From Spartinivicinus ruber (lineage in GTDB: Bacteria; Pseudomonadota; Gammaproteobacteria; Pseudomonadales; Zooshikellaceae): a stretch of DNA of 64,000 bases. The stretch's first letter is position 1. Each line of letters opens with the position of its first letter. A model generated the notes under the pieces. The model saw only the letters and a list, made by a program, of their open reading frames with translations, searched no databases and was not told the origin of the DNA. The translations under genes and the position numbers were made by a program. Positions 1 through 64,000 of this stretch are shown one piece after another. The DNA lies in contig NZ_CP048878.1 in the NCBI RefSeq assembly GCF_011009015.1, positions 6,295,001 through 6,359,000 on the forward strand, written 5' to 3'.

Positions 1-389
1 GTGTGATCTTTTCCGCGGATATGTATATGCCCCGCGAGTTTACTTTTGCGAAGTTTAAAGAGGGTACTAACTATGTTGGTGCCCTCTTGAACCTTGAGGC
101 TATGGCTGCGCTGAAACCCCGTTACGCGATTACTGCCCATGCTCCTGGTAATACGGTGAAAAGCTTGCGTGAGAATGCAAAGATGTACCGCAAGCTGCAT
201 GACCTTGTCTTGACTGAGTATCAAAAGGTTATGGACAAGAAGTCCGGTGCGGTTAAACCGGGTATTCCGTTGTTGTTTGAACTGCCAAATGTGATCCGCA
301 TGGATGAATACAAGGACTGGAAGAATTATGACAAATATTTCCCAGCCTATGTACGCAGAATGGCATTTTCAATCTTTCACGGGTGGTAG
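1..389 (+). CDS. metallo-beta-lactamase-fold hydrolase, C-terminal part (5' end outside window)
   Basis: The reading frame is open at the window edge, so only about the last 128 residues are seen. It begins with VIFSADMY, which resembles the 'G-x-x-F-x-x-D' strand of metallo-beta-lactamase-fold hydrolases, followed by a helix and ALKPRYAITAHAPGN, which matches the position of the late 'GHG' metal loop of this fold (here AHAPG). The C-terminal half is rich in charged helices and aromatic residues. The upstream metal-binding HxHxDH motif would lie outside the window. It is encoded just upstream of, and in line with, the VOC and NRPS genes, so it may belong to the same cluster. Fold assignment is by eye; substrate unknown. 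Confidence 0.5.
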   Translation, partial: VIFSADMYMPREFTFAKFKEGTNYVGALLNLEAMAALKPRYAITAHAPGNTVKSLRENAKMYRKLHDLVLTEYQKVMDKKSGAVKPGIPLLFELPNVIRMDEYKDWKNYDKYFPAYVRRMAFSIFHGW

Positions 390-415
390 TTTACCACTAA
401 CTCGGAATCAAGCTC

Positions 416-787
416 ATGTATGAAATTAGTGCAGTTCAAATTAATGTCCATGATATGGACGAGGCCCTTGACTTTTATTGCGGCAAACTCGGGTTCGAAG
501 AAGATTTGAAGGATCACTACCCTCAGGTGGTGACTCTGAAGAATGAAGGCTTTTTTCTTTTGCTCACGCGTGTTGAGGAGAAAGCAGAGCTACATTATCC
601 GGTTCAGTCGCAGACCCTGATCAATTTTAGGGTTCGTGAGAATCTTGAGAATCTCGTGGATAAACTTAAGAGTAATGGGGTTAAGTTCCTCAATTCCAAA
701 CCGGAACCGTGCCCAGTAGGAGTTTACATTCCCTTCAAAGATCCCAGCGGCAACGTACATGAATTTGTTGAGTTTCGGGAAGGCTAA
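416..787 (+). CDS. VOC (glyoxalase/bleomycin-resistance/dioxygenase) superfamily protein
   Basis: A single-domain 123-residue protein with the beta-alpha-beta-beta-beta layout of vicinal-oxygen-chelate proteins. It opens with VQINVHDMDEALDFYCGKLG, the standard first strand and helix, and ends with FKDPSGNVHEFVEF, the usual DPxGNxxE/F motif that supplies a metal-ligand Glu. Members act as glyoxalases, ring-cleaving dioxygenases or drug-binding resistance proteins; sequence alone does not choose between them. The stop is 17 bp before the NRPS start at 805, so it is probably co-transcribed with it and could be a self-resistance or tailoring protein. The ribosome binding site is weak. Confidence 0.75.
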   Translation: MYEISAVQINVHDMDEALDFYCGKLGFEEDLKDHYPQVVTLKNEGFFLLLTRVEEKAELHYPVQSQTLINFRVRENLENLVDKLKSNGVKFLNSKPEPCPVGVYIPFKDPSGNVHEFVEFREG

Positions 788-804
788 CAGGAGGAAGTGT
801 TGGG

Positions 805-3800
805 ATGTTGAAAGAGCTGACATTGTATTCACGGCACGGTGGTCTATTACTTCATGAAAGATTTTTCCGGCTCTGTGAGAGTGAGGTAGTGCTTGGAAAA
901 ACAGCGCTCCATAGCCAGGGGAGTGACTATACCTATAGTGATTTGCTGGCGCGTGTTGAGCAGATCGCTGGTAGCCTTGAGGCTAGGGGGGTAGGGCATG
1001 GTGACCTGGTTGCGCTGAGGGCTGAACGGAGTTTCGATGCTGTAGCAGCGATATATGCGATTATGTCACTGGGAGCTGTCTATCTCCCTATTGACCGCAA
1101 GCTACCGGAAGATCGTGTCCGTTATATGTTCGATATTTCCGAGTGCCGATGGCTTTTGACAGATCAGCCTGTGGTTATGGAAAATGTTGATGTACTTGAT
1201 CTCCGGTGGTGCGATGGCCCCCAGAGGTCTTGTAGCTTCGATGAAATATCCCCAGATGACCTAGCCTATGTCATCTTTACCTCAGGATCTACAGGGCGTC
1301 CAAAAGGGGTTATGATCACCCACGGCAGTTCTTCGGCACTGATTGGTTGGGTATTGGAACGATTCAGTACTTCGGATATGGCTTGTGTATTGGGAGCCAC
1401 GTCCTTTTCTTTTGATATCTCAATTCTTGAACTGTTCGGCCCCCTTGCCTGTGGTGGAAGTCTATGCCTTGTGAACTCGATTATCGATCTGGCGGACAAC
1501 CCGTGTAGAGAAAAGATCAGCTTGATCAATACTGTGCCTTCTGCTATGTCCGCGATGTTGACCGTAGCGGGCCTACCTAGCTCGGTCCGTGCCTGCATCT
1601 TTGTTGGAGAGCCGCTTTACGGTGGACTTTCGTACCAGGTTTATGAGCAGGGTGTGGATCGGGTTTTCAATTTATATGGCCCCACGGAAGATACTGTTTA
1701 CTCAACTGAATACCTGGTGGCCCGTGATGTCGGAGAGGATGTGCCAATTGGCAGGCCCCTACCAGGAACTGACTTTGCTATTTTGGATGAACAGCTAGAG
1801 CCTGTTCAGGAAGGGGAGCCAGGAGAACTCTGCCTCTTCGGTATAGGCCTAGCCAAAGGCTATTTCAACCAACCAGATTTGACTGCACAGCGTTTTCTGC
1901 CATGCCCATCTGGAAGGCGTTCTGGGCAGGTCATGTACAGAACTGGGGATCGAGTCAGACAGCTTCCAGATGGTAATCTGCATTATGTCGGACGATTGGA
2001 TGATCAGATCAAACTACATGGACATCGCATTGAACTAATGGAAGTCGCATCTGTAATCGGTGCGGTGCCTGGTGTTTCTCAGGCAAGTGTACAAGTTAAG
2101 GATTTGAGCCGTAAACGAGATGGCTCACGCAAGGGGCTTGTCGCCTACTATACATGGGCCAGCGAGAATCATAGTTTGGCTGAAGCTGTAGGTATGATAA
2201 AGGCTCAGGTTGCCAGCCATTTACCTAGTTACATGCATCCGCTGCATTATTTGCATATGGAGGTCTTCCCACTTACAAACAGTGGTAAATTGGACAAGAA
2301 TAAGCTTCCAAACCCAGTGGTATCTGCTGATGATGACAAGTCAGACGATCCAGTGAGCTCCATGTTTCAAGAGGTTCTTGGTAGCTTTGATATTCCAGAA
2401 AATGAAACTCTGTTTGACCTTGGTGGGGTGTCATTGGATCTTGTTCGGATTGTTGCGGAGCTTAGGCGTATTTCCGGCAGGGTAATCATGTTGAAAGACG
2501 CATTTGGTGTGCCCACGATTAGAGGCCTGAGGAAGTTGTTATCCCAAGCAAGCCCGGAAAACGCCGTTGAAAGCATACCGGATGAGCCATCAGTCTTGGC
2601 AGCTCAGAGCCAGATGTGGTTATCAATGCAGATGGCGGACGAACCGGCAGCCTATCGGTTGTTTGCTAAGGTATGCGCCAAAGGAGTGAGTGCTGAATCA
2701 CTTGAAAATGCTTTCCGGCAAGTCATTCAGCATCATATTGCACTTCACACAGAAATTACCCTTGATGGGGCTGGTTTGATACGCCGGCCCATTTCCAAGA
2801 TTGGCCAAGCTGTGAGCCGCACTGATGATGTGGGGAATATTGACGATGGTCATTACACCCACTGGCTTGACCTGCATATGAAAGCTGGCTGTCCTTTAAC
2901 GGTGATCATTGCCCAGGATGAGGGGAGTGCCAAGGCGTTGGTGATCGCGGATCATACGTCTTTTGATCATTGGTCGCTGGGTGTTCTGGAAAAACACCTA
3001 GACCTCGTATTATCTGGAGAACCGCTGCCTGTGGAAAAGAGGGGGCAGAGATCTCCCTTGGTTCCGACCAGGGATGATTGTTTCATACTCCGCAATTCTG
3101 AAAGCCTAGCGAACTCGGAACCTGTCCAGTTTCAGCCTGATTATAGTGCTGGCATGTCTGAAGTGAGCGAGTCTTCGCTTGTGGTTGGTAAGCCTCTGGC
3201 AGCCACTGTGATTGATACTGTTAAAAGGATTGCGTCTGCCGTTGGTATCAGTCAGGTGGGGGTAATGCTTAGCGCCTTTGCGGACGTGGTCAGTCAGCGT
3301 ACTGGCGCAACCTGCTTTTCTGTCGGGGTTGCTTTGGCAGATCGATATCCAGGTAACTATGAAGTGATCGACTGCCGAGTTAATACGTTGCCAATAGTAG
3401 TATGCGTCGATGGTGAAGTTTCCCAGATCGATCGACTTAAAGGGCTGGGAAGCTCTCTGTTTGACCTTGTCGCTTACAGCCACCTTGGGATTAAGCCAAT
3501 CTTAGAAAGGGCTAGGGCTTTGCGGGGTGAGCCTAAGATGACGCCCTTCTCTATTGCGTTCGGAGCTCACAATGCGCGTGGATCGACTAAGCAGTGTCAG
3601 GTCGAAGCCAGTTTTCTGCCGAACCCAACATCTAGGCTGGATCTAACTCTTTGGATTGATGAGCAGCCAAATGGATATGTCGCGGTCTGGAATGGAAAGT
3701 CGGGCATATTCTCTGAAAAAGCGTTAGAGAGCTGGCATCAAGCATTTATTACCAGGTTGAAAGTTATATCTCATTTGACTGAAGTGGAATTGAGAAATGG

Positions 3801-3831
3801 CAGTATTAGACATGAATGCATTCCAGCGTGA
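805..3831 (+). CDS. NRPS 1: A-PCP-C
   Basis: A 1008-residue nonribosomal peptide synthetase that activates an amino acid as an adenylate, loads it on a carrier domain and passes it to a condensation domain. The adenylation domain covers about residues 30-495 (A3 FTSGSTGRPKG at 158-168, NLYGPTE, YRTGDRVR, and the A10 lysine K495 in NSGKLDK). The carrier domain (about 510-580) has phosphopantetheine serine S543 in LGGVSL. The C-type domain (about 597-1005) carries D716-H-T-S-F-D-H722 in place of HHxxxDG. The second His (H717) is kept, but the first His and the Gly are replaced. My by-eye reading of the specificity residues is D-I-L-N-I-V-L-V-Y-K, with no confident match. A strong AGGAGG at 789-794 fixes the start. 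There is no loading partner upstream, so this is probably the initiating subunit. Confidence 0.93.
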   Translation: MLKELTLYSRHGGLLLHERFFRLCESEVVLGKTALHSQGSDYTYSDLLARVEQIAGSLEARGVGHGDLVALRAERSFDAVAAIYAIMSLGAVYLPIDRKLPEDRVRYMFDISECRWLLTDQPVVMENVDVLDLRWCDGPQRSCSFDEISPDDLAYVIFTSGSTGRPKGVMITHGSSSALIGWVLERFSTSDMACVLGATSFSFDISILELFGPLACGGSLCLVNSIIDLADNPCREKISLINTVPSAMSAMLTVAGLPSSVRACIFVGEPLYGGLSYQVYEQGVDRVFNLYGPTEDTVYSTEYLVARDVGEDVPIGRPLPGTDFAILDEQLEPVQEGEPGELCLFGIGLAKGYFNQPDLTAQRFLPCPSGRRSGQVMYRTGDRVRQLPDGNLHYVGRLDDQIKLHGHRIELMEVASVIGAVPGVSQASVQVKDLSRKRDGSRKGLVAYYTWASENHSLAEAVGMIKAQVASHLPSYMHPLHYLHMEVFPLTNSGKLDKNKLPNPVVSADDDKSDDPVSSMFQEVLGSFDIPENETLFDLGGVSLDLVRIVAELRRISGRVIMLKDAFGVPTIRGLRKLLSQASPENAVESIPDEPSVLAAQSQMWLSMQMADEPAAYRLFAKVCAKGVSAESLENAFRQVIQHHIALHTEITLDGAGLIRRPISKIGQAVSRTDDVGNIDDGHYTHWLDLHMKAGCPLTVIIAQDEGSAKALVIADHTSFDHWSLGVLEKHLDLVLSGEPLPVEKRGQRSPLVPTRDDCFILRNSESLANSEPVQFQPDYSAGMSEVSESSLVVGKPLAATVIDTVKRIASAVGISQVGVMLSAFADVVSQRTGATCFSVGVALADRYPGNYEVIDCRVNTLPIVVCVDGEVSQIDRLKGLGSSLFDLVAYSHLGIKPILERARALRGEPKMTPFSIAFGAHNARGSTKQCQVEASFLPNPTSRLDLTLWIDEQPNGYVAVWNGKSGIFSEKALESWHQAFITRLKVISHLTEVELRNGSIRHECIPA

Positions 3832-4843
3832 CAAACCTTTGCACCCTGTGCGTCTAGTCGTTAGGAAAGAGGATGCAGCAGGTTCTTCGTCGGCATTTCC
3901 CCTCACTATAGAGGCGCCACATGGAGAGAAAGATCTTTCTGCTTTTATCAGATCCAGGCAAGTTCATTTAATACAGGAGCTGAACCGTTTTGGTAGCATT
4001 CTGTTTCGTGGATTTTATGTGGCCAGTGCGACTAATTTCTCTGATGCAATTTCGGAAATTGATCCAGATATTCTTAGGTATACAGAACGTTCATCTCCTC
4101 GGCATGCGGTTGCTGAACGTGTCTATACATCGACGGATCATCCGCAGGACCAGGATATCAAGCTCCACAGCGAGCAGTCCTACACACTGGACTGGCCCTG
4201 CCTGATTTGTTTTTTCTGTGACATCAAGGCGGATAAGGGTGGGAACACACCAATTGCAGATAACCGGAGGATTTCCCAACATCTATCTCAGAGGCTGCGG
4301 AAGAAATTTGAAAAGTATGGTGTCCTTTATCAGCGGAACTACACCCCTGGTTTGGGAGTGAGCTGGGAAACTGCCTTTCAGACGACAAAAAAAGCCGAGG
4401 TGGAGGCATTTTGTTTCGAGCGTGGAATTGAGTTCGACTGGTTAACGGAAAACCATCTGCGCACCCGCCAACGCAGGTCAGCGTTCCAGCATCATCCCAA
4501 TACAGGGGAGTTGATCTGGTTTAATCACGCACTGTTTTTCCATGTTACCAGCCTGGGTGAGGATCTTTCGCGTGCTCTGATTGAGGCAGTCGGACTGGAG
4601 TCTGTTCCGACCAATACTTTTTTTGGCAATGGTGAACCGTTCTCTGAGAAAGATCTATTGGAAATGAGGCTTGCAGTCTCCCGTGAAAAGGTGTCGTTTG
4701 ATTGGCAGATGGGTGATGTTCTGGTTCTGGACAATATGATTTGTCAGCATGGACGGGATCCTTTCGAGGGACAACGCAGTATCCTCACATTGATGGCCAA
4801 ACCATACTCCAGCCAGGACAAATTTGGTCCGATCATACGGTAA
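3797..4843 (+). CDS. TauD/SyrP-like Fe(II)/2-oxoglutarate dioxygenase 1
   Basis: A 348-residue member of the TauD/TfdA family, of the SyrP-like branch found beside NRPS genes. These enzymes use Fe(II), O2 and 2-oxoglutarate; SyrP hydroxylates the beta carbon of aspartate held on a carrier protein. The iron triad is visible as H124-x-E126 (LHSEQSY) and H318 (QHGRDPFEG). R327 is positioned to bind the 2-oxoglutarate carboxylate. FRGF near residue 71 and WFNHALFFH around 241-249 are also typical. The start overlaps the end of NRPS 1 by 35 bp; a later ATG at 3812 would reduce the overlap. Translational coupling supports a role in tailoring the peptide. The substrate is unknown. Confidence 0.88.
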   Translation: MAVLDMNAFQRDKPLHPVRLVVRKEDAAGSSSAFPLTIEAPHGEKDLSAFIRSRQVHLIQELNRFGSILFRGFYVASATNFSDAISEIDPDILRYTERSSPRHAVAERVYTSTDHPQDQDIKLHSEQSYTLDWPCLICFFCDIKADKGGNTPIADNRRISQHLSQRLRKKFEKYGVLYQRNYTPGLGVSWETAFQTTKKAEVEAFCFERGIEFDWLTENHLRTRQRRSAFQHHPNTGELIWFNHALFFHVTSLGEDLSRALIEAVGLESVPTNTFFGNGEPFSEKDLLEMRLAVSREKVSFDWQMGDVLVLDNMICQHGRDPFEGQRSILTLMAKPYSSQDKFGPIIR

Positions 4844-4864
4844 ATTCTGAAAAAAACCAAAGCC

Positions 4865-5887
4865 ATGCAAATTGACCAGTTTAAAAAAACTCCCATAAAG
4901 CCACGCCCGGCTCAACCTGCAGTTATAGACAAAAACAAATACATTGATGCATCTACAGGTTTTGTTTCTATTGTAGAGGCACCTGATCAGGATATGGTTT
5001 TGTCAGACTATATCCAGTCACAAGCCAGTGAATTGAACAAGCTATTACTAGAGACGGGAGGCATTTTGTTCAGGGGATTCCCTGTGCGAAAGGCACTTGA
5101 TTTCCAGGCAGCTGTTAACGCATTTGGAAACCCCACTCTCCCATATTTTGAGAGAGCAGCTGTTCGAAAAGAAGTCGTGACAGGGGTTTTCACTTCAACA
5201 GAGTTCTCACCAACAGTCTGGGTGGATCTACATCATGAAATGTCCTTCGCAAGATGCATACCCGCTCAGATCTTTTTTTATGCAGATACGATTGCAGAAA
5301 CCGGTGGAGAGACTCCTGTTGCAGATGAATACCGCTCTACTGCAATGATTGATGAGGCTGTTAAACGCGAGTTTCTGAAGAGAGGGCTACGTTATACACG
5401 AAACTTCAGACCTGATGTAGATATGGATTGGCGCTCTGCTTTCCAAACTGACGATCGGGAAAAAGTTGCGGAATATTGCAGAGAAAACGCCATTGAATGG
5501 CGATGGTTGGGAGAAGAACACCTTCAAACCATTCAACAGCAAGCAGCCTTCGTCCGTGACCCGCAAACAAGTGAGCTGTTGTTTTGCAATCACGCTCATA
5601 TATTCCATCCTGCGGCTATGCCGACACCTTTAAGGGAGGCGCTAACGGAAACCTATGGAGCTGGGAACCTGCCTCGGAATGTCACTTTTGGTGACGGTGC
5701 CACCATACCAGACGAAACGATCCTGCATCTTCGGGAAGTCTACCAGAAGAGCACTCTCTTGTTCCCCTGGCTATCAGGGGATGTACTGCTTTTGAACAAT
5801 ATTCGCTGCCTACATGGTCGGGCTCCTTTCACAGGTTCTAGGACAACGTTGGTCAGCATGACTGGTTTGATTGAGAGGAATATATAA
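4865..5887 (+). CDS. TauD/SyrP-like Fe(II)/2-oxoglutarate dioxygenase 2
   Basis: A 340-residue paralogue-like neighbour of the preceding oxygenase, same family and layout but clearly diverged. The iron ligands read H123-H-E125 (LHHEMSF) and H317 (CLHGRAPFTG), with R326 as the 2-oxoglutarate-binding arginine. FRGF occurs near residue 69 and CNHAHIFH at 241-248. Its stop codon directly abuts the ATG of NRPS 2, so the two are translated from one message. Two oxygenases for two adenylation domains suggests that each residue, or one residue twice, is hydroxylated. Which enzyme acts on which carrier domain is inference. Confidence 0.88.
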   Translation: MQIDQFKKTPIKPRPAQPAVIDKNKYIDASTGFVSIVEAPDQDMVLSDYIQSQASELNKLLLETGGILFRGFPVRKALDFQAAVNAFGNPTLPYFERAAVRKEVVTGVFTSTEFSPTVWVDLHHEMSFARCIPAQIFFYADTIAETGGETPVADEYRSTAMIDEAVKREFLKRGLRYTRNFRPDVDMDWRSAFQTDDREKVAEYCRENAIEWRWLGEEHLQTIQQQAAFVRDPQTSELLFCNHAHIFHPAAMPTPLREALTETYGAGNLPRNVTFGDGATIPDETILHLREVYQKSTLLFPWLSGDVLLLNNIRCLHGRAPFTGSRTTLVSMTGLIERNI

Positions 5888-8800
5888 ATGATCACTAATG
5901 AACTTCAGAACCAGACGCATGCGGTGGTTGAAGGTTTCCCCCTGTCACCTGTACAGGCAGGTGCACTAGCCGCTTACCAGGATCGGCATCGTGACAATGT
6001 GTGGATTGAATGTGCATGGGATTCACCAGCTTCTGTTCAGGAGGTGCGCACCAGACTGGAGGAAGCGGTCAGTGCACATGGAATTTTTTCCGTTCGCATT
6101 CATATTGAGCAATTTTCTGGGGAAAGTCTTCAAGTGCTTGGTGAAGGGCAGATTAGAATTGAACTGGTGGAAGACCGGGATATTTTTGACAACCTTCTTT
6201 CACAACGGTTTGAGCTGACAGGTGTCGAGACACTCAGAGTTGCAATGTTGGTTAATGCTGATGGTTTGATCCGTCTGGGACTCTCTGCACCTCCCTATAT
6301 TACTGATATTGATGGCCTATTGCGTTGCTTGGGAAAAGACCTTCCCACTGAGGAGCTTATGTTCCAGCATTTTTCAGAATGGTGTCTTGAGCAAAGCGGC
6401 AGTGGAATGCCTCCGAGCATCGCAAGCAGTTTAGTTTCCTTCAGGCCAGCCTTAGGCAACCCTGAAGCATATCGCACCAGCCAAGTAGCCAAAATAATAA
6501 CTAGTGATCAGCTCCTTTCAGATATACAAGTTGTGTCAGCTACTTACTCAGTCCTTATGCCAGTTCTGGAAAAGAGTCCGAATGGTCATCAGTGCATCAC
6601 AGTTTCAGCTGATGGCCGCTTTTTTGAGGATTTTGGCGTTATGGCAGGGCCTTTTAGGGTTGCTGTCCCTCTGTTGCTGGAAGCTAAGCAAGAAATAGGT
6701 GTCAATGACCTTACTGGAAGGGTCAAAAAGATTCTGGCGGAAAATACTACCAAGATACAGATATCTGGAATGGTCCATACCAAACCACAGCCCTGCTTGG
6801 TAACTTCTGTTTCCTGCCCCGCAACTCATGAAGTTTTCGAAGATGCCAGTATCAAGCTGGAAACAGGCGAACAGGCGGAGCTCTCCATTCTGATCACTCA
6901 GACTTCGAATAGCCGCAACATTCAGGTGGCTTCGACACTTGCTGATGTGGACGATGCTGGCCTGGAAGCTCTTGTACGAGCTATTGCTGATGCCTTGGGG
7001 CAAATGGAAGATTCTTCTTGCAGTTTTAACCTTGCACAACTGATTGGCTGCGACCGCCCAGACTTTCCGGCTGTTGCGTCAACACGTAAAACCATCATCG
7101 ACCTATTCAGGGAAACCATCAGTCATATTCCGGAAGAGGTTGCCTTTATAACGGATGAATACAGGTATCATTTTTGGGAGCTGGACCAGGAATCGGAGGC
7201 GCTGGCGGCACGTCTCGCTAAAGAGCATGCCCCCGGTAGTAGGATTATGATTTTTGCGGACCGGTCCTTTGACGCTATGGTTTCCATGTTTGGAGTCTTG
7301 AAAGCAGGAATGGTTTGCGTTCCAGTTATGCAAGAATATCCTGACAGAAGGATTCTTGACATCCACCGCCTGTCTGGCGCAATGGGTGCGGTAGCAGAGC
7401 CGTCAGAACTGGAACGCGCACGGCGTTTAACCGGTGGAAAGGTTCTGGCCGCCCGGGGGCATGCCCCCCAGCAGAAAGGAGAATTGGTACAGGCATCTTA
7501 TGATGCGGAAAGTTGCGCTTATATTCTTTTCACTTCAGGATCAACCGGCCATCCCAAGGGTGTGGCGGTGACTCATGCATCCGTCAGTAACCTTCTAAAT
7601 GCCTTGAAAAACCGGATTTATGCAGGAGCCACAGGGATTTTGCGTATGTCAGTCAATGCCCCGCTTGCGTTTGATGCTTCCATGAAACAGTTTTTCCAGG
7701 CTGCAATAGGTAGAACGATTGTTCCGATTCCGGCTGATGTCCGTCGTGATCCAGAGTCCATGATTGAGTACGTGGAAAGGATGGAAATCGAAGCTCTAGA
7801 TGTCACGCCAACGATTCTCAAGGCCATGATCGCAGCCGGCTTCGGTCCAGATAAATGCGCGATGCCTCGCTGGATTTTGGTCGGTGGTGAAGCTATGGAC
7901 CAGGAGCTATGGGATATCGCACGTGCCTGGCAGGATTGTGAGGTCTGGAATGTCTACGGCCCAACGGAAGCCACGGTGAACACACTGGTCGCCCGAGTAA
8001 AAGACTTCTCGGTACCAACCCTAGGCTATCCGCTTGAGAATATCCATGTGGCCTGCGTCGATGAAAATGGTCTTGAAGTTCCTGTCGGCGCCACTGGGGA
8101 GCTGATAATCAGCGGAGCCGGCATTGCTCAAGGATATGTCGGTGCATCGGAATCCGAGCAGGTGCGCTTTTCCAGGTCTGGAAGCGGTGCAGCCACTTAT
8201 TTATCTGGAGACCTAGTGCGAAAACAATCCAATGGTAGCTACGCATTCGTCAGCCGATGTGATGATCAAGTGAAAATTGCAGGTCAGCGTATGGAACTCG
8301 GTGAGGTTAAATCCTGCCTTGTTGAGATGCCAGAAGTTAGCGATGCAGCTGTTATTATCGACAAAAGGATGGATGGAGCCCCCCGCCTGGTGGCAGCGGT
8401 CGTCACCTTGAACAGTGGCATCCAGTTAGAGGAAAAAGATGACTATTTGGTTGTTGATCTGCCGACTGGACACAAGGTGGCCAGTGTTAACGTGAACGAG
8501 ACCAACTATCAGTTTAAGGAGATTTTCGAAGACCGGATCTATACCAGTCCTGATATAAGATATCCAAAGGATGCCGTTGTGTTCGATGTGGGGGCGAATA
8601 TCGGCATGTTCAGTATGTTTGTGGCACAGAATGTTCCCCATGCGAAGATCTTCGCTTTTGAACCACTAGCCCCGATTCGAAAACGTCTTGAAAGCAATGT
8701 GACTCGTTATGTGCCTAATGCGAAGGTGCTTCCCTATGGGCTGTCAGACCATAAGGGGGAGGTGGAGTTCACCTACTATCCTGGCTATTCGATGATGTCT

Positions 8801-11800
8801 AGCCGCTCCGATGATGCGGATGCCGCTATGGAGAAATCCGTCATCCGAACGTATCTGTCTAATGCGGCTGATGGTGGTGACGAGTCGGCTGCCATGCTCC
8901 ATGATAACCTCGAAAAAGTGCTTGAAGGGCGTTTCGACGCAGAAACGCATGCCTGTCAATTGAGGACACTATCCTCAGTGATTGATGAACTGGAGTTGGA
9001 GTATATCGATATTCTGAAAATCGATGTTCAACGTGCCGAGCTGGATGTTCTCAAGGGGATCGAGGCACGTCATTTCAGCAAAATTCGATGTGTGTCCCTC
9101 GAGATTCATGATGACCCAAAGGGCAAGACCTCAGGTAGGGTTAAAGAGGTTTCTGATCTTTTGGAAGGTGCAGGCTTTATCGTTAAGACCTCTCAGGATG
9201 AATATCTAATAGGCACTGACCGCTGGAACTGTGTTGCCTACCGTCCTGTAGGAGCTGAAAGAGATACCCGGGAATATGTGGAGATTCCTATCACACAAGG
9301 CAAAGTGGATGTACCTCTAAATACTCAGGAGATTAGAGACCGGTTGGCCAAAAAGTTACCCGCCTATATGATTCCGGACACAGTGCTTACTGTTGAGGCA
9401 CTTCCTATGACTGCACAGGGTAAGCTGGATAAGTGTGCCTTGTTGGATCTCGCGGATAGGGAAGAAAGCCATCCTTTGGCGATGTCTGGAGACAACCCAG
9501 TATTGTCAGGCCAGCCTGCTGTCATGAATGACAAGGTGGGCTCTAGGTTGTTCGTGGTTCACAATATGCTTGAGGTCTGGCGAGAAGTACTGCGCAGGCC
9601 TGGTCTGGGAGAAGATGATGACTTCTTCCACAATGGCGGAGATTCAATTCGTGCGATCTTGATGCAGTCAAAGCTGCGTAAACTGGGAATTGAGATCAGT
9701 TTGAGGGACTTGAACGCCAATCCGACGGTAACCACCCTGGCGGATATTGTCGCCGAGCCTGCTTCGGAGCAGAGTAACCTAGCTTTGCAGGAAGAAGAGG
9801 ACCAGGCCATAGCCAGTTTGCTGGAGATTTGGCGTATGATTTTGCGTAAACCTGATCTTGGGGAGGAGGACGACTTTTTCCACAATGGTGGGGATTCAAT
9901 CCGAGCAATCCTGATGCAGTCCGAAGCACGGAAAGCAGGTATTTCCATCAGTCTACGTGAGTTGAACAACCAGCCAACCGTTGCCGGTTTGTTGGCCACT
10001 TCAAAAGGTGCCGTTAAATCGGCACTTGAAGCGACTTCCGCCAAGGTTCCTGAAAATTCATCAGGAGGCATTGAATGGGCCAGGAAGCCTGGAAATGCAA
10101 GTTCTTGGGTGGCATCAGGGATGCAGCGGATGATGTTGACTGCTTCCATGATCCGGAATGACCCCCAAGTTTACCATAATGCGACTGTCACACCTGTATT
10201 GGTGCGATACCGTCATGAATGTTTTGCAGATGTTCTTAGAGCGCTTCGCAGGGCGCATCCAATCCTAAAATCACGCTTGGTGTTTAATGAAGCTGGCATG
10301 TCGTTTGAGATTGATCCAGCTCTGGAAAATGCTGGCTTTGAATATCATGACTTGACAGAGGTTGAATTTGAAAAGGCCAACCAGATCATTCAGGAGGCGG
10401 TGTATGAGGAACGTTCGACACCATTCAACCCCCATAAAGGGGATTTGGTCAGGTTCCAGGTGTTTGAACGCGCTGTCGATCGGTTTGATATCCTGGTTGC
10501 AGAGCATCACGCTGCATTGGATGGCCTCAGTCTGAATGCGATGATCACGGAACTTGTCCGTCGATATATGGGGCAGCCGGTTGAGACTTCGGACGATATT
10601 GCGGTGTTCGAAGCCTTGGCCAGTGATGAGACTGCGGCTGGTAAGTCCAATGACAGTCGCTGTTTCTGGCAGAAAATGTTTGTTGGAAAAACGTCTTCAG
10701 AACCTGTTGTACCTGTCAGGTCGGTCAGTGACACAACGGATATGCATCAGGTAGATGTGTTGTCCTCTGCTGAGGCGTATGATGCCATCGGTCCCTATTC
10801 CCGTCATCTTGGGGTCTCTACAAAGGCTTTGCTTTTCGGGCTGCATGCAAGCGCTATGTCCGTAGCATTGGGCAATCGGCCATCCAGCCTTGGTTGCGTA
10901 TATTCACTGCGGCCTGAAGTAGAAGGGTCTGAACTAGCAATTGGGATGTTTTTGAATGTCTTGCCAGTCCCTCTATCGGAATCAGGAGATTTTGTAGTCG
11001 ATGCAAGGGCATTTGATGCTTTTGATCGCCAAGTCTTCACTCACAAAGCAATATCACATGAGCAATTGTCCCATTGGATAGGTGACCATGCGGAGATCGA
11101 TAGTATATTCAACTTTATCCAGTTCAATAAGCCAGATGAAAGTAATGGCGATTATCACCAAGTGGAAAACCGCTACTTCGCTGTGGATGCAATGATGCCT
11201 ATTGCGGTTGATTGGGATTTATCTGGCAACAGACTGACAGTTGGTTTTCAATATGATGCCTGCAAATTGGATTCTACAATTGCGAAGCGAATAGGTGACG
11301 AGATTAAAAACTCCGTCGATCAGTTGCTGAAAGCTAATGTGAGCAATACCAATGACTTGATTGCGGCCCAGGTCCTGAAGCATGTTTCCAAAATTGGTGA
11401 ATGTAGGGCAGAACCTACGGATTGGCTTTGTGATTTGGGATTTTCCTCCTTGCAGAGGGTCCGGCTGGCTGGTGCTTTGATGGAGCAAATGTCCTGCAGG
11501 TTTGCACTGCCGGAATTTGTGATGCTGGAAACCGTGGAGGCGATTATTGAATATTGCCAGGTCTATCTCACCTTGCGCCATGTGGGCTTCAATGAGTTGA
11601 CTACTGAGCGTGTAGATAAACCATCCGCGCGCGTAATTGGGTTCCAACAGGTTGGTGTAGCTCCGTCAGTCCTGGATCCGTGGTGCGATCTGTTGCCCAA
11701 GGATGTGGCGCTACATGGTCTGCGTTATCCGGACTTTGATAATCTTCCTGATATCCCATTCCAGGTTCTGATTCAGGCACTAGCTAAGGCGTTGCATCCC

Positions 11801-12301
11801 CTGGCGGACGTGCCGTTAGTATTTGTAGGAAGTTGCTTCGGGGCTGTTCTGGCCTATGAAACTGCACGGCTGCTGCAAATCGAACCCGTTGCGATGATTG
11901 TGATCGGGTCCGGTGCTCCCAACCCAGATGGTCCTGCACCAGGCTATCATTTGTTGAGTGACCAGGAGCTAAAGGATGAATTGCGCAGACTAAAAAGCAT
12001 GCCAGAGCATTTCCTGGATAATAATGAAATTCTAGCCCCTGTCTGCAAAGCTCTGCGAGGTATGTCAAAACTGGCAACCAGTTATGAAAGTGAGCTGAAA
12101 CCATTGAAGGTGTGCCAGGTTGTATCGATCTGGCCTACTGACGATATTACCGTTTCTAAAGAAGGCATGGAAGAATGGCTGACATTGACTAAGGGTGAGT
12201 TCACCAGCTTGGAAATTGCTGGTGAGCATGCGGTTCTGATAGATGATCCAAAGGTGGTTTTTGACCGTTCCGGCATAAGGAGTTATCTAGAGCTGAGCTG
12301 A
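5888..12301 (+). CDS. NRPS 2: C*-A(FkbM-MT)-PCP-PCP-C-PCP-TE
   Basis: A 2137-residue terminating synthetase. Residues 15-375 form a C-like domain where HHxxxDG is replaced by YITDIDG, so no catalytic His is present. Adenylation domain 400-1195: LFTSGSTGHPKG at 548-559, VYGPTEATVN, A8 near 788-807, A10 lysine K1179. It is split after A8 by an FkbM-type methyltransferase (about 850-1120: VVFDVGANIG, FAFEP, ILKIDVQRAELD, LEIHDD). My by-eye specificity code is D-A-K-D-L-G-V-V-N-K, close to the known glutamate code. Twin carriers (S1253, S1337) share DDFFHNGGDSIRAILMQS. The C domain at about 1403-1815 has an intact HHAALDG (1540-1546). A third carrier has LGFSSL (S1854). The thioesterase (1912-2137) has GSCFG with C1983 as nucleophile and H2114. 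A GAGAGG lies before the ATG. Confidence 0.95.
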   Translation: MITNELQNQTHAVVEGFPLSPVQAGALAAYQDRHRDNVWIECAWDSPASVQEVRTRLEEAVSAHGIFSVRIHIEQFSGESLQVLGEGQIRIELVEDRDIFDNLLSQRFELTGVETLRVAMLVNADGLIRLGLSAPPYITDIDGLLRCLGKDLPTEELMFQHFSEWCLEQSGSGMPPSIASSLVSFRPALGNPEAYRTSQVAKIITSDQLLSDIQVVSATYSVLMPVLEKSPNGHQCITVSADGRFFEDFGVMAGPFRVAVPLLLEAKQEIGVNDLTGRVKKILAENTTKIQISGMVHTKPQPCLVTSVSCPATHEVFEDASIKLETGEQAELSILITQTSNSRNIQVASTLADVDDAGLEALVRAIADALGQMEDSSCSFNLAQLIGCDRPDFPAVASTRKTIIDLFRETISHIPEEVAFITDEYRYHFWELDQESEALAARLAKEHAPGSRIMIFADRSFDAMVSMFGVLKAGMVCVPVMQEYPDRRILDIHRLSGAMGAVAEPSELERARRLTGGKVLAARGHAPQQKGELVQASYDAESCAYILFTSGSTGHPKGVAVTHASVSNLLNALKNRIYAGATGILRMSVNAPLAFDASMKQFFQAAIGRTIVPIPADVRRDPESMIEYVERMEIEALDVTPTILKAMIAAGFGPDKCAMPRWILVGGEAMDQELWDIARAWQDCEVWNVYGPTEATVNTLVARVKDFSVPTLGYPLENIHVACVDENGLEVPVGATGELIISGAGIAQGYVGASESEQVRFSRSGSGAATYLSGDLVRKQSNGSYAFVSRCDDQVKIAGQRMELGEVKSCLVEMPEVSDAAVIIDKRMDGAPRLVAAVVTLNSGIQLEEKDDYLVVDLPTGHKVASVNVNETNYQFKEIFEDRIYTSPDIRYPKDAVVFDVGANIGMFSMFVAQNVPHAKIFAFEPLAPIRKRLESNVTRYVPNAKVLPYGLSDHKGEVEFTYYPGYSMMSSRSDDADAAMEKSVIRTYLSNAADGGDESAAMLHDNLEKVLEGRFDAETHACQLRTLSSVIDELELEYIDILKIDVQRAELDVLKGIEARHFSKIRCVSLEIHDDPKGKTSGRVKEVSDLLEGAGFIVKTSQDEYLIGTDRWNCVAYRPVGAERDTREYVEIPITQGKVDVPLNTQEIRDRLAKKLPAYMIPDTVLTVEALPMTAQGKLDKCALLDLADREESHPLAMSGDNPVLSGQPAVMNDKVGSRLFVVHNMLEVWREVLRRPGLGEDDDFFHNGGDSIRAILMQSKLRKLGIEISLRDLNANPTVTTLADIVAEPASEQSNLALQEEEDQAIASLLEIWRMILRKPDLGEEDDFFHNGGDSIRAILMQSEARKAGISISLRELNNQPTVAGLLATSKGAVKSALEATSAKVPENSSGGIEWARKPGNASSWVASGMQRMMLTASMIRNDPQVYHNATVTPVLVRYRHECFADVLRALRRAHPILKSRLVFNEAGMSFEIDPALENAGFEYHDLTEVEFEKANQIIQEAVYEERSTPFNPHKGDLVRFQVFERAVDRFDILVAEHHAALDGLSLNAMITELVRRYMGQPVETSDDIAVFEALASDETAAGKSNDSRCFWQKMFVGKTSSEPVVPVRSVSDTTDMHQVDVLSSAEAYDAIGPYSRHLGVSTKALLFGLHASAMSVALGNRPSSLGCVYSLRPEVEGSELAIGMFLNVLPVPLSESGDFVVDARAFDAFDRQVFTHKAISHEQLSHWIGDHAEIDSIFNFIQFNKPDESNGDYHQVENRYFAVDAMMPIAVDWDLSGNRLTVGFQYDACKLDSTIAKRIGDEIKNSVDQLLKANVSNTNDLIAAQVLKHVSKIGECRAEPTDWLCDLGFSSLQRVRLAGALMEQMSCRFALPEFVMLETVEAIIEYCQVYLTLRHVGFNELTTERVDKPSARVIGFQQVGVAPSVLDPWCDLLPKDVALHGLRYPDFDNLPDIPFQVLIQALAKALHPLADVPLVFVGSCFGAVLAYETARLLQIEPVAMIVIGSGAPNPDGPAPGYHLLSDQELKDELRRLKSMPEHFLDNNEILAPVCKALRGMSKLATSYESELKPLKVCQVVSIWPTDDITVSKEGMEEWLTLTKGEFTSLEIAGEHAVLIDDPKVVFDRSGIRSYLELS

Positions 12302-12333
12302 CCTGCAGCGCCCTTTATGGATATTTTTTGGCT

Positions 12334-12357
12334 AGCCACCAGATAAGCAGGGTGGCT
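12334..12357 (+). terminator. stem-loop after NRPS 2
   Basis: Perfect 7-bp arms agccacc (12334-12340) and ggtggct (12351-12357) with a 10-base loop, starting 32 bp after the NRPS stop. No T-tract follows directly, so this could be a weak or Rho-assisted terminator or an RNA-stabilising hairpin. Confidence 0.35.
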
Positions 12358-12467
12358 GCCTCTGGAAAAAGTTTGATTTGGTGAATGATTTGTGTACCCA
12401 TTTTTAACGACAAGTACACAGCTGGGTAAATAGTTCATAAGTAGTAAGAGACAATCAGGAGAAAAAA

Positions 12468-13028
12468 ATGAATAGCTTCCCTCAGAAACTTTCGCGCCCT
12501 ACAAAACTGCTCCACTGGCTGATTGCCCTGGGAATGATCGGGCTGCTACTCCTTGGCTGGTATATGGCTGAATATCAGGTGTTTAGTCTGTATGACTGGC
12601 ATAAATCGCTCGGAGTTGTTCTTTTTGTTATAGCCGTCATGCGAATTGCTTGGCGTTTGAAGGAGGGGTGGCCTGATGCAGTATCGGATAGTCCGAAGTT
12701 GCAGAGAGTTGTTGCACGAGCGACACACTGGGTGCTGATCATCTGCACTGCTGCAATGCCCATTTCCGGCATGGTTTCATCTGGCTACAGCGGTTATGGA
12801 TTTGGGCTGTTTGGCCTGGCAATTGTTCCAACAAGTACTCCAATAATGGAAAATGGAGAGTTTAAGGGAATGACGCCATTTGATGCAGACTTGGCTGCAT
12901 TAGGGCACGACATTCATGAAATCGGAATGTGGGTTATGGCAGTGGTGATTATCCTGCATGTCTTAGCAGCCATGAAGCATCACTTACTTGATCGTGATGC
13001 TACCCTTAGACGCATGCTGCGCACCTAA
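12468..13028 (+). CDS. cytochrome b561 family membrane protein
   Basis: A 186-residue integral membrane protein with four predicted hydrophobic helices and the His pattern of the bacterial cytochrome b561 family: H16-W near the first helix, W-H-K after the second, T-H-W in the third, and a late G-H-D-I-H plus LHVLAAMKHH near the C-terminus. These proteins bind two b haems and move electrons from quinol, for example to superoxide or periplasmic acceptors. AGGAG precedes the ATG. It follows the NRPS after 166 bp that hold a stem-loop, so it probably has its own promoter. As cargo it might supply electrons or manage oxidative stress; a link to the peptide pathway is not shown. Confidence 0.85.
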   Translation: MNSFPQKLSRPTKLLHWLIALGMIGLLLLGWYMAEYQVFSLYDWHKSLGVVLFVIAVMRIAWRLKEGWPDAVSDSPKLQRVVARATHWVLIICTAAMPISGMVSSGYSGYGFGLFGLAIVPTSTPIMENGEFKGMTPFDADLAALGHDIHEIGMWVMAVVIILHVLAAMKHHLLDRDATLRRMLRT

Positions 13029-13227
13029 CGGGAGTCCTTTTATACCCATTCATTTCTGGCAATTGGGCTCAGCATTTTGAAGGGGAGTTCACTGCCGAGA
13101 TAGCAGTCATAGATATAATTGCCTTACTCTGCCTGAGGTCTCGGCGATCAAAATTAATCAATTAAAAGAATTGATGGTTTGGAACTAGCCAAAACCCATC
13201 AAATACTAAAGAAAGATGTAGAAGAAG

Positions 13228-14385
13228 ATGACTGATACATGGGCGGGCCGTTTTCCTCCGAATGAGATAATTTCACTGCTTAACGTAAATAGGCGGTACA
13301 ATCTAGCGGAAAGTACATCACAAAATCTGAGCTTTGAAGAGTTACTGGATTTTGTAGGACCAAATGCTGTTAGGAATATATGTCTTGGTTATGGGGATTC
13401 ACAGGGACTTGAGTTTTTGAGGCAGATAGTGGGTCAGATGATGAATATCCCCGCTGAACATGTGATAAGCACGCAGGGTACGGCACTAGGACTTTATCTT
13501 CTTGCAGTGGAATTGTGCCGGCCAGGTGATGATGTAGTTATTTTCACCCCTTGTTTTCCACCCTCGCGTGACAGTCTTGTGGGTAGTGGTGTTAACCTGC
13601 GACAAGTGCCTTTGGAGTTTGATGATGGTTACCAGATTGACCTTGAATACTTCGCTGCATGCTTGACGGAAAACACCAGGTTAGTAAGTATAGCTACACC
13701 CCAGAACCCTAGTGGAGTAACGGTATCCCAGGAAACTATCGAGGCTATGTTGGAGCTTATGTTGAGGGTTTCGCCCTATGCCTATTTATTCATTGATGAA
13801 ACCTACCGTGAAGCGACATATGGTGAGGCTAAGGTGCCAGCAAGCTTCGCTGGTTTACATCCACGTATTATTACTGCTGCTTCGGTTTCCAAGGCCTACG
13901 GAGCTCCAGGGCTCCGGGTTGGCTGGTTGACTGTGGAGGATGAAGAACTACGCCAACGCCTGATCACAGCCAAAATGAACATTGTAATCTCGGGCTCACC
14001 GTTGAATGAAAATCTTGCAGCTCTGTTGTTGGAGCAAAGAGCACAAATACTTACTTCAAGAAAAACTTTACTAAAGCAAGGGCTTTCTATTGTTGCTGAA
14101 TGGACCAGGATTCATGAGGAGTATTTGGATTGGGTGCGTCCAGATGGGGGGGCCTTATGCTGTATGCGTCTAAAGGAGAGTCAGTTCGATAGTGAAAGTT
14201 TGACTAGGTTCTGGAAAGGCTTAGCAGATAGAGAGTTGCAGTTGGCTGATGGTCATTGGTTTGGAGAATGTGGAAGGGTTTTTCGTCTGGGATTTGGTTA
14301 TTTATCACTGAATACACTGGCTGAGGCACTTGACCTGCTTGGGGATGCGTTAAAGGATTTCAGTGCTGCAAAAGAACCTTTATGA
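13228..14385 (+). CDS. PLP-dependent fold-type I aminotransferase, possibly VioD-like
   Basis: A 385-residue class I/II aminotransferase-fold enzyme. Visible landmarks are YNLAES near the N-terminus, LGYGDSQG, the STQGTALGLYL cofactor loop, PQNPSG, FIDETYRE with the PLP-pyridine Asp, SVSKAYGAPGLRVGW with the Schiff-base Lys, and a C-terminal FRLGFGYL carrying the substrate-carboxylate Arg. The N-terminal spacing recalls capreomycidine-synthase-like enzymes (VioD), which act on a beta-hydroxyarginine made by a dioxygenase. That comparison is from memory and uncertain. Its position beside two dioxygenases and an NRPS suggests it makes or modifies a building block. It converges on tnsE with only 61 bp between the stops, and no terminator is evident there. 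Confidence 0.82.
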   Translation: MTDTWAGRFPPNEIISLLNVNRRYNLAESTSQNLSFEELLDFVGPNAVRNICLGYGDSQGLEFLRQIVGQMMNIPAEHVISTQGTALGLYLLAVELCRPGDDVVIFTPCFPPSRDSLVGSGVNLRQVPLEFDDGYQIDLEYFAACLTENTRLVSIATPQNPSGVTVSQETIEAMLELMLRVSPYAYLFIDETYREATYGEAKVPASFAGLHPRIITAASVSKAYGAPGLRVGWLTVEDEELRQRLITAKMNIVISGSPLNENLAALLLEQRAQILTSRKTLLKQGLSIVAEWTRIHEEYLDWVRPDGGALCCMRLKESQFDSESLTRFWKGLADRELQLADGHWFGECGRVFRLGFGYLSLNTLAEALDLLGDALKDFSAAKEPL

Positions 14386-14446
14386 AGCCAAAAGCCACTT
14401 TCTGATAACTTTGTTCCTTCATGATTGCAAAATTTCAAATAGGCAC

Positions 14447-16039
14447 TTAGATTAGATTAATTTTATAAGCAGCTCGCGCTACCCAAGATTCCAACGCTTC
14501 ATCCTCGTTTTTAATCTTTTTATCTGGGTGGTCCAAGTAATAACGAGAAACTGTCTGCTCAGTGATATTTCTGCGTTCCCATTTAACGGAGTTGGACATC
14601 AGGTCTTTGAGGATTTGGTCTTTTAAATTGCACTCTTCAGCAGGGTCTGCTCGATATATAAGAGTTGATAGGCTTTGCTCTGGTTTAAGCTCAATTTCCA
14701 GTAAATATACTATGGTATTTTCATCTCGCTGTAAGGTGACGAAGGAGTATTGCCTTTCACGACCATCAATTAAATGTGCTGTTTTACAGTTACAACGAGG
14801 CACGTTGCCTGTTTGTACAGTGCTTTTCCAGCTATGTTTTTGCTCGAGTTGTTCTAATAGTTTGTGAAACAGGGTGAATTTGTCTTGTGCTTCTACCAGG
14901 TCAGATTCAATTCGAGTGTCAATGTCTGCTCGTGGTACTGTACCAGTCGCGTCAGACTGAGTAATACCAACGCTATCTTCTAACTCTTTTTCTTCTACAT
15001 CAGACTGTTCTCCTGCTGGCAAAAATTGAACATGCCTTGGTGAACGTTTCATGTCGATTTCAAGATCAAAATGTAAGCCGGCAGGAGAGACTGTTAGAAG
15101 GCGGTGTTTATTAGTTGGCCTGGGTGTGGCATCTGGATCAATTTCATTTTTTTCTGAGGCTTTAGTTTGCTCTGTAGTCCTTGTTCTATCAGTTTTATTT
15201 TCGCTATCTGTGATCACAATTTGGTCATCAGGATGACTGAACCAGACCTTTTCTAGTGGAGGAGACGGTAGTCCCGCAATAGATTGAATCCTCCGAATAT
15301 AATGATGATTTTGCTCTCCATCAGTGAAGCCTGACCAAGAGATTTCACAGCCTTCAAGACTGGGTGGTGTGAAGTTAAATGACCACCGTTCTACTCCTGA
15401 TTCAATACGTGCCTCTTTGTTTTGATGGCGGTAAATAGAACAAAAGCTGTTTTCTGCATCATTGTTAAATAACAACCATGTAAAGTACTTTCTGTATTCC
15501 TGGTTGTTAAGGTATGCAATAGGAATATCTGGCATCAAGTTGATAGTACCTTCCCAGTTAGTTTTGCTCACATTAGCGATTGATCGTGTAGTGCCTTCTA
15601 ACATGGCCACACGAACCAACTCTGCCGAACAGAGGTGAAGTCGGCGGGCGAGCTCAAGAGAGGGTAACCAGTAAATCTTGTGTTCACTTTCAATACAAAA
15701 TACAACTTGGTCTTTTAATTGATCATAATATTCACTCATTCGTTGAAGGCTACCAGGCATGTCTTTGTATGTTTTCTGCTGCCATAAGTGTGTTGGTGGT
15801 AAAATAAATCGACCTCTGTAGCCGGTTATAGCCTGGTTATCACTGGTGATTGGGAAAATACTGCCAACAGTCAGTGCAGGAATGGCATCAATGGGAAATG
15901 CTTTTCGTAGAGGCTGATTTTCTGGTGTTAAAAAATAGGCAACTATTTTCCAGCCTTCAGATGGCTTTCTGTAAAGGTCACCCAATAACAATAACTTTGA
16001 TCCTTCTGGAATGCCTTTAAAATATGTATTACTTGCCAC
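14447..16039 (-). CDS. tnsE: Tn7-like TnsE, target selector for mobile plasmids/replicating DNA
   Basis: A 530-residue protein close in length to Tn7 TnsE (538). Recognisable shared blocks are the LPSLELARRLHL segment (about 125-136), SGVERWSFNFTPPSLEGCEI in the middle, and the C-terminal EALESWVARAA. In Tn7, TnsE directs insertion into conjugal plasmids and lagging-strand DNA by contacting the beta clamp. The middle (about 275-370) is low-complexity and acidic, as in Tn7 TnsE. It is last in the tnsABCDE operon, overlapping tnsD by 11 bp. The conserved C-terminal half is the DNA-binding part in the family. Its intact frame suggests the element kept the plasmid-targeting route. Confidence 0.88.
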   Translation of the reverse strand: MASNTYFKGIPEGSKLLLLGDLYRKPSEGWKIVAYFLTPENQPLRKAFPIDAIPALTVGSIFPITSDNQAITGYRGRFILPPTHLWQQKTYKDMPGSLQRMSEYYDQLKDQVVFCIESEHKIYWLPSLELARRLHLCSAELVRVAMLEGTTRSIANVSKTNWEGTINLMPDIPIAYLNNQEYRKYFTWLLFNNDAENSFCSIYRHQNKEARIESGVERWSFNFTPPSLEGCEISWSGFTDGEQNHHYIRRIQSIAGLPSPPLEKVWFSHPDDQIVITDSENKTDRTRTTEQTKASEKNEIDPDATPRPTNKHRLLTVSPAGLHFDLEIDMKRSPRHVQFLPAGEQSDVEEKELEDSVGITQSDATGTVPRADIDTRIESDLVEAQDKFTLFHKLLEQLEQKHSWKSTVQTGNVPRCNCKTAHLIDGRERQYSFVTLQRDENTIVYLLEIELKPEQSLSTLIYRADPAEECNLKDQILKDLMSNSVKWERRNITEQTVSRYYLDHPDKKIKNEDEALESWVARAAYKINLI

Positions 16040-17570
16040 TTTTTCCTGTGCCTTCTAGTTTCTTAATTATTGTTTTAACCTTTTTTGTTAGCTTTTCTCT
16101 GTGAAGTCCAGCTTTTCTTTCAAGCTTCCAAACTATCACATTCTCACCACTTTTTGTCAGCTCTTGTGCTTCTTTTTGAAGTCGACGGATTTGATAGTTC
16201 TCAGTACTTTCACAGTGCTTATTTAGCCACTGATTAGACTTTGGTAAATCAGCCAAGTGTTTTTCGATGGTGCTTGCCATGTCTAGTTGGTGAATGAGAA
16301 ATGTTTTAGTTAATTGGGGGTAGTTCTCTGATTTGATCAGCTCAGCAAGCAGAGCTTTTAGTTGTCTTATGGTTGAAAGGTCCCTTTTTCGCCAGTTAGC
16401 GCCATAGTGTTGTTTGGGACTAACTCGCTCAGGCTTGTTTTTTCTGAGCCATGCTTGGTCATGTTTATAAAGCCAGGCATAAAGGGCTCCGCCAACTGTT
16501 TGTTGCCTTAGCGCTTTCACTCCCATACCAGGGTGTTTTGTCATGACCTTTAACCACTGTTTTCGCTTATCTTGAATAGCAGCAGTTGATGGCTTTTTAG
16601 TTGAAGCCCTTGGTTTAGCTATTTCTGGTACCTTTGAAAACTGCTGCACTTGTTCAATAATGTCTACTGCATCATCTTCAGGAAGAAAACTTTGCCAAAC
16701 TAAAGTATGGCGTAGTGGGTGGAAAGACTTTCTGTGCTTTCGAAACAGGTTTACCAACCATGAGTCGCTTTGTTCGAGGCAATACTCCACCTGTAGTCTA
16801 AATAAGCTATTCTGCCAATCTTGGACTACATGTTTTACGATTTGGCTGTGATTGATACGACTACCTTTAATCATGCCACGGTGAGTGGCTATCCAGCGGT
16901 AGAATTGAGTCCATTGCCACTGGCTTATTTTGTTACCAATAGGTAGTGATAGAAGCTGATTGATAAGCTCGATAACAGCCCATTCTTTTTTTGATAAGTG
17001 AATGGTTGAATTTGGTAAACCGAACATTTTTTGGGGTGGCAAAACATAAAGGTGTTTAGCCTTAGGGTGAAAAAAGATTGCTGTTTCAATTAAAGGCACA
17101 CTATGTTGATGGCAAACTGCTATACCTGGGATTTGGTGAATACGTTTCCAGTAGGCTTCGCCATATTGCTGCTGTTGGTCTTCTATACAGTAGGGGCAGT
17201 GGCGAAAGTAGGTAGGGGTTTTTATTGATGAGGCTGCAACACCAAGCCTCGTATGGATATTTCCTCCATAAGTAGACTTCATTGAAATTAAAACTTTATC
17301 GGAATTCTCTGGTGCAATAAATGGCAAATATAATGGGGCTAGTGTGTGATTCTGAATGATTTCGTCAACACTCGTTTGCCAGACTGTATTTGTTGATTTT
17401 ACTAATTCAGGTAGGTGACTGGGAAAGTCTGGAACTGCCACAACTGTTTTGCTGTTAAATAGGTCTTGGATGATCGCTTTTTGGTTTTCTTGCCCTGTGT
17501 GAGCCCCATATCGTGCAATTAGGCTGTACAATAACTCATCTGGATAAGAGCAAGGAAAATAAGCAACCAT
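16029..17570 (-). CDS. tnsD: Tn7-like TnsD (TniQ family), attTn7 target selector
   Basis: A 513-residue TniQ-type protein, matching Tn7 TnsD (508). It begins with the family signature FPCSYPDELLYSLIARYGAH. A zinc ribbon (about residues 133-175) shows HCPYC and a later CHQHS, and repeated HTH-like regions follow to the C-terminus. TnsD binds the 3' end of glmS and recruits TnsC, giving the orientation-specific insertion just downstream; this element sits exactly there. It starts 2 bp after tnsC and overlaps tnsE. Full length with intact motifs argues for a functional or recently functional protein. Confidence 0.92.
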   Translation of the reverse strand: MVAYFPCSYPDELLYSLIARYGAHTGQENQKAIIQDLFNSKTVVAVPDFPSHLPELVKSTNTVWQTSVDEIIQNHTLAPLYLPFIAPENSDKVLISMKSTYGGNIHTRLGVAASSIKTPTYFRHCPYCIEDQQQQYGEAYWKRIHQIPGIAVCHQHSVPLIETAIFFHPKAKHLYVLPPQKMFGLPNSTIHLSKKEWAVIELINQLLSLPIGNKISQWQWTQFYRWIATHRGMIKGSRINHSQIVKHVVQDWQNSLFRLQVEYCLEQSDSWLVNLFRKHRKSFHPLRHTLVWQSFLPEDDAVDIIEQVQQFSKVPEIAKPRASTKKPSTAAIQDKRKQWLKVMTKHPGMGVKALRQQTVGGALYAWLYKHDQAWLRKNKPERVSPKQHYGANWRKRDLSTIRQLKALLAELIKSENYPQLTKTFLIHQLDMASTIEKHLADLPKSNQWLNKHCESTENYQIRRLQKEAQELTKSGENVIVWKLERKAGLHREKLTKKVKTIIKKLEGTGKSGK

Positions 17571-17572
17571 AC

Positions 17573-19207
17573 TTACCCCGATAACATATCTTCCACCGGA
17601 TAAATAAGTCCACGGGATTCTATTGACTCGTACATTGTTCCAGTTTTTAGTTCAAAGACGTTTCTAAGGTCTTCCTCAGGTAGTTGCCCCCAGTCTTTAG
17701 TCTTTTTATTTTTAGCCTTTTGTTTTGGTATGTTTGCTTGTGCCGCCTTTTTGGTTGCTAGTTCTGCTGTTGTGGAATGAATTAATTGGATAACTGATAT
17801 ATCAGGGGTACGCCGTAAAGCATCAGTAACTAGCGGAACAGCAATATCTTCATTTACTCCCATTTCTATCAGCATGGCAATAGCGGATTTGGCTTTGTCT
17901 GTTTCTTCTGGTACACCAGTATCTATCCGGGAGTGTTGCTCTGGCTTAATAGCTGTTAAATGGTCAAAGGTGTTGAGTAGTTTTCCTTCTATTTCAGGCA
18001 TGAAAAGATCACCGTATTCGGATATTTTCTTTTTGTTACCCTGGCGAAGTGCATTTAGCATGGAGTGAACTGTTGTGAATTCGTCATTGTAAACTTGTTT
18101 AAGTAGATCAACGGTAATGAATTCATTACCTACCAATATTGCCCGGGCTTGAGCCAAGCACATCAGCTTAACCACAATATCTAGAATCCCTTGAGAAAGG
18201 TCATACAAGGTATCTCGAATGATTGTTGTGAGTGGTTTAGGCTCTTTAAGCCACTGGAATTGCCACAGCTCAGATATAAAGTCATCCCAGCTCTCGTCTT
18301 TGACCATCCTGTCCCAAAACACACTACCTTCTCCGGCGGAGCGTCGAGCTTTACGAAATTCACCAGCAAAAATAGGCAGGGCTTTTGGTGTTCCAATCAA
18401 TACAACTGATACACCAATGGTATTCACTAGTTTTACGAGAAAGTTGATCATTTTCTTCTCGCCACCACCTTTTGCTAAATCAAGGTGTTGAAATTCATCT
18501 ATAACCAGTAAGCCGACTGCGTGAATCAAAGATAATTGTGCGGCGCTTGTAATTAGATAACCGATACCTTTTCGAGAGCCGCCATACTTTTTCAAGTAGT
18601 TTGTTCCTAGCCGCCTGTCCAGGGCCATAAAAAAGCTCAGGCAGAACTCGGTCAGCGTACCATCATGAGGGCAGTCTACTTTTAACCAAGGTATTTGAAT
18701 CATGTTGTACTCTGGGTGGTATATTGCTTTGGGATAAGCTTTAAGTAATCGGTTAAAGGTTGTCGTTTTGCCTGAGCCAGAAATTCCAATCACGGCCATG
18801 GATGATGCAGTAGAGTCCACATCATCATGCATATAAGCATCTAAGTCTTTTTCGACAATTCTTTGATAGCCGTTATTTAAGTGCTTTTTAAAGCTGGCAT
18901 GTTTAGGGTTTCTACCCAGATAGCCTTGTCGGATCAGGATTGATAATTTTCTTTCAAGAACAATGTGAGAAGAAAGTGGCTCAAAAAAATCTTTAGTTAA
19001 CCTGGCAATTGCATGGACTCTAATGTGGCCAGGAAGATTCTTTTCTGATTCTTGAAACACCGGCCTTTTACTCAGTAGCTTTACAACACTGGCTGTATTC
19101 ATGATAGGAGGCAAGGCACTGATTAGCGGATTATCCGCATATTCAGCTAGCCCAGGATTAATGTAGTCTGCTTCGGGTATTTTGAAGTCTTGATGGTCGT
19201 TATTCAT
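17573..19207 (-). CDS. tnsC: Tn7-like TnsC, AAA+ ATPase regulator
   Basis: A 544-residue AAA+ ATPase (Tn7 TnsC is 555). Walker A GISGSGKT is at 141-148 and Walker B LLVIDEFQHL begins near 233; VVLIGTPKA supplies the sensor-1-like strand. TnsC links the target-site proteins TnsD or TnsE to the TnsA/TnsB transposase and blocks insertion near existing copies (target immunity). The Lys/Gln-rich C-terminal tail (about 500-530) is where Tn7 TnsC contacts TnsA. It overlaps tnsB by 8 bp and is followed after 2 bp by tnsD. Confidence 0.93.
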   Translation of the reverse strand: MNNDHQDFKIPEADYINPGLAEYADNPLISALPPIMNTASVVKLLSKRPVFQESEKNLPGHIRVHAIARLTKDFFEPLSSHIVLERKLSILIRQGYLGRNPKHASFKKHLNNGYQRIVEKDLDAYMHDDVDSTASSMAVIGISGSGKTTTFNRLLKAYPKAIYHPEYNMIQIPWLKVDCPHDGTLTEFCLSFFMALDRRLGTNYLKKYGGSRKGIGYLITSAAQLSLIHAVGLLVIDEFQHLDLAKGGGEKKMINFLVKLVNTIGVSVVLIGTPKALPIFAGEFRKARRSAGEGSVFWDRMVKDESWDDFISELWQFQWLKEPKPLTTIIRDTLYDLSQGILDIVVKLMCLAQARAILVGNEFITVDLLKQVYNDEFTTVHSMLNALRQGNKKKISEYGDLFMPEIEGKLLNTFDHLTAIKPEQHSRIDTGVPEETDKAKSAIAMLIEMGVNEDIAVPLVTDALRRTPDISVIQLIHSTTAELATKKAAQANIPKQKAKNKKTKDWGQLPEEDLRNVFELKTGTMYESIESRGLIYPVEDMLSG

Positions 19208-21308
19208 CAGACTCCTCCTGATTCAGAAGGTCTTTTAAGCGGGTAGGGACTTTAAAGCTTGCTCTGTTTTCTTCTGTTGGTCGAAGTGGAGTCACATTTT
19301 TTGGTGTTTCTTTGTTACTAGGTGGCAGTTTTTGCTGGGCTTTTTTAGTTCGCTCATAATGACGTTCATTTCTCTTGTTTTCATTAATTCCTTTCACCCG
19401 TTCTGACTTACTTAACGACGAAATATTGGGTTTTGCTAGCTTCGACTGATTAGCAATCTCCTCAAGCTCTGTGGTCAGATTCACTAAACCAGCTCGTTTT
19501 TTAAGTTTTGAGGTTGTTGCAACCTCTGCCTTAATATCATTCTTAAGCCAAACCTCCCAAATGGTTAAATCTCGGTACTCTCGGCTACGTTCAGTTAATT
19601 CAGCTTCCATAAATTCAGAATATGAATCAGTTGGGCGTATGTATATTTTATTTGAAAAGTAAGGGTCATAAGCAACTGTAACTGATTTAAGTCCAGAGTA
19701 ATTACCTTCAAACCACCCCATTTGAATTGCTTTTTTGCAGGTGTAGTAGCAACCAAATAATTTGACGCCATGTTCAGTGATTGTCGCTTTAGTGTGAGGA
19801 AATAAGTTTACTTGAACCAGTTTTTCTGGCGGGCGACGTAGCCGACCAGTACGGTACTCAATGCCCCAGTTCCAAAGTGTTACCGGGTTATGAGGCAATG
19901 ATGCTGGCATATCTTCGTCAGGATCGTATTTTGATAAACAATGCTCATTGTTATAAAAGAGCACAATCTTGATCATGAGCTGACTAAACTCTCGCAAGGT
20001 GTGTATAGCATCCTGACGGTAGTCTTTCCCATGCCGCTTTTTACCAATTGGGTTTTTGGTAACATAGCCTTCAACGAAGGGTTTAAACTTGGTCTGTATT
20101 GTTCGGAAATACCGTTCAACGATACCTTTCCAGTCAGCACGATAAGCCGGTGTATTCTCTATGTTGATGTGAAAAGCTTTGCTTAACACTTCCACATGCC
20201 TACCCATCATTTCACCTTTGTCACCAATAATGGTTTCCGGCAAACCAACGGATGGCCACATTTCTTCTGTTATATCGATATCAAATTGTTTGCAGTAGGC
20301 AACTTTGTCAAAAGCAGCATTAGCGATTGCTTCCATAGCACTTACCCAGGAAGGATTTTCCAGACCAATATACAAACCGACTATCATGCGGCTGAATACA
20401 TCAACGACTAAATAGATGGTTGGTCGACCAATAATACGCTCACGATCTTGAGTTGAGACCAAATAAATATCAGCAATGGTGGCATCTATTTGATAACGAC
20501 TACCTGGGCCTGATACTTCTGCTGTTGAGGTGTTAAGTACCGGTCGGAAGTCTTTCAAGTAATTAACTTTACCTTCTCGTTTTTTGGTTACCTCAATAGG
20601 GGAATACTCTTTTTCAAAAAAATATTTAAACTGTCGCTCAGTGGGGACTTCTAGCAGATCTTTGGGTTTACAAGGTAGTTTTACACCAAAAGCAATAAGC
20701 ATTTGGTTGTAGGCATAATCAAAGTCGTATTTATTTTCATTTAAATAACTTTTTTCAATGGCAACCCGAAAAATGCTACGAATATTATCGTCAACATTAA
20801 TACCGGTACCAGCTGACCGGGTTCTTGGAGCTCCACGTTTTTTCTCACCTGCAGCTCGAGTCTTACCTGCACCGCCACATTTTTCATAACGACCACTTAA
20901 TGCATTTTTGCACAGACCAAATTGCCAATATCGGCGTAACCACCGATAAATGGTTTGCTTTATTGCACCACTTTGTTTTTGCACTTGATCAATGAGAGAG
21001 CCCCGTTCTTTGCGAAGGTAAATAGCCGGTTGAGCAGAAATAATGTCTTTAATTGCAGCCCAGGCATTTTCTTGTACCTGTTCAGCTTTAGAGCCTTCTT
21101 TGGGTGCGGTAAGTGCAATGTGAACATAGGGGTCTTCGATTTTTTTCAAGGAACCGTTTGCCGTTTGATGCTCAAAGTCTGCTCGCTCTACTGCTTTGGG
21201 TAACGCATTTTCTGAATCAATATCTATCCAAAATATGATCTGTTTATTGGACCACAGCACTCTAATGCGACTGTCACCATATTGGTAAACATCATTAGGC
21301 ATAAACAT
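19200..21308 (-). CDS. tnsB: Tn7-like TnsB, DDE transposase
   Basis: 702 residues, the same length as Tn7 TnsB. The DDE catalytic triad can be placed at D275 (YQIDAT), D363 (IIGDKGE) and E398 (KGIVERYF); spacings of 88 and 35 equal those of Tn7 TnsB. Before it lie HTH-type DNA-binding segments (about 105-130, TIYRWLRRYW) and after it a beta-barrel region and a Lys-rich tail that contacts TnsC in Tn7. TnsB binds the repeated end sites and cuts and joins the 3' strands. The stop of tnsA overlaps the start by 14 bp. Confidence 0.96.
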   Translation of the reverse strand: MFMPNDVYQYGDSRIRVLWSNKQIIFWIDIDSENALPKAVERADFEHQTANGSLKKIEDPYVHIALTAPKEGSKAEQVQENAWAAIKDIISAQPAIYLRKERGSLIDQVQKQSGAIKQTIYRWLRRYWQFGLCKNALSGRYEKCGGAGKTRAAGEKKRGAPRTRSAGTGINVDDNIRSIFRVAIEKSYLNENKYDFDYAYNQMLIAFGVKLPCKPKDLLEVPTERQFKYFFEKEYSPIEVTKKREGKVNYLKDFRPVLNTSTAEVSGPGSRYQIDATIADIYLVSTQDRERIIGRPTIYLVVDVFSRMIVGLYIGLENPSWVSAMEAIANAAFDKVAYCKQFDIDITEEMWPSVGLPETIIGDKGEMMGRHVEVLSKAFHINIENTPAYRADWKGIVERYFRTIQTKFKPFVEGYVTKNPIGKKRHGKDYRQDAIHTLREFSQLMIKIVLFYNNEHCLSKYDPDEDMPASLPHNPVTLWNWGIEYRTGRLRRPPEKLVQVNLFPHTKATITEHGVKLFGCYYTCKKAIQMGWFEGNYSGLKSVTVAYDPYFSNKIYIRPTDSYSEFMEAELTERSREYRDLTIWEVWLKNDIKAEVATTSKLKKRAGLVNLTTELEEIANQSKLAKPNISSLSKSERVKGINENKRNERHYERTKKAQQKLPPSNKETPKNVTPLRPTEENRASFKVPTRLKDLLNQEESDE

Positions 21309-22152
21309 AAGCTGTTTTTCCTTTCAGCCAATGTTCAGAAGCTTGAATTTGATTAGACCTTAATGATCGATGATTAATATTCGACATATTCCAGTAAAAA
21401 GCTTGCTGAGCTAATAAATGACGCAAATAAAGTAAGTAAGTGCCACGTTTTACACCTTTATTTTCATCAAGGAGAGACATGACATGAGCTATTTTAGCTT
21501 CAGGGTAGGTTTGTAATGCTTTCCATATTTCTGAGAAAACCAGTTGTTGGTTTTGCTGATCCAATTCAAAGTTATATAAGTGTGGTATTAGCCATTTAAT
21601 ATTTTGAATGAGAGTTTTGGGTACCTCTTGTTCAGTAAATATAAACCACGAAAAACCTTGTGATTCCCAAAAATTTCGTTCTAGTTCTAGCTTTTCGATT
21701 ACCCGTTTATTTTCTAAATCTTTAGCGTACTTAACTGCAACTGCATGGGTTGTGATGATACCTTCCTGTTCCAGGTCGATAAGCAAGTCGGTTGTCATGA
21801 CTTGAAACACGCCTTTATAAGCTGGGTGTTTAATGCCAACCCTTTCAGAAATTTCCAAAGTCTTTTCGGGGTCTAAGGGAAACTGTTCTCGGATATCGAC
21901 TACTTTCTCAGACCAGTCAAATAGTAAGAATGCAGCAAGCTCAAGGTCGGATAGTAAATGAACAATTCGGCCATGGGTTATGGATGGTCGTCTGTGGACT
22001 CGCCCCTTACTGGGAACATCCTGAACTTTAAGAAAAGGCTTGTAGTACTTACCGTGTCCTTCACCACGACCTTCTTTGAAGCGCCTTATTATATTGGGCT
22101 TTAGCAGCTCTACGACGGGCTTTATGGAGGGTTCGAGAAATGAACGTCCAAG
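21295..22152 (-). CDS. tnsA: Tn7-like TnsA endonuclease, start codon not found (probable frameshift)
   Basis: TnsA cuts the 5' strands at the element ends. Homology is continuous in one frame from about 22083 to 21295: RFKEGRGEGHG, VQDVPSKGRVHR, HLLSDLELAAF, VDIREQFPLDP, GIKHPAYKGVFQVMTTD, VEKLELE-type helix. The catalytic residues match Tn7 E63 (SDLEL), D114 (MTTD) and K132 (VAVK). A TTG at 21858 is too late to be the start. Upstream the frame runs to a TAG at 22153-22155 without any ATG, GTG or TTG. A second frame encodes SRTLHKARRRAAKAQYN just before 22096, a plausible TnsA N-terminus, which suggests a one-base shift near 22084-22100. It could be a sequencing error, a real inactivation or recoding. 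Confidence 0.85.
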   Translation of the reverse strand, partial: LGRSFLEPSIKPVVELLKPNIIRRFKEGRGEGHGKYYKPFLKVQDVPSKGRVHRRPSITHGRIVHLLSDLELAAFLLFDWSEKVVDIREQFPLDPEKTLEISERVGIKHPAYKGVFQVMTTDLLIDLEQEGIITTHAVAVKYAKDLENKRVIEKLELERNFWESQGFSWFIFTEQEVPKTLIQNIKWLIPHLYNFELDQQNQQLVFSEIWKALQTYPEAKIAHVMSLLDENKGVKRGTYLLYLRHLLAQQAFYWNMSNINHRSLRSNQIQASEHWLKGKTAYVYA

Positions 22153-22187
22153 CTATGCCAACACTGTTAGCATAGCTCAGAATGGCC

Positions 22188-22216
22188 AAAGTATGATACT
22201 TTATTGTCTTTCTACA
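22188..22216 (-). repeat. right end of transposon A with a single TnsB-type site
   Basis: Read from the terminus inwards (minus strand) this is TGTAGAAAGACAATAAAGT followed by atcatacttt. It contains one caataaagtatcat-type site like the Tn7 TnsB sites (ACAATAAAGT core). No further site follows before the tnsA coding region, whereas Tn7 has four overlapping sites at this end. Confidence 0.75.
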
Positions 22217-22221
22217 ATAGT
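22217..22221 (+). repeat. 5-bp target duplication between the two stacked elements
   Basis: atagt lies exactly between the ACA end of element A (22214-22216) and the TGT start of the mini-element (22222). The same five bases recur at 22571-22575. Tn7-family insertion makes 5-bp duplications. Confidence 0.8.
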
Positions 22222-22372
22222 TGTAGATTTACAATAAAGCATCATACTTTTGAGCGTCGTAAGCCATTGATTTTACTAGAACAACTTTTCTGTGATCATT
22301 GCTAAAGTATCATACTTTTGTCGTCTTGTTTATGGATATTCTACATTATTCAAACAATAAAGTATCATACTA
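22222..22372 (+). repeat. left-end TnsB-type sites of the mini-element
   Basis: Forward sites at 22230-22251 (tacaataaagcatcatactt core), 22301-22319 (taaagtatcatactttt) and 22354-22371 (acaataaagtatcatac). Their spacing (about 50-70 bp) is like the three separated sites of Tn7L. Confidence 0.75.
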
Positions 22373-22504
22373 AGCATGTTCATTGAGCTTTAAAAGTTTG
22401 CCACATTTAAGTCTCAAACCACTTAAATACAGTGTTTTAAGAGCTTTCTATCGATACATTATTCATATATAACTCTTACTTTTAGAGCTTTTTTTGATCA
22501 GCAA

Positions 22505-22570
22505 AGTATGAGACATTTTTGTTTAGTATGATACTTTATTGTTTGTCACATACTTTAATGTCTTTCTACA
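22505..22570 (-). repeat. right-end TnsB-type sites of the mini-element
   Basis: Reverse-orientation sites begin near 22505 (agtatgagacattttt, the weakest), 22526 (agtatgatactttattgt) and 22548 (acatactttaatgtcttt), about 21-22 bp apart, and run into the terminal tctaca. Packed sites of this kind characterise Tn7R. Confidence 0.75.
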
Positions 22571-22575
22571 ATAGT
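22571..22575 (+). repeat. 5-bp target duplication next to glmS
   Basis: atagt directly follows the terminal ACA at 22568-22570 and matches 22217-22221. It marks the insertion point, 19 bp before the start of the glmS stop triplet region (stop at 22595-22597). Confidence 0.8.
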
Positions 22576-22650
22576 TGGTTATAATAGTTTTTTGCTACTC
22601 AACCGTCACTGACTTCGCCAAATTCCTTGGTTGATCCACATCTGTACCTT
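22571..22650 (-). other. attTn7: TnsD target in the 3' end of glmS
   Basis: In Tn7 biology TnsD binds the last codons of glmS and the element inserts about 25 bp downstream of the stop. Here 24 bp (22571-22594) separate the element end from the glmS TAG, and the glmS C-terminus (NLAKSVTVE) is intact. The exact limits of the binding site are inferred from the family. Confidence 0.8.
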
Positions 22651-24430
22651 TAATAATCGCCACATAATAAGACAGTAGCTGTAAAGGTACTGTGTAGATA
22701 ATGGGGGCGATGACTTCGGGGACGTCTTCAAGGTGCATCACTTTTACACCTTCGGAGTTGGCTAGTTTGGTGTGGGTGTCGGCAAATACGTAAAGTAATC
22801 CACCACGAGCGCGGACTTCTTCCATATTGGATTTTAATTTTTCCAATAATTCGTTATTAGGTGCCACTACGACCACTGGCATATCGGTGTCAATTAATGC
22901 TAATGGCCCGTGTTTTAATTCACCTGCCGCATAGGCTTCTGCGTGAATGTAAGAAATTTCTTTTAATTTTAAGGCCCCTTCCATAGCAATTGGGTATTGG
23001 TTGCCGCGGCCCAAAAATAAGCTGTGGTGTTTTTCACTGAACTCTTCAGCTAAGTGCTCGATGTCATTACTCAACTGTAAAACATGATTAATTTTATTAG
23101 GGACTTCTTTTAAGGCTTTAACTATTTCTGCTTCTTGCTCTTTTGATAAGCCTTTTTGTTTGGCTATAGAAGTAACCAACATTAATAGTGCAATTAGTTG
23201 AGTGGTAAATGCTTTAGTTGAAGCAACACCAATTTCTGCGCCTGCACGAGTCATAAAAGCAAGGTCAGACTCTCTCACTAATGATGAACCAGGTACGTTA
23301 CAGATAGAGAGTGATGCCATAAAGCCGGACTCTTTTGCTAGCCTTAAGGCAGCTAAAGTATCGGCGGTTTCACCGGATTGGGATATAGTGACAAATAAAC
23401 AGTTTTTAGGCACAAAAGATTTACGGTAGCGGAATTCTGAAGCAATTTCGACATTACATTGAATACCGGCGATTGCTTCAAACCAATAGCGGGCTACCAT
23501 TGCAGCATGATAGCTGGTACCACAAGCAATAATTTGTACTGCTTCTGCCTTGCTAAATAGTTCTTTGGCATTTGGCCCAAAGCTTTCTTCAATAACTTGT
23601 TTTTCACTTAAACGGCCTTCCAGCGTATTATTAATTGCTTCTGGCTGCTCGTGAATTTCTTTTAACATGAAATGGCGATATTTACCTTTATCGCCTGCAT
23701 CATGTTCTACAGAGCTTTCGGCTATTTCACGTTCTACTTGATCGCCATTGGTATCATAGACTTGAACAGATTGGCGGGTAATTTCTACGATATCGCCTTC
23801 TTCTAAAAACATAAAACGGCGAGTAACGGGTAATAATGCCAGCTGATCTGAAGCAACAAAGTTTTCACCAATGCCTAAACCAATCACTAAAGGGCTGCCA
23901 GAACGAGCAGCAATAGCTCGACTAGGATCACGACGGTCGATAACCATCATGCCATATGCCCCTTCAAGTTGATGAACAGTTTTTTTTACGGCTTCTAATA
24001 AGTTATTGCCATTGGATTTCAGTTCGTGGTGAATTAGATGAGCGATGACTTCAGTGTCTGTATCAGAGGTAAATTCGTAGCCACTTTGCACTAAGTAATT
24101 TCTTAGAATTTCGTGGTTTTCAATAATACCATTGTGGACAACGGCAATATCTTCACCAGAAAAGTGGGGATGGGCATTACGCTCACTGGGTTCACCATGG
24201 GTAGCCCAGCGGGTATGAGCAACACCAGTACCACCAGTTAAAGGGCCCAAACTCAAAGCATCAGCCAGCTCAGCTACTTTACCTAGCCGTCTGATTCGCT
24301 TTAGTTGGCCTTCATTATCAATGATGGCAACGCCTGCTGAATCATAGCCTCTGTATTCTAAGCGGCGTAGGCCTTCCACTAAAATATCTGCTACATCACG
24401 TTGCGCTACTGCGCCAACAATTCCACACAT
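22595..24430 (-). CDS. glmS: glutamine-fructose-6-phosphate aminotransferase (isomerising)
   Basis: 611 residues, the usual length. It makes glucosamine-6-phosphate from fructose-6-phosphate and glutamine, the first step to UDP-GlcNAc for peptidoglycan and LPS. MCGIVGA gives the N-terminal catalytic Cys of the glutaminase domain (1-240). Two SIS domains follow ([26 protein letters not shown]), and the C-terminus ends in LAKSVTVE, which also encodes the Tn7 target. It lies downstream of glmU in the same direction, 225 bp apart, as in relatives. The Tn7-like elements sit beyond the stop and leave the gene intact. Confidence 0.98.
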
Positions 24431-24655
24431 AGTTGAGTTCCTTTATTTAAACTCTTTCCTGATACCAACAAAATAACCTGTTCACTATAGTCAAAATGAA
24501 TTGCCTTTAGGTGAGGCCGTCAAGTGATAAAGCCCAGGAGCTTATGAGTAATAAGTGACTGGGATGACAGTTAAATGCTCCATGCGTTAACTGCATTCTT
24601 ACCATCCTTGGTGATCAAGAACGACACAACAAAGCATAAAGGTAATTCACGACAA

Positions 24656-26023
24656 CTAGGATTTTTTAGTGGGCCGCTGCCATCCCCCTAAGTTTGTCTG
24701 GCGGGTTCTGCCGATAGCTAACTCATTGGCTGGAACATTTTTGGTGATAGTTGATCCTGCTCCTGTTGTAGCACCTTTGCTGATAGTAACAGGCGCTACT
24801 AATGAGGTATTCGAGCCAATGAATACGTTGTCTTCAATTGTGGTTGTAAACTTGTTGGCGCCATCATAATTGCAGGTAATGGTACCAGCTCCAATATTCA
24901 CATGTGCGCCGACCTCAGCGTCACCCACATAGCTCAGGTGGTTAACTTTACTGCCTATACCAATTTTGGCTTTTTTAGTTTCTACAAAATTACCCACTTT
25001 GGCTTTATCGGCTAACTCAGTACCAGGACGTAGTCGAGCAAATGGGCCGATATCACAGCTGCTGTGGATAGTAGAATCTTCAATAATAGAGTTGGCTTTA
25101 ATGGTGGTATTTGAGCCAACCTGGCAGTTTTTCAAAATACAGTTGGGCTCGATAGTAATGTTATCACCAAGTGTCACTTGGCCTTCAAAGACTGTATTAA
25201 CGTCAATGATCACATCTTTGCCAACGGATACTTCACCGCGGATATCTATACGACTGGGGTCTCTTAATGTTGCCCCTGCTATCATCAGATCTTCTGCTTG
25301 CTGTAATTGATGCCAACGCTCTAACTTGGCAAGCTGAATTTTATTGTTTACCCCTTCGACTTCTTGTTCACAAGAAGGGTGTACGGCAGTTATGGTCATG
25401 CCATCTGCTACAGCCATGGCAACAATATCTGTCAAATAATATTCACCCTGAGCATTGTCATTAGATAATTTAGGTAACCAGTGGTGTAGTTTTTCGGAGC
25501 TGACAGCCATGATGCCTGTGTTAATTTCGTTAATAGCTAATTGCTCTGGTGTGGCATCTTTATGCTCAACAATTGCTGTAATTTTTTCTTCATTGTTGCG
25601 AACTATACGACCATAGCCAGTAGCATCTGCAAGTGTGACTGTTAATAAAGCGAATCCAGTTTGCTGAGCTGCATTAATCAGCTGTTGTATTGTTTCTTTT
25701 TTAAGCAGTGGCACATCGCCGTATAAAATCAGCACCAAATCTGAGCCTGCGACATGCTCTATTGCTTGATGAACAGCATGGCCGGTGCCAAGCTGCTGCT
25801 CTTGTAATACCCAACTAGCCGGGTACTGACTAAGAGTTGATTTGACTTGATCACTGCCATGGCCAATGACCACATGAGTTTGGCTTTCTGTCAGTGCCTG
25901 TTGTGCAGTTTCAATTACGTGGGCTAGCATCGGCTTTCCTGCAATTTCATGAAGCACCTTGGGTAGGTTTGACTTCATGCGTGTACCTTGGCCTGCAGCC
26001 AGAATAACTGTATCTACCTTCAT
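24656..26023 (-). CDS. glmU: bifunctional UDP-GlcNAc pyrophosphorylase / GlcN-1-P acetyltransferase
   Basis: 455 residues from the chosen ATG (MKVDTVILAAGQGTRM). A TTG five codons upstream is possible, but the ATG is preceded by GGATAG and starts exactly at the conserved nucleotidyltransferase motif LAAGQGTRM. The N-terminal half holds QQLGTGHA, YGDVPLL and GEYYLTDI. The C-terminal half is a left-handed beta-helix of hexapeptide repeats with RLRPGTEL, NFVETKKA, NHLSYVGDAE and GAGTITCNYDGANK. It makes UDP-GlcNAc from GlcN-1-P, acetyl-CoA and UTP, directly downstream of the GlmS pathway. It follows the atp operon after its terminator. Confidence 0.97.
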   Translation of the reverse strand: MKVDTVILAAGQGTRMKSNLPKVLHEIAGKPMLAHVIETAQQALTESQTHVVIGHGSDQVKSTLSQYPASWVLQEQQLGTGHAVHQAIEHVAGSDLVLILYGDVPLLKKETIQQLINAAQQTGFALLTVTLADATGYGRIVRNNEEKITAIVEHKDATPEQLAINEINTGIMAVSSEKLHHWLPKLSNDNAQGEYYLTDIVAMAVADGMTITAVHPSCEQEVEGVNNKIQLAKLERWHQLQQAEDLMIAGATLRDPSRIDIRGEVSVGKDVIIDVNTVFEGQVTLGDNITIEPNCILKNCQVGSNTTIKANSIIEDSTIHSSCDIGPFARLRPGTELADKAKVGNFVETKKAKIGIGSKVNHLSYVGDAEVGAHVNIGAGTITCNYDGANKFTTTIEDNVFIGSNTSLVAPVTISKGATTGAGSTITKNVPANELAIGRTRQTNLGGWQRPTKKS

Positions 26024-26052
26024 GGTTTTTCTATCCAAATCCGACAGTTATT

Positions 26053-26136
26053 AGGGTATCTCTAAAAATGCACTTTCTACCCGATAGCTGTGCTGCCTTG
26101 CTCTCATGAATAAATTACTATTTTTAGAGGTGCCCT
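26053..26136. repeat. 84-bp palindromic repeat with IS-like ends
   Basis: agggtatctctaaaaat (26053-26069) and atttttagaggtgccct (26120-26136) are inverted copies matching at 15 of 17 positions. The GGGCACCTCTAAAAA-like end resembles an insertion-sequence terminus, and the interior is too short to code. It is probably a MITE or an IS remnant in the glmU-atpC gap. Confidence 0.55.
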
Positions 26137-26144
26137 TAAGTATA

Positions 26145-26212
26145 TATACTCTTCGCGAATAATTTTTCGCTTTGACTTTAGCCAGGGTGGAAAATTATTC
26201 GTGAAGGGTATA
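26145..26212. repeat. 68-bp palindromic repeat (REP-like)
   Basis: tatactcttcgcgaataatt (with a following tt) starting at 26145 is mirrored by aaaattattcgtgaagggta (with ta) at 26191-26212; 20 of 22 bases pair. A long hairpin in the atpC-glmU gap, of the type that recurs in genomes as REP or MITE elements. Confidence 0.6.
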
Positions 26213-26218
26213 AAACAA

Positions 26219-26246
26219 AAAAAGGGCAGCATATGCTACCCTTTTT
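26219..26246 (-). terminator. intrinsic terminator of the atp operon
   Basis: Arms aaaaagggcagc and gctacccttttt around an atat loop. In minus-strand sense the stem is followed by a T-run, just 17 bp beyond the atpC stop. Confidence 0.85.
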
Positions 26247-26263
26247 CAGCTTCGAAATATTCG

Positions 26264-26689
26264 CTACCGGCCCAATTTCCTACGAATTTGTTCCAATGTG
26301 CGAAGTTGAGCAGCTGCTTCAGCAAGCTGTGTTTGAGCTCGCGTGTAATCAAAGTCACTGCTCTTATTAGCCATTAAATGCTCAGCCTCTTGCTTGGCCT
26401 TTAAGACAGCAGCTTCATCTACATCATCAGCACGTATAGCATAATCAGCTAATACTTTGATTTCGCTTGGCTGCACTTCTAAATAACCACCAGAAAGGTA
26501 GTATATTTCTTCTTCGCCACCTTGCTTAATTACCCGAATAGGGCCAGGTTTAAGATTTGTCAGCAGCGGCGCATGGCCAGGTGCGATACCTAAATCACCC
26601 AGTTGCCCAGGAGCAATCACCATTTCCACTAAACCGGAAAAAACTGCGGTTTCGGCGCTGACTATATCGCAATGCACTGTAATTGCCAT
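26264..26689 (-). CDS. atpC: F1Fo ATP synthase epsilon subunit
   Basis: 141 residues. The N-terminal beta-sandwich has [38 protein letters not shown] and the [11 protein letters not shown] strand; the C-terminal part (90-141) is the two-helix hairpin ([21 protein letters not shown]) that can inhibit hydrolysis. Epsilon joins gamma to the c-ring in the rotor. It is the last gene of the atp operon, with the terminator immediately after. Confidence 0.97.
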
Positions 26690-26849
26690 TGTTGTTTGCC
26701 TCGCTGGCTTGAGGGAGTGTTATTAAAGTACAACATGTTGACTGTGTTCTTTTACCCCCTCACTGAATGACGTAACAGCGATAAGGTTTTGCCTTTAAAA
26801 ATAATGCTTTGAGCATTACCCCTAGCAGCTAAGCCTTATCACTGGGGTT

Positions 26850-28262
<1,413 letters not shown>

Positions 28263-28269
28263 TTAACCG

Positions 28270-29130
28270 TTAAACTGCGGCAGCGCCGCCCACGATCTCT
28301 GAAATTTCCTGGGTAATTGCCGCTTGGCGGGCTTTGTTATACACCAGTTGCAGTTCACCAATCAGATCACCTGCGTTATCAGTTGCGCTCTTCATGGCAA
28401 CCATTCGAGCAGCTTGCTCACAGGCATTGTTTTCTACTACTGCTTGGTAAACTTGTGATTCGATATAGCGAACCAATAACCCATCCAGTAACTCTTTTGC
28501 ATCGGGTTCGTAAATGTAATCCCAATGATGCTTTAAAGCCTTATCTTCGATTGGCTTTAAAGGTAAGAGTTGCTCGGTATGAGGCTTTTGCGTCATGGTA
28601 TTGACGAACTGATTGTATACCAGGAATAACCGGTCGATTTTGCCTTCATCATACGCATCAAGCATGACTTTGACTCCACCCACTAAATCTGATGGAGTTG
28701 GCGTATCGCCCAGACCGTTAATTAACGCTTCGATATTTCCACCAAAATGGCGGAAAAACGCTCCTGCTTTATTTCCTACTAAACACAGATCGACTTCTAC
28801 ACCTTTGTCATCCCATGCTTTCATTTCATTGATCGTTTGTTTGAATAGGTTGATATTCAAACCACCACAAAGGCCACGATCAGTAGAAACCACAATAAAT
28901 CCGACTCGCTTAACTTCACGGTCAGTCATGTAGGCATGGCGATACTCTGGTGTCGAGTTGGCAATATGGCCAACAACCTCACGGATCCGCAAAGCATAAG
29001 GACGGCTGTGTTGCATTCTGTCCTGGGCTTTACGCATCTTACTAGCGGCCACCATTTCCATGGCGCTGGTAATTTTTTGCGTGTTTTTGATACTCGCAAT
29101 CTGTGTGCGAATCTCTTTTCCGACTGCCAT
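28270..29130 (-). CDS. atpG: F1Fo ATP synthase gamma subunit
   Basis: 286 residues. The N-terminal helix has the signature [20 protein letters not shown], followed by [13 protein letters not shown], and the C-terminal helix ends with [20 protein letters not shown]. These two long helices form the central rotor shaft. Order and spacing in the operon are standard. Confidence 0.98.
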
Positions 29131-29237
29131 GTAGCACCTATTTCAGGTTAGTGACACATTAAACATGTCAGCTTTGCATTTGCAGCAGTAAGCGAACGGC
29201 TATCTGTATGTTTCGATAACCATTCACTTAAGAAGGC

Positions 29238-30782
29238 TTACCAAGACTGAGTTGCTTTAAACTTCTCAATCCCTTCCTTCAAGCCTTTCTCGATTTCATC
29301 GCTGTAGCCACCAGTTTCATTGATTTCTTTGATTAGGTCAGCTTGTTCGCTGTTCATGTAAGAGATCAATGCGGCTTCAAAGTCACCGACTTTTTTCAGC
29401 TCAACGTCTTCGAGGTAGCCTTTGTCTGCTGCGTACAGGCTGACCGCCATCTCTGCAACACTCATTGGTGAGTACTGCTTTTGCTTCATTAACTCAGTAA
29501 CACGTTGACCGTGTTCCAATTGTTTACGGGTTGCTTCATCTAAGTCAGAAGCAAACTGAGAGAATGCTGCCAATTCACGGTATTGGGCTAGCGCCAAACG
29601 GATACCACCACCAAGTTTCTTGATGACTTTTGTTTGTGCTGCACCACCTACCCGAGATACGGACAGACCTGCGTTAATTGCTGGTCGGATACCTGAGTTA
29701 AACAAGCTTGTTTCCAGGAAGATCTGACCATCGGTAATCGAAATTACGTTTGTAGGAACGAATGCAGATACGTCACCGGCCTGTGTTTCAATGATTGGTA
29801 AAGCAGTCAATGAGCCTGTTTTACCTTTCACTTTTCCGTCAGTGAATTTTTCTACATATTCAGCATTTACCCTAGCGGCACGCTCAAGTAAGCGAGAGTG
29901 CAAGTAGAAAACGTCACCAGGATACGCCTCACGCCCAGGCGGACGACGAAGTAACAATGAAATTTGACGATAAGCCCAAGCTTGCTTGGTCAAGTCATCA
30001 TAAACAATCAGTGCATCTTCACCGTTATCGCGGAAATACTCACCCATCGAGCAGCCTGAAAATGGAGCCAGGAACTGCATTGCTGCAGGATCGGCTGCAC
30101 CGGCGGCAACAATAATGGTGTGCTCCATAGCGCCGTGTTCTTCTAGTTTCCGAACAACGTTAGCAATAGAAGATTGCTTCTGGCCAATGGCAACGTAGAT
30201 ACACTTAATGCCAGTCCCTTTTTGGTTGATGATCGTATCAATCGCAACCGCAGACTTACCAATCTGGCGGTCACCGATAATCAGCTCACGCTGACCACGA
30301 CCGATAGGTACCATCGAGTCAATTGCTTTCAAACCAGTTTGCACTGGTTGATCAACAGACTGGCGGCTGATAACACCTGGCGCAACCTTCTCAACAGGAG
30401 AAGTCAAATCAGTATCCAGAGGGCCTTTGCCATCAATTGGGTTACCTAGTGCATCTACCACACGTCCCAATAGTTGCTTACCAACGGGTACTTCTAAGAT
30501 ACGGCCAGTACATTTTGCGGTTTGGCCTTCGGCCAAATCCTGATAGTCACCTAAAACAACGGCACCAACAGAGTCTCTTTCCAGGTTTAAGGCCATGCCA
30601 AAAACGCTGCCTGGAAACTCAATCATTTCGCCGTACATTACGTCAGCTAATCCGTGAATCCGTACGATACCATCGGATACGCTGACAATTGTGCCCTCAT
30701 TACGGGCATCAGAGCTAACATCGAGCTTCTCGATGCGCTGTTTTATAATATCGCTGATTTCTGATGGATTTAGTTGCTGCAT
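29238..30782 (-). CDS. atpA: F1Fo ATP synthase alpha subunit
   Basis: 514 residues. The non-catalytic nucleotide site shows [11 protein letters not shown] (P-loop), and [11 protein letters not shown], the [20 protein letters not shown] block and [14 protein letters not shown] are typical. Starts [18 protein letters not shown]. It precedes atpG and follows atpH by 17 bp. Confidence 0.98.
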
Positions 30783-30799
30783 GCTCTGCCCCTTTAAAC

Positions 30800-31333
30800 T
30801 CAGGATTTCATCGCGTCGGCCAATCGATGAAGTTTGGCGCGTAATGAGCCATCAATAACCAGATCACCTGCCTTGATGACCAAGCCACCGATTAAACTTT
30901 CATCAACTTCGTTCACGACATTTACATCGCGACCTAAACGCTTGCTGAGTGCTTTTGCCAATTTCTCTTGCTGACCACCAGTTAACTCCATCGCTGAAGT
31001 AATGGTGACGTCAATAGACTTTTCTTGCTCTGCTTTTAATAGCTCAAAAAGTTCTGCAATGAGTGGCAGCAAAGTTAAACGTTTATTCGAAGCTAAAGCA
31101 CGAATGAAATTTGCGCCTTGTTCATCCAGCTCTTTATCACAGACTTCAACAAATGCATTGGCTTGCTGGGTTGTGGTCAACCCAGGAGAGCCAAGCACTT
31201 GCTGGACTTTTCCAGCTTGTGATACAGCGGATGCTATAGCCAACATTTCTGACCATTTGGCTAATGCTTTATGCGCAAGTGCATATTCAAACGCAGCTTT
31301 AGCATAAGGCCGGGCTAAGGTGGTCAGTTCCAT
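30800..31333 (-). CDS. atpH: F1Fo ATP synthase delta subunit
   Basis: 177 residues, typical length. N-terminal six-helix domain begins [13 protein letters not shown] and the C-terminal domain has [22 protein letters not shown], the family signature. It joins the stator stalk (b subunits) to the top of F1. Spacing to atpF is 17 bp. Confidence 0.97.
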
Positions 31334-31350
31334 ATGGATAACCCCCTTGG

Positions 31351-31821
31351 TTACAGCTCAGCGGCTAGCTGATCAACGAGTTTGCTCTGGGCTTTCTTAT
31401 CAATCTGTTGCGCCAGGATTTTCTCGGCTCCAGCAACGGCAATGCTTGCCACTTGGCTACGCAGTGCTTCTTTTGCTCGATTAAGCTCTTGTTCAATCTC
31501 AGCTTGGGCTGCGACTTTGAGTCGCTCACCTTCAGTCCGAGCTTGATCTTTAGCTTCTTCAACAATTTGATTTGCCCGCTTGTTGGCTTGCTCGACGATC
31601 TCCGCAGCTTGCTCTTTGGCCTCACGCAGTTGCTTACTGGCTTTTTCTTGAGCCAGGTCTAGATCACGCTTAGCGCGATCAGCAGCTTCTAAACCATCTG
31701 CAATTTTCTTTTGGCGATCGCGTAAAGCTTGTGTAACTGGTGGCCACACATACTTCATGCAAAAGATCACGAAGATCGCAAATGCTAGTGATTGCCCTAT
31801 AAGGGTTGCATTGAGATTCAT
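31351..31821 (-). CDS. atpF: F1Fo ATP synthase b subunit
   Basis: 156 residues: one N-terminal membrane helix ([20 protein letters not shown]) with the conserved WPPV after it, then a long Ala/Glu/Lys/Arg-rich coiled coil (about 35-150) that forms the peripheral stalk. Starts MNLNATLIG. Confidence 0.97.
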
Positions 31822-31898
31822 GCCAACACCTCTCGCGTTTAGTGTTAAGGAAAACTAATGCTTTACAACGACTGGCATTAGTCGTTTAAGCACAATAA

Positions 31899-32186
<288 letters not shown>

Positions 32187-32219
32187 TTAATGGTAAAAAG
32201 TTAATAACTACTATCTTGT

Positions 32220-33101
<882 letters not shown>

Positions 33102-33178
33102 CTAAGAAAACGGTCTAGAAACGCTAAAATTCTGTACTTAAAACCTTATTGGCTCTCTTTAAAGCCTTAATGTGCTTT

Positions 33179-33574
33179 TTAAAACTTTAATAAAGCCGCA
33201 GTAAACCAGTTCACTGCTTGCACTAAAATAAAGGTTCCGAATAAGGCGAAAACATTGAGAGGCTCAACAAAACCAAACACCAGTGCAAACAATAAGGCAG
33301 TTAAGACGAACTTAACCGCTTCTCCCTTATAAAAGGACTGAGCAATTTTTTTAGCTGCTCGTGCACCAGAGTATTGAAAGGCTTTTTTGGCAAGATAAGC
33401 ATTAGGAATCAGGCAGATGAGTCCACCCAATAATGCCGAGTAGGCCGTTACCACGCTGTGTAATAGCAAGACACTTGCTATACAAACCGTCACAATGAAT
33501 TGTGCAATAATAACCCGGTAGATCGGTGGTTTAGGTAAACGAGGTGCCCCCATCACTACTTTAGTTAACCCCAT
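33179..33574 (-). CDS. atpI: ATP synthase assembly protein I
   Basis: 131 residues, four hydrophobic segments, with the LLGGLICLIPNAYLAKKAF motif and FYKGEAVKFVLTALLF characteristic of AtpI/UncI. It helps c-ring assembly or Mg uptake in some bacteria and opens the atp operon. The operon promoter is expected in the gap to parB. Confidence 0.92.
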   Translation of the reverse strand: MGLTKVVMGAPRLPKPPIYRVIIAQFIVTVCIASVLLLHSVVTAYSALLGGLICLIPNAYLAKKAFQYSGARAAKKIAQSFYKGEAVKFVLTALLFALVFGFVEPLNVFALFGTFILVQAVNWFTAALLKF

Positions 33575-33684
33575 TTATTAACTACTCGCCTTACTAACCT
33601 TACCAAAAGGTCCCCCCTTACGACCTTAAAGAAACGATCAACTTTAAAGCTGTTTACCTCTAAATCAAATAATGATTCAGGTAA

Positions 33685-33834
33685 AAAGCTATTTGGATAT
33701 TAATTAGCCGCCAGGTATAAAATACCTTTGTTATCCTTACTGTTTTATTCAACTTAAACTCTTTTGTAGCTTTAAATTGAGCTTAGCTACTCACAAAAGT
33801 CGAACAGTTGGATAATTGATAACCAAATAGCTTT
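33685..33834. repeat. 150-bp inverted-repeat element in the parB-atpI gap
   Basis: aaagctatttggatattaat (with ta) at 33685-33706 and taattgataaccaaatagct (with tt) at 33813-33834 are inverted copies with about 20 of 22 bases pairing. The rest of the 448-bp gap 33575-34022 is AT-rich and non-coding and should hold the atp promoter, which I could not place. The pair may be a MITE. Confidence 0.5.
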
Positions 33835-34022
33835 ATATAAACTTCAGCCAAAATTTGGGGCCAGAAGTATATTTCGAATAGCCTATATGATCAACACTAC
33901 ATCAATGTATTCGTGTGCTTGATAATGAATAAACAACATTTTCTTGATCTTAATTCATAGTTTTGTTGTTCAAAAATAGACTATTTATTGATCAGTTATA
34001 TTTAGGTCATTAATGTTTATAA

Positions 34023-34895
34023 TTATTTAATATGGGCTAGCACACCATCTAACTCGTCTAAGTTGTTGTATTTTATTACTAACTTACCTTTTCCTTTTGC
34101 GGAGTGCTGAATGAATACTTCAGTACCGAGCTTTTCTCCTAGCTCATCTTCTAGCTGTTTTATATCGGGATCAATTTTTTGTTCAGGTTTGTTATTTTCT
34201 GCTTCTGCTTGCATTCGCCGCACAAGGGCTTCAGTTTGTCGAACGGATAAACCTTTAGCGACAATAGTTTTGGCTGCCATTAACTGTTGCGTTTTAGTTA
34301 AGCTTAAAATAGCTCTGGCATGACCCATTTCTAAATCACCGTGCTCTAGCATGGTTTTGACATCATCAGCTAAGGTCATTAAACGAAGCAGGTTGGTAAT
34401 AGTTGCACGTGACTTACCAACGGCATCAGCTACTTGTTGTTGAGTTAAACCAAATTCTTGTTGTAGTCGGTGGAGTGCCATGGCTTCTTCAATTGGGTTT
34501 AAGTCTTCACGCTGTATATTTTCAATGAGAGCCATAGCAATAGCTGCTTCATCTGGCACTTCACGAATGACGGCGGGTATTTTATCCAGGCCTGCTAATT
34601 GTGTTGCGCGCCAGCGTCGTTCGCCTGCAATAATTTCGTATTTATTTTGACCAATTGGGCGTACGACAATAGGTTGCATTACTCCTTGGGCTTTTATTGA
34701 GTTAGATAACTCCTCTAACGCTTCAGGGTGCATATCACGGCGAGGCTGGTAGCGACCACGTTGAATCCACTCAACAGGTAGCTCTTCTAACTGGTTGTTT
34801 TGCTCTTCGTTGGTTTCTACAACAGCTGTTGCAGTTGTGGTGCTTCCCAGTAAAGCGTCAAGGCCTCGGCCTAACCCTCTTTTTTTGGTTGCCAT
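34023..34895 (-). CDS. parB: chromosome-partitioning protein ParB
   Basis: 290 residues. The N-terminus KKRGLGRGLDALLG, the CTPase motif region PRRDMHPEALEELSNSIKAQGVMQPIVV, GERRWRA, and ENIQREDLNPIEEA are signature elements, followed by the HTH (GLTQQQVADAVGKSRATITN) that binds parS. The C-terminal 40 residues form the dimer domain. With ParA it segregates the origin region. I found no parS (TGTTTCACGTGAAACA) in the window. Confidence 0.97.
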   Translation of the reverse strand: MATKKRGLGRGLDALLGSTTTATAVVETNEEQNNQLEELPVEWIQRGRYQPRRDMHPEALEELSNSIKAQGVMQPIVVRPIGQNKYEIIAGERRWRATQLAGLDKIPAVIREVPDEAAIAMALIENIQREDLNPIEEAMALHRLQQEFGLTQQQVADAVGKSRATITNLLRLMTLADDVKTMLEHGDLEMGHARAILSLTKTQQLMAAKTIVAKGLSVRQTEALVRRMQAEAENNKPEQKIDPDIKQLEDELGEKLGTEVFIQHSAKGKGKLVIKYNNLDELDGVLAHIK

Positions 34896-34973
34896 TGGTT
34901 TTGCAAATCCTGAATAAAAATACTAGGTTGATTATGCCGTAAACTAATGCCAGTTAACACTGTTGATTAATAA

Positions 34974-35756
34974 TTAAGCGCTAATAGCTACTTGCTCTTG
35001 TTTACGAATCAGCTCACCAGCTAAAGCCAGATAAGCCAATGCACCTTTTGAATGTTTGTCGTATTTTAATACAGGCAAGCCGTAACTGGGGGCTTCTGCT
35101 AAGCGAACATTACGAGGAACCACAGTTCGGTAAACCTGGTCGCCAAAATGTTCAACCAATTGCGCTGACACTTCATTGGTCAAGCTATTGCGAGCGTCAT
35201 ACATTGTTCGTAATAAACCTTCAATTTTTAATTTGGGATTTAATACTGAAACAATGCGACTAATGGTGTCTAACAATGCCGATAACCCTTCAAGTGCATA
35301 ATATTCACACTGCATGGGGATAATAACCCCGTCAGCGGCAGCCAAGGCATTGACAGTTAACATGTTTAACGAAGGTGGGCAGTCAATCAGAATAAAATCA
35401 TAGATTGTTCCTACATCTGCCAGGGCTTTCTTTAGGCGTAACTCTTTTTGTGGAATATCTAATAGCTCTACTTCAGCTGCAGTAAGGTCAGCATTGGCTG
35501 GAAGCAAGTCAAAACCAGCTGGGTCAGTTGGTATTAATGCACCTTGTGCATCAATTACGCCCACTAATACATCATAAATGGAGTTTTCTAAGCTGTTTTT
35601 ATCTATGCCACTGCCCATCGTGGCGTTGCCTTGTGGGTCTAGGTCAACCACCAACACTTGCCGTTTAGTTGCGACTAACGACGCAGCGAGATTAACGCAG
35701 GTAGTGGTTTTTCCCACGCCCCCTTTTTGGTTAGTTACCGCAAGTATTTTGGCCAC
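34974..35756 (-). CDS. parA: chromosome-partitioning ATPase ParA (Soj)
   Basis: 260 residues with the deviant Walker motif KGGVGKTTTCVNLA at the N-terminus, VVDLDPQGNATMGSG, and FILIDCPPSLNMLTVNAL. ParA forms a nucleoid-bound gradient that ParB-parS follows. It precedes parB by 78 bp. Confidence 0.97.
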   Translation of the reverse strand: MAKILAVTNQKGGVGKTTTCVNLAASLVATKRQVLVVDLDPQGNATMGSGIDKNSLENSIYDVLVGVIDAQGALIPTDPAGFDLLPANADLTAAEVELLDIPQKELRLKKALADVGTIYDFILIDCPPSLNMLTVNALAAADGVIIPMQCEYYALEGLSALLDTISRIVSVLNPKLKIEGLLRTMYDARNSLTNEVSAQLVEHFGDQVYRTVVPRNVRLAEAPSYGLPVLKYDKHSKGALAYLALAGELIRKQEQVAISA

Positions 35757-35791
35757 GATAGTTTCCTTTGTGTTACCTATTTTATGTCACT

Positions 35792-36466
35792 TTAAGAAGC
35801 GATGTTTGCATTATTGTTTTGTAATATTACCAAGTGACGTTCACCTTCACAGTTTGCTACGTTAAGTGGTATAGATTTTACCAGCTTTGCTGAAAGTGCT
35901 TCAGCTTGTTGAATCTCCTCTACTGGATGGACACCTTTCATGGCAAACAAATACCCTTCTGGTGCGAGCAGATGTTGAGTCCATTTCACCATATCTTTTA
36001 GAGCACTAAAAGCTCGGGAGATAATAATATCAAAGGGTTTATCAACCTGAAATTGTTCAACGCGTTTTTGAACGACTTGTATATTATCTAACTGTAAAGC
36101 TGTTTTTGCTTGTACTAAAAAACGGGTTTTTTTGCCGTTACTATCTAGCAAAGTGAGCTGTTTATCTGGAAAGCAAATCGCTAATGGAATGCCCGGTAAA
36201 CCAGGACCTGTTCCTACATCCAAGATGTGATTGCCTACTATATGTGGCACAACACTTAAACTATCCAGCAAGTGACGTGGAATCATTTGTTGGATATCTC
36301 GAACAGCTGTTAGGTTATAGGCTTTATTCCACTTATTGAGTAAGGTCAGGTAAGCCGTTAGTTGTCCCAGTTGAGCCTCAGTGAGTTGAAGCCCCATTGC
36401 AGAGGCTCCTGTGGCAATCGCTTGGGAATGTTTTTTAGAAGATTGTTGTTGAGAGTTTGAGTTCAC
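35792..36466 (-). CDS. rsmG: 16S rRNA (guanine527-N7)-methyltransferase
   Basis: 224 residues, Rossmann-fold methyltransferase. The SAM motif is ILDVGTGPGLPGIPLAI, preceded by NLTAVRD and followed by LLDSNGKKTRFL, FDIIISRAF and FAMKG. It methylates G527 of 16S rRNA; loss gives low-level streptomycin resistance in other bacteria. It lies 3 bp after mnmG and 35 bp before parA. Confidence 0.96.
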   Translation of the reverse strand: MNSNSQQQSSKKHSQAIATGASAMGLQLTEAQLGQLTAYLTLLNKWNKAYNLTAVRDIQQMIPRHLLDSLSVVPHIVGNHILDVGTGPGLPGIPLAICFPDKQLTLLDSNGKKTRFLVQAKTALQLDNIQVVQKRVEQFQVDKPFDIIISRAFSALKDMVKWTQHLLAPEGYLFAMKGVHPVEEIQQAEALSAKLVKSIPLNVANCEGERHLVILQNNNANIAS

Positions 36467-36469
36467 TAC

Positions 36470-38374
36470 TTAAGCGCTTAAATCAGTTTTAGTTTTGTCG
36501 GCAACGATGGATCGTTTTTTTAAATGAACAATCAGCAGTGAAACTGCAGCAGGCGTTACACCAGGAATTCGTGAGGCACGCCCCAGAGTTTCTGGCCGTG
36601 CATCTGACAGTTTTTGCTTAATTTCATTGGATAAGCCAGCAATTTGTTGGTAGTCCAAATCTTCTGGCAAAAGGGTGTTTTCGTGACGCCTTAGCCGGGC
36701 GATTTCTTCAGTTTGTCGGTCAATATAGCCTTGGTATTTAGTTTGAATTTCAACCTGCTCAGCGACTTGAGGATCATCTGAAACTGGCTCGCCCACTAAG
36801 TTAGCTATCGCCTTATAACTCACTTCAGGTCGGCGCAATAACTCTAATAAGTTGTATTCCCGGGTAATTGGTTTTTCGAAGATTTTATTGGCTTCTTCAC
36901 CGGCAGTCGTATTAGGTTGAATCCAGCTGGTTTTTAGCCGCTGGGTTTCTTGTTCAATGGCCTCTTTTTTACGGCAAAATACTGCCCAGCGTTGATCATT
37001 GATCAAGCCAAGCTCATGGCCTTTTTCGGTTAACCGTAAATCTGCGTTATCTTCTCTTAAAATCAAGCGGTATTCAGCACGGCTGGTAAACATTCGGTAA
37101 GGCTCTTGAGTACCGTTGTTGATCAAGTCATCAACCAATACACCAATATAAGCTTCATCACGACGTGGGCTCCATGCCTCTTTTTCTTGTGCTCTTAAAG
37201 AAGCATTTAAGCCTGCAAGTAAGCCTTGTGCTCCAGCTTCTTCATAGCCTGTGGTGCCATTGATTTGCCCGGCAAAAAATAATCCACCGATAAATCGAGT
37301 TTCTAAAGAAGGCCTCAAATCTCTTGGATCGAAGAAGTCATACTCAATGGCGTAGCCTGGGCGAGTGATATGGGCATTTTCAAAACCTTTTATCGAGCGC
37401 ACTAACTCAAGTTGCACATCAAAAGGCAGACTGGTTGAAATACCATTAGGGTAAAGTTCGTTGGTGGTTAAACCTTCAGGTTCAACAAAGACCTGGTGTG
37501 AGTTTTTATCCGCAAAGCGAACAATCTTATCTTCTATAGAAGGACAATATCGTGGACCAACACCTTCGATAACCCCGGTGTACATTGGTGAACGGTCCAT
37601 TCCACCACGAATGACGTCATGAGTTTGCTCATTGGTGTGGGTTATGTAACAGCAAATCTGTTCTGGGTGATCAGCTAATGAACCCAAATAAGACATCACT
37701 GGCGTGGGGGTGTCCCCAGGCTGTGGGGTCATAGCAGAAAAATCGACTGATTTGGCATCAATACGAGGGGGAGTACCTGTTTTTAATCGTTCAACTCTAA
37801 ATGGTAGTTCACGAAGTCGATTGGCCAAGGCGATAGAAGGTGGATCACCTGCTCGACCGCCGGAATAATTTTGTAAGCCAATATGAATTTGTCCGCCTAA
37901 AAATGTGCCTGTTGTCAGTACCACATTATTAGAGAAAAACTTTAGGCCCATTTGGGTAACAACGCCCTTAACTTGGTCGCCTTCCACAATCAAGTCATCA
38001 GCAGCCTGTTGAAAAATATCCAGGTTGGGCTGGTTTTCTAAAACCCGGCGAATTGCAGCCTTATATAAAGCGCGATCAGCTTGGGCGCGGGTGGCACGAA
38101 CTGCCGGACCTTTGCGAGAGTTAAGTACACGAAACTGAATGCCTGCTTTATCGGTAGCTAAAGCCATAGCTCCGCCCAGGGCATCGATTTCTTTAACCAA
38201 ATGGCTTTTACCAATACCACCAATAGCAGGGTTACAGGACATTTGCCCTAATGTTTCAATATTGTGGGTTAATAACAGTGTTTTAACCCCGGTGCGAGCC
38301 GCTGCCAGGGCCGCCTCTGTGCCTGCATGGCCGCCACCAATGACAATTACGTCATAGCGAGTCGGATAGTCCAC
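36470..38374 (-). CDS. mnmG: tRNA uridine-34 5-carboxymethylaminomethyl modification enzyme, FAD subunit
   Basis: 634 residues, usual for MnmG/GidA. FAD-binding [18 protein letters not shown] at the N-terminus, [18 protein letters not shown], the second signature [15 protein letters not shown] and the C-terminal helical domain that meets MnmE ([13 protein letters not shown]). With MnmE it modifies wobble U34 in tRNAs. It reads away from the DnaA-box region upstream. Its partner mnmE lies 22 kb away. Confidence 0.97.
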
Positions 38375-41379
<3,005 letters not shown>

Positions 41380-41400
41380 TATAACCTTTGTGAATGATGA

Positions 41401-41433
41401 AAATGAGAAAGGCCCTCAGGGCCTTTCTCATTT
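41401..41433. terminator. bidirectional terminator between convergent genes
   Basis: A perfect 15-bp stem, aaatgagaaaggccc and gggcctttctcattt, with a 3-base loop, 22 bp after the metallopeptidase stop. It overlaps the stop codon of the opposing multicopper oxidase gene. T-rich flanks exist on both strands. Confidence 0.85.
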
Positions 41434-42805
41434 AAACAACCGAAATATACCCCATTAATCCTGTTTTCATATGCTCAATCACATGGCAGTGAAACATCCA
41501 TCTACCTGGGTTATCTGCCACAAAAGCAATTTTCACCCTTTCATTTTTTTCCATTAAAACAGTATCTGTATGGTATGGTCTGATTTTCTTTTTATTTGAC
41601 CATAAAACAGTAAATGTATGACCATGCATATGAATAGGATGTTTATGTGGAGTGACATTTTTCATATCAAAGATATAGGTTTTGCCAAGTTTTAATTCTG
41701 CTAACGGTACGGGTAAATTACTTTTGCTCATTCCTTTCCAGACACGGCGGTTGATAGTCCAAAATTCATGCTTGGGTATACCGTTTTTATCTGCTGGCGT
41801 CATAGCGCCAGACCATTCAAATAAAAAATTTACAGTTTTGGCATTCTTTACATCTGGTTCTGGGATGGGGTTGACTGGCAATGCAGGGATATTTTTTCTT
41901 TTTGGTAACTTAGCTGTAACTGTCTGCAATTTTAACAGATCAAAGAAAAGCCGGCCTTTTCCATTTTGTACTTCAATAACTTCACCTGATTTTTCTGGCG
42001 CGATAAAAGCAATATCTAAACGCATTCCTGCACCGATTTCATGGGCTGTTAATGGCACAGGTTCGCTCAGCGCATTACCGTCTATAGCAATGATTTTTGC
42101 TGGGAAGTCTTTTAAAGCAATTTTATAAATAAGGGTGTTATCGACATTTAAAAATCGTAATCTTATCAATCCACCCGCAGGAATTTCGATTGTCGGTTTG
42201 TGTTTACCATTAACTGTTTCGTAACGGCCAGGTGTTCCCATTCTGGCAGCATAGCGAGGGATTGATAACTCGGTAAACTCTCCCTTCTCATCAATATGCC
42301 AGTTTTTCAAACAAAGAGGGATGTCTGCATCAAAATCAATTGTTTCTGCTTCTTCAACAATTAAGGCACCCACTAAACCTCTGCCAAGCTGTTGGGTGCT
42401 GTTCATGTGGGGGTGGTACCAAAATGTGCCAGCATCAGGACAAACAAAGTTATAGATAAAGGTTTCGCCAGGCATAATTGGTGGCTGTGATAAAAATGGC
42501 ACACCATCCATTGCGATATCAATTCGAATACCATGCCAATGAATTGTAGTGGGTTCGTTTAGTTTGTTAATAAACTTTATCCGAATGCGTTTACCCTGTT
42601 TTGCACGTAATACAGGTGCGGGATAACCACCATTGAATCCCCAAATTGAAGTGTTAATACCATGGATGAGTTCGGCAGAGCCTTCTTCGGCTGTTATTAC
42701 ATAGTCAAAGCCAGGTTCTTTTGCTGCTAATACAAGTTGAGGAACTTGGCTAGCCGCTATAATACCTGCAGAGGATAACAAAAACTGACGCCGGGAAATT
42801 GCCAT
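41432..42805 (-). CDS. Tat-exported multicopper oxidase
   Basis: 457 residues. The twin-arginine signal SRRQFLLSSAGIIAA is followed by ASQVPQLVLAA and a likely cleavage site. Three cupredoxin domains hold the copper ligands: HWHGIRI, WYHPHMNS, HPIHMHGHTF and HCHVIEHMKTGLM (type 1, 2 and 3 sites; the axial Met of type 1 is present). The family includes CueO/CopA copper-detoxifying oxidases, SufI and laccases. The Met-rich insert of CueO is not seen. The gap upstream contains short inverted repeats (gggtatacaccc near 42886) that might be a metal-regulator site. Metal or phenol oxidation in the periplasm is the likely role. Confidence 0.93.
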   Translation of the reverse strand: MAISRRQFLLSSAGIIAASQVPQLVLAAKEPGFDYVITAEEGSAELIHGINTSIWGFNGGYPAPVLRAKQGKRIRIKFINKLNEPTTIHWHGIRIDIAMDGVPFLSQPPIMPGETFIYNFVCPDAGTFWYHPHMNSTQQLGRGLVGALIVEEAETIDFDADIPLCLKNWHIDEKGEFTELSIPRYAARMGTPGRYETVNGKHKPTIEIPAGGLIRLRFLNVDNTLIYKIALKDFPAKIIAIDGNALSEPVPLTAHEIGAGMRLDIAFIAPEKSGEVIEVQNGKGRLFFDLLKLQTVTAKLPKRKNIPALPVNPIPEPDVKNAKTVNFLFEWSGAMTPADKNGIPKHEFWTINRRVWKGMSKSNLPVPLAELKLGKTYIFDMKNVTPHKHPIHMHGHTFTVLWSNKKKIRPYHTDTVLMEKNERVKIAFVADNPGRWMFHCHVIEHMKTGLMGYISVV

Positions 42806-43164
42806 TTTACATCTCCTAAAAACCTGTTGGGCATTTAACCAGCACTGAAGTAGAAAGTAAAATACACCCTTCTTGAACTACACGTTGGGTATACACCCAT
42901 CGTTCAGGGTAAAACGCTACTGCTTCATTTAACAATTAATAAAACACAATTGTTGTTGGCTGTTAAAACCTATTACTCAACAAATACTACTTTGGATAAT
43001 ACATTAAGGCCACGGCGTCAGTAGTTTAGCCAAAACGGCTACAAGCACTGAAAAGGATAAGAGGTAACGTACGGCATCAAACGCTACTAATTACAACTTA
43101 GTATAACCTGTATATTTATGCCAATTTTTTATATGCATTTTATAAAATAATTTTTGTAGAAACA
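42806..43164. other. non-coding gap between lipase and multicopper oxidase
   Basis: No open frame with recognisable content. It should hold the multicopper oxidase promoter. Near 42869-42894 is an acccttc...gttgggt inverted pattern and the near-palindrome gggtatacaccc, candidates for a regulator site, not proven. Confidence 0.4.
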
Positions 43165-44244
43165 TCAGCTGGGCTTAGCTAAATATTTATCAATAAACAT
43201 CAAAATATGCTGTTCTGAATAACTGTGTCTAGCTAGGTAAGAGCTGTAACCCTTTGAATGTGGGTCAATTATGTAGCGGGTGCCCAAGTTGGTTAAAGAA
43301 AATTTAGCTCGAAAACGGCCGCCAGTTTTCCATAATAAAGGGTCGCATATAGGGTCCCCAGCAATAAAATAATGCTGAATATGTTGTTTAACCCAATCTG
43401 CGTCCCAAAGACGATTGGCTTTTGCTAAATCTAGCAAAGCAGCATGACCGAGGGCTGCTGAGCTATACCCAATGGCCTTTACACTATGTTTAATTGCTGC
43501 ATATTGGGCCATTGCACCGCCCAAAGAGTGCCCAAGTAATAATAAATTTGGAGCAATTTGAGGCTGCTTGTTGCTATTCGCCAATTGTTGTGTGGTTGTC
43601 TTGATAGCATCAACAACTGCAGCTGCCTGTAGATAAAGTGTTGGTACTGAATTAGCTACCAGGTTTTTTAAATCTGTAGTTAGCTGTTGGAGAGATAAGG
43701 ATCGATAGTGTTTGGGTTTAACAAAGCCTTTGCCAGAATGCGTGCCGCCAAAAACCAGTTTAAGTTGGTGGCTGGTTTTGTCATAAAAAAGTGCTGCAAT
43801 AAGCCCTGTGTGCTTATCAAAAACGATTCCTTCAGTTGAAAACTTCAGGTTAGTTAGCAATGGTTTTTTAAGAAACTCAGAGCGAAAATCTTCTAGCCGA
43901 TATAAGCTGTGTTGAGAAGAGTTGTTTATCTTTTCTTCAATATCGCTAATATGGGTAAGTGATTCGCCATAAGTAAACCCTGCAAGTGCTGCATTCACAG
44001 CAATATCAGATAAGTCTCCTTGCTGCATATCGATAGGCTTTTCTTGCCAAAGCTGCTTTCGGTTTAACCTGCTAATAACGGTTTCTGCTAAAGATTTACT
44101 TTCAGATAAACTATTAGACTTAAACAGTTGTTTAAATGATTGTAAGCTGATTGTGCTTAAACTATTGCGGGAGGAGCTTCTACTTAGATCAACAGCATCT
44201 ACCATGGAGGGTAAATAACTATTTGTTTTTATTGGATTTATCAT
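43165..44244 (-). CDS. class 3 (Lipase_3) alpha/beta-hydrolase
   Basis: 359 residues. The nucleophile elbow LLLGHSLGGAMAQYA places the catalytic serine at S240. D297 in AGDPICDP and a His in the C-terminal ARHSYSEQH segment complete a plausible triad. The LVFGGTHSG strand (about 164-172) is the oxyanion-hole strand of Lipase_3 proteins. The first 60 residues are Ser-rich and have no classical signal peptide, so it is either cytoplasmic or exported by another route. It stands alone between the multicopper oxidase and flavohaemoglobin genes, reading in their direction. Confidence 0.85.
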   Translation of the reverse strand: MINPIKTNSYLPSMVDAVDLSRSSSRNSLSTISLQSFKQLFKSNSLSESKSLAETVISRLNRKQLWQEKPIDMQQGDLSDIAVNAALAGFTYGESLTHISDIEEKINNSSQHSLYRLEDFRSEFLKKPLLTNLKFSTEGIVFDKHTGLIAALFYDKTSHQLKLVFGGTHSGKGFVKPKHYRSLSLQQLTTDLKNLVANSVPTLYLQAAAVVDAIKTTTQQLANSNKQPQIAPNLLLLGHSLGGAMAQYAAIKHSVKAIGYSSAALGHAALLDLAKANRLWDADWVKQHIQHYFIAGDPICDPLLWKTGGRFRAKFSLTNLGTRYIIDPHSKGYSSYLARHSYSEQHILMFIDKYLAKPS

Positions 44245-44398
44245 TGATACAACCTGAACACTACACCGTTAATTACACCACTTGCTTAAGATATATAACA
44301 AGTGGCGCTTTTTATAGATATCAGGTTTAAGTCGGTTTTTTTATGAATCTAAGAGCTGGCTGGCTATTTATCGTTCCTCCAATTGATCATTTGGTTGT

Positions 44399-45607
44399 TT
44401 ATAAGGTTTGTTGTGGCCCAAATACTTCATAATGCACTTGGTTTGGTTCTACTCCCATAGTTAACAGCTGTTGGTTAACTGCCTGCATAAAACCAAATGG
44501 ACCACACAGGTAGTATTGAGCATTAGGCAATAACAATTGTTGTTTAATAGCATCAAGCTGCATAGTTCCTTCAAACTGGTAATCTATCCCTTGTAGGTCA
44601 GTTGCTTCCGGTTGGCGATACCAGATAATAGATTGAATATTGTTATTTTCAGCTTCAGTTTGCTTAATAAACGACTTAAATGCATGTACTTTACTGTGCT
44701 CACAGGCATGTAAGTAAAAGATGGGAGCTTGGTGATTGCTGGCAACTAAGGTATTTAACATGCTTACCAGTGGTGTTAAACCCACTCCAGCAGAAATAAG
44801 TACAACAGGTGTTTCTTGGTTGGCTTGCAAATAAAAGTCACCAGCAGGAGGTAACACTTTTAAAGTATCGCCTACCTTGATTTGCTCATGAAGGTAATTA
44901 GATACAATGCCTGGTTTTAATCCTCTATCTTCTCGTCGCACGCTAATACGATAAGTTTGGCCATTCGGTTTGTCAGATAATGAGTATTGTCGTATTTCTT
45001 GATATGCAGATGACTCTGGTTTGGTCATTACACTTAGGTATTGCCCAGGTTTAAAACTTTTTACAGGTTTTCCATCAACAGGAGCTAATTTAAATGAGGT
45101 GATTAACTCACTTTCAATGGTTTTTTCTATCACTGTAAATTCTCGCGGGCCTTTCCAACCACCCTCTACTCGCTCATATTCACTATAAATGGTGGCCTCA
45201 CGCTCTATAAAAATACCTGCTAGAACTTGATAAGCTTTCCCCCAAGCCTCTAATACTTCATCTGTTGCTACTTCAGGCGCTAATTCTTTTAACGTAGCCA
45301 ACAAATGATTACCGACTATGGGGTAGTGTTCTGGTTGAATTAAAAAACCAGTGTGTTTTTGTGCAATATGCTCAATAGCGCCAGTGAGCACTTCAGGCTT
45401 ATCAATAAACTTAGCATAGGCTAATACAGCATTAAATAAGGCTTTTGGTTGTTCTCCGGTGTGTTGATGACTCTCATTGAAAATATTTAGCAGTTCTGGG
45501 TTGTGGGTAAACATTCTTTTATAGAAGTGTTCAGTAATTGCTGTGCCCGCTTTTTCTAATAGTGGTACGGTGGCTTTAACTGTGTTGATGGTGTTTGTGT
45601 CTAGCAT
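44399..45607 (-). CDS. hmp: flavohaemoglobin, nitric oxide dioxygenase
   Basis: 402 residues from the ATG at 45607, which has AAAGGAG upstream; the frame is open 20 codons further but without homology. The globin domain (1-140) has the haem-ligand His in EHIAQKHTGF/EHYPIVGNHLL. A ferredoxin-reductase-like FAD domain (RQYSLSDKPNG) and an NAD(P)H domain (VVLISAGVGLTPLVSML, YLCGPFGFM) follow. It converts NO to nitrate using O2 and NADH. A regulator gene diverges from its promoter region. Confidence 0.95.
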   Translation of the reverse strand: MLDTNTINTVKATVPLLEKAGTAITEHFYKRMFTHNPELLNIFNESHQHTGEQPKALFNAVLAYAKFIDKPEVLTGAIEHIAQKHTGFLIQPEHYPIVGNHLLATLKELAPEVATDEVLEAWGKAYQVLAGIFIEREATIYSEYERVEGGWKGPREFTVIEKTIESELITSFKLAPVDGKPVKSFKPGQYLSVMTKPESSAYQEIRQYSLSDKPNGQTYRISVRREDRGLKPGIVSNYLHEQIKVGDTLKVLPPAGDFYLQANQETPVVLISAGVGLTPLVSMLNTLVASNHQAPIFYLHACEHSKVHAFKSFIKQTEAENNNIQSIIWYRQPEATDLQGIDYQFEGTMQLDAIKQQLLLPNAQYYLCGPFGFMQAVNQQLLTMGVEPNQVHYEVFGPQQTL

Positions 45608-45697
45608 CAATAGCTCCTTTATATTTACCCTGGGCGTTATCGAGATTGGTACCCTTTGCTTCAACAAGGATAGCTGGTTAACTTTAATATGTAGGTT

Positions 45698-45720
45698 AAA
45701 TACATTATTTAAATATGCAT
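45698..45720 (-). promoter_or_regulatory. possible NsrR-like palindrome upstream of hmp
   Basis: aaatacattatttaaatatg plus cat is an imperfect inverted repeat of an ATGCAT-type half-site, resembling the AT-rich NsrR operator that often lies before hmp. Position (about 90 bp before the hmp start) is suitable. Weak evidence, by eye. Confidence 0.25.
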
Positions 45721-45886
45721 GCTACATCCATATTTTAGAGGGAGCAAGTAACTCAATATAGGTATTTACCACTATCATATTGGTGGTAAGCGCTGCTGAA
45801 GCTATTTGGGTTTCACACCCAGTATATATCAGGGTATATTAAACCAATTGGTTGAGTGTTTCTGTGCAACATCTATACTGGCTATT

Positions 45887-46219
45887 ATGCGAACACTTCA
45901 ATCCATATCATTAGATTTAGTTTTCAAAGCTCTGGCTGATGAAACCAGACGTGAGCTTTTGCAAACATTATGTAAGAGTAGTTACAGCATTCGAGAGTTA
46001 GCGGAGCCTTTTGATATCAGTTTTGCTGCAGTCGCAAAACATGTTGGTGTGCTAGAACGAGCGGGCTTGATAACCAGAAAAAAGCGAGGGCGGGAGCAAA
46101 TATGTTCAATCAACCCGTTAACGCTACAAGCAGCACATCAATGGTTAGGCTTCTATGAAAGCTTTTGGAACCAACAGCTTGATCATCTGGATGATTATGT
46201 CAGCTTACTAAGTAAATAA
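45887..46219 (+). CDS. ArsR-family winged-helix regulator
   Basis: 110 residues from ATG 45887 (MRTLQSISLDLVFKALADETR). The frame extends 27 codons upstream to 45806, but that part lacks conservation. The HTH reads SIRELAEPFDISFAAVAKHVGVLERAGLITRKK-like, with a winged hairpin RGREQICSINP. No metal-binding Cys pattern (CxC) is present, so it is probably of the SdpR/YgaV-like non-metal branch. It is divergent from hmp and may regulate it. Confidence 0.85.
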   Translation: MRTLQSISLDLVFKALADETRRELLQTLCKSSYSIRELAEPFDISFAAVAKHVGVLERAGLITRKKRGREQICSINPLTLQAAHQWLGFYESFWNQQLDHLDDYVSLLSK

Positions 46220-46429
46220 TATTTACTTAGTAGTGGCATGACAGCAAAGATAATATAAATATTACACTACAGTTTTCAGAGATATTGATTAACCAAACCC
46301 AGTTAACAATACAGCATGAAGGGTTTGCAACAGTAGATGCAAAACGTATAAACATAGTCAAGGGTGGGATGGTTGTTTGGGAAAACTATCCAATAGATTA
46401 AATCAAGAGGGGTAGTAAAAAAGGAAGTT

Positions 46430-46762
46430 ATGAAGAAGTGGTTGATAATAGTTGCTGTAGTTGTTTTATTTCAAAACCGACAAGAAATAAGCTTGTTCTT
46501 AAATCCACCACCTGACTTTTCAGCAATTAATAAAGAAGACGTTGTGCTATACGCCACCAGTTGGTGTGGTTACTGCAAAAAAGCCAGAACATTTTTAGAA
46601 AAATATAAAATACCTTATATAGAGTATGACATAGAAAAGTCAGCGGTAGGTTATCAACAATACAAACAACTGAATGGCAAAGGAGTACCGTTCTTTTCGG
46701 TTAAGGGGAAAACCATCAATGGCTATAACCCCCAAGCAGTAGTGGCAGCTTTGGAGGGGTGA
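46430..46762 (+). CDS. membrane-anchored glutaredoxin-like protein
   Basis: 110 residues: an N-terminal hydrophobic segment (WLIIVAVVVLF, residues 4-14) as signal anchor, then a glutaredoxin fold with redox centre C46-G-Y-C49 (TSWCGYCKKA), the cis-Pro motif GVPFF and the GYNPQAV glutathione-site end. It probably faces the periplasm and handles disulfide exchange or deglutathionylation. AAGGAAG precedes the ATG. It is separate from the flanking genes. Confidence 0.88.
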   Translation: MKKWLIIVAVVVLFQNRQEISLFLNPPPDFSAINKEDVVLYATSWCGYCKKARTFLEKYKIPYIEYDIEKSAVGYQQYKQLNGKGVPFFSVKGKTINGYNPQAVVAALEG

Positions 46763-46841
46763 GGATACAGAAAATCTATGTCTGTTTGTAGATACACTTT
46801 TACATGATTAATTTGTAAGCATTTTAGCCTTTGCTACAAAA

Positions 46842-47258
46842 ATGGGGTGGAATAAACGAACGAGATATTCTGCTGATACAGCATTTAATTGTTTAATCGA
46901 TATTGTAGGAAACTTACCGATTGCAAAAGTCGCAAAGTCAGTTGTGATAGATTTTATACCGCAGCTTTACGAGTATCCTGCTAATAGAAATAGAGGTAAA
47001 AATAAAGAATCAATAAGAAAGATACCTATACATAGAGACCTGATTAAAATAGGGTTAAGTGATTATATTTTAAATAGGGAGCGGCAATAGAAGCTTTTTG
47101 AGCTAATTCCTTTAGATGGTAAATATGGAAGGGTAGTTTCTATTTGGTTTTCATCTCTTAAAAGGAAGATGGGCTTCCCTCCATCTAAAGTTTCCGGCAT
47201 ACCGTCAGGGATTCAGGGATACCTAGCGAGCATATCAAGGCACTATTAGGCCACTACA
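46842..47258 (+). pseudogene. decayed tyrosine-recombinase (phage-type integrase) gene
   Basis: Blocks of an integrase are strung together: YEYPANRNRG and IRKIPIHRDLIKIGLSDYIL, then an in-frame TAG at 47088, then KLFELIPLDGKYGRVVSIWF and LKRKMGF. After a frame change, EHIKALLGHYSV corresponds to the late 'HxxxxLGH' region. The catalytic HxxR and the Tyr are not found. Length is well below a whole integrase. Confidence 0.65.
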
Positions 47259-47390
47259 GTGTATGTGGTCTGCCTCACCGCCAAACTGCTCTAAATCAAT
47301 TTTCCAGCGTTTGCATTGTTCATTACAAATAGCTTCAAGGCTATTGAGTATGTCATTAGTGAAGAACTTTCTACGGTATTTGGTTACTAG
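47245..47390 (-). pseudogene. IS200/IS605-type Y1 transposase (TnpA) fragment
   Basis: The minus strand encodes VTKYRRKFFTNDIL, then LEAICNEQCKRWKIDLEQFG and GEADHIH, the N-terminal part of a Y1 HUH transposase including the HUH metal motif (HIH). It stops abruptly at the integrase remnant and at an IS-like end near 47388. Confidence 0.7.
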
Positions 47391-47541
47391 GGCCTGTTAA
47401 CACTAATGTTGTTACAATAGGCTCATGGAGATTACAACACAACAATTTAAAATGATCGAACACTTGCTGCCTGTTCAGCGCGGCAATGTAAAATTATCGA
47501 CTAACAAGTTCACCAAACTTTTCGAGAGCAAGTACATGTAA
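47388..47541 (+). pseudogene. IS5-family transposase N-terminal fragment with terminal repeat
   Basis: agggcctgttaacactaatg at 47388-47407 looks like an IS5-family terminal repeat. From ATG 47425 a 38-codon frame begins MEITTQQFKMIEHLLPVQRG, the N-terminus of an IS5/IS427-type transposase, then loses similarity. The catalytic DDE part is absent. It appears inserted into the IS200-like fragment. Confidence 0.65.
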
Positions 47542-47701
47542 AGAACCTTTTGGATTATCAGTACTACAGATAATCGTAGTTGGCTCTGACAATGCTACTT
47601 GTATGAACCACAAATAGCTCAATAGCTGACACCCCAATAATTTGGCTAGACCTATAAAACTCATAACTCACTAATTTTTAATATTTAATTTACTAGTATA
47701 G

Positions 47702-48406
47702 TCAAATGTGGCAACTAATTATGAGAGTAGAGGGCAAGTTATACTGTTTGACAAAGCTGTTGGAACCATTCCGAGTAAACCTAATAGCTCTGGAATCTAA
47801 TTGTTTAGTAGCCCAGCCCTTACTAAATATATCTGTTAATATCCATTGACCTAAACTACCTGATAGATGGCTACGTCGTTCACTCCAATCCAAACAAGCT
47901 TTACATATCGGGCGTTTAGTTTTATTCAGTTTATTAAAATCTATCCCTAATCCTTTGAAAAAAACTTTCCCCTGAGTACTTACGACTAATTCAGTACTAT
48001 TGTCGACTATGTGACCTTGTGATATTAAGGTATCATAAAGCACTACACCCAGCTCCCCAGCTAAGTGATCGTAACAAACACGGGCTTTCCTCAATGCAGG
48101 ATCACTAGGACCAGTTACAACTTTTTGATGGGTTGTTATAGAACTAATATTCAGTAGTTTCTCTATAAGCCCAGCAACCTCAGCGTCTTTCAATTGAAAA
48201 TACTTGTGCCTTCCCTGCTTTCTTACAACGACTAGTTCGCCATTTACTAGCTTTGCTAAATGGCTACTGGCTGTTTGTGCAGTAATATCTGCTTCTATAG
48301 CCAGCTCTGTGGCCGTTAATGCCTTGCCTCCCATCAATGCAGTTAGCATTTTTGCTCTTGCTGTATCACCAATTAAACTGGCTACAAATGAAATATCAGG
48401 TTCCAA
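47702..48406 (-). CDS. ArsR-type transcriptional regulator with C-terminal extension
   Basis: 234 residues. The N-terminal winged helix (about 1-80) reads LIGDTARAKMLTALMGG, LTATELAIEADITAQTASSHLAKL and the wing RKQGRHKYFQL. The longer C-terminal half contains RVCYDHLAGELGV, typical of a subgroup of ArsR-like proteins, and CKACLDWSERRSHLSGSLG. It is divergent from the NIPSNAP-like and ABM genes, with about 148 bp between, and probably controls them. The ligand is unknown. Confidence 0.88.
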   Translation of the reverse strand: MEPDISFVASLIGDTARAKMLTALMGGKALTATELAIEADITAQTASSHLAKLVNGELVVVRKQGRHKYFQLKDAEVAGLIEKLLNISSITTHQKVVTGPSDPALRKARVCYDHLAGELGVVLYDTLISQGHIVDNSTELVVSTQGKVFFKGLGIDFNKLNKTKRPICKACLDWSERRSHLSGSLGQWILTDIFSKGWATKQLDSRAIRFTRNGSNSFVKQYNLPSTLIISCHI

Positions 48407-48554
48407 CTTAAATCTACCTTCATACCTTTTTAGGCAATATTATACTGATCATTTTAAGTATATATCCATTTGAAAGAGAACAGTTCGATGCTCATCGAAG
48501 CAAAACAATTATTGCTTGTTAGACTGCCTGAACAACCAAGAGGAAATAACACTA

Positions 48555-48893
48555 ATGAGCATTACCTGTTTTATTGAGTATGAAATAGATCCATTGAAAC
48601 TGAATAAATTTCAAGAATATGCCCAAAACTGGGGTGAAATTATACCTGCCTGTGGAGGCGAGCTAATTGGTTATTTTTTACCCCATGAAGGTACCAATGA
48701 TACAGCTTATGGATTAATAACCTTCCAAAGCCTGGCAGGCTATGAAAAATATAGGGCCAGGTTGAAAGAAAATAATAAAGGAAAGGCAAACTTTAATTTT
48801 GCTCAACAAGAAAAATTTATCATTTCAGAAAAACGTACATTTTTAAAAGTAGTACCCCAAACCTATAAACAACCAGCAAAGGATGAAATATGA
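48555..48893 (+). CDS. NIPSNAP-like small protein
   Basis: 112 residues from ATG 48555 with AGAGGAA upstream (the frame is open to 48516). [54 protein letters not shown] follow the ferredoxin-like dimeric alpha/beta-barrel pattern of NIPSNAP family proteins. Its last four bases (atga) form the start of the ABM-domain gene, so the two are translationally coupled. Function is unknown; these proteins often act on small lipophilic substrates. Confidence 0.75.
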
Positions 48894-49204
48894 TCGCCGT
48901 CATATTTGAGGTAGAGCCTAAAGAAGAGGGAAAGGAAGAGTATCTTACAATAGCAGCGGAATTAAAAACCAGTTTAGAAAGTATCACTGGCTTTATCTCT
49001 GTAGAGCGCTTTGAAAGCTTAACAAACCCTAGCCGTATTCTTTCACTCTCTTTTTGGGAAGACGAAAATGCAGTAAAAACCTGGCGTAACCAAATTGAAC
49101 ATCGAAGAGCACAGAAAAGAGGTAAAGACTATTTATTTGATTATTATAGAATACGAGTAGCAGAGGTTGTTTGTGATTATAGTATAAAAAAAAATCCCAC
49201 ATAA
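48890..49204 (+). CDS. antibiotic-biosynthesis-monooxygenase (ABM) domain protein
   Basis: 104 residues with an ABM fold: [50 protein letters not shown], then [12 protein letters not shown]. It overlaps the preceding gene by 4 bp. Family members include cofactor-free quinone monooxygenases and haem-degrading enzymes; which one cannot be told. The pair under a divergent ArsR regulator suggests a detoxification unit. Confidence 0.85.
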
Positions 49205-49232
49205 GACACCATTAACTTCTGGTGTCTTATGT
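49199..49232. terminator. bidirectional terminator between ABM gene and large OmpA-domain gene
   Basis: A perfect 13-bp stem, acataagacacca and tggtgtcttatgt, with an 8-base loop, between convergent stops. On the minus strand nine T bases follow within a few bases (plus-strand A-run at 49188-49196). Confidence 0.8.
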
Positions 49233-49252
49233 TTACTACATACTTAATCCTA

Positions 49253-52200
49253 TCAATTCAGCACACTAGGATCTTTTGCTGACACACCATCTTCAACCCA
49301 TTTTTTTATAGCCATTTTTCTATAATTGGTGCCTTTACTTTTATCAAACTCACCATAAAAGTACCACTTAATCGCATTGTTGGTCGTTGGTAGGTTAGGT
49401 AGTTTATTAGGTGTAACCGTTCCTACTTTGTCTACCCATCTCTTATCACGAGTTAAGTCAAATGCACCACTTTTTGCCTTTTCCCTTTCTTTAGGGTCAT
49501 CGGAGTCTCTAGCCCAAGGACAAGTTTTAGGATCAGCAAAGTTTTTAGGAGCAGGGATATAGAATAAACCGTCGTCATATTTTTTAACATGTTTATCGGA
49601 AAGTCCTGATTTACCTTGACTACGCAGGTTTTTAATCCAGAACTTAAAGTCATGCATCTTGTTTGTTTTTAAATCAACCTTATCGTCTGCTCCAAGTAAC
49701 CAATCAAAGAAGCCATCTGAAATCGCTTTTTTGCCAAATGGCCTTAGTCCATCAACCTCATAGCCAGCTGGAGTCTTATAAGATAAGTTCTCAACACTAG
49801 CATAAACATGTAATTCCATTTTATTTTTAACTGTTGCTGACATTTTACCACTGATGTGAGGCTTAATGATTTCTAATAGCTGTTTCTTGATTAATGAGTC
49901 TGAAGAATTTAGCATCGACAACATTGGTGCTAACTGATACGTATTTAATAGCGATTGATTTTCAGCTAATTTACTTGCAATAAAGGTATAGTTTGATTCG
50001 TCAATTATAATATCCACAGTCGCTATCCCCATATAGCCACCACTGGAATTAGTTTTAAGTTTTGCATCTACTTTCAGTGTACCTAAATAGGTTAAGGTCG
50101 TATTAACTGTCGGGCCTACCGTTGACGTATCACCTTCTTCTGATAAATCATAGGCACAAGTCAGTTGTTGCCAGCTATGGCCCATTTTTTTGTACATTTC
50201 TTCATCAATTTTTTCTACGAATGCTAGTAAGCCCAACTCAACCTTATCATTCCAGTCAAACTCCTTTAACATGGTTTTATGATCAGCTTTATCATTTTTA
50301 CCGCTAAACTTAGTGCCTGATAGCCCATAAGCATATTTTGCTGAGATAAAAAATGAGCCTTGTTCAGCTACCCTAAACATAGGTGCAACTGCCGTAAGCC
50401 CAGAAAACAGTTTCGGAAATTGATAGTCTCGCTCTTTTGAGAGCATAAAATCTTTATCAAACAGATAGCTTTCTGGAAATAAATTCTTTATCCAATTTCC
50501 CTCTTCATCTCTTAATGCTTTTGAACGGTCTGGATTAATAGACAAACAAAAATTTTCATTAAAACTTTCGGCAACTTTATAATTATCGTATAAATTTCGT
50601 CCTATCTTTGCGACTGCGCCTCCTATATTGACGACATCAGTTACTCCAACACCGTCTAAAATATCCTTGTTCCTTTGTGTAAAGTTTTCATCAGTGCCTT
50701 CAACTCGGATAGGCCGTGTTGTCTTTCGGTTTCGTCCTACTGTTACTTCCAACTTGTACTGCATTTCAAGCTTGTTTGTTTTACTATTCCACTCTGACTT
50801 ATCGAAAAAGTCAAATAACTGGGATTGAGTCATTGGTTTAATTCCGGGAATAATCCGTCTCTCACCAAAACGATAACGCAAATAAAAGACACAACCATAA
50901 TGGCCTTTAAACTGACTTTCTTCTGGCAGCAAATCAATATCTGTTAGCTTTTGAGTCACATCTGTATAAACTGGGCCTTCTAACTCAGCAAACGCATTGA
51001 CCATCCTGACAGGTCTTAAGCTGACTGGAATAGCTCGTTCTAGGTAATGCTCTGGCTTACCTTGTTCTTTCGTATATTCCTCATCTTTCTTTAAAACAAT
51101 AATTACCCGTATTTCGTCGAATGGTGATACAGACCTATCTTTACTCTCCAAACTTTGTAAATAGTCTACTAAAGGCATCCATTCTGGATTATTTTCTATT
51201 ATAGCCGGCTTAATATAGACACCAGTATATTTATAAATACTAATATCCATACCAGCATAATTAATATCCAAATCCATCATTAGTGATTCAATGGATGGGC
51301 TACCTACACCATGAATAGGAAAACAACTTTGGAAGTTTGCCAACATCATTTTTTCATCAAAGTTTGGCATAGGTATTGGAATTCTTAGCCTTGAGCTGTG
51401 AAGCATCCAGTTCTTTCTCATTACATTTTTACTGGATTCTTCAAACTTAGTGGATAGTAACGATTTATCCACTTTATATTCCCCTGAATTGTCCCAGACA
51501 TCAGGCATACCTAAGTAATCCATCCAAAACTGATCAAGAGGATAATGAAATTGGTTGTCGTGTGGGTAACTCCATTCAGAATTGAGCACAAAAAAGTTAA
51601 TGAATTTATCGATATGGAGTTTTTCTAATTGTTTTTTATATTCTGCATAGTTAGGTGAAAACTCACCACCATTCATGATGACATAGCCTAAGCTTTTATA
51701 TTGGTAAGCAGCACGGATAATAAGCTTAATTAAGCTATTTAATACTTCAGCACGAATTCGATACTGATTATTTAAAAATTTTAAATAATCAACTTGTTTC
51801 TCATCTTGTTTTACAATTTGAATAAATTTACGATTGTAAAGGGATTTGGTACCGATATCCTTTTCTAAGCGATGATAATCAATATATTCATTCAGTAAAT
51901 TATCACCAAGCAAATCATCAATATATTCTGTTGCTGAAACTAAAGCCTTGCTGGCATCTTTAAACAACATTAAACAGTTTGCGATGAGCATGGTTTGAGG
52001 AAACATAGCAGCAATACCACAAGCTGCATCAAATATTGCCCATAACATTTCTATTTGTGCTTGATGGTAATCAAAATAGGCATTAACTTGTAGTTGTCTG
52101 GCTTGCTCTAAGTTCTGCATTGCCTCTCTAGAGGGCCTGAAAATTAGCTCCCCTCCAGGTACACTCAAAACAACTTCTACCCGCCGGCTTGCTACAAAAT

Positions 52201-54253
52201 CTACTTTCCTTTCTTTATCTCTTAACGGTTGAGTTTCACCATACCAGGCCACTTCTATTCGGTCTGCTGGTACACCCGCATTGGTAAACTGTTTGTGGAT
52301 ATGCCCGGTTCGGGCTTTGGATAGGTCGTAGTTATACTTATCAGTACCTATTGGGCAGGCATGCCCATAAAGTGATAAAGTAACTTTTTCATCTGATTTA
52401 ATTAAGTTGGCAACTGACTCTAGTGGTAAAGTAATTGTTTCATGCTTATCTAGATTGAATGTGATTAAGGTTCTTATTACATAGCGACCATCTTTAAAAC
52501 CACCAGTAACTTTGGCTTTTTTCGCATGGGTTGCTTGACCAATTTTTAACAGGTCATTTTGAATTTTTTTAATTTCTGGCGTTATGGATTCGCCTATTTG
52601 CTCTTTATAACTTTTAATGACATCATCATAAAATGATTTGCTTTCTTCAGCACTTTTAAGCTTCGCATCCAGGTTTTTATAGCTATCTACCAGCCCAGAT
52701 AGACCAGTAACAAATTGATATGCCCCAAACGCACGAGTACCGAAATGAACATACCTTGGCGGTATACTAAACTTTACTCCCATCACATATTCTTGCGCCA
52801 CTTTATCTACGACTTTTTGTGCATCTCTTATGGCAAACTTACTTGGGTTCAACCACTCCCTTACATTAATAACTTGTTTGAACTTTTCAAAGTTCACATA
52901 GTTTTCATATTTTATTTTTTCCATAATATTAGCTAATGATTGCTGACGGAATGGGTGAAGTGCACCATCAGTCAACATAGCTTCAATACGTTGGATTTTC
53001 TTTAAGTTATTTGCATAGGTTTGCTGATCTTTTAACGCTGTCTGTAAGCCTTGCCAAGTAGCCTGAATCGCCTTAGCCTCAAAACCAATCCGCATTACTA
53101 AGGCAGCTTCTGTATAGCCTTGGTCAGTTAAAACCGTGTCAATTAGCTTGGTACTATTATCAATTAATCCTGGGGTATCCACCTTGCCACTGCTGACGGA
53201 AGTATAGGCACTGGTCATAATACCTTCAGCCAAGGCCGAATATTCATGACGCACTTTCATATCATGTAAATAAGGGGTTAAACCAGGCCCAGCTGTTTTA
53301 CCATCAATTTTCCCCTTAGTCATATCTCGGGTAATTTTGATAACATCCCGAAACACCTCAGGGAATTGCTTAATTAAAGCTTCTTCCAAATGAATCGGAT
53401 CTGCATTTAACATACAGATATCAGCGGTAGGGTTTCGAATATCGAATTTGATTTGTTCTTTTAGTTCATAGAAATAAAATCCTAGTTTATTTTTTGTAAA
53501 ACTGTATTGACTATTTTCTATATCACCTTTTGCATCATCAGAAAATATAATTCTTATATTATAAAGTCCTTCATTAATATTTTTACCCTCTGTATCTATA
53601 GTAATAAATACCGGGGTTTCGTTATCATCTTTTTGCATACCTCCTTTAATTTTACTATCACTCTCAACCTCATTATGCTTCCACATTTCAATAGTAGCAT
53701 CATTAAAAATAGAGTTTTTAGAGAATGACAGTATCACTACTTTAACCCTAGGCAGGATAAATCCTTCTATTACCTTGCTTTTGTGTGCATTATACCAACT
53801 TTCATAATGCTTACCCTTATCGCCCTCACTTGGCTTTTCTAACAAGTCACCAGTGATCTTAGTATTTAATTTAATCCCTTTACTTTTTTTTAACTGCTGA
53901 CTAGTGATACATTCCTCTATTTTTTCTAAAAAACTATCCTGGCCATATATAGCAAATAACTTAGCTATAGTATCCACAGGAGGAAAATAAAAATAAGTTG
54001 CTTCCTCCTTAGAAAAATTTCTTATCCTACTACCCTGAGTAAAGTCCCCATCAACTCTATTAATATAACCATCATCATTAGTGGCCAATAAAGCTGTTTT
54101 ATCTTTTTTATCTACTACAGGGCTTTTGGCAATAAATAGGGTATTAATCAATGGCCGAGCGGTACCTGAAACTACTCCTTGAGTATCATAAATACCTGAT
54201 AACAAATAAACTGTTTTTAACGCATGTACTTCAGCTAATTTTTTACTTGACAT
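49253..54253 (-). CDS. very large protein with an OmpA-like domain (function unknown)
   Basis: 1666 residues, no signal peptide. An OmpA/MotB-like peptidoglycan-binding module is read at about 590-700 (LITFNLDK, LYGHACPIGTDKYNYDLSKAR, RIEVAWYGETQP, ASRRVEVVL). A hydrophobic stretch follows near 735-760. The first 580 residues contain helical segments; the C-terminal 900 residues are rich in beta-type, aromatic sequence (FPESYLFDKDF, FSGLTAVAPMFRVAEQG, ASKLAENQ) that I do not recognise. It is the third gene of a minus-strand operon after a 523-residue protein and a lipoprotein. The arrangement recalls type VI or polymorphic-toxin effector modules, but no VgrG, PAAR or nuclease motif is seen, so this is a guess. 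Confidence 0.85.
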   Translation of the reverse strand: MSSKKLAEVHALKTVYLLSGIYDTQGVVSGTARPLINTLFIAKSPVVDKKDKTALLATNDDGYINRVDGDFTQGSRIRNFSKEEATYFYFPPVDTIAKLFAIYGQDSFLEKIEECITSQQLKKSKGIKLNTKITGDLLEKPSEGDKGKHYESWYNAHKSKVIEGFILPRVKVVILSFSKNSIFNDATIEMWKHNEVESDSKIKGGMQKDDNETPVFITIDTEGKNINEGLYNIRIIFSDDAKGDIENSQYSFTKNKLGFYFYELKEQIKFDIRNPTADICMLNADPIHLEEALIKQFPEVFRDVIKITRDMTKGKIDGKTAGPGLTPYLHDMKVRHEYSALAEGIMTSAYTSVSSGKVDTPGLIDNSTKLIDTVLTDQGYTEAALVMRIGFEAKAIQATWQGLQTALKDQQTYANNLKKIQRIEAMLTDGALHPFRQQSLANIMEKIKYENYVNFEKFKQVINVREWLNPSKFAIRDAQKVVDKVAQEYVMGVKFSIPPRYVHFGTRAFGAYQFVTGLSGLVDSYKNLDAKLKSAEESKSFYDDVIKSYKEQIGESITPEIKKIQNDLLKIGQATHAKKAKVTGGFKDGRYVIRTLITFNLDKHETITLPLESVANLIKSDEKVTLSLYGHACPIGTDKYNYDLSKARTGHIHKQFTNAGVPADRIEVAWYGETQPLRDKERKVDFVASRRVEVVLSVPGGELIFRPSREAMQNLEQARQLQVNAYFDYHQAQIEMLWAIFDAACGIAAMFPQTMLIANCLMLFKDASKALVSATEYIDDLLGDNLLNEYIDYHRLEKDIGTKSLYNRKFIQIVKQDEKQVDYLKFLNNQYRIRAEVLNSLIKLIIRAAYQYKSLGYVIMNGGEFSPNYAEYKKQLEKLHIDKFINFFVLNSEWSYPHDNQFHYPLDQFWMDYLGMPDVWDNSGEYKVDKSLLSTKFEESSKNVMRKNWMLHSSRLRIPIPMPNFDEKMMLANFQSCFPIHGVGSPSIESLMMDLDINYAGMDISIYKYTGVYIKPAIIENNPEWMPLVDYLQSLESKDRSVSPFDEIRVIIVLKKDEEYTKEQGKPEHYLERAIPVSLRPVRMVNAFAELEGPVYTDVTQKLTDIDLLPEESQFKGHYGCVFYLRYRFGERRIIPGIKPMTQSQLFDFFDKSEWNSKTNKLEMQYKLEVTVGRNRKTTRPIRVEGTDENFTQRNKDILDGVGVTDVVNIGGAVAKIGRNLYDNYKVAESFNENFCLSINPDRSKALRDEEGNWIKNLFPESYLFDKDFMLSKERDYQFPKLFSGLTAVAPMFRVAEQGSFFISAKYAYGLSGTKFSGKNDKADHKTMLKEFDWNDKVELGLLAFVEKIDEEMYKKMGHSWQQLTCAYDLSEEGDTSTVGPTVNTTLTYLGTLKVDAKLKTNSSGGYMGIATVDIIIDESNYTFIASKLAENQSLLNTYQLAPMLSMLNSSDSLIKKQLLEIIKPHISGKMSATVKNKMELHVYASVENLSYKTPAGYEVDGLRPFGKKAISDGFFDWLLGADDKVDLKTNKMHDFKFWIKNLRSQGKSGLSDKHVKKYDDGLFYIPAPKNFADPKTCPWARDSDDPKEREKAKSGAFDLTRDKRWVDKVGTVTPNKLPNLPTTNNAIKWYFYGEFDKSKGTNYRKMAIKKWVEDGVSAKDPSVLN

Positions 54254-54267
54254 CCTAGAAACCTTGT

Positions 54268-55239
54268 TTATAGGTTATAAAACTCATATTGGTTTTTTGA
54301 ACCGCCAGCCTTTGAAAATTTACTTATATTCTCAACATCCTGAATTCTTCCAACACTAAAGTCTATAAAACCAAAAAAATTGAGCCAAATTTTATTATAA
54401 GACTTCAAATCAAAACCTAGTAAATTACCAACACTCCCATCTAATTTTATTAGTTCTTTTTCCGGGCTATCTATATTAGCTACAATAAAACCTTCGTTTG
54501 TTTGATATCCAAAGACTTTCCCATTCTTATATTTAATTAAACCTCTATGATCTACACTACCATATTCTTTTTCATACATTTTTTTTCCAGTTTCAACATC
54601 ACGAATAATTATTTTTTTATTTCGCGTGAATACAAATTTAGTGTCCTTATCCATTAAAATAAACGAGTTACCATGTTCCTCATATTTAGTGACTACTTCA
54701 AGCTTATTGGTAGGTACATGATACTTTTTCATATTACCTGCCTCATTGAAGTATACTGTTTTACTGTCTTGACTCCATTCAAAAGAGGGGATAACAGGTC
54801 CAAAGCTCATTACTTTCAGTTGCTTTGCCTTAATATCATAAAGCTGCTTTTCATAACGCTCACCATCATCAACAGCCATAGCCACATAACGACCGTCTGG
54901 TGAAGGCTTACTATCTCGAACAATTCCTTTTATTAAGTTTCCTGGAACTCTAATTTTTAAATCAGAAAAATCTGGCTTAGCACTCCATATTTCCATCTGA
55001 TGTTTCGTTTCTAGTCCACTAGGTGAGTCATCCCATACAAACTGTATTCTAGGGCTATCATAGCTTTTTGGATCTTGCCAAACCTCTTCTTCTAGCTTTA
55101 AGCCTAAAAGATCTGCCTGGGTTAATGTTATTTTTTGTTCTTGTTGACTAGTCTCTTTGCTTGAAGAGGATTGTTCTTCACTACAACCTGCAATTATAAA
55201 CAGGGATAGAAAAAATATTGATAGTTGTTTTTTCATCAA
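54268..55239 (-). CDS. lipoprotein with TolB-like beta-propeller repeats
   Basis: 323 residues. The signal peptide LSIFFLSLFIIAGC ends with a lipobox (IAGC) and is followed by a Ser/Glu/Gln linker (SEEQSSSSKETSQQEQ). The rest has repeated strands such as KPSPDGRYVAMAVDDGE, FEWSQDSKTVYFNEAGN and KFVFTRNKKIIIRD, the PD40/WD-like pattern of TolB-type propellers. The residue after Cys is Ser, consistent with outer-membrane sorting. It lies 14 bp after the large OmpA-domain gene's start region and 23 bp from the 523-residue gene, in one operon. An immunity-like or assembly role is possible. Confidence 0.85.
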   Translation of the reverse strand: MMKKQLSIFFLSLFIIAGCSEEQSSSSKETSQQEQKITLTQADLLGLKLEEEVWQDPKSYDSPRIQFVWDDSPSGLETKHQMEIWSAKPDFSDLKIRVPGNLIKGIVRDSKPSPDGRYVAMAVDDGERYEKQLYDIKAKQLKVMSFGPVIPSFEWSQDSKTVYFNEAGNMKKYHVPTNKLEVVTKYEEHGNSFILMDKDTKFVFTRNKKIIIRDVETGKKMYEKEYGSVDHRGLIKYKNGKVFGYQTNEGFIVANIDSPEKELIKLDGSVGNLLGFDLKSYNKIWLNFFGFIDFSVGRIQDVENISKFSKAGGSKNQYEFYNL

Positions 55240-55262
55240 AATACCTTTATTTCACTACTTTA

Positions 55263-56813
55263 TTAGTTAATTTGTTCGCTTTTTTCTGACTGCAAATTTT
55301 TGACTAATAATGACTCATAGCTACGATCACTAAATACATAAAAGGGCAGTTTTCCGTCTTCCTCTTGATCCTGAATCAGATCAAAGTTACCACCTGGTGG
55401 CACGTCTTCAAAAACCAGTTCAACCCACTCGTTATTACCACCTTCTACCAATGCCGATTTCTTTTGCTCTATTTTTAACGAATGTTCCCAGCTGTTGTCT
55501 GACTTACGCAGAGTGAAATAGTAGTTACGATCTTCCGGGGCATGGCAGTCTAGTTCAAAATGTAACCGCAACGTTCTATCTACCGCATCAAGATACACTA
55601 CGGGAAATTTATGCTCTCGATGCTCATCCAAATAGTTTGGGTGTGCCTTCCTCGGATTATCTGGAGGAGGAACCAGTTCTTTAACTTGGTCCAATAAAGC
55701 AGGGGCAACAGGTCCAATAGGCCCGTCATTTAGATCAAAATTTTTGCTGCTTCCATAAATAGCAACCCCGTCAACAGGAGTAGTACGTTTTTCTAGCGCG
55801 ACTGGGTTGGCTTCTAATTGATCAATTTGCTCCCAAGTGAGTGGCTTGCGGGAATACATCATCTTATAACCTGATATCACTGCGCCATTAGCCTTATAAG
55901 GTAGCCAAATGGTGTGGTAAGCCGAGCCTAAGGCTTCTCGATGCTCAGGATCATCTGCAGCAAATTTATTGGTCCGCATACTTCGGTAGTAGTGTAATCG
56001 AGTATCCCGATAGGTTTGATGGTTATAAACCTGCAATTCTCGCCATAACTCACTGCCTTTGAATATATACACCCAACCGCCCTGAGATAGGATATCTGAC
56101 TCTTGTCGTCGCTTATTCTCAGTAATGTAGCCAAGGGGTTTAACTGGAATGATGACATTATCCCACTCATCTTTCTCAGTATCTTTGAGGACGGGTTGCA
56201 CATTGTCAGCAAATGGCAGGTAGAGCGGTGGCTCTGTGGTACCGGCATTTGCTTTATGCATAACAATACGGAGACCCAGCTGCCTGGGTTTATTAGGAAT
56301 ATTACCGATTGTGACTAAACTGCGGTGTAAAGTGCCGTCTTTTTTATAGGGAACAGCGCCTTCCATTAACTCTGTCAGCCCTTCCTGACGATTGCCGTAT
56401 ACCACCACCTGATTCATATCCTGGCAAATACCAGCCACTTCAACGACTATTTTATAGTCAAGATTAGGCTTTTCTTCTGTAACAGAACGGGCTGGCTCAG
56501 GCACATATTCCGGCTCTTTAACCCTAGGCTTCGGATTAAACGGCATTACTGGTATTTCGCCACGTCCACTGACTTGAATCCGTCCAGCTTGCAAAGCCTT
56601 AACAACCCGATCAGCTAAGTTACTCTCAACAGAAGTGCCTACAAAAGAAGCCAGCTTGGTTTCCGCCATTGAGTCGCTTCTAAGACAAGCATCCACAAAC
56701 TGACGCATTTCTGCCTCATTTCTAAACGACTTGCGACTAAATTCGAAGTCTCTTGGCAACCCACGGTGGTGAAATTCATAAGTTTTACCATCAAATGTGA
56801 AGCGTACATACAT
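55263..56813 (-). CDS. uncharacterised 516-residue protein, first gene of OmpA-domain operon
   Basis: 516 residues from MYVRFTFDGKTYEF (ATG 56813, seven codons inside the open frame). The start MYVRFTFDGKTYEFHHRG is compact, followed by a Pro-rich stretch (MPFNPKPRVKEPEYVPEP, about 120-140). The middle part has GGWVYIFKGSELWRELQVYN (about 245-265), which resembles the 'GYLYV...W.E..V' segment in N-terminal regions of VasX-type type VI effectors. The C-terminal half is beta-rich (WLPYKANGAVISGYKMMY, EWVELVFEDVPPGGNFDLI). Sequence similarity is by eye only. The protein may be a partner or adaptor of the large protein downstream. Confidence 0.8.
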   Translation of the reverse strand: MYVRFTFDGKTYEFHHRGLPRDFEFSRKSFRNEAEMRQFVDACLRSDSMAETKLASFVGTSVESNLADRVVKALQAGRIQVSGRGEIPVMPFNPKPRVKEPEYVPEPARSVTEEKPNLDYKIVVEVAGICQDMNQVVVYGNRQEGLTELMEGAVPYKKDGTLHRSLVTIGNIPNKPRQLGLRIVMHKANAGTTEPPLYLPFADNVQPVLKDTEKDEWDNVIIPVKPLGYITENKRRQESDILSQGGWVYIFKGSELWRELQVYNHQTYRDTRLHYYRSMRTNKFAADDPEHREALGSAYHTIWLPYKANGAVISGYKMMYSRKPLTWEQIDQLEANPVALEKRTTPVDGVAIYGSSKNFDLNDGPIGPVAPALLDQVKELVPPPDNPRKAHPNYLDEHREHKFPVVYLDAVDRTLRLHFELDCHAPEDRNYYFTLRKSDNSWEHSLKIEQKKSALVEGGNNEWVELVFEDVPPGGNFDLIQDQEEDGKLPFYVFSDRSYESLLVKNLQSEKSEQIN

Positions 56814-57140
56814 GGAATAAGCACTCCTTAGCAACAGTGCATCCGCATTTAATCAAGAGTGGCATTGTAAACAGGCTTAACCTTGGTGAGTAGTGGTACA
56901 TAGCCAAAATAAACGCTGATTCTCTTGTGTAGTATGTCAACGTTTTAATAACATGGGACTTTTAGGGTTGCCTGCTACTTAGTTTCTATTGATATGTACA
57001 TTCTATGACTTATATAAAGTTAATACGCTACGACTTTAGTACTCTTGCAATTAATCGAAACTAATTCAGCTTTTAGCCAAAGCTTCTATACAAAAAAATT
57101 AAATGATTGAAAACCATAGCAATTGCAAGACACCAATAAA

Positions 57141-57563
57141 ATGACAAGCTATAGAAAAATTTTAACACTCATGTCAACGCTTATTTTTTGGCAATTGCTA
57201 GCTGAAATGACTACTGCTAAGACATTTACAATAACCTCTGAAGACTATCCCCCTATATGACAAAAGTAAGCTCAAAGATAAAGGAGGAGCTTGGGTAGCT
57301 GTAAAAGTGAATAGACATATTAGCCTGTATAAAAAAATCGATTATTTTCGGATGCAAGTAGAGCACGAAAAAAATACCCAGGCATTACTAATGAAATCAT
57401 TTTTGTAGAGCCTGCGATAAAAAAACAATATATATACATTGGTGTATCAAATACAACAGCCAACTATCAAGAAAAGGTTAGAGATATAAATCTAGGACTA
57501 AGAAAAATCATGCTAGATGGAACATTCCAGAAAATAATGAAAGAGCAGCACCAACTGGACTAA
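57141..57563 (+). pseudogene. broken periplasmic solute-binding protein (SBP_bac_3 type) gene
   Basis: A signal-peptide-like start MTSYRKILTLMSTLIFWQLL leads into AKTFTITSEDYPP and is then broken by a stop after Ile. Later frames encode YMTKVSSKIKEEL and, at the end, FVEPAIKKQYIYIGVSN and YQEKVRDINLGLRKIMLDGT with FQKIMKE and a stop at 57561. Both ends match family-3 binding proteins, but the middle 100-150 residues are missing. The flanks 56835-57140 and 57564-57789 hold nothing recognised. Confidence 0.7.
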
Positions 57564-57789
57564 CACCAGATTAGATCAAACATTCCTTCGCCTAATGCTA
57601 CTCACATCAAACTAACACGCATGGTTTAAAACTGGAGTTGACAATTCGTGATCAGCCTCAAGCCCAGTATCTGTGCTAGCTTCTTTTTATTCTTAAACAG
57701 TGAGGTATCATATCCCTCATATATTAGGAGTCACCTATGCCCTTAAATACAGGGTAGGGAAAAGCGTACATTACATATAGAGTACATCA

Positions 57790-59172
57790 ATGAAAAAGGA
57801 ACAACTGATAGCCCAGTTAAAACAGCTTGATTCAACCGTTCTTGCTGAATTCGTTATCAGCTTACTAGGAGAGGACCGTACACTGGATTTAAAAATCGAG
57901 TCCCTTGCTTTACGCTCAAACCCAGAGGGCCTAACTCGCCAAGCAAAAAGCCAAATACAGTCTATTAAGCGTGGTCGCCGGTTTATAGAGTATGGAGAAA
58001 GCTTTCAACTGGCAGGCAGGCTCTCTGCAATCATTGATGATATCGAGCAAGTTATCCTACCTCATAGCCCTAAAAGTGCATTCGAGTTAACTGATTTGTT
58101 GCTTTCCATTCACAGTGATGTGATGAATCGTGTGGATGATTCTGGTGGTGTTATCGGCGGCGAGTTCCTTCGTGCTAATGTGCTGTGGCTAAATGCTGCT
58201 AAAGCCTGGGGAAATAATAACATTGACTGGTTGGCTAAAATCTATGACCTGGTTGAGCAAGAAGACTATGGGGTTTTAGATGCGTTATTACCTAACGCTA
58301 ACTTGCTATTAAATGAGCAACAACTCCGGCAGCTATCCTGGCGCTATGAAAATGAAATACGTACACAATTGAAGAAGGAGGGCACTCATAATAGTTATAC
58401 AAGACCCACTTTCGAACTAATAAAGCTGACTACAAAACTACACCAGGTCGCTCAAGCATTGGCTGATCCCGAGTTATATGAACATGCTACATTACTGCTT
58501 TCACCAACACCTAACTCAATGCAAATCCAAAGCTTGGTTGAGCAATACCTGTTATTTAATCAGGCTGAAAAGGCACTGAAGTGGCTGGATCAACCCTGGA
58601 CAAATGATGAAATTACTCGCTATCAGTTGCTTAATAAAGTTTATGAGCTAATGAATAACAAACCCAAACTGCGGGAAGTCAGAGAAAAAATTTACCAAAC
58701 CACTCAAACAGCTGAAGCACTTAATGAATTAATTGAGTTATTACCAGAAGAAGAAAAACAACAAGTGCTATCTAAAGCAGTCGATGAAGCAGAACAGTGT
58801 AACATGCTTTATATTGCTATTGATAAACTAGTTTATTTAAAGCAATTTGAAAAAGCACAAAACCTAATTTTAAAACGATTTAAAGAATTACCTAGTGTTC
58901 CTTATAAACGTTTAAACGACTATGTAAAAGCATTTGATAAACAAAAATGCTTACTGGCTGTAATAGCATGCTACCGAGTATTAACCGATGATATTCTTGA
59001 TAATGCACACAGCAAAGCCTATAACCACGCAGCTCGTTATCTGAAAAAATTAATAGCATTAGATAGCCAAATTCAAGACTACCAATCTTTAAAAACAGCT
59101 GAAGAGTATTATCAAACCCTTCAAGAACTACATGGAAGAAAACGCAGTTTTTGGAGTAGGGTGAATGACTAA
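57790..59172 (+). CDS. DUF6880-like protein of unknown function
   Basis: 460 residues, all helical in character with TPR-like pairs. The start MKKEQLIAQLKQLDSTVLAEFVISLLGED and the C-terminal AYNHAARYLKKLIALDSQIQDYQ, TAEEYYQTLQELHGRKRSFW match my memory of the DUF6880 family. No catalytic motif is evident. It is the only plus-strand gene in this part and appears to be monocistronic. Confidence 0.75.
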   Translation: MKKEQLIAQLKQLDSTVLAEFVISLLGEDRTLDLKIESLALRSNPEGLTRQAKSQIQSIKRGRRFIEYGESFQLAGRLSAIIDDIEQVILPHSPKSAFELTDLLLSIHSDVMNRVDDSGGVIGGEFLRANVLWLNAAKAWGNNNIDWLAKIYDLVEQEDYGVLDALLPNANLLLNEQQLRQLSWRYENEIRTQLKKEGTHNSYTRPTFELIKLTTKLHQVAQALADPELYEHATLLLSPTPNSMQIQSLVEQYLLFNQAEKALKWLDQPWTNDEITRYQLLNKVYELMNNKPKLREVREKIYQTTQTAEALNELIELLPEEEKQQVLSKAVDEAEQCNMLYIAIDKLVYLKQFEKAQNLILKRFKELPSVPYKRLNDYVKAFDKQKCLLAVIACYRVLTDDILDNAHSKAYNHAARYLKKLIALDSQIQDYQSLKTAEEYYQTLQELHGRKRSFWSRVND

Positions 59173-59340
59173 AATAGTGCTTTTAGCCCTATCTTTTTTT
59201 AAGAGTACTACTTTATAGCCAAAGTGAATCACTTTTAGGAGCAGCCGTTAAGCTAAGAAGCCCTATGAGTTTATGAATATTTTTTACACTTATTTCAAGT
59301 ATGTATGTTTAACATAGTTATACTGAGTGCTTAAGGTGTA

Positions 59341-59730
59341 GGAGTTTCACTATTCACCTCCTTCATCAGCCCCTCCATCTGATGAGCTGCTACCTGAATC
59401 CATGTCTGGACCAAGGGGGGGTAGTAGAATCTGGAGATGAAGATAGATCAGATAGGTTATCCACAACTACAGCACCTGTCACTGCACCAGCAAGAAATGA
59501 GCTGTCACTTGTATCTATGTATGAGCCGACAGATTCAGAGTCATCTTGTATTGATTCGCTTATAGGTAAACCTAGTTTTTTTCGAAGTGAAATATTTTCA
59601 AGCTTAAGGGACTCTATTTCAGACTTCAGTGAAGTGACTTCACGATCTTTAAGCTTAAGTGATCCTTCAAGTTCATTAATTCTGCCAGAGCTAAAAACAT
59701 CATTTATTGAGCTACTATGCTATTTTCATT
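59341..59730 (-). pseudogene. decayed gene for a coiled-coil protein with hydrophobic and Ser/Asp-rich tail
   Basis: On the minus strand an open stretch reads SGRINELEGSLKLKDREVTSL, a Leu/Lys/Glu coiled coil, then SFLAGAVTGAVVVDNLSD (a short membrane-like segment). After a frame shift near 59415 it continues DSGSSSSDGGADEGGE. There is a stop (TAG) at its start and no start codon, so it is probably inactive. Confidence 0.45.
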
Positions 59731-59746
59731 AATAACTAATTATAGA

Positions 59747-59932
59747 TCAAGTTAGGAATCCCCTAATACTTACCTGATATGACCGTTTAATGTCCTTAAT
59801 ACTGGGTAGCCCGCTTGTCCCTGGTGGAACTTCTTGTATCTTGCCGCCAGACTTCAAGAATGCGGCTGTTTGTTCTGCTATCTCTCTGCTTCTTAGTTCT
59901 TTGGGTGTCAGCTGATATTCCTTGCCTGGCAT
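59747..59932 (-). CDS. small conserved hypothetical protein
   Basis: 61 residues, MPGKEYQLTPKELRSREIAE then QTAAFLKSGGKIQEVPPGTS. AAAGGA precedes the ATG by 11 bases. The 'AFLKSGGKIQxIPxGxSG' ending recalls short proteins common in pseudomonads and their phages, but no function is known to me. It lies just upstream of the decayed coiled-coil frame on the same strand. Confidence 0.6.
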   Translation of the reverse strand: MPGKEYQLTPKELRSREIAEQTAAFLKSGGKIQEVPPGTSGLPSIKDIKRSYQVSIRGFLT

Positions 59933-60654
59933 TGCTGGGTGGTCCTTTGTAAGTGTTAGCGGGTTTTAGTATAGGTCAGAGATAAATGGAGAGGTTTAAG
60001 GTTTTATGTCAGGGGGAAGTTTCATGACACTTTTAAATGTCATTAAAAATAGCAAGGGGACCAAGCCAGCTAATCAGCCTATATAGCAATAAATTAGCTA
60101 AAGCTTTAAGAAAAAAATTGGAAAAATAAATAAAGCTTATGTTATTTATAAATTAGAGTAGGCCTACCAGTTTGTATGAACACAAAATGATAGACTGAAT
60201 TGCAAAATACATGCTAATAAATAATAGCATTTTAGTCTATAAATAGGCTGCAATTTTATTTCTATAATTTACAGAAAATACGAGTATCGATTTATCCATT
60301 CCAGTAATCGCTTCAGAATTACTGGTATTGCCGGCTTCATTTTAACTTAAGATCTAGGTTAAAATCTTACAAAAAACAAACAATACTAAAAAAAATTATA
60401 AGTCACAAGCATTGTATATTAGAAAATAAAATATAACAAAAACACAAAAAGCTAATATACAAGCATATTAAACAAAAAAATTTAAATATATTAAAAATAT
60501 ATCTTAATTCAACTGACGTATAAATAAATAAAATAGTAATTTTAACAATTAAATATAATTAATAATTATTAAACAATTTATCTTAAAATAAAAATATAGT
60601 AATAAATAGAAAAGGGTTAAAATATTCAAATAAACCAAAAAACAGATACAAAAA
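59933..60654. other. AT-rich non-coding stretch
   Basis: 722 bp with no convincing frame. From about 60360 to 60640 it is almost entirely A and T. No repeats or DnaA boxes were seen in it; a perfect TTATCCACA lies further left at 59457-59465. Confidence 0.6.
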
Positions 60655-60681
60655 AGCCCGTTAACCAAAGAATAAAGGGCT
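60655..60681 (-). terminator. probable terminator after mnmE
   Basis: agccc (60655-60659) pairs with gggct (60677-60681) over a 17-base loop. In minus-strand sense the stem is followed by TTTTTT. It begins 23 bp beyond the mnmE stop. The short stem makes it moderate evidence. Confidence 0.5.
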
Positions 60682-60703
60682 CAAAACACGGAGATAAAAC
60701 CAA

Positions 60704-62083
60704 TTACTTACCAATACAAAAACTGGAAAAAATTCGTCCAAGTAAGTCATCGGAGGTGAATTCACCAGTAATTTCACTCAGTGATTGCTGAGCAAGCCGT
60801 AAGTCTTCAGCGAGTAATTCTCCCGCACCGTAACTGGTGAGTTGCTGCTTGCCTGTGTATAAGTATTGTTGAGCCTGATTGATGGCTTCTATGTGACGTC
60901 TTCTGGCGGTAAATCCACCTTCTGTTGTGCCTTCAAATCCTATGCAGGCTTTTAGATGACTTTTCAGCTCTTGAATACCTTGTTCTTGCATTGCAGAGAT
61001 TGCGATGGTCATTACACCTTGTGGATTAGTTTTATCCCCAGCACCTTCACCAGTGAGGTCCACTTTGTTTCGGATGATGGTAACTTTATCTAAAGTAGGC
61101 AGTTTATCCACAAACTCTGGCCAGATTTCATGAGGATCTGTTGCTTGAGAAGTACTAGCATCCACCATTAGCAATACTCGATCCGCCTCGCTAATTTCCT
61201 TGAAGGCCCGCTCCACACCGATTTGCTCAACCTTATCGTCACTAGCTCGTAATCCAGCTGTGTCAATGATATGTAATGGTAAACCATCGATGTGGATATG
61301 TTCTCTTAACACATCCCGAGTGGTGCCTTCTATGTCAGTGACGATTGCTGTTTCTCTACCAGACAATGCATTAAGCAAGCTGGACTTACCCGCATTGGGG
61401 CGCCCGGCAATTACTACACTCATGCCTTCACGGAGCATCGCTCCTTGATTAGCTTCTTTCAGTACTGAATCTACATTGTGGATAATTGAATCTAAATCCC
61501 TGGCCACTTTGCCATCAGCCAGAAAATCAATTTCTTCCTCAGGAAAATCGATAGCGGCTTCGACGTAAATGCGCAGCTGAGTCAAGTTTTCCACAAGTTC
61601 GTTGATACGCTTCGAGAAGGCTCCTTGCAGTGAACGAATGGCACTTTTAGCAGCTTGCTCTGATGCGCTATCAATTAGATCTGCAATAGCTTCCGCCTGA
61701 GTTAAGTCAATTTTATCATTGAGGAATGCTCGTTCACTGAACTCTCCTGGTCGGGCATGACGAATTCCCATTGACAGAATTTCTTTCAATATCAGATCCA
61801 ATATGACTGGTCCACCATGCCCCTGTAACTCCAACACATCTTCGCCAGTAAAAGAGTGTGGCCCTTGGAAAAATAAGCTAATGCCTTCGTCTAAAACATC
61901 GTTCCCCAGGCTATAGAATGGCCCGAAATGTGCCATCCTCGGTCTTAATTGAGTTTTTACCAATTGATCAGCTACTTCCCTGGCTTTTGATCCAGACACC
62001 CTAATAATCCCAACCCCACCTCTACCAGGGGGAGTGGCAATAGCAACGATGGTATCAGTATCGAGAGTAGCAATGGAATTCAT
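60704..62083 (-). CDS. mnmE: tRNA modification GTPase MnmE
   Basis: 459 residues. The N-terminal folate-binding domain has [39 protein letters not shown] and [20 protein letters not shown]. The G domain (about 215-375) has [28 protein letters not shown] and RNKVDLT. The C-terminus is the conserved CIGK, where the Cys is typical. With MnmG it modifies wobble uridines. It is downstream of yidC in the same direction, with a terminator between. Confidence 0.98.
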
Positions 62084-62153
62084 AATCTTTATCTGTGTAA
62101 AAGCTAAGAAAGGGAAGTTGATTAAAATGAGTTAACTTATTGATTATAGGCAA

Positions 62154-62184
62154 GAAAAAGGCCCTAACCAATAGTTAGAGCCTT
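62154..62184 (-). terminator. intrinsic terminator after yidC
   Basis: Arms aaggccctaac (62158-62168) and gttagagcctt (62174-62184) pair over 11 bp with one G-T. In minus-strand sense the stem is followed by a T-run. A DnaA-box match (62184-62192, reverse) abuts it. Confidence 0.8.
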
Positions 62185-62211
62185 GTGGATAACATTGTGG
62201 AAATCTGTTGA

Positions 62212-63909
62212 TTATTTTGAAGCAGCTTGGCCTTCAATCTGCCGGGTAATCATCCACTGCTGAGCAATCGACAATAAGTTGTTAACTACCCAATACAATA
62301 CCAAACCAGCAGGGAAGAACAAGAAGAATACCGTGAAAATGATTGGCATCAATTTCATCACTTTCGCTTGCATAGGATCTGGAGGCGTTGGGTTCAACAA
62401 CTGTTGTACAAACATAGATGCACCCATAATCAATGGCAGGATAAAATATGGATCTTTAACTGACAGGTCAGTTATCCAACCTAACCAAGGTGCTTGGCGT
62501 AACTCAACGCTTTCTAGCAGTACCCAATAAAGGGCTATAAATACTGGCATTTGTACAAGAATTGGTAAACAACCACCAAGAGGATTGATTTTCTCTTTCT
62601 TGTACATTTCCATCATCGCTTGAGACATCTTTTGTCGGTCATCTCCGTAACGTTCACGCATCTCCTGAAGTTTAGGAGACAGACGACGCATATTTGCCAT
62701 AGAGCGATAGCTTGCAGCAGACAATGGGTAAAAAGCAGCTTTGACCAGCACAGTAAGTAAAATAATACTCCAGCCCCAGTTGGGAATTAGGCTGTGAATA
62801 AATGTCAATAACCAGAACAACGGCTGAGCAACAAACCAAAGAATGCCATAATCAATTGTCAGCTCCAGACCATCAGCCAGTTCAGCTAAACGCTTTTGAT
62901 CTTTGGGACCAACATAAAGCGTCGCACTCACTTCACCTTTTTCACCAGCAGCCAACTTGAGAGGGTTGTTTTGGTTTTTAAAGCCAACGATATTTTGGCT
63001 ACCAGCTTTTCTGGTATAGAAATTATTCAGCTGCTCCTGATTAGGTACCCAGGCACTGACAAAATAATGTTGCAGAATAGCGGCATAACCACCAGTAACG
63101 TCAGCGCTAAACTTATTCTCATCGAATTCATCAAAAGGTAGTTTTACATACCTTTCTTCCTGGCCACGTACAGCAGCGCCAAGATAGGTACTCATGCCCA
63201 TGGAAGAGGCGGAGTTACTAGGATCTTGGGTATTATCCCGCTTTAGCTGAGCATATAAGTTCGCCTGCCAGGTTGTGGAAGAAGAGTTATCCACAACATA
63301 ACTGACTTTGACCTCATAACTGCCTTTGGTGAAGGTATAGCGTTTAATAACCTTAACTCCTTTCTCATCAATCAGAGAAAGATCCACAGTTAAGGTGTCT
63401 TTACCATTTAATTCGTAACTGGCTTGAGCTGACTGATAAGTGGGCTTGCCTTTGCTATCAGTTCCATCAGGTCCAATTAAACCGCTTTGAGCAATAAAGG
63501 TTCTAGCTGATGATCGCTCTAGTAAAGTGAATGAAGGGGGATTTGGTTCTTCATCATCAGGTAACTTAACAGGATATTTCAACAGTGAAACTTTAATTAT
63601 GTCACCACCTTTAGTGTCGATTTCTACAGCTAAGGTGTCAGTTGTTACTGTAACCAACTTATTTGCAGCTACAGAAGCATCTGTAGCTGCATCAGATACA
63701 GTATCTAACTTTGGTACATCATCTGTAGTAGGAGACTCAGGATTAACCTGAGACAGCTGTGGAGTATCTCCAGTTGATGGAACGGTTTGATGCTGTTCCT
63801 GTTGCTGGGTAGTTGTTGGGACCTGATTGTAATCTTTATCCCACTGCAAAATCATTAAGTAGCCAACTATTGCTAAGCCAGCTATAAGTAACGTTCTTTG
63901 AAAATCCAT
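62212..63909 (-). CDS. yidC: membrane protein insertase YidC
   Basis: 565 residues. The N-terminal membrane anchor MDFQRTLLIAGLAIVGYLMI is followed by a periplasmic P1 domain (about 50-340) and five further membrane helices. LFWLLTFIHSLIPNWGWSII, the NMRRLSPKLQEMRERYGDD cytoplasmic loop and GGCLPILVQMPVFIALYWVL are conserved, with the groove Arg in this region in the family. It inserts proteins into the inner membrane alone or with SecYEG. In relatives rpmH, rnpA and yidD lie just upstream, beyond this window. Confidence 0.98.
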   Translation of the reverse strand: MDFQRTLLIAGLAIVGYLMILQWDKDYNQVPTTTQQQEQHQTVPSTGDTPQLSQVNPESPTTDDVPKLDTVSDAATDASVAANKLVTVTTDTLAVEIDTKGGDIIKVSLLKYPVKLPDDEEPNPPSFTLLERSSARTFIAQSGLIGPDGTDSKGKPTYQSAQASYELNGKDTLTVDLSLIDEKGVKVIKRYTFTKGSYEVKVSYVVDNSSSTTWQANLYAQLKRDNTQDPSNSASSMGMSTYLGAAVRGQEERYVKLPFDEFDENKFSADVTGGYAAILQHYFVSAWVPNQEQLNNFYTRKAGSQNIVGFKNQNNPLKLAAGEKGEVSATLYVGPKDQKRLAELADGLELTIDYGILWFVAQPLFWLLTFIHSLIPNWGWSIILLTVLVKAAFYPLSAASYRSMANMRRLSPKLQEMRERYGDDRQKMSQAMMEMYKKEKINPLGGCLPILVQMPVFIALYWVLLESVELRQAPWLGWITDLSVKDPYFILPLIMGASMFVQQLLNPTPPDPMQAKVMKLMPIIFTVFFLFFPAGLVLYWVVNNLLSIAQQWMITRQIEGQAASK

Positions 63910-63968
63910 GGTTTCTTAAGCCATACCATCTGTTGATAACAGTTATTCACATCTAAATAAGGGGAGGG

Positions 63969-63974
63969 ATTATA
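63969..63974 (-). promoter_or_regulatory. possible -10 element upstream of yidC
   Basis: Minus-strand TATAAT in TTGCGTATAATCCC, about 60 bp before the yidC start, without a clear -35. It could mark an internal promoter. Confidence 0.3.
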
Positions 63975-64000
63975 CGCAAGTTTGCCTAATTACCCTACTG

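Follow-up and report, generated by a model that had tools for sequence, protein, structure and literature searches.

The window analysed here comprises 64,000 nucleotides of the Spartinivicinus ruber genome (G000:C1:6295001-6359000; G000 is the window's own genome, and G001 and G002 are congeners). Within it, a segment of 349 bp, hereafter the mini-element, lies between glmS and a large tnsABCDE transposon, element A (Table 1). Element A is about 26.3 kb long, is flanked by ATAGT and abuts the mini-element. Its right terminus is at 22216, where the letters directly before the ATAGT read TCTTTCTACA, and its left end is located outside the window at G000:C1:6290944, again preceded by ATAGT. The mini-element itself reads TGTAGATTTACA...TGTCTTTCTACA, with its left end at 22222 and its right end at 22570, facing glmS. 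An earlier note on this DNA had described a TGTAGA...TCTACA segment between ATAGT repeats adjoining the large element, and direct reading bears this out. The distance of 24 bp to the glmS stop given there holds only if the ATAGT is counted; from the right terminus without ATAGT it is 19 bp. The note had also found no gene in the segment, which is confirmed: only four open reading frames of at least 20 amino acids lie wholly within it, the longest of 29 amino acids.

Table 1. Positions of the features discussed in the text (window coordinates unless a contig is given; TnsB-like sites are predictions and are scored over 18 consensus bases).
Feature	Position	Strand	Remarks
tnsE of element A	14447..16039	-	Pfam TnsE_C
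tnsD of element A, attTn7 target selector	16029..17570	-	Pfam TnsD, TniQ; Tn7 TnsD match E 2.7e-52
tnsC of element A	17573..19207	-	AAA_22, TniB
tnsB of element A	19200..21308	-	matches Tn7 TnsB 7pik, residues 2-697, E 1.3e-148
tnsA open frame of element A, 286 codons	21295..22155	-	Pfam TnsA N and C domains for 21295-21858
Sole TnsB-like site found in right end of element A	22188..22207	-	terminus 22216
ATAGT common to right side of element A and left side of mini-element	22217..22221	.	direct reading
Mini-element, 349 bp	22222..22570	.	TGTAGA...TCTACA termini, flanking 5-bp repeats
LE1, left-end TnsB-like site 1	22231..22250	+	17/18
IHF consensus TAAGCCATTGATT between LE1 and LE2	22260..22272	-	at this place in 7 of 8 left ends tested
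LE2, left-end TnsB-like site 2	22299..22318	+	14/18
LE3, left-end TnsB-like site 3	22354..22373	+	18/18
Gene-free core of mini-element	22373..22500	.	about 130 bp; common to copy 2
RE3, right-end TnsB-like site 3	22503..22522	-	15/18
RE2, right-end TnsB-like site 2	22523..22542	-	18/18
RE1, right-end TnsB-like site 1	22542..22561	-	13/18; weakest of the mini-element
ATAGT on glmS side, target-site duplication	22571..22575	.	direct reading
glmS, 3' end is the Tn7 target	22595..24430	-	Pfam SIS, GATase; stop 22597-22595
Third ATAGT, left of element A	G000:C1:6290939-6290943		outside window
Copy 2, diverged mini-element split by an insertion sequence	G000:C1:5783236-5784642 (L031 7236-8642)		

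Being short, non-coding and bounded by terminal inverted repeats (TGTAGA/TCTACA), the mini-element has the appearance of a MITE. It carries no tnsABC genes of its own and thus lacks the autonomy of a Tn7-type transposon. The ATAGT on both of its sides has the form of a 5-bp target-site duplication, although the repeat belongs to element A as well and is therefore not independent evidence. A structured RNA was considered and discarded because no Rfam family came near its gathering score between 21900 and 22800; the two matches below threshold were miRNA models lying over the palindrome at the junction of element A and the mini-element. The core of the latter folds moderately better than shuffled sequences (z -2.1; 5 of 200 shuffles were equally good).

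TnsB-like sites were predicted by scanning with ACAATAAAGTATCATACT. The three putative left-type sites face right and start at positions 10, 78 and 133 of the mini-element, while the three right-type sites face left and start 10, 29 and 49 from its right terminus. The end asymmetry put forward in the earlier note is thereby upheld, and such asymmetric ends with multiple TnsB sites are those of a Tn7-type element. Allowing up to three mismatches, the 14-bp core of the site occurs eight times in the mini-element, a count that includes both strands of near-palindromic sites, whereas 2000 dinucleotide shuffles of the 349 bp averaged 0.15 and never exceeded 4. Furthermore, the full relatives G557 and G597 carry their right-end sites at exactly the same positions (10/29/49), and the left-end sites of element A, G048 and G557 start at 10/76/131. 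An IHF consensus is present in the same place in seven of the eight left ends tested, the mini-element included, with one of the G597 ends as the exception; when the bases of the LE1-LE2 spacer of the mini-element were shuffled 5000 times, it appeared in 23 cases. Two details count against a Tn7-type reading. LE1 and LE2 stand 2 bp further apart in the mini-element than in element A, and RE1 is no better than a chance match in the core. This additional match, at position 182 and outside any pattern, is equally strong (13/18), and the assignment of RE1 therefore rests on its place and not on its score.

The AT-rich, non-coding character of the segment would also suit ordinary host DNA, namely a terminator region after glmS that resembles transposon ends by chance. 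The density of sites far above that of shuffled sequences, the register in common with relatives and the flanking repeats all speak against such an origin, and comparison with the congeners refutes it; we give it practically no weight. In G001 and G002, the glmS genes of which are 95-96% identical to that of the window, no TnsB was found, the mini-element is absent and different DNA follows glmS, and no match to the segment was obtained in G001-G004. It was just this alignment, with strains free of insertions, that the earlier note had named as the means of overturning its own proposal. On the far side of element A, DNA 134 bp left of its left end matches G001 DNA at 83%, and this match ends about 1.6 kb from glmS. 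The interval between glmS and the shared DNA is filled by unrelated DNA in G001 and amounts to about 10 kb in G002. Since synteny with G001 resumes left of element A, it is this interval that element A and the mini-element occupy together.

The position relative to glmS is likewise that of Tn7-type elements. The neighbourhoods of 16 of the 20 TnsB matches outside the own genome were retrieved (G738, G684, twice, and G655, with 29-42% identity or partial matches, were left out), and 14 of these 16 include glmS. In all 14 the element ends 23-25 bp past the glmS stop, the corresponding value for the mini-element being 24; in three of them a second TGT occurs in the scanned range, and the TGT chosen was that which places the first site near position 10. 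None of the 14 has room for a mini-element between element and glmS. The mini-element thus sits as an attTn7 insertion does, about 25 bp past the stop and with its right end toward glmS. Stacking of Tn7-type elements at glmS is not new here; an example is contig G637:C117, where two tnsB genes and abutting element ends are found on one contig at glmS. By direct reading, the facing ends of these stacked elements are about 4-5 bp apart.

Element A, with a TnsABCDE set near in kinship to that of Tn7, is a related partner of the kind that a MITE depends on, but its right end differs from that of the mini-element and its competence is doubtful. Right-end TnsB-like sites number one each in element A, G629a and G048, two in G637b and three in G557 and G597; part of the clade may thus have a reduced right end (in element A the stretch concerned is 22122-22216). 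The tnsA frame is open and resembles its relatives from near the right end onward, yet the first ATG, GTG or TTG occurs only at codon 99 (position 21858); use of a non-standard start codon is conceivable. Because of the one-site right end and of a tnsA without standard start before codon 99, we regard element A as a doubtful helper for the mini-element. Its cargo includes NRPS-type genes at 805-12301 of the window (AMP-binding, condensation, thioesterase and two TauD-like oxygenases). A TnsB 64.5% identical to that of element A is encoded on a Vibrio halioticoli plasmid (AP024877.1, 139393-141495), and this plasmid is a possible vehicle for the Tn7 branch of element A.

Could the mini-element have been made from element A, by rearrangement or by internal deletion of a copy of it? 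The two have nearly identical termini, and an alignment of their left ends shows 116 identities in 166 positions. On the other hand, a recent derivative would show more than this 70% identity, the right ends are built differently (three sites in the mini-element, one in element A), and the core of the mini-element compares with the inner left and inner right parts of element A at shuffle level (76/300 and 86/300). Against the inner left end of G557 the core likewise scores at shuffle level (33 of 300 shuffles reach the score). Right-end architecture and core comparison thus largely refute derivation from element A, which we consider very improbable.

A BLAST search of the own genome returned two pieces of the left half of the mini-element 534 kb away. 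They belong to copy 2, a diverged second copy that is interrupted, within its counterpart of LE2, by an insertion with inverted ends, a gene for a 311-aa transposase with IS1595-family domains and a flanking 8-bp repeat, TAATACTT. When the insert is left out, local alignments on either side of it show 189/249 and 58/73 identical positions, spanning positions 6-266 and 261-334 of the reverse complement of the mini-element, with scores of 157 and 81 as opposed to shuffle maxima of 65 and 42 (500 shuffles). End to end, the values are 171/277 and 63/87, the left piece taking in about a dozen bases of the insert. Copy 2 contains the gene-free core of the mini-element and the same junction between left and right parts; the core alone aligns with copy 2 at a score of 52, while 1000 dinucleotide shuffles averaged 23.3 and did not exceed 42. 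The genome holds two copies, the second decayed. Copy 2 shows no recognisable termini or target repeats and is split by the insertion, which counts against a miniature Tn7-type transposon. Its flanks, compared with the glmS site, stay below the shuffle maximum, i.e. the two loci are unrelated. An acyl-CoA dehydrogenase gene ends about 1 kb away from it, at the point beyond which G001 and G002 no longer match. A role of this fadE-like gene as a TnsD target is not supported, as the left and not the right end of copy 2 is nearer to it. Downstream of glmS, contig G004:C20 carries what looks like the remnant of an A-type right end, with a palindrome and a single degenerate site on visual inspection. 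DNA with a match to an IS66 Orf2-like gene also occurs there, as does a stretch sharing 67-68% identity with the neighbourhood of copy 2 in the own genome.

The own genome contains no intact full-length match besides the mini-element itself. No full-length copy was found in sets of 94 other, 368 and 389 genomes, which overlap and in which at most seven, two and four candidates per genome, respectively, were scored, so that weak copies may escape; copy 2 was not among the matches listed in the 368-genome search. The proposal of the earlier note to look for copies with different flanks was thus met by one diverged, decayed copy in the same genome, and by no full-length copy elsewhere. A sequence-only model built from both copies, which both match by construction, detected no third copy in the own genome. 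Its five matches there with E up to 1 were the mini-element, the two halves of copy 2, the left end of element A (model positions 49-346) and one match at E 0.76; a faint likeness of the core to element A beyond the sites is possible on this comparison. Six of 390 genomes of the order, the own included, gave a match at E 1e-4 or better. Outside the own genome only part of the model was matched, by left ends in G048, G557, G629 and G074 and additionally by the right end in G557 (the G738 match was left out). Neither a blastn search of plasmids and phages with E up to 1e-5 nor a scan of viral contigs with two exact patterns, both of which match the mini-element of the window, yielded a copy. The lack of copies elsewhere in the sets searched counts against a miniature Tn7-type transposon. 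Five weak site matches in the own genome (L041-L045) were dismissed, as all five stayed below the maximum of 60 shuffles when compared with the mini-element, and a 24-bp match in G068, with no TnsB-like site found around it, was attributed to chance. Among genome contigs, the exact terminus pattern matched only in Paraglaciecola polaris (NZ_BAER01000035.1; L033 818-2237), in a stretch of 1.42 kb bounded by ends of this type, TGTAGATTG...CAATCTACA. This stretch has two sites at one end and one at the other, contains a 373-aa ORF and offers no room for a tns set; matching 5-bp repeats were not seen.

We propose that the mini-element is a natural non-autonomous miniature Tn7-type transposon, that is a Tn7-type MITE, and assign this reading a probability of roughly 0.7. 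The Tn7-like mini-element at glmS suggested by the earlier note is supported by the sites, the repeats, the congeners and copy 2. The most serious competitor, which we nevertheless consider unlikely, is that attTn7 received, after element A, another full Tn7-type element that then lost its interior in place, so that its left and right ends became joined, copy 2 being an independent or older relic of this family. The existence of just one intact copy, which counts against a miniature transposon, would agree with this, as would the stacking of full elements at glmS in G637, and an autonomous element with the core of the mini-element was not seen. However, the same gene-free core and left/right junction in copy 2 would not be expected from two independent deletions, and a deletion in place between LE3 and RE2 is not favoured since these repeats are inverted. 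Independent deletions would hardly leave one and the same core at two loci that are otherwise unrelated, and we therefore prefer a form that was already short when it moved.

A Tn7-type MITE of this kind would keep only the DNA needed in cis: the termini, three left TnsB sites with the IHF site, three right sites and about 130 bp between them. A related Tn7-type element would supply the Tns proteins in trans, whereupon the ends would be bound and paired and the segment cut out. TnsC together with TnsD bound at the end of glmS would then insert it 24 bp past the stop, right end toward glmS, with a 5-bp duplication. As TnsD-guided insertion lands next to glmS, element A probably came first and the mini-element second, if both used TnsD. 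The two successive insertions in one att site assumed in the earlier note fit the three ATAGT repeats but are not the only route to them. That note does not touch on the single right-end site of element A, on the improbable descent of the mini-element from element A or on target immunity.

Target immunity is a weak point of this reading. Tn7 strongly inhibits a second insertion where an element is already present, as stated in PMC11406308. Immunity from element A should discourage insertion of a second member of the family beside it. A different Tn7-type element that has since disappeared may have moved the mini-element; the immunity of element A may be weak owing to its single-site right end; or both may have travelled together. 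A further, improbable idea is that the mini-element lends element A a working right end. Element A has one right-end site and the mini-element three canonical ones, and the left end of element A and the right end of the mini-element would then form the only complete left/right pair around the tns genes, so that the stretch between them would be a mobile, ATAGT-flanked composite of 26.6 kb. The three identical ATAGT repeats fit this composite as well as two insertions. If true, a gene-free element would serve as the replacement end for a damaged full-size transposon.

Like Tn7 and Tn7-like elements at attTn7, the mini-element has asymmetric ends with three spaced left and tiled right sites, 5-bp repeats, and an insertion point some 25 bp beyond glmS, which the right end faces; unlike these, it has neither tns genes nor cargo and measures 349 bp in total. 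Engineered mini-Tn7 vectors keep only the two ends and receive the Tns proteins in trans. The mini-element differs from them in being natural and in having no cargo. The known bacterial MITEs and TIMEs use transposases other than that of Tn7. For Tn7 itself, four overlapping right and three left sites are given in PMC13370975. The same paper describes VchCAST as having three sites at either end, those on the left being 20 bp long, together with an IHF site between LE1 and LE2; activity requires every site except RE3 (PMC13370975). The predicted sites of the mini-element have the same layout as such type I-F3 CAST ends (VchCAST/Tn6677), whereas its neighbour, element A, is a tnsABCDE element and not a CAST, and no Cas gene was noticed. 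With its three left, three right and IHF sites, the mini-element would retain a counterpart of each cis requirement known from VchCAST. Bacterial MITEs and the Tn3-derived TIMEs are characterised in PMC10969869 and PMC4133298 as short, non-coding and transposase-dependent, with end repeats. The MITE review mentions 'Tn7' twice, one instance illustrating site specificity and the other being a reference (PMC10969869). Among the matches listed in a search of the open-access PMC literature, there was no report of a natural gene-free Tn7-type miniature element.

End-only derivatives of Tn7 are familiar as laboratory tools. If our reading is true, the safe site attTn7 is also used by gene-free Tn7 parasites, and surveys of Tn7 that start from tns genes would miss such elements. 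The mini-element would furthermore provide a natural test of which end signals are sufficient (three left sites, three right sites and IHF) and, as it sits against an element of the same family with a reduced right end, a natural test of target immunity.
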